Shown one piece after another: positions 1 to 33,334 of a DNA stretch of 33,334 nucleotides. Below the pieces are notes generated by a model that saw only the letters and a list, made by a program, of their open reading frames with translations, did no database searches and was not told the origin of the DNA. A program made the position numbers and the translations under genes. Source of the DNA: Deltaproteobacteria bacterium HGW-Deltaproteobacteria-8 (GTDB taxonomy: Bacteria > Desulfobacterota > Desulfovibrionia > Desulfovibrionales > Desulfovibrionaceae); contig PHAR01000013.1 in NCBI GenBank assembly GCA_002840405.1, positions 1-33,334 on the forward strand. The letters are read 5' to 3'. Each line of letters opens with the position of its first letter. Positions within the stretch are counted from its first letter, which is position 1.

Positions 1-537
1 CACCTGGATATCCTCCGGGGTCACTCCGCCTTGTCGAAACTCCCCGGCTTGAGCGGTCGGTATTGCTCCGGCTTCTCCAACAGCGCCGGGGGCGGCGGCG
101 GGACTGGCTGGATCGCCGTGGCCGAAGCCCCAGGCCTCATTGTACAGCCCCACCCACTCAGCACCGAAAGTGCAACGGCCATCAACAGCAGCAACGGAAT
201 GCGACGCATTGGATATCCTCCGATTGGTGATTTTCTTGCCTTGTTCCGCAATGGTTGTGCGGGCGGCGGCCAGCTCCTCGGCCAGCGTGTCGCGGCGGAT
301 GATCTCCGCGTCCACGATGCGGCGGGCTGTGTCGCTGGCCAGGCGGTTGGCGTTGGCCTGGGCGGCCTCCAGCTTCGAGTATTTGGCGTCGCCCACCGCC
401 GTGGCAGTACTGCGCCCGTGGCGGTAGCCGCCCCAGGCGCAGGCCAGGCAGAGGATGAGCACGAGCAGCGCGCCGCCAAGGCCGAGAGCGACCTTGCGTG
501 CGGTGGACGTGGGGTCGAGAAGGGAGGCGAGGTTCAT
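1..537 (-). CDS. Inner-membrane spanin subunit (Rz-like), 3' end cut by window edge
   Basis: Rz-like i-spanin, the inner-membrane half of the complex that disrupts the outer membrane at the end of phage lysis. It starts at ATG 537 with GGAGGA seven bases upstream, overlaps the stop of the preceding gene as ATGA, and stays open for 179 codons to the window edge. Residues about 17-37 form one N-terminal transmembrane helix, followed by an Ala/Arg/Glu-rich stretch of the periplasmic coiled-coil type. The o-spanin lies inside it in another frame, the classic Rz/Rz1 nesting. The PR homologue at 32804 is similar throughout and is also cut at the matching position. The assignment rests on architecture and position. 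Confidence 0.75.
   Translation of the reverse strand, partial: MNLASLLDPTSTARKVALGLGGALLVLILCLACAWGGYRHGRSTATAVGDAKYSKLEAAQANANRLASDTARRIVDAEIIRRDTLAEELAAARTTIAEQGKKITNRRISNASHSVAAVDGRCTFGAEWVGLYNEAWGFGHGDPASPAAAPGAVGEAGAIPTAQAGEFRQGGVTPEDIQV
21..209 (-). CDS. Outer-membrane spanin lipoprotein (Rz1-like), nested
   Basis: A 62-aa protein fully embedded in another frame of the i-spanin gene. It has a positively charged start, a hydrophobic core, a cysteine at residue 22 in a lipobox-like context (GWGC, not canonical), then a run of five prolines, typical of Rz1 o-spanins. GGAGGA lies about seven bases before ATG 209. The PR copy has the same length and differs by a few substitutions. Expected role: outer-membrane lipoprotein that pairs with the i-spanin to fuse inner and outer membranes during lysis. 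Confidence 0.75.
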   Translation of the reverse strand: MRRIPLLLLMAVALSVLSGWGCTMRPGASATAIQPVPPPPPALLEKPEQYRPLKPGSFDKAE

Positions 538-827
538 CCGGCATCCTCCGTGGGATCGTGCGCCAGTCTCAAGTCTATGGCCGCTGCGGCCAACGCACCG
601 CCTTTCTCCATGTCCCTGATGCTCGGTCGCGGGAAGTTCTTCCGCTTGAATGACGCCGGTGACCACGGCCAGCGGAGGCGGACAATCGGCTCCGGGTCCA
701 CAGCCAGGTAGCAGGACGAAGCCTGCGCCAGTTCGGTGTAGGAATGCTGGAGGTCATGCTCCGGCGTGTAGCCCTTGACGGTCTTCTGCCTTTCGCGCTC
801 GGCGTTGATGCGTTCCACTCCGTTCAT
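534..827 (-). CDS. Conserved phage protein of unknown function (97 aa)
   Basis: Starts at ATG 827 overlapping the stop of the transglycosylase gene, ends overlapping the i-spanin start, so it is translated as part of the lysis operon. The pattern NAERERQ near the N-terminus, a central HDLQHSYTEL and a C-terminal KGGALAAAAIDLRL resembles a widespread uncharacterised phage protein often found among lysis or accessory genes. No catalytic motif is recognised. There is no counterpart in the PR lysis cassette. Confidence 0.7.
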   Translation of the reverse strand: MNGVERINAERERQKTVKGYTPEHDLQHSYTELAQASSCYLAVDPEPIVRLRWPWSPASFKRKNFPRPSIRDMEKGGALAAAAIDLRLAHDPTEDAG

Positions 828-1549
828 CGGGTCACCTCGCAACGGATGCCCGGCCCCCAGGCCAGGTACTTGGGTTGTCGCTTGAACAGGATCACGGGCG
901 CATAGCGCGCGTTCTCGCGCTTGGCTGCGATGGAGCGCCCGGCGTTGACGCTTGCGACGCTTTGCCAGAGGCCGGGGTCCAGGCCCAGGGCTTTGGCCTT
1001 GGCCTGGTCGCGCCGGACCCAGCCCAGCCCGCCGTTGTAAGCCATGAGCGCCAGCGCCCAAGCGTCGCACGGGCTGGCCGCGCGAATGCGGCGCAACTGC
1101 GTCAAGTCATAGGCCACCAGGGCGCGGATGGCCCAGCCGGGGCTTGTGGGGCTGGCTGGGCCGAGGTCCGGGCGGCTGCGTCCCATGTCCTTGGCCGTCA
1201 GCGGCATGAACTGGCCCAGGCCACGCGCGCCCACGGGGCTGACGGCCTGCGGATTCCAGCCACTCTCTTGCTCCAGCTGGGCCGCAAACACGGCCACCGG
1301 GGCGGACAGGCCAGCCTCCACGCGGGCCGCGCGGATGAGCACCGAGCGGTACTGATGGGCAGCGGCGGGGATGGATTCGGCGTGGGCGCGCCCGGCCCAC
1401 GAAAGCACCATGACAAAGGCAATCCAGAAGCCCACCCCGGCCCAAAAGCCGTAGATCAGCAGCTGGGCGACGGTGCCGATGACCTTACCCGCGAAGAGCA
1501 GCGAGGAGTCAGGGATGAGCTTGATGAGGCGAGCCAGAAGATTGCGCAT
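824..1549 (-). CDS. Membrane-anchored lytic transglycosylase (SLT family endolysin)
   Basis: A 241-aa peptidoglycan-cleaving lysis enzyme. Residues about 18-53 are hydrophobic (one or two helices or a long signal-anchor). The SLT fold follows: the catalytic Glu is E95 in QES-GWNP, then the GARGLGQFMP motif and a late MAYNGG motif, all in family order. ATG 1549 was chosen because the upstream GTG two codons earlier lies closer to the ribosome site. It follows the holin gene directly and overlaps the 97-aa gene. PR uses an unrelated GH24 lysozyme at the corresponding position, so the endolysin module has been exchanged. Confidence 0.85.
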   Translation of the reverse strand: MRNLLARLIKLIPDSSLLFAGKVIGTVAQLLIYGFWAGVGFWIAFVMVLSWAGRAHAESIPAAAHQYRSVLIRAARVEAGLSAPVAVFAAQLEQESGWNPQAVSPVGARGLGQFMPLTAKDMGRSRPDLGPASPTSPGWAIRALVAYDLTQLRRIRAASPCDAWALALMAYNGGLGWVRRDQAKAKALGLDPGLWQSVASVNAGRSIAAKRENARYAPVILFKRQPKYLAWGPGIRCEVTR

Positions 1550-1558
1550 GGCCACCCC

Positions 1559-2170
1559 CTACAGCATCCACGCCAGGGCCAGCATGGGCACGAGGACGTA
1601 GGCCGCGCGCTGCCAGTTGGCGTGGATGAAGAGGCGCTCGCAGCCCTCGACCACCTCGAAGTCGGCACGCTCGGCCTTAAATCCCAGTTCCTCGCGGTAC
1701 TTGACCTTGAGGTACCCACTCGGCTGTGCGTACGGACTCACGGTGCGGTGGAACAGATATCCGTCGCACCCGGCCAGCATGATACCGGCAAGCTTGTAGA
1801 TGATGACCGGGGCCTGGTGTGGGGCCACAATCCACACAACCAGCAAGAGAACGTGGCCCAGCGCGGTGGGCACCCCAAGGCGCGGGCCGCGCCGACGCAA
1901 CCAGGCGATGACGGACCGGGCGAAAGTGGCTGCCGCAGAACAGCTGCCACGCGCCCAGATCGTGAGCGCCTTGGCGCATGCGGACAGCGCCGAGCACCCG
2001 GATCGCAGACCCCGGCGCAGCCAGGCGACGAAGGCGGCCATCCTCTCGCGGACGGCAACGCACAGGGGGCGCACGCGCAGGTCCGCCCAGGCAATGGGTA
2101 TAAGGACATACGCAAGCAGCGCAAGGCCATGGTCGCGCAGCCAGGCGGCGAAACGTTTGAGGAATTGCAT
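1559..2170 (-). CDS. Putative holin / membrane protein of the lysis cassette
   Basis: A 203-aa protein starting at ATG 2170 with GGAGGT six bases upstream. Hydrophobic segments lie near residues 15-35 and in the middle (about 115-150), and the C-terminus ends in another hydrophobic stretch. The central block with YKLAGIMLAGCDGYLFHR followed by YAQPSGYL is like the putative 2/3-transmembrane holins of Mu-like phages. It precedes the transglycosylase, the normal holin-endolysin order. Function is inferred from context and topology. Confidence 0.65.
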   Translation of the reverse strand: MQFLKRFAAWLRDHGLALLAYVLIPIAWADLRVRPLCVAVRERMAAFVAWLRRGLRSGCSALSACAKALTIWARGSCSAAATFARSVIAWLRRRGPRLGVPTALGHVLLLVVWIVAPHQAPVIIYKLAGIMLAGCDGYLFHRTVSPYAQPSGYLKVKYREELGFKAERADFEVVEGCERLFIHANWQRAAYVLVPMLALAWML

Positions 2171-2328
2171 GGGGCTACCTCCGGGGTTTGCCCCTGCCTG
2201 GCACGGGCCAGCACCAGGCAGGGGCGTCTCAAGGGGGATCAACGAGCCCTGAGACTACCGGGGGGAAAGTGAAAGTTCCTGAAGGGGTGGGCTGAGTGGA
2301 CGGGTTTTGGACGAGTGGCGGGAAGAAG

Positions 2329-2350
2329 AAAAAGGCGGCCCGAAAGCCGC
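2329..2350 (-). terminator. Rho-independent terminator after the secreted nuclease-like gene
   Basis: On the minus strand GCGGC (2350-2346) pairs with GCCGC (2339-2335) around a six-base loop and runs into a T-rich tract (2333 downwards). It sits just past the stop at 2361, so the cargo gene has its own terminator and is insulated from the lysis genes. Confidence 0.7.
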
Positions 2351-2360
2351 TCACCGTGCG

Positions 2361-2753
2361 CTACGGGCGAGACCTTTCTTGCCCGTGGCGGTCTATTGTC
2401 CAGATCGTAATGCCCAGGCCAAAAGCACGGTTTACGGTACGAATACGCTCAAGGTATCGCTCGTCACCAGGGCGTTCCAAGATGAGAACAATGCCAGGCC
2501 GTTTCCCCGTTTGGGCAGAGTAGTTCAAGGATTGCCCAATGGACTCGGCCCATTTGGCTCCAAAATCAAACTCGACGGCGTAGGTGTCTGTCAGGCAATC
2601 GCACCGGCTGCCGTCCTTGAGCACGACCTCCATCCGGCCCCGTGAGGAGCACCAGCGTTCTTGGTACCACTTTTCGGGGTGCTCATGCCCAGCGGCCCAC
2701 GCAAGCGTAGGCAGGACAATCAGTAAGGCAAAAAGGAATAAGTTACGACGCAT
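2361..2753 (-). CDS. Exported PD-(D/E)XK-nuclease-like protein (cargo)
   Basis: A 130-aa protein with a clear signal peptide (RR start, hydrophobic core, cleavage expected after AWA at about residue 20). The mature part contains D52, then E61-F-D63 and K67 followed by W and an IGQSLNYS helix. This D...ExD...K...Q arrangement resembles small PD-(D/E)XK nuclease-like proteins, although enzyme activity is only inferred. Four cysteines (C35, C51, C53 and neighbours) could form disulfides after export. ATG 2753 has GAGGG just upstream. It sits between the middle-gene regulators and the lysis genes, with its own terminator, which is the layout of a moron gene. PR has different cargo in this slot. 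Confidence 0.65.
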   Translation of the reverse strand: MRRNLFLFALLIVLPTLAWAAGHEHPEKWYQERWCSSRGRMEVVLKDGSRCDCLTDTYAVEFDFGAKWAESIGQSLNYSAQTGKRPGIVLILERPGDERYLERIRTVNRAFGLGITIWTIDRHGQERSRP

Positions 2754-2817
2754 AACACCCTCTGTAGCAGAGCCCCGGACAAATGCAACAAAATCGGCCC
2801 ATTCTGGCCGCCATGGA

Positions 2818-2985
2818 TTACTCCGCGATCCGCTCCATCTCCTCCCGCACATCCTCAACCGGTATCCGCACGGGCCTCTCTTCCAGCCTACGCAGCCGCC
2901 CCTCGGCGATCCAGTTGTAGATCTGTCCTTGGCTCGCGTTCAGGCAATAGGCGGCCTGGTTCACGGTCAGCCGCCTTGGCGTCAT
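2818..2985 (-). CDS. Small HTH DNA-binding protein (excisionase/MerR-type fold)
   Basis: A 55-aa protein from ATG 2985 to TAA 2818. It reads as one excisionase-type helix-turn-helix: LTVNQAAYCLNASQGQIYNW is the HTH, followed by EGRLRR and a short basic wing. It lies at the place where Mu carries its middle regulator, so it may control late or lysis genes. The start codon appears to come from a junction: upstream of the LTVNQAAY motif the sequence matches a different part of PR, about 193 bases away from the motif there. Confidence 0.6.
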   Translation of the reverse strand: MTPRRLTVNQAAYCLNASQGQIYNWIAEGRLRRLEERPVRIPVEDVREEMERIAE

Positions 2986-3103
2986 CGCTGAGTGGGGCGT
3001 GGGGACAGCTGACCTCGGCGTAGACCCTGTTTTCTACGTGACCTCGGTACGGTCGCCAGCCATTGGCCACCAACTTCACGATGTCGTCAATGATCGTTTT
3101 CAT
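2888..3103 (-). pseudogene. Truncated homologue of the PR gene at 28404
   Basis: The first 40 or so residues (start MKTIIDDIVKLVANGWRPYR) are nearly identical to the PR protein starting at 28404. After DDAKAA the frame runs into an out-of-phase reading of the 55-aa HTH gene and stops at 71 aa. Relative to PR, about 193 bases are missing at the junction. It has the same GGAGGG-type ribosome site as its PR homologue, so a short product may still be made. Function unknown. Confidence 0.55.
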
Positions 3104-3154
3104 GGCCGTTGCCCTCCACTGTTTGTTGCAAGTAAAATGAGAATGGCGGTATCC

Positions 3155-3505
3155 TCATTGTCCCTTCGGCATGGCACAAAGTGCTGCCGCCGCCTGCGCC
3201 TTGAAAAGTTCATCACATCGCCCGCAGGGCCGGGCCTTCACCGCGCAGCGCACGCAGGCCACGCTCTTGATGGCCGCCAGAACCCGCGCCTCCTTCCCTT
3301 GCGCCAGGCCCAGGGCCTCGGCTATGCGCAGCGCCTGCGCGGCCTTTGAGCCGGGGTAGGTTCCGGCCAGGACCATGTACACCGTCGACCTGTTCAGCCT
3401 GCCTTTGTGTCGGCGGCAGAACCGATGCACCGTGCCATAGCGTGCGCGAATCGCCTGGAGTAGCTCCTGGGCGGAAGGCGGCTCCTGGATCTCGGTGTCC
3501 GTCAC
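3155..3505 (-). CDS. HTH protein with C-terminal zinc-binding cysteines
   Basis: A 116-aa protein that overlaps the Gp16 stop as ATGA. Residues about 20-70 look like a lambda-repressor-type helix-turn-helix (RFCRRH...NRSTVYMVLAGTYPGSKAAQAL). The tail has CVRC-x6-CGRC, a likely zinc site. PR carries a 120-aa homologue at 27990 with the same layout. A regulatory role in middle gene expression is inferred. Confidence 0.75.
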   Translation of the reverse strand: MTDTEIQEPPSAQELLQAIRARYGTVHRFCRRHKGRLNRSTVYMVLAGTYPGSKAAQALRIAEALGLAQGKEARVLAAIKSVACVRCAVKARPCGRCDELFKAQAAAALCAMPKGQ

Positions 3506-3960
3506 GCCGCCCCCGTCTTGTCCGGGCTGGGGTCGATGCCCTTCTTGCGGCAGCGGTTGGTCATGTCCTTGATGAGCGTCTGCAAGGACGCCTGGTCATT
3601 CAGCCAGAGGATGTTCTCGATCCCGAACTGCTGCTTGATGCGCTTTTGCAGGCCCACCAGGCTCCAGCCCAGGGCCTTGGCCAGGGCGAGCGCGTAGCGC
3701 TTCTGGCGGACGTGGGGATCTCTGTCCGGAATGGTGATGTGCTCCGCGTTGATGCGCGGCTTGGCCTGCTTCGGCGTGCTCTCCCATCCCAGTTTCTCCA
3801 TGTGTGTGAGCAGCTTCTCCAGGCCCTTCAGGTCCAGCTTGGAGGAGGATTCCACGCCGTGCCTGGCCAGGATCGCGCGGTAGGCGGCATCGTCCAGGCC
3901 CAGGTCCTTCTTGGCGATGTGGACCTTGGCCAGCAGGGAGCGGCGGGTATTAAAGGCCAT
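3502..3960 (-). CDS. Mu Gp16-like protein (DUF1018)
   Basis: A 152-aa protein of the Mu Gp16 family, conserved in Mu-like phages and of unknown biochemical function. Start ATG 3960 gives the same length as the PR homologue (27535-27993) and matches its N-terminus (RRSLLAKVHIAKKDLGLDD). The family signature LGLDDAAYRAILARHGV is clear. It slightly overlaps both neighbours, within the middle operon. Confidence 0.85.
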   Translation of the reverse strand: MAFNTRRSLLAKVHIAKKDLGLDDAAYRAILARHGVESSSKLDLKGLEKLLTHMEKLGWESTPKQAKPRINAEHITIPDRDPHVRQKRYALALAKALGWSLVGLQKRIKQQFGIENILWLNDQASLQTLIKDMTNRCRKKGIDPSPDKTGAA

Positions 3961-4216
3961 GGCGAGCCTCCCGTACGAGCTGGCGGTATTCGGCAACCAC
4001 GCCTTGCCACGTGGACTCTCGCCGCGCCTGGACGATCTCTGCGAACGATTCACGCAGGCTCCCGGCGTAGATGGCCAGGAGGCCCGTCAGGCACTTTGCC
4101 GAGACCCTGCACGAGCACCAGGCGAAGTAGCAGGCGGCAAGAACCAGGGCGACAGCAACAGACAGCCAGAAAAGCGCGGGCGGGATGTCGGGGTCGTTCA
4201 GCAGCAGCTTATCCAC
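3950..4216 (-). CDS. Small single-helix membrane protein, unknown function
   Basis: An 88-aa protein. GTG 4216 is preferred over ATG 4234 because a GGAGG sits six bases upstream of it. One transmembrane helix spans about residues 14-34 (ALFWLSVAVALVLAACYF), followed by a charged cytoplasmic or periplasmic tail. It is absent from PR. Confidence 0.6.
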   Translation of the reverse strand: MDKLLLNDPDIPPALFWLSVAVALVLAACYFAWCSCRVSAKCLTGLLAIYAGSLRESFAEIVQARRESTWQGVVAEYRQLVREARHGL

Positions 4217-4691
4217 GCGGCACCTCCCGTCCAAAATGGTCCAAGGGCGTCACCTCGGTGCAGGGCACCCAACCCACGCCACCAGCAAGATAGATGACCC
4301 ACAGGCCCGAATAGGAGCGGACGGGATCACAGCTGGCCCAGGTCTGCACGCCGGTGGGGTATCCTTCGGTCCCGGCCTTCTTCCAACGACAACGGGATTT
4401 ATTGCGCAACAGGGGGTGCGGCGGCTCCGGCAGAGTCTCCAGCGGGTTGCGGGTGCCTTCCAGTTCCGAGAGCACTAAGCTGGCCACATCCGCCAGCGAA
4501 TAGAAAATCAGGCTGCCCTGATCCTCCGGAACCCATTTGCCGCTGTGTATGCTGCCCCGGCGCACGCGGCTTGCCCAGGCATCACCGAGGTTGCCGACCC
4601 ACTGACGGGAGTCGAAAAGTGCTATCTTCACAGTCGGCTTGCTCGAAAACTTGAGCAAGATTGTGCACCATTCTTCACGCTGTTCTGCCAT
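4209..4691 (-). CDS. Phage protein of unknown function (160 aa)
   Basis: Not recognised. It occupies the same place before Gp16 as the 155-aa PR protein at 27071. Both start MAEQR/MAERR and end with a D-H/V-DRFGREV motif; similarity between is weak. Trp-rich, no membrane segment. Confidence 0.65.
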   Translation of the reverse strand: MAEQREEWCTILLKFSSKPTVKIALFDSRQWVGNLGDAWASRVRRGSIHSGKWVPEDQGSLIFYSLADVASLVLSELEGTRNPLETLPEPPHPLLRNKSRCRWKKAGTEGYPTGVQTWASCDPVRSYSGLWVIYLAGGVGWVPCTEVTPLDHFGREVPRG

Positions 4692-4706
4692 GCTTTTTCG
4701 GGCAAG

Positions 4707-4868
4707 CTATTTGCCCGCCTCCTTCGGTTTCCAGCAGGTGAGCCCGGGCATGCTCATCGACGTACGGCACGGCCAGTCCTCTAGGCTTTTGCCTTCATGC
4801 TCGCAGGTGCAACACTCCCGCACGGGCGGGGGCGTGTGCGGGTTCTCTGGGCTATTTTGTTCAGCCAT
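4707..4868 (-). CDS. Small Cys-rich phage protein (53 aa)
   Basis: Starts at ATG 4868, overlapping the stop of the preceding gene. Cysteines occur as CCTC and later single Cys before TCWKP, suggesting a small metal-binding fold. No family recognised; absent from PR. Confidence 0.55.
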   Translation of the reverse strand: MAEQNSPENPHTPPPVRECCTCEHEGKSLEDWPCRTSMSMPGLTCWKPKEAGK

Positions 4869-5103
4869 GAGAGGCCTCCTGTGCATGCGGATAGTCAACC
4901 TTGTTTGTTCTGGCCTCGTGCGCATGGTTCAGCGCCTCGGCGCAGATCTCGGCCATGCGCATGGCGGCGGCGGTGGCGCGGTCGCGGTCGCCCGCGTAGG
5001 CCGCAAAGTCGCGGTCAAAGGTGCAGCACATGCGGTTGCCCCGCGTGGTGTCGCGGATGCAGACGGATCCAATGCGGCCACGGGCGGCGATAAAACGCGG
5101 CAT
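4861..5103 (-). CDS. Phage protein, paralogue of the next gene (80 aa)
   Basis: Unknown function. It aligns along its length with the 73-aa gene just upstream (RGRIGS versus RGKFGS near the start, then a shared Ala/Met-rich helix ending in HAHE versus QSHE), so the pair looks like a tandem duplication. Absent from PR. Confidence 0.6.
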   Translation of the reverse strand: MPRFIAARGRIGSVCIRDTTRGNRMCCTFDRDFAAYAGDRDRATAAAMRMAEICAEALNHAHEARTNKVDYPHAQEASHG

Positions 5104-5105
5104 GG

Positions 5106-5327
5106 CTACCGGCCCCCTACGCTTGGCTTCCTGGCCTGCATGGCCCGCTCATGGCTCTGGCTCAACGTCTGGGCGATGAAGCGGCCCATGTTCATGGCGG
5201 CAACGTCCGCCGCCTCGTCGGGCATGTCCGTGTCGCGCAGGAGCACCAGCACAGGGCGCTTGCCGTCGTTGTCGAACACGATGGGCGAGCCGAACTTGCC
5301 ACGGGTGAGGGTGAAGCGGGCGCTCAT
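5106..5327 (-). CDS. Phage protein, paralogue of the 4861-5103 gene (73 aa)
   Basis: Unknown function. ATG 5327 overlaps the stop of the upstream gene. Predicted as a beta-rich N-terminus (SPIVFDNDGKRPVLVLLR) followed by one helix. See its downstream paralogue. Confidence 0.6.
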   Translation of the reverse strand: MSARFTLTRGKFGSPIVFDNDGKRPVLVLLRDTDMPDEAADVAAMNMGRFIAQTLSQSHERAMQARKPSVGGR

Positions 5328-5533
5328 GATTTCTTCGACCTCGCCTTGTTCCTCTTCACAATGATGGAGAACGAGCCACGGCCCGGTATGCTTATGCGCG
5401 TCGTGAGCCGGTCCATATGGGTATGGTCGAGGTAAAGCGCGGCGACCATGAAGATCACCTCCTGGAGATTCTCTCCAGTCTCGGCCATTATCCGCTCCAC
5501 TGTTGCAAATGATGCTTGGCTCTTCGTGATCAT
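5324..5533 (-). CDS. Small phage protein of unknown function (69 aa)
   Basis: ATG 5533 overlaps the previous stop as ATGA and its own stop overlaps the next start. A helical N-terminal half is followed by a basic C-terminus (KRNKARSKKS). No family recognised. Confidence 0.6.
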   Translation of the reverse strand: MITKSQASFATVERIMAETGENLQEVIFMVAALYLDHTHMDRLTTRISIPGRGSFSIIVKRNKARSKKS

Positions 5534-6288
5534 TGCCGCACCTCGCTCGCCGCGCTGGCCATGAGCTGGCGCGCGGTGTGGTCGACCAGCACGGTCTGCA
5601 CCGGGCCGGAGAGCTGCGACGTGCGCAGCCCGGCGTGGATCACCAGGCCAGCGGCCTCGTCGTAGTTGGCAGCGCCAACGGCGCGCATCAGGTCGAGCAT
5701 ACTCACGCGCATCCGGCCATCTGCCGTCAGCTCGCGCAGGGCGCTGGCCAGCTTGACCAGGCGTGGATCTGCGAGCTGGGCCTCAGGCGCCTGGACCGGG
5801 GCCGTGGTGATGACAGGCTCGACAACGGGTGCGGGCTTGGCCTGGCGTTTGGCGCGCGGAGCCTTGGCCTTGGATGTCTTGGGTGCGCAGGCGCTGCAAA
5901 GGTCCGGCTCGACCCACCAGCAACCGCCGGGGCAGGCCCGAGTCTCGGTGCATCCGCATTTGCGGCACGTGGGCTCAGGCAAAGCAACCGGGCGGGCCTT
6001 GGGCGCTGGCCTGGAGGCGGGCTTGGCCTGGCGCACAGTGGCGGCCTGCGGCGGGGTGTAGACCACCAGCGCGGGCAGCGGCTTGGAGTACCCCCACAGC
6101 GGTGCCGAGGCGGCCAGGCGCTGGCCCTCGGGACAGGCCCGGCAGGTCTGGAATTCTTCAATCGTTGCGGCCAGCCCGCGCGAGCAGCACTCGGAGGAGC
6201 GCGCCATGCGGCCCAGGAGCGCGCAAGGGATGGTCGCACGCTGGCGCAGGGCGTCTGTCAAGGCGTTGATCCGGGCGTCAAGGTTCAT
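5530..6288 (-). CDS. Phage protein with central zinc-finger-like cysteines (252 aa)
   Basis: From ATG 6288, which overlaps the stop of the 50-aa gene. The middle holds CRKCGCTETRACPGGCWW...CSAC, a treble-clef-like cysteine cluster seen in phage proteins, flanked by Ala/Pro/Lys-rich linkers. The C-terminal 90 residues look helical. Role unknown; nucleic-acid binding is possible. It is missing from PR. Confidence 0.65.
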   Translation of the reverse strand: MNLDARINALTDALRQRATIPCALLGRMARSSECCSRGLAATIEEFQTCRACPEGQRLAASAPLWGYSKPLPALVVYTPPQAATVRQAKPASRPAPKARPVALPEPTCRKCGCTETRACPGGCWWVEPDLCSACAPKTSKAKAPRAKRQAKPAPVVEPVITTAPVQAPEAQLADPRLVKLASALRELTADGRMRVSMLDLMRAVGAANYDEAAGLVIHAGLRTSQLSGPVQTVLVDHTARQLMASAASEVRQ

Positions 6289-6437
6289 GGCTCCCTCGGG
6301 ATACTGAAGGTGATGGTGTAGCGGATGGTTTTGGGGCCTCTCCGCACCACAAGACGCGCATTCGTAGCGCGCCCCAGCGCCTCGCAAGCTTCTTCCTGGA
6401 GGCTCTTGGAGGCCCGCTTCTTCCTCTGCTTTGTCAT
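6285..6437 (-). CDS. Small basic phage protein (50 aa)
   Basis: A short gene from ATG 6437 to TGA 6285; its stop overlaps the ATG of the 252-aa gene (ATGA), and a GGAG lies about eight bases upstream. The product begins MTKQRKKRASK, is strongly basic and has a beta-like end (IRYTITFSI). Unknown function; absent from PR. Confidence 0.6.
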   Translation of the reverse strand: MTKQRKKRASKSLQEEACEALGRATNARLVVRRGPKTIRYTITFSIPREP

Positions 6438-6465
6438 CGTGTCTCCGGTTGGCTGCTCGTCAGGC

Positions 6466-6504
6466 CCAGGCCGCCACGCCTGGACGACCGCCCCGCAGGG
6501 CGGT
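6466..6504 (-). terminator. Double hairpin after the HU-like gene
   Basis: Two adjacent perfect hairpins: ACCGCCC/GGGCGGT (6487-6504) and CCAGGC/GCCTGG (6466-6483). The same pair follows the HU remnant in PR (26980-27018). There is no long T-tract, so this may be a transcript-processing or attenuating structure rather than a full terminator. Confidence 0.5.
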
Positions 6505-6510
6505 TTCGCA

Positions 6511-6798
6511 TTATCCCTTCAGGGCTTCCTTCAGCGGCGCGCCCACCTTGAAGCTCGCCCGCCTGCCCGCCGGGATCTGGATCGCGGCTCCGGTGGCCGG
6601 GTTGCGCCCCGCACGCGCCGCCGTCTGAGCCACCACCAACTTGCCGAGGGCTGGAAAGGGAACCTCGCCGCCGGTCTTGAGCGTTTCCGTGGCGATCTCG
6701 CCCAGGGCGTGCAGGGTGTCGATCACGCGGTTGATATTCGAGCCGTAGGTGGCGCTCAGCTTCTGGTTCAGCTTGTTGATCAGTTCAGCCTTGGTCAT
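6511..6798 (-). CDS. HU/IHF-like DNA-bending protein
   Basis: A 95-aa bacterial histone-like protein. It starts MTKAELINKLNQKL, has the GEVPFPALGKL strand region, and the DNA-binding arm motif GRNPATGAAIQIPAGRR with the conserved N-P that intercalates DNA. Length is normal for the HU family. Mu transposition needs HU for transpososome assembly, so a phage-borne copy next to A and B makes sense. The PR copy has lost its first 15 or so codons. Confidence 0.9.
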   Translation of the reverse strand: MTKAELINKLNQKLSATYGSNINRVIDTLHALGEIATETLKTGGEVPFPALGKLVVAQTAARAGRNPATGAAIQIPAGRRASFKVGAPLKEALKG

Positions 6799-6823
6799 GG
6801 TCCTTGCTCCTTGGGGTTGGGGG

Positions 6824-7315
6824 TTAGTGGGAAAGCGCCGCCACGTCGGCGGACATGAGATTCAGCTCAGCAGCCACGGCCTTGGCCCGCTCCAGGTCGC
6901 AGGACAGCACCCCGGCGTGGTACGCCTTGCGCTGTTGCAGCTGGGCCTCGGTCATGTTGATGACGTCGAGCGCATCCTCCACGCGGCAGACCAGGTGCGC
7001 GAAATCCTCGGTGATGACCTTGATCCGCTCCTGCACCTTGGCGATGGCCGCGTGGCTTGTGCCGTCCAGGTACTGCGCGCCCGCGCCGGTCTTGATCCAG
7101 GTCGGCAACACGTTGTGGGATTCGAACAGCTTCACCAGCCAGCCGTCCGGGATGGAGCAACGGCGCTTGGCATCGCTGATGCTCGACTGGCGCACCTCCA
7201 AAACATCGGCCAGCTGGACCTGGGTGCGGGCTCCGGTGACGACCTTGATGCGGTCCATGGCGTCCAGGAACGCCGCCTCAACATACGGGTCGATTTCGCG
7301 CTTCTGCTTAGGCAT
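6824..7315 (-). CDS. CI-type HTH protein without a protease domain
   Basis: A 163-aa protein from ATG 7315, overlapping the preceding stop. Residues about 8-70 are a phage CI-repressor-type HTH (RTQVQLADVLEVRQSSISDA, then IPDGWLVKL and LPTWIKTG). The rest is helical with no S24 motifs, so it cannot self-cleave. It resembles the N-terminal half of the PL repressor and may be a second regulator of the switch. PR lost this gene in the deletion that joins DUF3164 to HU. Confidence 0.75.
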   Translation of the reverse strand: MPKQKREIDPYVEAAFLDAMDRIKVVTGARTQVQLADVLEVRQSSISDAKRRCSIPDGWLVKLFESHNVLPTWIKTGAGAQYLDGTSHAAIAKVQERIKVITEDFAHLVCRVEDALDVINMTEAQLQQRKAYHAGVLSCDLERAKAVAAELNLMSADVAALSH

Positions 7316-7544
7316 GGCTGGCCTCCATGGTGCAGAGTGCTTCCCACGCTTCGTGCGCCTTGATGAAGTAGGGGTCCATGACAGGGCAGTCATTCGGGAC
7401 TTCCAGCTTCGGACCCATCTGCCCGCAGCTACGGCATCCAGACTGTATGAGCCCGAAGACTCCTTTTCTCCTCGAATTCGTTAGGTGGCCCATGATGTCC
7501 TTGCCTTTGCACCTCGGACACACAAGTTCCGGCTTCTTGGTCAT
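7308..7544 (-). CDS. Small zinc-ribbon protein (Lar-like)
   Basis: A 78-aa protein from ATG 7544 with AAGGGGG upstream. CPRC near the start and CRSCGQMGP further on form a two-knuckle zinc ribbon similar to Lar restriction-alleviation proteins. A role against host restriction is only a possibility. Absent from PR. Confidence 0.6.
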   Translation of the reverse strand: MTKKPELVCPRCKGKDIMGHLTNSRRKGVFGLIQSGCRSCGQMGPKLEVPNDCPVMDPYFIKAHEAWEALCTMEASHA

Positions 7545-7569
7545 GATGGTTTCCCCCTTGAGTTCGTCG

Positions 7570-8169
7570 TTAAACCGCCGCCATATCCAGCGGGATGGCC
7601 GTGTAAGCCCCGCTGTCCTGGCGCTCGTACACGCGGACATAAGACTTGGTGCCTGTGACCTGGATGCTGTCGCCGATGGCCTGCATGGCCCTGAGCCAGC
7701 GCTCGTCGGTGATGTCCAGGCGGCGCAAGCCCAGGATGCGGGTGGTGCTGATGCGGCCCTCTTTGTCGACCTGGAAGGCCTGGTCGATGAGCGCCTGGAT
7801 CTCGCTGCGCGCCCCCTGGGTCCAGTCCTTCAGGCACTCGTCGATGAGGTCCTTCGCGGCCTGGAGGCGCTCGTCAAAGGTGATGTGCTCGGCCACCTGG
7901 CGCGAAATCTTGAACTTGCCGTCAAAGGACAGCAGGGTCACGTTGCCCTTGTTGCCACCCATCTTGGCCCCGTACCGCTCGGCGGACAGGGACACGAACG
8001 CGCCCACGTCGGCCATGAGTTCAGCCTTGAGCTTGGCCAGCAGCTCGTGCATGGCCTTGACCTTGACCACCTTCTCCATCACTAACTCGTGCCTAGCCCG
8101 GTCGATGTCCTTCACCTGGTCCAGCGGCACCTGGTGCCCCTGGGCGTTCTCCATGTAGCCTTCAAGCAT
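7570..8169 (-). CDS. DUF3164 family phage protein
   Basis: A 199-aa protein conserved next to the transposition genes of Mu-like phages; function unknown. It is helical in the first half and ends with the VTGTKSYVRVYERQDSGAY block followed by IPLD. It is highly similar to PR 26127 up to IPLDM, where the PR gene is broken. Confidence 0.85.
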   Translation of the reverse strand: MLEGYMENAQGHQVPLDQVKDIDRARHELVMEKVVKVKAMHELLAKLKAELMADVGAFVSLSAERYGAKMGGNKGNVTLLSFDGKFKISRQVAEHITFDERLQAAKDLIDECLKDWTQGARSEIQALIDQAFQVDKEGRISTTRILGLRRLDITDERWLRAMQAIGDSIQVTGTKSYVRVYERQDSGAYTAIPLDMAAV

Positions 8170-8181
8170 GATGCGTCCTCC

Positions 8182-8370
8182 TTACTGTCTGTTGATGTTG
8201 GCGACGGGGATAGTGATGACGAGCACTGCCGTCTCAAGGTGGCGCGCAGAATCCGAGGCGTCCTTCAGCTCGGCGGTGGCCGCACGGATCAGCTCCCAAT
8301 GCTCCGGGCTCACCTGGCCGCCCAGCTCGTGCAACCTGGTCACGGCGCTGTTGATCTTTTCCCGGATCAT
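8182..8370 (-). CDS. Small conserved early phage protein (62 aa)
   Basis: Same length and position as PR 25926-26114, with conserved residues across the helical N-terminal two thirds (I..S.V.RL.EL). Overlaps the winged-helix gene by four bases. Function unknown. Confidence 0.75.
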   Translation of the reverse strand: MIREKINSAVTRLHELGGQVSPEHWELIRAATAELKDASDSARHLETAVLVITIPVANINRQ

Positions 8371-8960
8371 GATGCCTCCTCGGTTTGGAGTTCTTTTTCG
8401 CGCCAGACAACCTGGCCCAGGTTCGGGTCATATACCTGTCGGATTCTCTGGATCATTGGCGGCTTAGGGCCGGTGTGGCGTGCGGGCACCAAATGCCAGC
8501 GCGGCACTGTGCTGGGGCGAGGCGAACGCACCAGATACCCGGCACGATATAGCCACCGGCAATAGGTCTCGGCTTCGGCTTCGGCCACGGTCAAACCAGC
8601 GGCCCGCGCGTGGGTCAGCAGGTCGGCCACGCCGAACTCCTTGAGCACGCGCATGGTGCGCCACATGGCCTCGCGCCCCCGGCCAGACGTGGAAGGGGTG
8701 CCATCCTCGCGCAGGCGCGGCGTCTCCACGCCCATGTCCCGCTCAAGGCGGTAATGGACCACACGGTCACGGATTTCACGGCTCACGATCCCGGCCAGCT
8801 CCAGCCGCCGCAGGTAGTCCCGCGTGGTGGCCCGCACGGCCTTGGCCTCGTAGGCGATCTCGCGGAGCGTGCCGCCGCGCAGCCTGCGCAGGGCCGTCCA
8901 GATTTGGTCCTGGGGGGCCAGCCCGCCAGCGGGCAGCAGATGTACAGGCTTGCGTCCCAT
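8367..8960 (-). CDS. Winged-helix DNA-binding protein after transposition gene B
   Basis: A 197-aa protein. Residues about 15-70 read as a winged helix (DQIWTALRRLRGGTLREIAY..., then YLRRLELAGIVSRE). Starts at ATG 8960 overlapping the B stop (TAATG). PR has a positional counterpart (25303-25932) with two winged-helix-like segments but low sequence similarity. A role in transcription or replication control is inferred. Confidence 0.7.
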   Translation of the reverse strand: MGRKPVHLLPAGGLAPQDQIWTALRRLRGGTLREIAYEAKAVRATTRDYLRRLELAGIVSREIRDRVVHYRLERDMGVETPRLREDGTPSTSGRGREAMWRTMRVLKEFGVADLLTHARAAGLTVAEAEAETYCRWLYRAGYLVRSPRPSTVPRWHLVPARHTGPKPPMIQRIRQVYDPNLGQVVWREKELQTEEAS

Positions 8961-9691
8961 TAGACCTTCCTCCGCGTCGGCGCTCCCGTGTAGAGCTGCA
9001 CGCCAGCCAGCGTTTCCAGGGACACCGTGTCCACGCCCAACTCAGCGGCGCGTTCCCGCGCAAGCTCAAGGTTGACGCAGATGCGCCGGGCAGAACCCTT
9101 GCTCAGCTCATGGACACGCTGCAACAGATCGACGGCCATGCGGACTTCGGGGCAGTAGAACCGTGCCAGCTCGCCGGTATCGTTCAGGCTGGCCGGTTGA
9201 GCAGCGACCCACGACAAGATGCGACCGTGGAAGCGTTCCCACTTCTCCAGCTTCTCGGGCAGGCCCTCCTCGCCGATGAGCAGGATGGCCGCGCGGCTGG
9301 CGTCGTAGATGTCCCGCACGATCTGCGTCAGGTTGCGCTCGACCACGTAGTCCATCTCGTCCACGATGAGAGGACGGCCAGACAAGACCAGCTGCTCGGA
9401 CACCTGATCTCCCATCTCCGGGATGGTCCCGCCGGGCCGCACTCCCATTTCCTTGAGGATGGCGATCAGCATGGCCTTGCGCGTCCAGGTGCTGCGCGCC
9501 TCAACGTAGTAGGCCCGGTGCGCGTTGGCTGCCACTGCGGCGGCGGTGCTCTTGCCCCAGCCCGAGGGGCCGTGCAGAACCACCATGCCGGGCAGGTGCG
9601 TGGGCCGGTTCATTGCCCGGTCCAAGGCCGCCATGCAGATGGCCACGTTCTGGAGCGGGGCGATTGTTTCCGTGGTCGCCGTCTTAGTCAT
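8960..9691 (-). CDS. Transposition protein B, AAA+ ATPase
   Basis: A 243-aa MuB-like ATPase that in Mu binds target DNA, delivers it to the transposase and gives target immunity. Walker A GPSGWGKST is at residues 41-49 and Walker B LIVDEMD at 108-114. Start ATG 9691 has AAGGGGG upstream. It follows A with a 19-base gap. The sequence is only distantly related to the PR B protein, so PL and PR carry different transposition modules. Confidence 0.88.
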   Translation of the reverse strand: MTKTATTETIAPLQNVAICMAALDRAMNRPTHLPGMVVLHGPSGWGKSTAAAVAANAHRAYYVEARSTWTRKAMLIAILKEMGVRPGGTIPEMGDQVSEQLVLSGRPLIVDEMDYVVERNLTQIVRDIYDASRAAILLIGEEGLPEKLEKWERFHGRILSWVAAQPASLNDTGELARFYCPEVRMAVDLLQRVHELSKGSARRICVNLELARERAAELGVDTVSLETLAGVQLYTGAPTRRKV

Positions 9692-9710
9692 GAAGTCCCC
9701 CTTCTTGCTG

Positions 9711-11867
9711 TTAATTGGCCTGGGCCACAGGAGCGTCATCCTGGCGCGCGCCGTACATGCGCTCCATTATCTCCATGGCCCGGAAATTCGAGGTGGTGGG
9801 ATAGGTTCGATGCCAGCGGGCCTCTTGCTCGCTCACGGCCTCTCCGGCGGCTATCCTCTGACCAAGCGTCTTCCAGCGCTGGTGCGCCTCCTGCATGGTC
9901 TCGGCCTTGAGAGGCGTCACAGGCCCAGCCTTTACGCGCTCCATGGCCGCCTCCTCGGCGGCGTCCAGGGGACGGGGCTGTGGCGTGGCCGGGGGCAGAG
10001 CGCGACGCGCTTCAACGGCCTTGGTGGCCTCCAGAGCTTCCATGCGGCGGTTCGTTTCCGGCAGCACCACTAGCTTGAGCATCTCCCTGGCCGAGGCGGC
10101 CACAAGGGCTTTCTGCCCCTTCTGGAAGGTCAGTTTTTCTTGCAGGGACTCGCGCTGTTCCGCAGAGCCGAGGATGTTGGCCATCGGGTGCTCAGCGCCC
10201 ATGTCGCGGGCTTCGCACATGAACTTCCCGTTCAGGTCGTAGACCAGCACGGAGTCCAGGGCCTGGGGATCATAGCGCACCAGGCACTTGTGCCGACGGT
10301 CGGAAAGCATGGGGTGGTAGTAGTGCTTGCCGCGCAAGGACACGCCATGCTTGGAGATGCCCTTGACCTCCTTGAACAGCATGAGCAGATCGAGCCGGGC
10401 CAGATCTACGCCAGGCCCCACGCCTTTGCTAAAGACCTCCAGAGGCGTGAGGCCTTTGATGTGAGCGGCCCGGCTGGGCGTGCGGACATACTCGTCAAAC
10501 CACATAGCCAGGGCCTTGTGCGTTTCCTCCAGGGTCAGCGGGCGACCGCCCATGCGCTCGTATGCCTGGCGGTGCAGATCCTCGCCCCGCTTGGTGCGGG
10601 CAGGCTTGGCTTCGATGCAGTTGCCCACGTAGCTCGGCACCCAGGACTCCAGCTCGTGCAGGGTGCCGAAGAAGCGCTCAATGGGCTTGCTCTGGCCGTG
10701 GTAGGGCTGGGCGTGTACCGGGGTGATGCCCAGCTCCTCAAAGAGGCCGCTGGTGCCCACCCTGGCCCCGGCGCTTTCCATCAGGCTGACGATGCCGCAC
10801 TGATTGAAGTCCGTGGTGTTCTCGAAAAAGCGCGCCCGGAAGGCCTTGCCGTTGTCCAGGTAGGGGACCTTGGGGATCTTGCCCAGGGTGATGCAGGCCC
10901 GGCGGAAGGCGGAGGCGATGCACTGCACGTTCTCAGATGCCATGACCTCCCAGCCAAGCGGGTAGTTGCTCGCGCCGTCGAACCAGAGCAGCAGGGTCAT
11001 TCGGCAGGGCTTGCCCGTGGCCGGGTTTAGGCTCTCGAAGTTGAGCACGTGCCCGTCGGCGATGACCACATCGCCCACTTCGAGCAGGCTCCAGTCGCGC
11101 CGGATGGACCATGCGCACTTGTCGTTCCATGCCTTTGTCCCCTCGCGCACCATGGTCCACAGCTGGTTGCTCTCGCTGATGTACTGGCTGAGGAACCGGC
11201 GCATTGTTGCCGGGGAGGGGACGGGCAGAACGCCGCGCGCTTTGCACAGCCGTTCCGCCTCCTTGATGGCGTAAGAAATCTTGGGGCTGTTGGCGTTCAG
11301 AGCCGTGAACAGCATGATCTCCTTGTGCTCCTTGGTGAGCATGGACAGGCCCCGGTGAGCCAGGCCGCGCTTGTCCGCCAGCACAAGGGCCGTGCCCTCG
11401 CGCGACTGCGCCAGCTTCCAGCGCTCCAGGCTTTTCCAACTCACGGACTCGCCCAGCTCCTCGCGCAGCTTGGGCCAGGCCCCGGCGAGGTAAGCCCCCA
11501 CAAAGTCTTCCTTGGACCGCGCGGAGGCCCCGTGGCGACGCTGCCACGCCAGGTAAAGCCGCACCAGGTCGGCCTTGGACAAGGCCTTGCCACGGCGGCG
11601 GGCGTCCAGCTCCGGGATGGGAGAGCCGGGCAGCGTGGGGGCCGGGGCAGGAGCGCTGGCCATGGCCGCCTTGGCCTGAGCCAAGTTGATGGCCGCGCGC
11701 ACGTCCTCTGGCAAGGTGCTGAACGGGTACACCTTGCCGCCGCCACGGCCCGCGCGGGGCTGGGAGGGCCAGGAATCACGCTTGGCGCGGATCTGGATCG
11801 CACGCTCAGTCAGCATAAGGACTGGGGCAAGCTCGGCGGAGGTGTAGGCTTCTGTGGCTGCGTTCAT
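9711..11867 (-). CDS. Mu-type DDE transposase A
   Basis: A 718-aa transposase for phage integration and replicative transposition. ATG 11867 (AGGAAG upstream) gives the same N-terminus as PR. Residues 1-65 are the Mu-type DNA-binding domain (ERAIQIRAKRDSWP, GRGGG, STLPEDVRAA). The DDE triad is seen as D271 (VVIADGH), D338 (YLDNGKAF) and E397 (KPIERFFG). A beta-barrel-like region and a charged C-terminal tail, probably the B-interacting domain, follow. Only the N-terminal domain is close to the PR transposase; the catalytic core is divergent. A 14-bp inverted repeat lies just upstream. Confidence 0.93.
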   Translation of the reverse strand: MNAATEAYTSAELAPVLMLTERAIQIRAKRDSWPSQPRAGRGGGKVYPFSTLPEDVRAAINLAQAKAAMASAPAPAPTLPGSPIPELDARRRGKALSKADLVRLYLAWQRRHGASARSKEDFVGAYLAGAWPKLREELGESVSWKSLERWKLAQSREGTALVLADKRGLAHRGLSMLTKEHKEIMLFTALNANSPKISYAIKEAERLCKARGVLPVPSPATMRRFLSQYISESNQLWTMVREGTKAWNDKCAWSIRRDWSLLEVGDVVIADGHVLNFESLNPATGKPCRMTLLLWFDGASNYPLGWEVMASENVQCIASAFRRACITLGKIPKVPYLDNGKAFRARFFENTTDFNQCGIVSLMESAGARVGTSGLFEELGITPVHAQPYHGQSKPIERFFGTLHELESWVPSYVGNCIEAKPARTKRGEDLHRQAYERMGGRPLTLEETHKALAMWFDEYVRTPSRAAHIKGLTPLEVFSKGVGPGVDLARLDLLMLFKEVKGISKHGVSLRGKHYYHPMLSDRRHKCLVRYDPQALDSVLVYDLNGKFMCEARDMGAEHPMANILGSAEQRESLQEKLTFQKGQKALVAASAREMLKLVVLPETNRRMEALEATKAVEARRALPPATPQPRPLDAAEEAAMERVKAGPVTPLKAETMQEAHQRWKTLGQRIAAGEAVSEQEARWHRTYPTTSNFRAMEIMERMYGARQDDAPVAQAN

Positions 11868-11891
11868 GGCGTACTTCCTGGTTTGCAAAGG

Positions 11892-11969
11892 TCCGGCTCC
11901 TTCGGCTATGCTCGTTGCTACTCACTCAACCCTCAAGCTGTGGGCCATTCCCACACCGAAGGAGCCGGA
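11892..11969. repeat. 14-bp perfect inverted repeat upstream of transposase A
   Basis: TCCGGCTCCTTCGG (11892-11905) is the exact reverse complement of 11956-11969, with 50 bases between. On the minus strand it lies 25 bases before the A start and could fold in the leader. On the plus strand its right arm contains the AAGGAG ribosome site of the small gene at 11972. PR has no such repeat. Confidence 0.8.
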
Positions 11970-11971
11970 AA

Positions 11972-12181
11972 ATGTCTGACATGGATAAGCTGATAGGCTT
12001 CGCCTTTTTCCTGAACCGCCATCAGGGGCAGAGTCAGGAACAAGCCATTACAACTGCGCTTGAGGATTTACGTTTTCTGGGGAAAAAGATTCCAGATATG
12101 CTGAAATCTCCTTCACAAAATCCGCAGTCGCAGAGCGTGGATCCGGATGACCCTGATTTTTTCCCGTGGCCTGCGCCATAA
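11972..12181 (+). CDS. Small antisense ORF within the early operon (69 aa)
   Basis: Runs against the early operon and overlaps the 3' part of the minus-strand gene at 12048-12311 for 134 bases. It has a good ribosome site (AAGGAG, seven-base spacing) before ATG 11972. The product begins MSDMDKLIGFAFFLNRHQG, has one amphipathic helical region and a Pro/Asp-rich tail. Either this or the minus-strand gene may be the real one; no family is recognised. Confidence 0.4.
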   Translation: MSDMDKLIGFAFFLNRHQGQSQEQAITTALEDLRFLGKKIPDMLKSPSQNPQSQSVDPDDPDFFPWPAP

Positions 12182-12311
12182 GCGCTTCCCGGATCTGGCT
12201 CTCCGAGACGCCCTCGTTTCGGAGAGCCTTCGCTATGGCCGTCAGTTCCTGGGCCAAACCACGGCCAGTGCGGGGGCGGTGGCCCTTGGGGATCTTCCTC
12301 ATTGTTTTCAT
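12048..12311 (-). CDS. Small early phage protein (87 aa)
   Basis: ATG 12311 overlaps the previous stop as TGATG, so it is probably translationally coupled. Basic N-terminus (MRKIPKGHRPRTGRG) followed by a helix-rich body. Unknown function; PL only. It overlaps the antisense ORF at 11972-12181. Confidence 0.5.
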   Translation of the reverse strand: MKTMRKIPKGHRPRTGRGLAQELTAIAKALRNEGVSESQIREALMAQATGKNQGHPDPRSATADFVKEISAYLESFSPENVNPQAQL

Positions 12312-12817
12312 CACGCCACCCCCAATCCGCCGGGGAAGAGTTCCTTCACCCCGGCCTCAAACTCGGCGTAGTTCTTCCCGGATTCGAGCGCCTCGCTCAC
12401 CAGGGCGCGCAGTCGCCCCAACTGCTCGCGCCAGACCAACCGCCCCAGGTCCAGCAGCTCCTCGCCGGACAGTTTGACCGGGCTCCGGTAGCTGGGGCCG
12501 CCGTCATCCACGATCACCGCCGGGGCGCGGAGCGCATCCGGCTCAAGGTCGGGAAAGCGGATAGGCTCGTAGTCGGGCAGGATCAGGAATTCAAAGCCGC
12601 CGTGGTCACGCGCCGCGATCCGTGCTGTGCGGTAGGCTTCGCGGAACGCCGTGTGAACGTCGGCTCCGGGAACCACCGAGGCGTGCGTTTGCGCATCATC
12701 CCACGCATCGTCGTCGAATCCGCCGTCAGGAAGAAGGCCCGCGTCGGCAGGCCAGAAGCTCAGCAGCCACAACGTGCCTTTCACATCCCGGTACCCCGTC
12801 AAGTTCACCGTCAACAT
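12311..12817 (-). CDS. Early phage protein of unknown function (168 aa)
   Basis: ATG 12817 overlaps the Ner-like stop as TGATG. Acidic, with an Asp-rich centre (DDDAWDDAQTH) and no recognisable motif. PR goes straight from Ner to A at this place, so this gene and the next are PL-specific inserts. Confidence 0.6.
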   Translation of the reverse strand: MLTVNLTGYRDVKGTLWLLSFWPADAGLLPDGGFDDDAWDDAQTHASVVPGADVHTAFREAYRTARIAARDHGGFEFLILPDYEPIRFPDLEPDALRAPAVIVDDGGPSYRSPVKLSGEELLDLGRLVWREQLGRLRALVSEALESGKNYAEFEAGVKELFPGGLGVA

Positions 12818-13074
12818 CACGCAGCCTCCTCATGGTTTCCCGCCCGCCCCCGGCTTTCGGGGATGAACAGGTACTTTTCCGGCACGCCAACCGCGCGCAG
12901 CTCCTCCAGCACCCGGCGGTTGTTGCGCCCGCCGCCGATGGTCTCCACCACCACGTTTTTGTTCAGGCCCAGCCGACGGGCGACATCCAGCATGGTCAAA
13001 CCCACGCTCTCCAGGTGCTCGCGGATGCGAAACCGGGCCTTCTGCCTGTTCATTCTGCTTTCCAGGGGTCTCAT
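12817..13074 (-). CDS. Ner-like HTH early regulator
   Basis: An 85-aa small DNA-binding protein. The core with GLTMLDVARRLGLNKNVVVE is a helix-turn-helix, followed by a strongly conserved TIGGGRNNRRVLEELRAVGV shared with PR. Position right after the first early gene and before A matches Mu ner, whose product turns down early and repressor transcription; the Ner role is inferred from position and fold. Start overlaps the upstream stop by four bases. Confidence 0.7.
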   Translation of the reverse strand: MRPLESRMNRQKARFRIREHLESVGLTMLDVARRLGLNKNVVVETIGGGRNNRRVLEELRAVGVPEKYLFIPESRGRAGNHEEAA

Positions 13075-13496
13075 ATGATTTCCTCCAGTCTTTTTTTCCG
13101 TTTGCGGGCCTCGCGCTCAGCCAGGCAGGCCTTGCCGTAGTCCCGGTGTTTCCTGTCTTCAGCCGTCATCACATCCAACCCAAGAGCCTGGAGGACCACA
13201 CGCAAAGCGCTGGCGTCCTTTGTGGCGGCGCAGAACACGGCCACGGCCAGGATGCCCGGCGTGTGGTCGCGGTCGTTGGGGTTCAGCCACTTGTCGAGGG
13301 TATCTTTGGAAAGGGCGTGGGAGTTGCCTGTGGTGAGCCGAACGCCAGCCTCCCTGGCCACCGCGTTCAAGTGGTCCACCATCAGCTTGCGCCCGGATTC
13401 ATCCTCGCCAGCAGCGCGGTTCATGGCCGCGCGCATGGCCGGAATCAGGCCAGCCAACCTGCCGTGATCGTCTTCAAGGAGTGATGCTTGCCGCAT
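13071..13496 (-). CDS. First gene of the early operon, putative regulator (141 aa)
   Basis: ATG 13496 is preferred over an upstream TTG because it is the start shared with PR. The product (MRQASLLEDDHGRLAGLIP) is about 90% identical to PR 21759-22184. The middle SKDTLDKWLNPNDRDHTPG looks like a helix-turn-helix plus loop as found in phage Cox/Nlp-like regulators; the C-terminus is very basic (REARKRKKRLEE). First product of the lytic programme; exact role unknown. Confidence 0.7.
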   Translation of the reverse strand: MRQASLLEDDHGRLAGLIPAMRAAMNRAAGEDESGRKLMVDHLNAVAREAGVRLTTGNSHALSKDTLDKWLNPNDRDHTPGILAVAVFCAATKDASALRVVLQALGLDVMTAEDRKHRDYGKACLAEREARKRKKRLEEII

Positions 13497-13620
13497 GTTC
13501 GCCGTCCGCCTTGAGGTGGAGGTCACGTCCAAACGTTATCGAAGCTCGGACGTTGACCCGATGTTGCGCGGCGTGTAGAAGTGGTTTTGAACGAATCCCT
13601 TTCTAGTGCCCGCAAGAAGA

Positions 13621-13649
13621 GGTTTACGCATCCAGCCTTAACAAATCAA
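13621..13649 (-). promoter_or_regulatory. PL early promoter
   Basis: TTGATT (-35, plus coordinates 13644-13649) and TAAACC (-10, 13621-13626) with a 17-base spacer, reading leftward into the early operon. PR has TTGATT-N17-TAAATC at the same relative place. A leader of about 120 bases, also conserved between the prophages, precedes the first gene. Confidence 0.55.
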
Positions 13650-13661
13650 GCGAAAAGTTGC

Positions 13662-13750
13662 TTCGTAGTTCATTTTTTCTAATTTTAACTTAAACAATTT
13701 GAATTATTAACTTAACCGTGATTAAGCTTTTCGTAGTTTGTTTCGGAGTT
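13662..13750. promoter_or_regulatory. PL operator array (three TTCGTAGTT-type sites)
   Basis: TTCGTAGTT at 13662-13670 and 13730-13738, TTCGGAGTT at 13742-13750. Start-to-start spacings are 68 and 12 bases, exactly as in PR. The third site contains the GGAG ribosome site of the repressor gene, and the first lies just upstream of the early -35. These are the likely repressor (and possibly transposase-enhancer) sites. Confidence 0.7.
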
Positions 13751-13754
13751 AGGC

Positions 13755-14492
13755 ATGACAACAACTAAATTCGAAGAACGCTTGCAAAGGCTCATGCAAG
13801 CCGTGGGTTCCAAGTCTGATTCAGATTTGGCGAGAGCGCTTGGTATCCTTCCTCAATCTGTTGCCGCCGCCCGCAAGCGCCAACAGATCCCCGGTGGTTG
13901 GGTTGAGCAGATCGCTGAGAAGTTTAACGCCAGTGCCGACTGGCTATTGTTTGGGGTCAAGGAACCTCTGGCCCTTACTGTCGCTGCATGCAGGGGTGTG
14001 ACCCAGCTTGTCGACAAGGAACTCACGAGGGTAGTGCCCTCCTCAATACCCGAGGTGATTGAGTGCATGGACTGCCACCTGGCCATGATACCCATGGTGG
14101 AGGCGCGGCTTTCGGCGGGTAGTGGTTCGTTTGAGACGGGCGGAGAGGGGGATAGGCGCTACGCGTTCCGCACGGATTTCTTGTCACGCAAGGGCCAGAT
14201 ATCTAAGATGGTTCTTATGCGCGTTTCAGGCGACAGCATGGAGCCGGAGATCTTCCACGATGATGTGGTGCTCGTAGACCAAAGCCAGACAACGCCCCGA
14301 GCTGGAACAATGTTCGCCGTGGCGGTCGAGGACCTGGTCTATATTAAGATGGTAGACACCTTGCCCGGCAAGATCATCCTGCGGAGCCTGAACCCAGTCT
14401 ATGAGCCGCTGGAGATTGATACGCGCGGCGACCTGGCCGACGGCATACGGATTGTGGGCAAGGCTATTTGGATGGGCAGGGAGATGAAGTAA
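13755..14492 (+). CDS. Lysogeny repressor, CI/LexA type (HTH + S24 peptidase)
   Basis: A 245-aa repressor that keeps the prophage silent. Residues 1-68 form a CI-type HTH (KSDSDLARALGILPQSVAAARKR region, ending DWLLFG). The C-terminal S24 domain has Ser161 in GDSMEPEI and Lys198 in VYIKMVD, 37 residues apart as in LexA, and an Ala121-Gly122 bond in LSAGSG that fits a self-cleavage site. This predicts SOS/RecA-triggered induction, unlike Mu's own repressor. Transcribed away from the early operon, with the operator array between them and one operator covering the ribosome site, which suggests autoregulation. Confidence 0.9.
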   Translation: MTTTKFEERLQRLMQAVGSKSDSDLARALGILPQSVAAARKRQQIPGGWVEQIAEKFNASADWLLFGVKEPLALTVAACRGVTQLVDKELTRVVPSSIPEVIECMDCHLAMIPMVEARLSAGSGSFETGGEGDRRYAFRTDFLSRKGQISKMVLMRVSGDSMEPEIFHDDVVLVDQSQTTPRAGTMFAVAVEDLVYIKMVDTLPGKIILRSLNPVYEPLEIDTRGDLADGIRIVGKAIWMGREMK

Positions 14493-14502
14493 GCGAGGGC
14501 TT

Positions 14503-14677
14503 CATTCTCAACTTGTGTGCAAATTGTGCCTTTTGAGCGGTTTCGTTCTCAACTCTTTTCCTCGGCCAAGCCTGACCAATCACAAAGCCTGACAGCCCGC
14601 ACTAGTCCTACATCCGTCCTACACTTGTCCTATTGAACCACGGCACTCAGGGCATTCTCAGCTTGGGTGCCCCCTCA
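14503..14677 (-). mobile_element. PL left end (attL) with three transposase-site-like motifs
   Basis: The prophage end is placed at 14677, where minus-strand TGAGGGGG begins three bases after the original AbrB stop. Motifs of the form G(C/T)TGAGAA(T/C)G on the minus strand lie at 14653-14662, 14544-14553 and 14503-14512, that is, about 15, 124 and 165 bases inside the end. PR has the same motifs with nearly the same distances. This matches the L1-L2-L3 layout of Mu. The exact terminal base is inferred from alignment of the two ends. Confidence 0.7.
14600..14632 (-). repeat. Three tandem 11-bp iterons near the PL left end
   Basis: Minus-strand TAGGACAAGTG, TAGGACGGATG and TAGGACTAGTG stand head to tail, followed by a degenerate fourth copy. 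They start 45 bases inside the end; PR has matching 11-bp units starting 47 bases inside. Confidence 0.75.
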
Positions 14678-15715
14678 TATTAAGGAAGCACGCCAGTGCC
14701 GCGTGCGCTGCGTCCGCTCATGCGGCAGACCAGCCGGGCGACGAGAGGGCCGGTGAACGGGCACGTCGCAGCCGCTGCCCACGGCAATGACAGCCACGGA
14801 GTCCAGCCCGCCGGGGCTGGTGGCCAGATAGGCGCTCAGGGCGTCCACATGCAGCCAGGCGTTGAGCATCCAGGCAGCACAGCAGCACAGGGCGATGAGT
14901 ATGAAGGTAGCCAGCAGCATCTGGGGCACTGCCCGCAGGGCGTGGCGAACTGTCTCGGGCGTGAAGCGCAGGCCGATGTACCAACCCAGGCTGGCGTAGG
15001 CGCACCAGAGAAGCCAGGGCGGCAGGGTGATGGCCACCATGCCCGTGGAGTTGAGCAGCGCACCGCCCAGCATGGGCAGCAGCAAGGCCCCGGCCGGCAT
15101 GCGCGTCCAGCGGGCCAGCAGCACACTGCCGACAATCAGGGCCAGGGTCTGCGCCAGAGGCTCCAGGGGAGCGTCGAACCCCGGCAGCCATAATTGCGTA
15201 GAGGGCGCTGCAGCATGCCCCAGCAGAAGGCGCGAGACGCCCGAGGCAGTGAGCACCACCACGAACACCCGCAAATACTGCATGAAGGCCACCATGCGGA
15301 TATCCGCGCCAAAGGCCTCGGCCATGGCCATCATGGCCACCGCTCCGCCCGGCGAGGTGCCCCAGGCCGCGGTGTTGCCAGGCAGCGAGCCGTAGCGCAT
15401 CAGCCCCATCCCCACCAACGCCCCGAAGACGATGACCAGGACGATGACCAGGAGCATCACCGGCCAGTTCCCGCCCAGGGTAACCAGGGTGGAGGGGGTG
15501 ATGGTCAGCGCCACCAGGCAGCCCACCACGGACTGGGCCGAGGCAAAGGCCCAGCGGGGCACATCCAGGGTCGCGCCACGCAAAGCGAAGGCCACTCCCG
15601 CCAGCATGGGGCCAAGCAGCATGGCGGCCGGAAAGGCGGCCCACTTCAGGCCGACGGCCAGCAGGGCCGAAACAAGGATCAGCGCGGCCCACAGGCCGAG
15701 CCGGAAAATGGACAT
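14675..15715 (-). pseudogene. AbrB-family inner-membrane permease with damaged 3' end
   Basis: A multi-helix membrane protein of the AbrB family (Pfam AbrB, often misnamed ammonia monooxygenase), with two repeats containing the GTSPGGAVAM and ATSPGGLDSV motifs. ATG 15715 starts the conserved part and overlaps the stop of the preceding reading frame (TGATG). The last helix of the family, normally starting after D-V-P, is missing about 40 bases near 14754-14765. The frame shifts, so the encoded tail is abnormal and ends at a TGA formed by the prophage end. The original tail (TGPLVARLV...) is still visible out of frame, ending at TAA 14680-14682. Function may be lost. Confidence 0.75.
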
Positions 15716-15912
15716 CAGCCCCCCAGCGGCAAGACCGCCCACGAATTTGCCCAGGCGTCTGGGGCCGGAGCCAGAACAGCGTATCTCCGGCCGTCCCGAA
15801 AGTACAGGTCACGGCCGCTGTATTCAGAACGGCCGCCACGGACCTTGAGCTTGCCTGCCCGGTCAATCTTGAGCGCGCCCTGAACCGGCCTTGGAATTTG
15901 CCTTGCCCCAAT
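15715..15912 (-). pseudogene. Gene remnant upstream of the AbrB permease
   Basis: An open frame with no standard start codon between a TAG at 15913-15915 and a TGA that overlaps the AbrB start. The encoded C-terminal-looking stretch (KLKVRGGRSEYSGRDLYF, then RDGRRYAVLAPAPD) has protein-like composition and stop-start coupling with AbrB, so it is probably the tail of a host gene whose front part is lost. Identity unknown. Confidence 0.35.
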
Positions 15913-15967
15913 CTACGGCTGAACACTCCGCTCGGGCGTTCTTCGACGCCGAGACGTCATCTTCACG

Positions 15968-18529
15968 TTACGGCTGCCTTGTGCGCCAACTTTTGTAAAT
16001 CTCAAACCACCCAACGCTGGTTACACCAGCCAGCACGCATAGGCCGAGGTCCAGGGGCCCAAGCGCATTCAAATGGAGCAGGCTGCGAAGCGATGGGACA
16101 TTGAGCACCAGGCCCAGCATCACCGTCGCACCGCCCACCACCCACCACAGCGCAGCGTTGGGCTCCCGGAACATGGCGACAATGCTGCGGACCCAGGAAC
16201 GATTGGTGAAGATAAGCCCGAGGTTGCCCGCCACCAGGGTGACGAAGACAAAGGAACGCCGCGCGTCCTCCTGCGGCTGGCCAAGGCTCCCCGCCGCCCA
16301 GTACATCAGCAGCAGCGCGGCCAGGACGCCTCCTCCCTGCAGCACGCTGAGGGTCAGCACCCGCGCGTTGAAGAGCCGCTCGTCGGCCTTGCGCGGAGGG
16401 CGGCGCATGATGTCCTTTTCCGCGCCCTCGGCCTCGAAGATGAGCGAGCAGGCCGGGTCGATGATGAGTTCAAGAAACACGATGTGCACCGGCAAGAGCA
16501 AAAGCGGCATGTCGGTGAAGAAGACCGGGATCATGGAAAGCCCGGCGATGGGTACGTGGACGGCCAGGGTGTAGCCCACGGCCTTCTTGATGTTGTCGTA
16601 GATGCGGCGGCCCAGGCGGATGGCCTGCACGATGGAGGAGAAGTCGTCGTCCAGCAGGATCAGGGCCGAGGCCTCACGCGCCACGTCCGTGCCGCGCCCG
16701 CCCATGGCGATGCCGATGTGCGCGGCCTTGAGCGCCGGGGCGTCGTTGACGCCGTCCCCGGTCATGGCCACGATCTCGCCGTTGGCCTTGAGCGCGTTCA
16801 CCAGGCGCAGCTTCTGCTCCGGCACCACGCGGGCGAACACGTCGACCTCCGGAATGCGCCGGGTGAGCATACCGTCGCTCATGTCGTCCAGCTCCGGCCC
16901 GGTGATGACGCCCTCCGCGTTGCGCAGCCCGATCTGCCTGGCGATGCTCCGGGCCGTGTCAGGGTGGTCACCGGTGATCATGATCACCCGGATGCCCGCT
17001 GTGTAGCATTCCTGGATCGTTGCCGGAACAGTGGGCCGGATGGGGTCTTCCAGGCCCACGAGGCCGAGGTACTCAAAGGTGAAGTCGTGCTGTTCGCCGG
17101 GCAGTTGGCCCTTGGACCAATTGGCCCGCGCCACCCCGAGCACGCGCAACCCCTGCCCGGCCATGAGGGCCACCTGCGCGGATATCGCCGCGGTCGGCTC
17201 CGGCCCCAGGTGGCACAGCTCGGCGATGGCCTCCGGTGCGCCCTTGGTGGCAACGGCAAAGGAATCCCCATCCACTGCGCGCCAGACGTGGGTCAGGGCC
17301 AGCAGCTCTGGCGAGAGGGGGTAGTCGCGCACCATGGCCCACTGTTCGTGCCAATGCTCTGTCTTGCCCAGGCGGTTCTCGCCCAGGGTGCGCAAGGCGC
17401 GCTCCATGGGATCGAAGACCTCCTTCTTGCTTGCCAGAACGCCATACTCCAGCAGCGCGTGGAAACTCTCCGGCAGGGTTGCGCCCTGGCTGGCGACGAA
17501 GGTCTGGCCGTCTGCGTGGAGCTGTCGCACAGTCATCTGGTTGAGAGTGAGGGTGCCGGTCTTGTCCGTGCAGAGCACCGTGGCCGCGCCCAGGGTCTCG
17601 ATGGCGGGCATGCGCCGGGTGAGCACGCGGCTGCGGGAGATGCGCCAGGCGCCCAGGGCCAGAAAGATGGTCAGGATGACCGGGAATTCCTCCGGGAGCA
17701 CGGCCATGGCCATGGCGATGCCCGCAAGCAAACCCTGGACCCAGCTTTGCGGCGTATTGCCGCGCGTCAGTGCGTAGGCCACTATCACCACGGAGCACAG
17801 GCCCAGGCCGATGGCGGCCAACTGCTTGACCATGCGGCCCGTCTCGCCCTGAAGCGGCGTATTCTCCTGCTCGATGGTCTGGAGCGCCTTGCCGATCTTG
17901 CCAAGCTCCGTGCGCATGCCGGTGGCCACCACTTCGGCCAGGCCCTGCCCCCTGGTGATGAGCGAGCCAGAGAAGACGTCGGGCAGGTCGTCGCCGCCGG
18001 GCTTGCCGGTCTGGCTGGCCGTCTCGGAACTGGCCTTGCGCACCGGCACAGACTCGCCCGTCAGTAGGGACTCGTCGGCGTAGATGTTGAGCGCCTGGCG
18101 CAGGACTGCGTCCGCCGGGACGCGGTCGCCTTCTGAAAGCAGCAGCAGATCTCCCCGGACCACCTCACGCCCGGCGATGCGCCGCTGCTGGCCGTCGCGC
18201 AGCACCAGGGCGCGGGGGCTGGAAAGGTCGCGCAGGGCGTCCAGAGCCCGCTCGGTGCGCCGCTCCTGCACGATGGTGATGCCCATGACCACGAAGACGA
18301 AGCCCAGGAGCATCAGCGCGTCCGAGAGTTCGCCCATGAGCAGGTACAGGCTGCCGCAGGCCACCAGCAGCAGAAACATGGGTTCGCGCATGACCTCAAG
18401 GGCGATAGAGAACACGCCGCGCCGGGTCCCTTGCGGCATCTCGTTGAAGCCCTCGGCCTGCTGGCGTCGGGTGGCCTCGGCTTCGCTGAGGCCGGTGGCG
18501 TCTGCGGGATCAAACGTCTGGGTAGGCAT
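15968..18529 (-). CDS. P-type cation-transporting ATPase (P2-like)
   Basis: An 853-aa inner-membrane ATP-driven cation pump. Visible motifs in order: actuator TGES at 157-160, M4 signature PEEFP at 279-283, phosphorylation site D322 in DKTGTLT, nucleotide-binding KGAPEA from 429, TGD from 519, hinge GDGVNDAP at 591-598, and six C-terminal hydrophobic helices including LELIIDPACS. The PEEFP motif and layout are those of bacterial calcium/manganese-type P2 ATPases; the ion cannot be fixed from sequence alone. No N-terminal metal-binding CxxC, so it is not a heavy-metal P1B pump. A hairpin separates it from the zinc-ribbon gene upstream. Confidence 0.9.
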   Translation of the reverse strand: MPTQTFDPADATGLSEAEATRRQQAEGFNEMPQGTRRGVFSIALEVMREPMFLLLVACGSLYLLMGELSDALMLLGFVFVVMGITIVQERRTERALDALRDLSSPRALVLRDGQQRRIAGREVVRGDLLLLSEGDRVPADAVLRQALNIYADESLLTGESVPVRKASSETASQTGKPGGDDLPDVFSGSLITRGQGLAEVVATGMRTELGKIGKALQTIEQENTPLQGETGRMVKQLAAIGLGLCSVVIVAYALTRGNTPQSWVQGLLAGIAMAMAVLPEEFPVILTIFLALGAWRISRSRVLTRRMPAIETLGAATVLCTDKTGTLTLNQMTVRQLHADGQTFVASQGATLPESFHALLEYGVLASKKEVFDPMERALRTLGENRLGKTEHWHEQWAMVRDYPLSPELLALTHVWRAVDGDSFAVATKGAPEAIAELCHLGPEPTAAISAQVALMAGQGLRVLGVARANWSKGQLPGEQHDFTFEYLGLVGLEDPIRPTVPATIQECYTAGIRVIMITGDHPDTARSIARQIGLRNAEGVITGPELDDMSDGMLTRRIPEVDVFARVVPEQKLRLVNALKANGEIVAMTGDGVNDAPALKAAHIGIAMGGRGTDVAREASALILLDDDFSSIVQAIRLGRRIYDNIKKAVGYTLAVHVPIAGLSMIPVFFTDMPLLLLPVHIVFLELIIDPACSLIFEAEGAEKDIMRRPPRKADERLFNARVLTLSVLQGGGVLAALLLMYWAAGSLGQPQEDARRSFVFVTLVAGNLGLIFTNRSWVRSIVAMFREPNAALWWVVGGATVMLGLVLNVPSLRSLLHLNALGPLDLGLCVLAGVTSVGWFEIYKSWRTRQP

Positions 18530-18566
18530 GGGAATCCTGTCGCCGTAGGCATTTAGTTGTTGAGAC

Positions 18567-18602
18567 GCCGGGTGGCCCGGGTTCTTGATCCGGCCACCCG
18601 GC
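18567..18602. terminator. Hairpin between zinc-ribbon gene and P-type ATPase
   Basis: GCCGGGTGGCC (18567-18577) pairs perfectly with 18592-18602 around a 14-base loop. It lies 12 bases after the stop of the zinc-ribbon gene. No T-tract follows on either strand, so it may be a weak terminator or an mRNA-stabilising structure. Confidence 0.45.
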
Positions 18603-18613
18603 TGATTCCTGGC

Positions 18614-18946
18614 CTAAAAGTCGAACAGCTCGGAAAGCATGGATTTTTTCTTTTTGTGGCCAGAGCCATGCTTGTCATTGTGATGGCTGTCATGCTGGCC
18701 GTCATGTCCACCGAACTGCGGGTGGACGGCGGGCTGCTGATAGGCGGGCTGCTGAGGCTGCGGCGCATAGCCCTGCTGGGCAACGGGTTGCGGAGCGGCT
18801 ACGGGGGACAATGCGCCAGCCCGCTCGATGATCTTGTCCAGTTCGCCCCTGTCGAGCCACACGCCGCGGCACTGGGGGCAGTAATCTATCTCGACGCCGC
18901 TGCGTTCCGTCATGACCAGGGTCACTTTGCAATGCGGGCAATTCAT
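18614..18946 (-). CDS. TFIIB-type zinc-ribbon protein
   Basis: A 110-aa protein with the zf-TFIIB family motif: CPHC at the N-terminus and CPQCRGVWLDRGELDKI at about 23-39. A Gln/Pro/Tyr-rich low-complexity linker, a His-rich stretch and a basic KKKK segment before LSELFDF follow. Such proteins are common and of unknown function. ATG 18946 is the only sensible start. Confidence 0.85.
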   Translation of the reverse strand: MNCPHCKVTLVMTERSGVEIDYCPQCRGVWLDRGELDKIIERAGALSPVAAPQPVAQQGYAPQPQQPAYQQPAVHPQFGGHDGQHDSHHNDKHGSGHKKKKSMLSELFDF

Positions 18947-18984
18947 AAGCTACCTCCGTGTATATCTACTTTTGCAGATAAAAC

Positions 18985-19554
18985 CTAGTTGGCTGGGATC
19001 CGAACACTGTCGTCATCAAAATCCACGTTCGCCGCTGCTGGGTGGCAGGCGACGCAGTTGGCCAACCCGCCCACATCTTTCCTGGTGAAGACTTCCGGGG
19101 CGAGCTTGCGGTGCTTCCGCTGGATGTAAGGCACTTCCACCACCCTGAAGGGTGCGCCCCCACCAAGGCTGTGCATCACCTTGCGTCCAATTTTCGTGGC
19201 AGAGACATCCGCCGCGTTACCCAGCAGATAGTCCCTGACAACGGTTTTTTCCTGCTCGGAGAGGACGACCTCGTTCCCGAAGTGATCGCCGAGGGAGGCG
19301 ACCATGTTCTCCCAGGATTTCTTCGGGAGCAGTTGCGGAGCATACGCCCAGTGGCAGCTTCCGCACGCCGCCTCGTAGACCGGGTTGCGCGGCAGTTCAG
19401 CCTTTCCCTTCCCATGGCCTTTGTTGTGTCTTTTCCCCTTGGATTCCCTTCGGTGTTCCCGATGTCCAGAGGAGTCCTCCGCTAAGCAATAAGCGGCCAC
19501 GGATATGGCCCCGACTGCGAAGGCCAGGGCAAGGAGCAGATGTTTCGCTTTCAT
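18985..19554 (-). CDS. Periplasmic diheme cytochrome c (DHC family)
   Basis: A 189-aa exported electron-transfer protein. ATG 19554 has GGGAGGA upstream and begins a signal peptide (MKAKHLLLALAFAVGAISVA). Heme sites are C64-x2-C67-H68 in CGSCHWAYAPQLLP and C167-x2-C170-H171 in NCVACHPAA, and the C-terminus ends in VRIP, all typical of the dihaem cytochrome c family. A Lys/His/Arg-rich linker lies between signal and first heme. The neighbourhood does not reveal a redox partner. Confidence 0.88.
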   Translation of the reverse strand: MKAKHLLLALAFAVGAISVAAYCLAEDSSGHREHRRESKGKRHNKGHGKGKAELPRNPVYEAACGSCHWAYAPQLLPKKSWENMVASLGDHFGNEVVLSEQEKTVVRDYLLGNAADVSATKIGRKVMHSLGGGAPFRVVEVPYIQRKHRKLAPEVFTRKDVGGLANCVACHPAAANVDFDDDSVRIPAN

Positions 19555-20010
19555 GAATCCTCCCAATTTTTCCCGCGCTCACTCGCGCGGAGATTGAGTT
19601 TGGGCCTTGTCTCGTGAAGTCTCGTCAAGCTGCGGAACCCCTCGCGGCTCTGGGCGCAGAGTTCTGGCACCTTGCACAAAGGGGGCATGCCTCTCCCCGG
19701 AGCCGTCCAGGGAGAACGTGTGGGGAACCACCCCCGGCCTGATGGCGGTGCGCCAGGCCAGGGTCTGCTGATCTCGTGAAGGTTGAAGAGATCTCCACAC
19801 CGGCCACCTGTGCCCCATCGTCGGGCTTCCCCAATTCCTCTTGCGCCCTGGCTGTACGGCAAGCACGAGGGCATCGGAAGATATGCCGCAAGCCAAAGGG
19901 TCCGCGTTGCTGAACACCTGACGCCAGTATCGCCAGCCCTACTGAAAGCATAGGGACGGACGCGATGGGTTCTATTGTCGAAACAGTTGGCTAGACGCTA
20001 ACGTTCTTCG
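19555..20010. other. Stretch without a supportable gene
   Basis: Several overlapping minus-strand frames stay open here, but none has a good ribosome site, recognisable domain or consistent composition. It may be decayed coding DNA. A small hairpin CTAACG/CGTTAG (19998-20014) covers the stop of the 104-aa gene. Confidence 0.4.
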
Positions 20011-20325
20011 TTAGGAGAGATGCAAAAAGGATTGGGGCGGGCGTTCAAGGGGCAAGCCGTGGCGCGAGCGAACAGCAAAGACATAGCCATCCACAAGGGA
20101 TTGCGCACTTCTTTTCGAGTCAGCGGCGAAGAATTGGGGATTCTCGAAGATGCCATCCTGATGGTCCAGGTGGCTATGCACAATGTCAGCCTGACTGTGC
20201 TCAGCGACAGGAGGGGCAGAAGGCTCATTCGGATCAGGGAAAACCCCGAGGAAAGCGGAGAGAAGCAGCGCGGCAGCGAGCATCAGGCAAAGAATGCTGT
20301 GTGGTGAGTATGCTCGCTGTGACAT
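20011..20325 (-). CDS. Small exported His-containing protein (104 aa)
   Basis: ATG 20325 begins a hydrophobic signal-like segment (residues 11-29, ILCLMLAAALLLSAFLGVF), followed by an extracytoplasmic part with HSHLDHQD, which could bind metal. No strong ribosome site is seen. Small His-rich exported proteins of this kind often accompany metal-efflux genes, but no efflux genes are present in the window. Function unknown. Confidence 0.5.
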   Translation of the reverse strand: MSQRAYSPHSILCLMLAAALLLSAFLGVFPDPNEPSAPPVAEHSQADIVHSHLDHQDGIFENPQFFAADSKRSAQSLVDGYVFAVRSRHGLPLERPPQSFLHLS

Positions 20326-20390
20326 TTCTGTACTTTACTTTGTATCATTGTTCCCGTCAACGAGCCTTGCCTCTCTAGCCGATAGAGGAA

Positions 20391-20457
20391 GTATGCCTGG
20401 CTCCCGAGCGGATGCCTAGCACCCCGAAACCATATTTTGAGCCAGGACCGGGCATAC
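20391..20457. repeat. Interrupted 13-bp inverted repeat in host DNA
   Basis: GTATGCCTGGCTC (20391-20403) is mirrored by 20439-20457, where the reverse complement is split by six extra bases. It lies between the small exported gene and the PR left end. Purpose unknown. Confidence 0.5.
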
Positions 20458-20566
20458 GCTTCAAAGGTGCCGGGACACGCCCATCAGGCCGGAACCAGTG
20501 CCCGGATGCTCATCACGAACGAGTACGAGCCGCACGGCAAGACACCGAGCAGGCCGCCAGGTGCTG

Positions 20567-20743
20567 TGTGGGGGTGCAGGGAAGATGAGAATGCCGGTTG
20601 CGCCGGGGTTGAATAGGACGAATGCGGGCCGAATGTAGGACGGACGTGGGCTGGCGGGGAAATGAGGCGAGGGAAAAGGGGAAATGGCAAAATAAGAATG
20701 GTGCGACTTGAAATGGCCGATTTTGGCACTCAAGATAAGAATG
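20567..20743 (+). mobile_element. PR left end (attL) with three transposase-site-like motifs
   Basis: TGTGGGGG at 20567 aligns with the PL end TGAGGGGG, and homology continues inward. GATGAGAATG (20584-20593), AATAAGAATG (20691-20700) and GATAAGAATG (20734-20743) lie 17, 124 and 167 bases inside, as in PL. Total distance from first to third site is 150 bases in both prophages. The terminal base is inferred. Confidence 0.7.
20614..20646 (+). repeat. 11-bp iterons near the PR left end
   Basis: TAGGACGAATG, CGGGCCGAATG and TAGGACGGACG in tandem, followed by a degenerate copy; same place and phase as in PL. Confidence 0.7.
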
Positions 20744-20811
20744 AAAATCGATTGGTTGCCCCGCAATACGGGCAAATATGGCCTTGAAATTTGCCTTGAA
20801 TTGCCTCGAAT

Positions 20812-21501
20812 TTAGCGCAACTCGCGCCCCAGCCAAACCGCCTTGCCGATGATGCGGATGCCATCCACGAGATCGCCGCGAGTGTCGATTTCGAGCGGTG
20901 CGTAAGAATCGTTGCAGCTTTTGAGGATGATCTTGCCGGGCAAGGTGTCCACCATCTTGATGTAGACCAGATCCTCCACGCCGACGGCGAACAGCGATCC
21001 TGGCTGTGGCTGGGTCTGGCTCTGGTCAACCAGCACCACGTCTCCGTGATGTATCTCCGGCTCCATGCTCTCGCCCGCGACACGCATAAGCACCATCATT
21101 GAGGACTGCCCCTTGGTGCTGATCCAGTCGTTCCTGAATCCGTAGCGCTGCTCAGTGACGCCACCAGCCTCAAAGCTCCCTGTACCCGCCGAAAGCCGAG
21201 CTTCCACCAACGGCACGTAGACCATGTCCACGTCGCAGGCGGACTTCTCCCGCGCGACTGACGCAGGGGTGCTGCCAATCTCACGAAGGGTAGAACCCTC
21301 TCCGAACAATAACCAGTTCGCGCTCGTTACATATTTCTCGGCTACCAGCTCAATCCAAGCACCAGGAATCTGCTGGCGTTTGCGCGCAGCAGCAACAGAC
21401 TGAGGCTGTATTCCCAGCATCCTGGCCAACTCGGAATCTGACTTGGCGTTTGTGGCCGCGACAAGGCGAGCCATGCGCTGATCAAATTTCGTCATATCCA
21501 T
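20812..21501 (-). CDS. Lysogeny repressor, CI/LexA type (HTH + S24 peptidase)
   Basis: A 229-aa repressor homologous to the PL one. The HTH region (SVAAARKRQQIPG) is almost identical to PL, as expected if both bind the same operator word. Ser145 (GESMEPEI) and Lys182 (VYIKMVD) are 37 residues apart, with Ala105-Gly106 in LSAGTG as candidate cleavage bond. The linker between domains is different and shorter. GGAG eight bases before ATG 21501 lies inside an operator copy. Because HTHs and operators match, PL and PR are probably homoimmune or partly so. Confidence 0.9.
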   Translation of the reverse strand: MDMTKFDQRMARLVAATNAKSDSELARMLGIQPQSVAAARKRQQIPGAWIELVAEKYVTSANWLLFGEGSTLREIGSTPASVAREKSACDVDMVYVPLVEARLSAGTGSFEAGGVTEQRYGFRNDWISTKGQSSMMVLMRVAGESMEPEIHHGDVVLVDQSQTQPQPGSLFAVGVEDLVYIKMVDTLPGKIILKSCNDSYAPLEIDTRGDLVDGIRIIGKAVWLGRELR

Positions 21502-21505
21502 GGCG

Positions 21506-21594
21506 AACTCCGAAGCGAACTACGAAATGAAGCTAAAAGCTTAATCCAATGATGCCAAGCGTTAAGCTAAAGTATGGAAAAAATGAACTACGAA
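21506..21594. promoter_or_regulatory. PR operator array (three AACTACGAA-type sites)
   Basis: AACTCCGAA at 21506-21514, AACTACGAA at 21518-21526 and 21586-21594; start-to-start spacings of 12 and 68 bases equal those in PL. Surrounding AT-rich sequence is otherwise diverged, so the sites appear to be selected. Confidence 0.7.
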
Positions 21595-21606
21595 ACAGTT
21601 TTTAGC

Positions 21607-21635
21607 TTGATTTTGCCATACTAAGTATGTAAATC
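21607..21635 (+). promoter_or_regulatory. PR early promoter
   Basis: TTGATT (21607-21612), 17-base spacer, TAAATC (21630-21635), reading into the early operon. Same arrangement as in PL. The following leader (21640-21690) is conserved with PL 13565-13613. Confidence 0.55.
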
Positions 21636-21758
21636 AGGTTTGCGGGCACTGGAAAGGGATACCGTCAAAACCACTTCTACACGCCGCGCACATTAGGGTC
21701 AACGTCCACGCTCCAGTAACGATTGGACGTGCCCTCCACCTCAAGGCGGATGGCGAAT

Positions 21759-22184
21759 ATGCGGCAAGCATCACTCCTCGAAGACGACCACGGCAGGCTG
21801 GCTGGTGTAATTCCCGCCATGCGCGCGGCCATGAATCGCGCTGCGGGCGAGGATGAGTCCGGACGCAAGCTCCTGGTTGACCGCCTGAACGCGGTTGCCA
21901 GAGAGGTGGGTGTTCGGCTGACCACGGGAAGCGCCCACGCCCTCTCTAAAGACACCCTCGACAAGTGGTTGAACCCCAACGACCGCGACCACACGCCAGG
22001 CATCCTGGCTGTGGCTGTTTTCTGCGCGGCCACGAAGGATGCTGGCGCGCTGCGCGTTTTGCTCCAGTCCATCGGCCTGGATGTGATGACGCAGGAAGAC
22101 CGAAAGCACCGGGATTACGGCAAGGCCTGCCTGGCCGAGCGCGAGGCCCGTAAACGCAAGAAGAGATTGGAGGAAACGATATGA
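21759..22184 (+). CDS. First gene of the early operon, putative regulator (141 aa)
   Basis: Close homologue of PL 13071-13496. ATG 21759 is the start common to both prophages; an ATG three codons earlier exists only here. HTH-like SKDTLDKWL segment and very basic C-terminus. Role unknown. Confidence 0.7.
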   Translation: MRQASLLEDDHGRLAGVIPAMRAAMNRAAGEDESGRKLLVDRLNAVAREVGVRLTTGSAHALSKDTLDKWLNPNDRDHTPGILAVAVFCAATKDAGALRVLLQSIGLDVMTQEDRKHRDYGKACLAEREARKRKKRLEETI

Positions 22185-22423
22185 CACCGTTGGAGTGCCG
22201 GGCGGAGCGCCAGAAGGTGCGGTTTCGCATTCGCGAGAACTTGGATCAACGAGGCTTAAGCATGCTGGAGATCGCAAGGCGGGTCAATTTGAACAAGAAC
22301 GTGGTGGTGGAAACCATCGGCGGTGGGCGGAATAACCGCCGCGTGCTGGCGGAGCTTCGCGCGGTGGGAGTTCCTGAGAAGTACCTTTTCGACCCCGATG
22401 TCCTCAAGAATAAGGCTGCTTAA
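22181..22423 (+). CDS. Ner-like HTH early regulator
   Basis: An 80-aa homologue of the PL Ner-like protein, with GLSMLEIARRVNLNKNVVVE as HTH and the shared TIGGGRNNRRVL block. Overlaps the upstream stop by four bases. Followed directly by A, without the two extra genes of PL. Confidence 0.7.
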   Translation: MTPLECRAERQKVRFRIRENLDQRGLSMLEIARRVNLNKNVVVETIGGGRNNRRVLAELRAVGVPEKYLFDPDVLKNKAA

Positions 22424-22439
22424 GGATAGCAGAACTACC

Positions 22440-24599
22440 ATGAACGCAGCCAAGGAAACCTACACATCTTCTGAGCTGGCTCCCGCGCTCGGCGTCACGG
22501 AGCGGGCCATTCAGATCCGCGCCAAGCGCGACTCATGGCCGTTTGAAAAGCGTGTTGGCCGTGGCGGTGGCAATATGTACCCACTCTCCACCCTACCCGA
22601 GGATGTGCGCGCGGCCATCACTCTGGCCCAGGCCAAGGCCATGGAGACCGAGGAGAGCACAGCCCCGAAGGCGCGGGCGCAGGCTGCGGACGTTGTGGTG
22701 CCGGACTGGTCCTGGAACAAGGCCAAGGCGAAGCTCCGGCTGGTGAGCGAATGGCGCAGCTACACCGCGCGCCAGGCCCAGCTCGGGCGGAACGTGAAAG
22801 AGGCCACCGGGGCCTTTCTCTTGGCCTACGAGGCCGGGCAACTGCTGCCCCAGCTGCGCGAGCGGCTCGGCCAGGTGAGCATGCCCACGCTGTACCGCTG
22901 GGACAAGGCCCTGCGCGAGAACGCCCGCGACCTGGAGGCCCTGGCCGACAAACGCGGCGGCTGGGCCAACGGGCTCAAGAAGGGCCTGGGCCAGATTGGT
23001 GAGGACGCCCAGCAGGCCTTTCTGGCGGCCTATCTCCAGCCCAACAAGCCAAGCCTGACCCTGGCCCACCGCGCCATGGCGCTGGTGTTGGAGCGCGCCG
23101 GGCTGCCGGTGCCCAACTACAGCTCTGTGCGCCGGTTTCTGGAGCGCTTCGACTCCTACAACCACGACCTGGTGGTCTTCCAGCGCGAGGGCATGAAGGC
23201 CCTAGACGACAAGGTGGGGCCGTTTCTTTCCCGCGACGACAAGATCCTCCAGGTGGGTGATGTACTGGTCTCCGACGGCCACGTCATGAATTTCCTGGTC
23301 ATCAACCCGGAGACAGGCAAGCCCCAGCGCATGACGCTGGTGGGCTGGGAGGACTGGGCGAGCCGCATGTTCGTCTCCTTCGAGATCATGCCGACAGAGA
23401 ACACCCAGGCCATATCCAGCTCGCTCTTCCGGGCCTGCCAGAACCTGGGGCGCAAGCCGGGGGCCGTGTACCTGGACAACGGCAAGGCCTTTGACAATCA
23501 GTATTTCTCCGGCTCCGCAGACATGGCCGAGCACGACGGCCTGTACCTCTCGCTCGGCATCCATGTGCTGCACTCCATGCCCTACGTTGCCCGCACCAAG
23601 ATCATCGAACGCTGGTGGGGCGACTTTGACCGCCAGTGCTCGCGGCTCATGGACAGCTACGTGGGCGCGAACATCGACGACAAGCCCGCCCACATGCACC
23701 GCAATGAACGCTGGCACAAGGACCGCCATGAGGGCCGGGTGCCGACGCTGGAAGAGGCCAAGCAGGTTGTGGCGGAATTCGCCCGCTGGAAGGCCAACCA
23801 GCCGCACCCCACGCGCCCCCGCACCACGCCGCTTGAGGTGTTCACCGCCGGGCGCGGCCCAGGCTTCAGCGAGGCCGAGCTGGCCGACCTCTCCCGGCAG
23901 TTCCTGTACCGCCGCGAGGTCACTCCACAGCGCTGCCGCATCAAGATGCTGGGCTGCGAGTTCGAGGCCGGGTTCCTCATGGGCATCAACAAGAAGCTCA
24001 TGGCCCACTACTCCTACAGCGATTTGTCGCAGGTGTGGGTCTACGACGAGGGCCGCCTCCTTGGCGTGGCCAAGCCCATCACCACGGTGCATCCGCTGGC
24101 CGCCGTGCTGGGCACGGAATTCGACATGACCCAGCTCAAGGCCAAGCAGAAGGAAAACGCCGCCCTCGTGCGCGGCACGGTGAAGCTGGCCACGCAGATG
24201 CACCAGCAGTTCGGCCCGGCGGCGGCGACCCCGCTTGCCGCCCTGCCGCACATGCAGCCGGTTTCCGAGCGGCGCACGACGTTCATCCCCAAGGCCTCTG
24301 CACGGCCCATGCTGGAGGCCGTGCCGGAGATCACCTCCGAGGAGCGCTCGCAGCTTGAAGCCGTGCGCCAGCGCAGCCTGGAGGCCGCAAAGGCCCGCCC
24401 GGCCTACGCACACCGCGAGCGCTTTGGCAGCCCGCTGGAGCGCTACGCCCACCTTTTCGAGATCGAGGTGGTTCAGGGCATCGCCCTCACGGAAGAGGAC
24501 GCCGCCTGGGCCAGGAAATACGAGCAGGGCGAGGAGTACCGCGAGGTTGCGGCGCTACGCTACGACAAGCTGCGCCGTTTGTACCGCAAGACCGCATAA
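22440..24599 (+). CDS. Mu-type DDE transposase A
   Basis: A 719-aa transposase. Residues 1-65 match the PL protein at about 50 positions (Mu-type DNA-binding domain). The catalytic core is a different lineage, with the DDE triad D279 (VLVSDGH), D346 (YLDNGKAF) and E390 (TKIIERWW). A C-terminal basic/charged region ends at the stop 18 bases before B. ATG 22440 chosen by match to PL. Confidence 0.93.
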   Translation: MNAAKETYTSSELAPALGVTERAIQIRAKRDSWPFEKRVGRGGGNMYPLSTLPEDVRAAITLAQAKAMETEESTAPKARAQAADVVVPDWSWNKAKAKLRLVSEWRSYTARQAQLGRNVKEATGAFLLAYEAGQLLPQLRERLGQVSMPTLYRWDKALRENARDLEALADKRGGWANGLKKGLGQIGEDAQQAFLAAYLQPNKPSLTLAHRAMALVLERAGLPVPNYSSVRRFLERFDSYNHDLVVFQREGMKALDDKVGPFLSRDDKILQVGDVLVSDGHVMNFLVINPETGKPQRMTLVGWEDWASRMFVSFEIMPTENTQAISSSLFRACQNLGRKPGAVYLDNGKAFDNQYFSGSADMAEHDGLYLSLGIHVLHSMPYVARTKIIERWWGDFDRQCSRLMDSYVGANIDDKPAHMHRNERWHKDRHEGRVPTLEEAKQVVAEFARWKANQPHPTRPRTTPLEVFTAGRGPGFSEAELADLSRQFLYRREVTPQRCRIKMLGCEFEAGFLMGINKKLMAHYSYSDLSQVWVYDEGRLLGVAKPITTVHPLAAVLGTEFDMTQLKAKQKENAALVRGTVKLATQMHQQFGPAAATPLAALPHMQPVSERRTTFIPKASARPMLEAVPEITSEERSQLEAVRQRSLEAAKARPAYAHRERFGSPLERYAHLFEIEVVQGIALTEEDAAWARKYEQGEEYREVAALRYDKLRRLYRKTA

Positions 24600-24616
24600 G
24601 CCAAGGGGGATCACGA

Positions 24617-25306
24617 ATGCGCAAGGGGATTTTCATCGAAACGGAGAACGTGAACCGGTTCCGGACGGTGATGCGCCAGGCGCTCGACACCGAGCGCGGC
24701 AGGCCGGGCATGGTTTGCGTTTCCAGCCCGGCGGGCCTGGGCAAGAGCCTGGCCGCAGAGCAACACTACGCGCAGCACGGCGGGGTCTACGTGCGCGTGT
24801 GGGAGGGCTGGACCCAGCAGGCCTTCCTGCAAGCCATCTGCTTCGAGCTGACGGGCACCCGCCCGCACGGGGCCGACCGCTGCAAGTGGGCCATCTGCAA
24901 CGCTTTGGCCGACGAGCGCCGGGCCATCTACGTGGATGAGGCCGACCGCCTGAGCATCCAGCGCATCGAGGATCTGCGCGACATCTACGTTTACACCGGC
25001 GTGCCCATTGTGCTCATCGGCGAGCCGGGCCTGCCCACCATGCTCTCGGCCCGCGCCCGTGTGGATGACCGCATCCCCTCCGAGTACCGGGTCGAGTTCA
25101 CCGGCATCAGCTCCACGGATGTGATGCTCTACGCCCAGGAGGCGGCTGGGCTTTCCCTGTCTCCCGAGGCTTGCGCCCAGGTGGCCAAGGCCACCAAGGG
25201 CAACTTCCGGCGCGTCCACAACATGATGCTGAGCCTGGAGCAGGCGGCCCTGGCTGCGGAAACCGTCGAGATCGACGCCGAAATGGTGCGGGGGCTGCGC
25301 GCATGA
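24617..25306 (+). CDS. Transposition protein B, AAA+ ATPase
   Basis: A 229-aa ATPase with Walker A SSPAGLGKS (36-44) and Walker B AIYVDEAD (103-110), then LIGEPGL sensor-like segment. GGGGGAT ribosome site before ATG 24617. Target-DNA delivery factor for A. Low similarity to PL B; A and B appear to have been exchanged together. Confidence 0.88.
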   Translation: MRKGIFIETENVNRFRTVMRQALDTERGRPGMVCVSSPAGLGKSLAAEQHYAQHGGVYVRVWEGWTQQAFLQAICFELTGTRPHGADRCKWAICNALADERRAIYVDEADRLSIQRIEDLRDIYVYTGVPIVLIGEPGLPTMLSARARVDDRIPSEYRVEFTGISSTDVMLYAQEAAGLSLSPEACAQVAKATKGNFRRVHNMMLSLEQAALAAETVEIDAEMVRGLRA

Positions 25307-25932
25307 AGACCTTCGACATGGACCGGCTGCGCGACGTGATCCTGGGACTGTCCGAGGGCGGCACGCGCACCGTCAGCAACGCCCTGTTGTTCCAGACCTG
25401 TGGCCGGACAGATGAGCCGGGCAAGCGCCGCCTGCTGCGGCAGCTCCAGACCATGGTCAACAAGGGCGAGCTGGTGCGCGTGGGACGGGGCGAGCTGCGC
25501 TACGACCCCCAGGCCGCAGCCGCGCGCCACGGCGAGCTGTACCAGAAGATCTGGCGGGCCGTCCGCGCCAAGGCCCCCGGCTTTTCGGCCCCGGATCTGG
25601 CCCTCATCACCGGGGCCGGGGCGAGCCACCTGTGCAAGTACCTGCGCTTTCTGGAAGACGAGGGCCTGGTGCGCCGCCACGGCAAGAGCGGCAACACGCT
25701 GCTCTACGCGGCCACAGGCAAAGCCCGCGAGCGCCGGGAAACCCCTTATCCGCCCCTGGGCATCAATGACCCCTGGGAGACTGAGCGCAACAGCGCCTGC
25801 GCCCTGGTGCGCCTGCTCATGGAACGCGACCCGGCGGACCAGAAGGCAAAGGTCGTCCAGCACTGCAAGACCATCCTGGGCCGGTTCGAGACCCGGACAG
25901 ACAACCGCACAACCAAGGAGGCCACATGTTAG
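25303..25932 (+). CDS. Tandem winged-helix-like protein after B (209 aa)
   Basis: ATG 25303 overlaps the B stop as ATGA. Two winged-helix-like segments: residues about 10-65 (KRRLLRQLQTMVNKGELVRV) and about 75-130 (SAPDLALITGAGASHLCKYL...EDEGLVRRHGK). Positional counterpart of PL 8367-8960. Probably DNA-binding; role unknown. Confidence 0.7.
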   Translation: MKTFDMDRLRDVILGLSEGGTRTVSNALLFQTCGRTDEPGKRRLLRQLQTMVNKGELVRVGRGELRYDPQAAAARHGELYQKIWRAVRAKAPGFSAPDLALITGAGASHLCKYLRFLEDEGLVRRHGKSGNTLLYAATGKARERRETPYPPLGINDPWETERNSACALVRLLMERDPADQKAKVVQHCKTILGRFETRTDNRTTKEATC

Positions 25933-26114
25933 CCGACAAGATCGAAAGCTCTGTGAACCGCCTGCGCGAACTGGCTGGCTTCATCCCCATAGAGCAATGG
26001 GAGATCGCCAGCCGCGTCATCGCCGTGCTGGACGAATGCGCGGATATCGCCCGCAACCTGGAGGCGGCGGCTCTGCCCATCACCGCCCCCGTTACCGCAA
26101 CCCTTGAGCAATAA
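25926..26114 (+). CDS. Small conserved early phage protein (62 aa)
   Basis: Same length as PL 8182-8370 with recognisable similarity. ATG 25926 overlaps the upstream stop; GGAGG lies just before it. Function unknown. Confidence 0.75.
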   Translation: MLADKIESSVNRLRELAGFIPIEQWEIASRVIAVLDECADIARNLEAAALPITAPVTATLEQ

Positions 26115-26126
26115 GGAGAACGCATC

Positions 26127-27230
26127 ATGCTTGAAGGCTACATGGAGAACGCCCAAGGGCACCAGGTGCCGCTGGCCCAGGTGCAGGAGATCGACAAGGC
26201 CCGGCACGAGCTGGTGATGGAGAAGGTGGCCAAGGTCAAGGCCATGCACGAACTGCTGGCCAAGCTCAAGGCTGAACTCATGGCCGACGTGGGTGCGTTC
26301 GTGTCCCTTTCCGCCGAGCGGTACGGGGCCAGGCTGGGCGGCGAAAAGGGCAACGTGACCCTGTTGTCCTTTGACGGCAAGTTCAAGATCGCCCGCCAGA
26401 TGGCCGAACTCATTACGTTCGACGAGCGTCTCCAGGCGGCCAAGAGCTTGATTGACGAGTGTCTGCGCGACTGGACAAAGGACGCCCGCAGCGAACTCCA
26501 GGCGATCATCGACCAGGCCTTCCAGGTCGACCGCGAAGGCAAAATCTCGACCACCCGCGTCCTTGGCCTGCGCCGCCTGGATATCACCGACGAGCGCTGG
26601 CTCAGGGCCATGCAGGCCATTGGCGACAGCATCCAAGTCACAGGCACCAAGTCTTACGTCCGCGTGTACGAGCGCCAGGACAGCGGGGCCTACACGGCCA
26701 TCCCGCTGGATATGGAACCAGAAACTCGGCACAGTTTACGGCTCGAACGTCAAGCGCGTGGAAGACACGCTGAAGGCCCTGGGCGAGATCGCCACGGACA
26801 CGCTCAAGAGCGGCGGCGAGGTGCCCTTTCCAGCCCTTGGCAAGCTGGTGGTGGTGGCGACCAAGGCGCGCCAGGGCCGCAACCCCAAGACCGGAGCGGC
26901 CATCGAGATCCCGGCGGGCCGGAAGGCGAAGTTCAAGGTGGGCACGGGGTTGACCGAGGCCCTGAAAGGCTAGTGCGAAACCGCCCTGCGGGGCGGTCGT
27001 CCAGGCGTGGCGGCCTGGGCCTGATGAGCAGCCAAATAGAGAACGGAGGTTGGGGACTTGCCCCGAGAACATGGCAGAACGACGCGCTAAATCAGGGTCC
27101 GTTTTGCTCCGAATTGGGAGCAAAGACCGGAAGGGAACCATCCTCGAAATCTACAGCGCCGAGCTGTGGCCGGATCAGCACGGAGCCGACTCCGGGCTAT
27201 ACCGTGTGCGCATCAATGAGCGCTGGGTAA
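26127..27230 (+). CDS. DUF3164 protein fused out of frame to HU-region sequence
   Basis: The first 195 or so residues are nearly identical to the PL DUF3164 protein through IPLDM. At about 26714 the normal last codons and stop are missing, and the frame runs on through the HU gene out of phase and into the next gene, giving a 367-aa reading frame with an Arg/Gly-rich non-native tail. The DUF3164 part could still fold. The break corresponds to loss of about 800 bases compared with PL. Confidence 0.75.
   Translation: MLEGYMENAQGHQVPLAQVQEIDKARHELVMEKVAKVKAMHELLAKLKAELMADVGAFVSLSAERYGARLGGEKGNVTLLSFDGKFKIARQMAELITFDERLQAAKSLIDECLRDWTKDARSELQAIIDQAFQVDREGKISTTRVLGLRRLDITDERWLRAMQAIGDSIQVTGTKSYVRVYERQDSGAYTAIPLDMEPETRHSLRLERQARGRHAEGPGRDRHGHAQERRRGALSSPWQAGGGGDQGAPGPQPQDRSGHRDPGGPEGEVQGGHGVDRGPERLVRNRPAGRSSRRGGLGLMSSQIENGGWGLAPRTWQNDALNQGPFCSELGAKTGREPSSKSTAPSCGRISTEPTPGYTVCASMSAG
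26716..26973 (+). pseudogene. HU-like DNA-bending gene lacking its start
   Basis: Encodes NQKLGTVYGSNVKRVEDTLK through to GRNPKTGAAIEIPAGRK and the normal C-terminus, but the first ten or so codons and the start codon are gone. Only a GTG at about 26758 could restart in frame, which would lack the first helix. So PR probably depends on host or PL HU. Confidence 0.75.
26980..27018 (+). terminator. Double hairpin after the HU remnant
   Basis: ACCGCCC/GGGCGGT (26980-26997) and CCAGGC/GCCTGG (27001-27018), conserved with PL 6466-6504. Without a T-tract; attenuator or processing site is possible. Confidence 0.5.
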
Positions 27231-27538
27231 TCATCGGCGGCCAGAAGTACACATTTTTCACGCCCGAGGCCCTGGGTCAGTTGCTGGCCAAAGAGCTGGC
27301 CGCCCCCGGCGCGCTGGAGGCTCTGGAGCGCCCCAAACCCAACTTCCGCAAGGGGCAGTGGGCGCGCTGGCACGGCCCCAACTACAGAACGTACCAGGTT
27401 AAGCTCGGGAGTGATCCCTTCCTGTGGATCGACGGCCAGTGGCGGGTGTGGGTTGCCGACCTGAAGATCGGGCAGCGGATGATTTGCTGCGACGAGCTGG
27501 TGCACGTGGATCGCTTTGGGCGGGAGGTGACTTCATGA
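27071..27538 (+). CDS. Phage protein of unknown function (155 aa)
   Basis: ATG 27071 is the start that matches the MAE-R start of the PL counterpart; GAGAAC upstream is a weak site. Trp/Tyr-rich, ends in VHVDRFGREV like the PL protein. Overlaps Gp16 by four bases. In PR it follows the HU remnant directly, so six small PL genes are missing here. Confidence 0.65.
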   Translation: MAERRAKSGSVLLRIGSKDRKGTILEIYSAELWPDQHGADSGLYRVRINERWVIIGGQKYTFFTPEALGQLLAKELAAPGALEALERPKPNFRKGQWARWHGPNYRTYQVKLGSDPFLWIDGQWRVWVADLKIGQRMICCDELVHVDRFGREVTS

Positions 27539-27993
27539 CATTCGACACCCGCCGATCGCTGCTGGCCAAGGTCCACATCGCCAAGAAGGACCTGGGCTTG
27601 GATGATGCCGCCTACCGCGCGATCCTGGCCAGGCATGGCGTGGAATCCTCCGGAGCCTTGGACATGAAGGGCCTGGAGAAGCTGCTCACGCACATGGAGA
27701 AGCTGGGCTGGGTGAGCACGCCGAAGCAAGCCAAGCCGCGCATCAACGCGGAGCACGTCGCCATCCCGGACGGCACGCCCCTCGCCCGGCAGAAGCGCTA
27801 CGCGCTCGCCCTGGCCAAGGCCCTTGGCTGGAACCTGGTGGGCCTGCAAAAGCGCATCAAGCAGCAGTTCGGGGTGGAGAACATCATCTGGCTGGCTGAC
27901 CAGGCGTCGTTGCAGACGCTCATCAAGGACATGACCAACCGTTGCCGCAAGAAGGGCATTGACCCCAGCCCGGACAAGACGGGGGCGGCGTGA
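27535..27993 (+). CDS. Mu Gp16-like protein (DUF1018)
   Basis: A 152-aa homologue of PL 3502-3960, closely similar throughout with the LGLDDAAYRAILARHGV signature. ATG 27535 overlaps the previous stop (ATGA). Function in Mu unknown. Confidence 0.85.
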   Translation: MTFDTRRSLLAKVHIAKKDLGLDDAAYRAILARHGVESSGALDMKGLEKLLTHMEKLGWVSTPKQAKPRINAEHVAIPDGTPLARQKRYALALAKALGWNLVGLQKRIKQQFGVENIIWLADQASLQTLIKDMTNRCRKKGIDPSPDKTGAA

Positions 27994-28352
27994 CGGACGC
28001 CGAGGCCGACACCGAGATACAGGAGCCGTCATCCATTCCGGAGCTGCTCCAGGCCATCTGCGCCCGCTACGGCACGGTGCATCGGTTCTGCCGCCGCCAC
28101 AAGGGCAGGCTGAACCGCTCGACGGTCTACATGGTCCTGGCCGGAACCTACCCCGGCTCAAAGGCCGCCCAGGCGCTGCGCATCGCCGAGGCCCTGGGCC
28201 TGGCGCAAGGGCAGGAGGCGCGGGTCCTGGCGGCCATCAAGGGTGTGGCCTGCGCGCGCTGCTCGGTGAAGGCGCGGCCCTGCGGGCGGTGTGATGAACT
28301 TTTCAAGGCGCAGGCGGCGGCAGCGCTTCACGCCATGCCGAAGGGACAATGA
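27990..28352 (+). CDS. HTH protein with C-terminal zinc-binding cysteines
   Basis: A 120-aa homologue of PL 3155-3505: HTH in the centre, CARC-x6-CGRC at the tail. Overlaps Gp16 by four bases. Confidence 0.75.
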   Translation: MTDAEADTEIQEPSSIPELLQAICARYGTVHRFCRRHKGRLNRSTVYMVLAGTYPGSKAAQALRIAEALGLAQGQEARVLAAIKGVACARCSVKARPCGRCDELFKAQAAAALHAMPKGQ

Positions 28353-28369
28353 GAACGCCGCCATTCTCA
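28350..28369 (+). terminator. Small hairpin after the HTH-zinc gene
   Basis: TGAGAA (28350-28355) and TTCTCA (28364-28369) form a short stem followed by TTTTAC. The stem covers the gene stop. PL has an imperfect version. Weak terminator or attenuator. Confidence 0.35.
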
Positions 28370-28403
28370 TTTTACTTGCAACAAACAGTGGAGGGCAACG
28401 GCC

Positions 28404-28991
28404 ATGAAAACTATCATTGACGACATCGTGAAGTTGGTGGCCAATGGCTGGCGACCGTACCGAGGTCACGTAGAAAACAGAGTCTACGACGAGGTCAGCT
28501 GTCCCCACGCCCCACTCAGCGATGACGTCAAGGCGGCGGGAGCCAAGCGCGGCAAAGCCGTGCCCAGCTGGTTTTGCCGGGCGGACATCTTCTTGTGCCT
28601 GGGGTGCGGCAGGCGTTGCAGCTTGAACCGCCCCAAGGGCTTCCAAGCCCCCTTGCCTATCAAGTACCCCAACAGTCAGAAAACGCCTTACACCCTCACG
28701 CCCCAGGAGATGGTGACCAAGCTCCGACTGTTGACCGTGAACCAGGCCGCCTATTGCCTCAGGCCGCCGGGGTCAAGGCCGCATGGCAACTGGCCAAGGA
28801 ACGCGGCGGGGGTCGGGCCTACATCCCCACGCCCGAGGCCCTGCATGACCGACATTGGCTGGTACAGGCTGTTGGTCTGGAGGCGGCGAAGGCAATCGCA
28901 AACGCTCTGGGCAGCGGTGAGGTGGAGGTGCCTCTTGGCCCCTTCACAGGCAACCGGGCTCAGGTCTGGGCCGCCATTGAACGAGGCTTGA
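28404..28991 (+). CDS. Middle-region phage protein, C-terminal part probably non-native
   Basis: Starts MKTIIDDIVKLVANGWRPYR with GGAGGG upstream, and contains CRAD-x3-CLGCGRRC, a probable zinc site. After about residue 110 comes LTVNQAAYCL, the beginning of the HTH that is complete in PL, after which the frame breaks off into sequence that belongs to the Mor-like gene read out of phase. The native protein or proteins therefore end before about 28760. Confidence 0.5.
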   Translation: MKTIIDDIVKLVANGWRPYRGHVENRVYDEVSCPHAPLSDDVKAAGAKRGKAVPSWFCRADIFLCLGCGRRCSLNRPKGFQAPLPIKYPNSQKTPYTLTPQEMVTKLRLLTVNQAAYCLRPPGSRPHGNWPRNAAGVGPTSPRPRPCMTDIGWYRLLVWRRRRQSQTLWAAVRWRCLLAPSQATGLRSGPPLNEA

Positions 28992-29116
28992 ACGCGGGTT
29001 TATCCGTGGAGCAGGCCGCGCGCCAAGTGGGGGTGACGGCCAGGACGGTGAGGAGACATAAGAGCGGGGGAGCGGCGGGAGAGACCGCAGGGTGGTGCAA
29101 GCTGCCTGGGGTATAG
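28753..29116 (+). CDS. Mor-like middle-operon activator, N-terminus apparently lost
   Basis: The frame encodes AAWQLAKERGGGRAYIPTPE and, at its end, SVEQAARQVGVTARTVRRHK, the beta-strand plus HTH layout of the Mor/C transcription-activator family of Mu-like phages. In Mu, Mor switches on middle transcription leading to late genes. A start is not obvious: TTG 28753 is the nearest candidate, and the upstream part belongs to a different gene, so the N-terminal dimerisation region may be deleted. Position after Gp16 is right for Mor. PL has no equivalent. Confidence 0.55.
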
Positions 29117-29135
29117 TCATATCAGCATGATTGGC

Positions 29136-29165
29136 TTGACAATAAACGATACAGGGAGGAATAGT
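29136..29165 (+). promoter_or_regulatory. Candidate promoter of the cargo cassette
   Basis: A consensus TTGACA (29136-29141) followed after 18 bases by AATAGT (29160-29165), in AT-rich DNA upstream of the 349-aa gene. Suggests expression from the prophage independent of the lytic programme. Confidence 0.5.
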
Positions 29166-29220
29166 GAAATTGATCGTAAAATATCATGTCTAAAATCCTG
29201 GCAGCCAACAGGGGTACGTT

Positions 29221-30270
29221 ATGTCAAGGAAACCGGCATCTGTAGTATACCGTCGTTTTAATCACACGGAACACGCAAATGGAAATAGCTTGGAGTTGCT
29301 CATTCGCACTGCGATGGACAAGACTCCAGATTCTGCAAATCATAAGCTAAAAGAACGATATAAATTTAGAATATTAAAGCGCACAGACGATAGCGTTCTC
29401 GCAAATATTTACATTGATTCTGGAGAATATGTTTTTGGTGACATTACTCAAATTACACAAGATGAAATGCAAGGACTTCTCGACAACAGCAAAGACGATG
29501 CAGCCTTCGCGGACATTGAACAATACGAAAAGCCGGACGATAAGGATTTCATACGGTCACTGATGTATTGGATGGTAAAAGGTGACCATTGCTTTATTAT
29601 ACAGTCGCACTCTCTGCGTGCTGACTCAGCGGAAGAGTATTTTAATTGGGTAGTTAATGACAAAGCAAAAGTGTTACAGAATAGTTGTCCAATTGTTCTC
29701 GCTTCCAAGTTTGATGCTTCATCAGTTGGTGGAGATATTCAGGATATACAAGAAATAATTGTAGGCGGCACAGTTGCCCATCAACATGGAGCAACAGCAT
29801 TGCAGATTGAGACACATGAAGCAGAGACATTAGGATCAATTGAGCGTAGTCTCCAGACTGTAAAGAGTAAAGCACAGAAAGTATTAGAGGCATTGTTCAG
29901 TGATACGGCAGTTGTCGATAAGATTCTTAGCCAGATACCAGAAGATAGTTCTCTATCTGTCAATGTACACATCGGCTACAGAACAAAAAAGAAAAAATCG
30001 AGCCGTGAGATTTTGAAAAACGTTGAAGTTGGACTGCGACATCTTCCTGACAATCAGTTGCAGGTCCGAGGCAAAGACGGTAAGCGCTCTCCCGATGGCA
30101 CTATCCGGTTACAGCACCCGGTGAGCATAAAATGTGTACTGGTTGGGGAAAAAGATATGCAGCGCTCAACAGGCAGGCTTGACCATACCGATGTACTGCG
30201 AGCAATGCTCGAAGCGTACGAGGTATTTAGAAACAATGGTAAAATTACTGACGACATTTCAGAAGGCTAG
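29221..30270 (+). CDS. Soluble component of a Rex-like two-gene cargo system
   Basis: A 349-aa protein with no signal peptide or membrane helix; ATG 29221 with AGGGG upstream. It is encoded by AT-rich DNA unlike the phage backbone. No family is recognised with certainty. Charged, mixed alpha/beta; a hydrophobic strand region (WMVKGDHCFIIQSHSLRAD) in the first half and a Lys-rich segment (YRTKKKKSSREILK) later. Its stop overlaps the next gene, a four-helix membrane protein. A cytosolic protein followed by a four-helix membrane partner, expressed from a prophage, is the layout of lambda RexA-RexB (superinfection exclusion). This functional idea is inference. Confidence 0.6.
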   Translation: MSRKPASVVYRRFNHTEHANGNSLELLIRTAMDKTPDSANHKLKERYKFRILKRTDDSVLANIYIDSGEYVFGDITQITQDEMQGLLDNSKDDAAFADIEQYEKPDDKDFIRSLMYWMVKGDHCFIIQSHSLRADSAEEYFNWVVNDKAKVLQNSCPIVLASKFDASSVGGDIQDIQEIIVGGTVAHQHGATALQIETHEAETLGSIERSLQTVKSKAQKVLEALFSDTAVVDKILSQIPEDSSLSVNVHIGYRTKKKKSSREILKNVEVGLRHLPDNQLQVRGKDGKRSPDGTIRLQHPVSIKCVLVGEKDMQRSTGRLDHTDVLRAMLEAYEVFRNNGKITDDISEG

Positions 30271-30883
30271 GCTCCCTAGTTACTTAGTGCAACTGGCTGC
30301 TCCCGTTGTTGCTGCTTTTGCAGCATACTCGGGTATGCCACTTGAGGTCTGGGATGGGATTGCTAATGGTCTTCTTGCGTTCCTCGGCCTTCTCGTCGCT
30401 GCACTTGTACAAGTAATTTCAATTACAGCAAGTTTTGGCCATCCTCAATCCTTGCCTTCTCCCAAAATAAAGAGGCTAATCGTTGCGCTTGAGCTACAGC
30501 AAAGGTTATGGCTTGCAATGCTGTGCATTGCGTTTTTTTCTGCGGTATTAGTAGTTTTTGGAACTGCAATTGCCAAGCACGGACAAGAAGTTATCCAAGA
30601 ACATTCGATTCGTAGAACTCTTGCACCTTGGGCCAGTGCACTGATTGCTTTTTCTTTGACATTTCTTGTCATCAGATCTGTATTAATTATCCCTGGGATA
30701 TTAAGCCTTCAGAAATTAAAAGGGCAGCTTGACCTCGAGACAGCAAAACAGCGAGAACGTTTTTTCAGACCTGCTCTCTCACCTGAGTGCAATATGCGAA
30801 ACATACCATCCGTTGTGCCTGAGAATTTCGGGAAAAAAGTTTATCCCATCGATACGGTCCAATCCACAGAATCTAAGGATTGA
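30236..30883 (+). CDS. Four-helix membrane partner of the 349-aa cargo protein
   Basis: A 215-aa inner-membrane protein. Helices at about 16-34, 41-63, 91-112 and 129-156, with a cytoplasmic-looking charged C-terminal tail. ATG 30236 overlaps the upstream gene by 35 bases, a strong sign of co-expression. Comparable in topology to RexB (four helices, membrane-depolarising channel), though somewhat longer and without visible sequence similarity. Effector role is inferred. Confidence 0.6.
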   Translation: MVKLLTTFQKARLPSYLVQLAAPVVAAFAAYSGMPLEVWDGIANGLLAFLGLLVAALVQVISITASFGHPQSLPSPKIKRLIVALELQQRLWLAMLCIAFFSAVLVVFGTAIAKHGQEVIQEHSIRRTLAPWASALIAFSLTFLVIRSVLIIPGILSLQKLKGQLDLETAKQRERFFRPALSPECNMRNIPSVVPENFGKKVYPIDTVQSTESKD

Positions 30884-30970
30884 CGCCCCCTCCCCGCACG
30901 TGCCAAACACCCGCATACTGCCCCCCCCCCCACGCCCCTAGCACTTGCCCACGTCAGAGCGCAGCCTCTA
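30880..30970 (+). repeat. 91-bp direct repeat, copy 1
   Basis: Aligns without gaps to 31878-31968 (offset 998 bases). It begins at the stop codon of the 215-aa gene. An 11-base C run (30921-30931) replaces the mixed sequence found in copy 2. No coding function is evident. Confidence 0.7.
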
Positions 30971-31147
30971 AGCCGTACGTTGCCATATATGCCCGCTGGC
31001 GGGCCTCACGGCCCGCACCTTGCGGCGCAAGGGCGGAGTGGCGGTCGGAGAGAAGGGGGGAGCAAGCTGCCGTTAGACTTCTGGGCCTTGACCATTCGCC
31101 AAAAGGGAAATAAGTGACTGGTAATAACGCTTTTTTGTGGGGCTGTG

Positions 31148-31837
31148 ATGTTCAAGAGACAGAGAAGGTTTGGCCGGTCAAAGAGAACCAAGCGCAAAAA
31201 TGTAACGAATGACTTTTTACGTCAACTCTACCTCGACACGAGAAAGTCATATCTCGCCACGCAGTGCGAGCAATCGAACCTGAGAGATAAATATATCTTG
31301 ACCTTGTCGGCGGCGGCCCTCGCCCTGTCGATAACATACATCGAAAAAATAGCTCCCCTTGGTGAAGCGATTTGGGTGCCATTGTTAATATTTTCATGGG
31401 TCCTTTTCGCGTTGCCCCTTCTCTTCACTGTCTTTTCATTCCACTACACGGTTGATTCTTACAACGATTTCCTAAATCAGTTAGATGGAAAGTTCGATGC
31501 TGGAGAAGAATTGGAAGGACTTAGCTCTCCGTTAACCAAAAGAGTTGACACCTTGAACCGTTTGTCAGTGTGTATTTTTGCGGCTGGAATTTTGGCATTC
31601 AGCCTTTTTGCTGCTGTTAATATCTTGCAGAGGTCACCGGCGCAGCCTTTTTTAAACCAGGAGGGAACAATGAGCGAGAAGAAACCAACACAGCCAACAC
31701 GGCCACCGCAATCACCACCGAAGCCATCACCGGGACGTGATGGAGGTCTCGGACGCGACTCCGGGATTGAGAAGAAGGGCGGCGTCAATGAGGGGATGCC
31801 CCCTCGCAACCCGCCATCCTCTGGACCAAAGAAGTAG
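31148..31837 (+). CDS. Three-helix membrane protein with proline-rich tail
   Basis: A 229-aa protein from ATG 31148. Basic N-terminus, an amphipathic helix (DFLRQLYLDTRKSYLATQ), then helices at about 47-63, 72-98 and 139-161, and a tail from residue 175 rich in Pro, Gly and Lys (KPTQPTRPPQSPPKP). Family not recognised; small multi-helix proteins of this sort occur as effectors in phage-defence systems, which is only a suggestion here. An in-frame start with a strong ribosome site lies before the tail. A terminator-like hairpin follows. Confidence 0.6.
   Translation: MFKRQRRFGRSKRTKRKNVTNDFLRQLYLDTRKSYLATQCEQSNLRDKYILTLSAAALALSITYIEKIAPLGEAIWVPLLIFSWVLFALPLLFTVFSFHYTVDSYNDFLNQLDGKFDAGEELEGLSSPLTKRVDTLNRLSVCIFAAGILAFSLFAAVNILQRSPAQPFLNQEGTMSEKKPTQPTRPPQSPPKPSPGRDGGLGRDSGIEKKGGVNEGMPPRNPPSSGPKK
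31670..31837 (+). CDS. Internal in-frame start giving a 55-aa proline-rich peptide
   Basis: AGGAGGG at 31659-31665 precedes ATG 31670 in the frame of the membrane protein, so the proline-rich tail (MSEKKPTQPTRPPQSPPKP...) could be made as a separate soluble peptide. Alternatively, two genes became fused. The site is stronger than that of the full-length gene. Confidence 0.5.
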   Translation: MSEKKPTQPTRPPQSPPKPSPGRDGGLGRDSGIEKKGGVNEGMPPRNPPSSGPKK

Positions 31838-31847
31838 CTTGAATCAG

Positions 31848-31877
31848 GGGGGGGCTTCCATCGCAGGGAGCTCCCCC
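31848..31877 (+). terminator. G/C-rich hairpin after the proline-tail gene
   Basis: Arms 31848-31859 and 31866-31877 pair with two wobbles around a six-base loop, ten bases after the stop. Only TT follows, so termination strength is uncertain. Confidence 0.4.
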
Positions 31878-31968
31878 TTGACTCCCCCGCCCAGCACATG
31901 CCAAATATCCGCATACTGCCCAAATCCCCACGCCCCTGACATCTGTCCGCGTTAGAGCGCGGCCCCTG
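31878..31968 (+). repeat. 91-bp direct repeat, copy 2
   Basis: Second copy of the element at 30880, lying after the second cargo gene. Most positions agree, for example TGCCAAA, CCGCATACTG and ACGCCCCT are conserved. Marks the end of the cargo block before the lysis genes. Confidence 0.7.
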
Positions 31969-32081
31969 CCAACGTAGTCTCCACCACGGATGCGGCGCTT
32001 CGCCGCCTCAACCCCTCCCGCCTCCTCCCGGCCAGCGCCAAGCCGGGGGGAGGCACCGGAGGAGAACCGTGGAGACTCGAC

Positions 32082-32534
32082 ATGCGACACATCAACCGCC
32101 AGGGCCTGGACCTGATCCTCGTCAGTGAGGAGTTGCGCCTGGAGGCCTACCGTTGCCCGGCTGGCGTTTGGACCATCGGCTGGGGCCATACCGGGCCTGA
32201 CGTTTACCCCGGTCTGGTCATCACCGAGGCCCTGGCGATTCTGTTTAAGCAGGCTGACCTCGAACGCTTCGAGGCCGCTGTTGAGAATGCGCTCGAAGTC
32301 CCTGTCACAGGCAATCAGTTCTCTGCGCTTGTCTCCTTCGCCTTCAACGTTGGGGATGAAGCCTTCCGTGACTCGACCCTGCTCAACAAGCTGAACACCG
32401 GCGACATCAAGGGTGCGGCGGCGGAGTTCAAGCGCTGGGTGCACTCAAAGGGCCGCCTCCAGCCTGGCCTGGTGACCCGCCGCGCAGCCGAGCGCGAGCT
32501 GTTCCTGACACCTGGCGACGGAGATCCCGCATGA
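32082..32534 (+). CDS. GH24 phage lysozyme (endolysin)
   Basis: A 150-aa muramidase. The catalytic pattern E16-x8-C25-x5-T31 is visible, with TIGWGHT and, later, FSALVSFAFNVG and R-R-x-AE-REL motifs of the T4/P21-type family. The middle catalytic residue is Cys instead of Asp, a known variant in this family. No signal-anchor is seen, so export would need the adjacent holin. GGAGGAGAACC upstream supports ATG 32082. Replaces the transglycosylase of PL. Confidence 0.88.
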   Translation: MRHINRQGLDLILVSEELRLEAYRCPAGVWTIGWGHTGPDVYPGLVITEALAILFKQADLERFEAAVENALEVPVTGNQFSALVSFAFNVGDEAFRDSTLLNKLNTGDIKGAAAEFKRWVHSKGRLQPGLVTRRAAERELFLTPGDGDPA

Positions 32535-32794
32535 TCCTCCCGCGCGCCTTCAATTCCAGTCCCGTGCCGACCGAGGCCCACACCGCCCTGGTGCTGGCCG
32601 CCTTCATCGCTCTCGTGACCTTCCAGACCGTTGCCTTGTGGAAAGGTCAGGAGTTCAGCGCAGCCGCCTTTGGCGAGGCGCTGGGCATCATCCTGGGCGG
32701 CGGGGGCGTGGCCGCGCTGGGCCAAAGCTACCTCACCCGCGCGCGCGGGCAGATAACCGGCGGCAACGTCCGCCCCGACAACCCGGACAAGTAG
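32531..32794 (+). CDS. Small membrane protein, putative holin
   Basis: An 87-aa protein; ATG 32531 overlaps the lysozyme stop (ATGA). One helix at about 18-37, then a Gly-rich hydrophobic segment (ALGIILGGGGVAALG) that may be a second helix, and a polar tail. Holin function inferred from position between lysozyme and spanins. Confidence 0.6.
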   Translation: MILPRAFNSSPVPTEAHTALVLAAFIALVTFQTVALWKGQEFSAAAFGEALGIILGGGGVAALGQSYLTRARGQITGGNVRPDNPDK

Positions 32795-32803
32795 GAGGCA
32801 CCT

Positions 32804-33334
32804 GTGGACCTGACCACCCTCGCATCAAAACCCGGCGCGAAGCTGGCTCTTGGCCTTGGCGGCGCTTTGCTTGTGCTGCTGCTCTGCCTGGCCTGCGCCT
32901 GGGGCGGCTACCGCCACGGGTTCACCACGGCCACGGACAAGGGCGATGCCAAGTACGCCAAGCTGGAGGCCGCACAAGAGGCCGCCAACCGCCTGGCCAG
33001 CGACACCGCCCGGCGCATCGTGGACGCCGAGGTCATCCGCCGCGACAAGCTGGCCGAGGAGTTGGCCGACGCCCGCACAACCATTGCGGCCCAGGGCCGC
33101 GCAATCACCAACCGGAGGATTGAAGATGCGTCGCGCTCTGTTGTTGCTGTTGATGGCCATTGCACTTTCGGCCCTGGCTGGGTGGGGCTGTACAATGAGT
33201 CCTGGGGCTTCGGCCACGGCGATCCAGCCGGTCCCGCCGCCGCCCCCGGCCCTGGTGGAGAAGCCGGAGCAATACCGACCGCTCAAGCCGGGGAGTTTCG
33301 ACAAGGCGGAGTGACCCCGGAGGATATCCAGGTG
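32804..33334 (+). CDS. Inner-membrane spanin subunit (Rz-like), 3' end cut by window edge
   Basis: GTG 32804 with AGGAGG upstream, open for 177 codons to the window end. N-terminal helix at about 18-37 (LGGALLVLLLCLACAW), then an Ala/Glu/Arg-rich coiled-coil region. Homologue of the PL gene at 1-537. The final GGAGGA followed by GTG at the very end could be the ribosome site and start of the next gene. Confidence 0.75.
   Translation, partial: MDLTTLASKPGAKLALGLGGALLVLLLCLACAWGGYRHGFTTATDKGDAKYAKLEAAQEAANRLASDTARRIVDAEVIRRDKLAEELADARTTIAAQGRAITNRRIEDASRSVVAVDGHCTFGPGWVGLYNESWGFGHGDPAGPAAAPGPGGEAGAIPTAQAGEFRQGGVTPEDIQV
33126..33314 (+). CDS. Outer-membrane spanin lipoprotein (Rz1-like), nested
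   Basis: A 62-aa lipoprotein-like product in a second frame of the i-spanin gene, with Cys22 after the signal region and a run of five prolines. GGAGG before ATG 33126. Nearly identical to PL 21-209. Confidence 0.75.
   Translation: MRRALLLLLMAIALSALAGWGCTMSPGASATAIQPVPPPPPALVEKPEQYRPLKPGSFDKAE

Follow-up and report, generated by a model that had tools for sequence, protein, structure and literature searches.

The RexAB pair of phage lambda was the first abortive-infection system to be tied to anti-phage defence; RexA is thought to sense infection and then to open RexB, activation by T4 rII infection is described as still unexplained, and five RexAB-like systems have been reported (PMC12894663). 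RexB has four helices (PMC6426596). RexA is also reported to bias the bistable switch of lambda, with RexB acting as its antagonist, and exclusion may be a by-product (PMC11077077). A divergent pair, RexABpp (PP_5643-PP_5644) of Pseudomonas putida prophage P1, was reported in 2026 to act in phage defence; its RexA binds DNA, overexpression of RexA stops growth only in the presence of RexB, and some of the cells suffer membrane damage (PMC12894663). RexABpp was described as having no BLAST similarity to RexA, yet HHpred linked RexApp to RexA (PMC12894663). The gp30/gp31 pair of phage Sbash and the gp44/gp43 pair of phage CarolAnn exclude phages (PMC6426596, PMC6426606), and in both cases exclusion requires both genes (PMC12894663). 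Roles are reversed in the Rex-like pair of phage Butters, in which the soluble protein is the effector (PMC12894663). The report on phage Fc02 concerns other exclusion genes (PMC9936078).

The locus described here, genes A and B, lies in the window, the whole analysed stretch of 33,334 nucleotides. The window is one entire contig of a 3.5-Mb genome, has a GC content of 0.626, and contains parts of two Mu-like prophages that are related and oppositely oriented. The two genes are considered likely to be cargo of a Mu-like prophage and to form a phage-exclusion module of the RexAB type. The features of the right prophage that bear on this reading are as follows.

20812-21501, minus strand: CI-like repressor (phrog_4, E 2.7e-40).
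22323-24599: Mu-type transposase (phrog_310, E 6.9e-111).
28574-29116, plus strand: Mor-like middle/late transcription activator (phrog_836, E 4.6e-17).
29136-29165, plus strand: candidate sigma-70 promoter TTGACA-18-AATAGT, weak, matching 10 of 12 consensus positions.
29221-30270, plus strand: gene A, predicted RexA-fold soluble protein of 349 aa (phrog_3482), proposed infection sensor.
30236-30883, plus strand: gene B, predicted four-helix membrane protein of 215 aa from an ATG start, proposed membrane effector, RexB-like in role.
31145-31837: third island gene, placed with A and B in AT-rich DNA between the Mor-like gene and the endolysin.
32082-32534, plus strand: endolysin of the lysis region (phrog_7, E 6.7e-55).

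The pair shares with lambda rexA-rexB the gene order (soluble, then membrane protein), the predicted fold of A and, in some relatives, the place behind cI. The proteins differ in length (349 aa for A against 279 for RexA, 215 aa for B against 144 for RexB), and the two genes overlap, whereas lambda rexA and rexB are 15 bases apart. Significant sequence similarity to the lambda proteins is absent for A and for B, as had been noted by eye in the initial annotation; profile comparisons of A with RexA gave E-values of 0.061-0.22, and the comparison of B with RexB gave no link. RexABpp, likened here from its published description, has the same anatomy as the A-B pair; it differs in lying near cI, where the present pair occupies the interval between the regulator and the lysis genes of a Mu-like prophage, and in the HHpred link of its soluble protein to RexA, where the profile comparison of A is not significant (PMC12894663). 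The Sbash and CarolAnn pairs are also a soluble and a four-helix membrane protein encoded in a prophage, and there exclusion was shown experimentally. The Sbash pair, again likened from its published description, has its own promoter (PMC6426596), and the CarolAnn genes overlap by 26 bases, against 35 for A and B; comparison of CarolAnn gp44 with A gave no sequence link. The suggestion that the pair is an undescribed system holds in that its family is unlabelled in the libraries searched, but not as to kind, since RexAB systems are known and the divergent RexABpp was reported in 2026 (PMC12894663).

The frames of the 349-aa and 215-aa proteins were confirmed at their proposed positions, overlapping by 35 bases; the longest ORF for B has 249 aa from a GTG start. 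The description of the cassette as AT-rich also held, with GC contents of 0.423 (A) and 0.443 (B). GC at third codon positions is 0.38 in A and 0.37 in B, compared with 0.87 in the prophage transposase. These low values fit acquired cargo. The counterparts in a related genome (G057) are open frames with 53% (A) and 44% (B) identity to those of the window, and such open relatives of both genes in other elements indicate that A and B are more than chance ORFs. The consensus-like promoter credited to the cassette was located, with 10 of 12 positions matching, and is plausible but weak as judged from the sequence: the region 28900-32100 contains six promoter-like sites compared with 3.1 +/- 1.8 in shuffled sequence (within two standard deviations), and a search for a site of that kind upstream of the closest relative (L007) found none.

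The pair lies, as first described, between the middle regulator and the lysis genes, with the Mor-like gene and the endolysin as its flanks; the Mor-like gene lacks its 5' part when compared with a nearly identical viral contig. With the Mu-type transposase, the CI-like repressor, the Mor-like gene and the endolysin around it, the pair has the setting of a temperate phage. The right and left prophages are 91.0% identical on one side of the cargo (27547-28537 versus 3948-2970) and 87.6% identical on the other (32836-33334 versus 498-1), and between these blocks (28538-32835) there are zero matches at E≤1e-8. It is therefore correct that the left prophage does not share this cargo, but the unshared stretch exceeds the A-B pair and also holds the Mor-like gene and the endolysin. 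The third island gene was rejected as a component of the system; it has no relatives in the phage collection and relatives in two of 98 other genomes (G011 and G111), neither of which is among the three genomes that carry the pair family.

Protein A matches phrog_3482 (E 1.7e-44, positions 7-343 of 344), a family to which PHROG gives no function. For neither protein was an acceptable match obtained from Pfam, NCBIfam or PADLOC, in line with the initial annotation, in which similarity to a named defence family was not evident by eye. Seven A and seven B proteins of the family were scanned against Pfam and PADLOC, and the seven A proteins had zero PADLOC matches at E≤5. Membership of A in DUF4747 was rejected, there being no match for the seven A proteins at E≤1 and none in the genome of the window. 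Matches that were not common to the family members were set aside; these were DUF7669 (E 0.18, A), LapA (two of seven A proteins, best E 0.00075), and, for B, DUF3169 (E 0.0028) and seven further families, each matched by a single one of the seven proteins. A sequence search of solved structures returned nothing for A at E≤5 and, for B, four unrelated chains at E 0.23 or worse.

Relatives of A were found by tblastn in six of 50,697 phage records (22.5-25.2% identity) and in eight of 72,556 plasmid records (23.2-33.3% identity, the top value covering only 23% of the length). Among 149 related genomes two matched A by tblastn, the genome of the window itself and G057 (53%), and the phrog profile placed the family in three of 297 related genomes, again including the genome of the window. 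In this lineage the A family is thus uncommon and scattered. Two scans of viral contigs yielded 122 and 128 A relatives, the best 80 of each being retained; further scans of viral contigs with P0001 alone as query and with an Azospirillum protein yielded one and three relatives, respectively, and a scan of genome contigs with a narrow pattern added one new locus, from Rhizobiales. The proteins of Escherichia phage Perceval and of the Acinetobacter phages are 22-25% identical to A, and gp49 of Shigella phage SfIV was reached through the Perceval protein (52.6% identity). Depositors labelled the relatives as hypothetical, transmembrane, holin-x or 'DefenseFinder protein'; the last label, on the relative in Acinetobacter phage phi1_092021, suggests that an annotation pipeline may already recognise the family. 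In the titles and abstract openings of the literature searched, with subscription journals mostly outside coverage, the phrog_3482 family was nowhere named Rex-like.

Pairing with a membrane gene was surveyed at 173 loci, 172 of which have an A relative; many loci are the same contig twice, and the A relatives reduce to 61 distinct ORFs. These are mostly enteric and from Acinetobacter, and they are akin and so not independent cases; four (L086, L106, L121 and L130) are shorter than 300 aa, and some are broken or cut. A membrane gene, called by a hydropathy threshold, lies directly downstream (-35 to +90 bases) in 58 of the 61. The three A relatives without a partner (L077, L114 and L121) all have the contig end too close downstream, and in L121 the A frame too ends early. 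When only A genes with at least 450 bases downstream are counted, the partner is found in 58 of 59, the exception (L114) having 456 bases, less than the length of a B gene. As a control, 88 soluble ORFs were taken from those of the loci that are low in GC (up to 0.55), and none was followed by a membrane partner; these ORFs were picked mechanically (length of 200 aa or more, no more than one hydrophobic segment, at least 450 bases downstream), and some may not be genes. Distances among A proteins and among B proteins correlate with r 0.94 (n=31; maximum of 2000 permutations 0.34), with the reservation that the sequences are akin and do not count as independent cases. A and B are a two-gene unit whose pairing is near-invariable.

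The genome setting was inspected for the window and seven relatives. In Perceval the pair (PERCE_43/42, at 3797-5347 of locus L002) lies immediately behind the CI repressor, which is the place of rexA-rexB in lambda, and in the Acinetobacter phages phi1_092021 and Ab1656-2 one small ORF separates the repressor from the pair. In the Klebsiella plasmid pKPTCM2-4, which has phage genes, and in SfIV (gp49/48), the pair lies between the Q antiterminator and the holin on the opposite strand; the B protein of SfIV (gp48) has just 108 aa and its gene adjoins an IS1 transposase gene. Perceval, SfIV, phi1_092021 and Ab1656-2 have in common with the window both the sequence family of A and the membrane gene next to it. 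A divergent pair in genome G084 is found near a transglycosylase gene, inside a Mu-like prophage with matches to Mu Gp27, rve and SLT; its A protein was found by the phrog profile (E 1.6e-14) and has no meaningful BLASTP similarity to A of the window. The exception to a temperate-phage location is the G057 pair, which lies about 240 bases from a tRNA-Leu gene; inspection by eye of the surrounding 13 kb or so, for ORFs no shorter than 200 aa, revealed no recognisable phage gene.

These settings bear on a reading in which the pair is RexA-like in fold but serves mainly to tune the lysis-lysogeny switch of its own prophage: A would bias it by binding DNA, B would restrain A, and any exclusion would be a by-product. 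The role of lambda RexA and RexB in the switch, as cited above, and the position of the pair directly behind cI in Perceval, or one small ORF away in the two Acinetobacter phages, speak for it. It is nevertheless regarded as unlikely, since about 7.7 kb separate the pair from the CI-like repressor in the window, the Klebsiella plasmid and SfIV pairs sit on the opposite strand between Q and holin, and the G057 pair stands beside a tRNA gene with no phage gene recognised around it.

The structure of A was predicted with AlphaFold2 from an alignment of 32 sequences, the window and related loci (31 of 32 non-redundant relatives with A of the window, L166 being left out; the corresponding alignment for B held 30 relatives with B, without L117 and L166). 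The model is of moderate quality, with a mean pLDDT of 68.8 and a pTM of 0.69 for the best of five models, a pLDDT of 67.3 to 58.9 for the other four, and residues 183-215 under 50. In a Foldseek search of 350,542 PDB chains, the sole match at E≤0.001 was lambda RexA (8twq_B; E 6.1e-6, probability 1.00, 361 columns including gaps on a 279-residue target), and the runner-up had E 0.055 and probability 0.09. Since AlphaFold2 was trained on data older than 8twq, released in 2024, the match does not reflect memorisation of that entry. The model and RexA do not superpose as one body (TM-scores 0.33/0.39, rmsd 17.9). RexA was crystallised in a closed form, and an open form with rotated globular domains has been proposed (PMC11077077); on this ground the low TM-scores and high rmsd are read as a rotation of the two domains between the model and RexA. 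RexA has the same fold as RdgC, a recombination-associated protein (PMC11077077). In the viral structure library BFVD nothing matched the A model at E≤0.001, and the best 50 of 620 matches included no protein with Rex in its name. The top match (E 8.3e-3, probability 0.82) was a 'recombination-associated protein' from Hafnia phage Enc34, which bears the same name as RdgC. RdgC is not known to function with a membrane partner. By prediction, A has the RexA (RdgC-like) two-domain fold.

That the RexA match is due to chance or to a generic fold, and that A does something else, is improbable. The moderate model, the low TM-scores and the lack of a significant match in the viral library would agree with it. 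Against it, the one chain of 350,542 that passes E 0.001 is that of the protein whose partner gene and genome position also agree, and the viral library is topped by a protein named like the known structural relative of RexA. The parallel with Rex drawn in the initial annotation from order, topology and prophage location is strengthened by the fold match, the near-invariable pairing and the rex position in three phages, and the Rex interpretation has good support as far as predicted fold, partner and place are concerned.

Comparison of the A profile with RexA by sequence was not significant in any of three forms, namely against lambda RexA singly (E 0.088), against four lambda-type RexA sequences (E 0.061, probability 0.9%, with a short alignment), and against 13 RexA-type sequences that included plasmid-borne relatives (E 0.22, probability 0.3%). 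The alignment with the 13 sequences starts at the helix that precedes the dimerisation strand of RexA, passes through the dimerisation domain and the C-terminal helix in the expected order, and places R219 and K221 of RexA opposite R283 and K285 of A. Joint replacement of R219 and K221 abolishes DNA binding by RexA, and RexA DNA binding did not correlate with exclusion (PMC11077077). R283 and K285 are kept in the G057 protein and are absent from the enteric and Acinetobacter relatives, and the correspondence is for that reason taken as a lead only.

The four helices claimed for B are found in the AlphaFold2 model (residues 13-32, 36-65, 76-118 and 122-177, all long; mean pLDDT 80.8), whereas a plain hydropathy scan of the same protein gives only three hydrophobic segments. 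By the hydropathy scan, 40 of the 58 partner B genes have four such segments and 18 have three. The B model had no match in the PDB at E≤0.001; the matches at E 0.1 or worse, to helical proteins including NINJ1 (E about 1), were not used. B resembles RexB in place and helix number, and no more. That B serves the lysis module as a holin or holin accessory, with A as an unrelated neighbour, is highly improbable. The B protein of Ab1656-2 is annotated 'holin-x', one of seven B proteins has a weak Holin-X match (E 0.088), and the pair of the window is near the lysis genes; however, the A-B combination recurs at several types of site, the place behind cI among them, a separate holin is annotated next to the pair, on the opposite strand, in the Klebsiella and SfIV records, and wherever at least 450 bases follow an A gene a membrane partner is present, apart from the L114 case limited by its contig end. 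Another known kind of defence, such as Kiwa (KwaA membrane, KwaB soluble), is scarcely credible: B of the window, alone among seven B proteins, has a weak PADLOC match to KwaA (E 0.038, 11.9 bits) and one of the seven matches the '4TM' effector profile (E 0.0014), a CBASS effector, but the A proteins are without PADLOC matches as given above, RexA alone answers the PDB fold search of A at E≤0.001, and the order of the pair is opposite to that of Kiwa, in which kwaA precedes kwaB.

In the proposed RexAB-type module, A would be a two-domain protein of the RexA fold, probably dimeric and able to bind DNA irrespective of sequence. On infection by a second phage, A may sense a phage-specific DNA-protein state or a phage protein and activate B. 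B would be a four-helix inner-membrane protein, probably an oligomer, that opens or damages the membrane, with the result that growth halts and the infection is aborted. The 35-base overlap may couple translation of the two genes and so help to hold the A:B ratio, which is important in known Rex systems. The dimer, the DNA binding, the activation of B by A, the membrane damage and the exclusion itself are all drawn by analogy from lambda RexAB and RexABpp. The assignment of A as sensor and B as membrane effector is likewise inferred, from the majority of Rex-like systems, and the reversed roles of the Butters pair make this order uncertain for A and B.

It seems reasonably probable that PHROG 3482 and the membrane gene next to it make up a large branch of the Rex superfamily that has so far gone unlabelled, a single mobile exclusion cassette that escapes Pfam, PADLOC and NCBIfam because conservation is confined to the fold. 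Such a cassette would occupy lambda-type immunity regions, the Q-holin gap, the regulator-lysis gap of Mu-like prophages and a site beside a chromosomal tRNA gene, and would be spread over Gammaproteobacteria, Alphaproteobacteria and the lineage of the window. E. coli, Shigella, Klebsiella and Acinetobacter all have phages or phage-like elements that carry members of the family. If the fold link is true, the unlabelled family provides natural variants for comparing the trigger, the contact between A and B and the membrane effect, and it supplies a missing profile for defence-finding libraries. The relative in Perceval, a phage of E. coli, is directly testable in K-12. The chief value of the finding is a label for a broad unnamed family, together with an E. 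coli phage relative that is open to direct test.

The right prophage and the viral contig L005 are 99.98-100% identical, apart from two stretches of L005 that are missing from the window: approximately 195 bases near 28757, which run from the end of a small gene into the start of Mor, the Mor-like middle/late transcription activator upstream of the RexAB-like pair, and approximately 65 bases near 26715. Close by, another stretch, of approximately 194 bases, is absent from the left prophage. The middle regulator of the window may be broken; alternatively, the gaps may be assembly effects. Open, longer copies are known.

Mor-region gap in the comparison with L005
Window 28574-29116 and 28404-28991; L005 2986-3896

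One repeat, shared by the two prophages, is present at both contig ends (1-498 and 32836-33334, 87.6% identical), as expected when assembly stops at a repeat. At 31145-31837, the AT-rich DNA of genes A and B also encodes a protein of 230 aa that carries a proline-rich tail as well as hydrophobic segments. This protein had no matches in the phage collection; genome G011 holds a 44% identical copy with internal stops, and G111 a weak match. The ORF at 25171-25932 partially matches phrog_142, a family of Ren-like exclusion proteins (E 7.6e-6), and more strongly a phrog of unknown function. An 853-aa protein encoded between the two prophages (15968-18529, minus strand) matches the phrog ATPase family phrog_12316 (E 1.7e-140) and is perhaps a host gene product.

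Relatives of RexA (24-27% identity), each followed by a 145-aa gene, were found on Col-type plasmids of 3.3-5.2 kb from E. coli, Yersinia ruckeri and Citrobacter, where the two genes occupy a large share of each small plasmid. DUF4747 proteins are encoded in two of the 59 related genomes, both of one genus, and each gene is directly followed by an ORF of 204-211 aa that appears hydrophobic by eye.

RexA relative and 145-aa gene, Col-type plasmids
L200, 101-1382
L203, 775-2033
L204, 775-2033
DUF4747 protein and next ORF
L177, 1471-2962, genome G002
L178, 789-2298, genome G007

Published work links the DUF4747 domain to RexA, Sbash gp30 and CarolAnn gp44, the soluble proteins of known phage-exclusion pairs. 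The DUF4747 protein and its downstream ORF possibly represent a second Rex-like family within the lineage.
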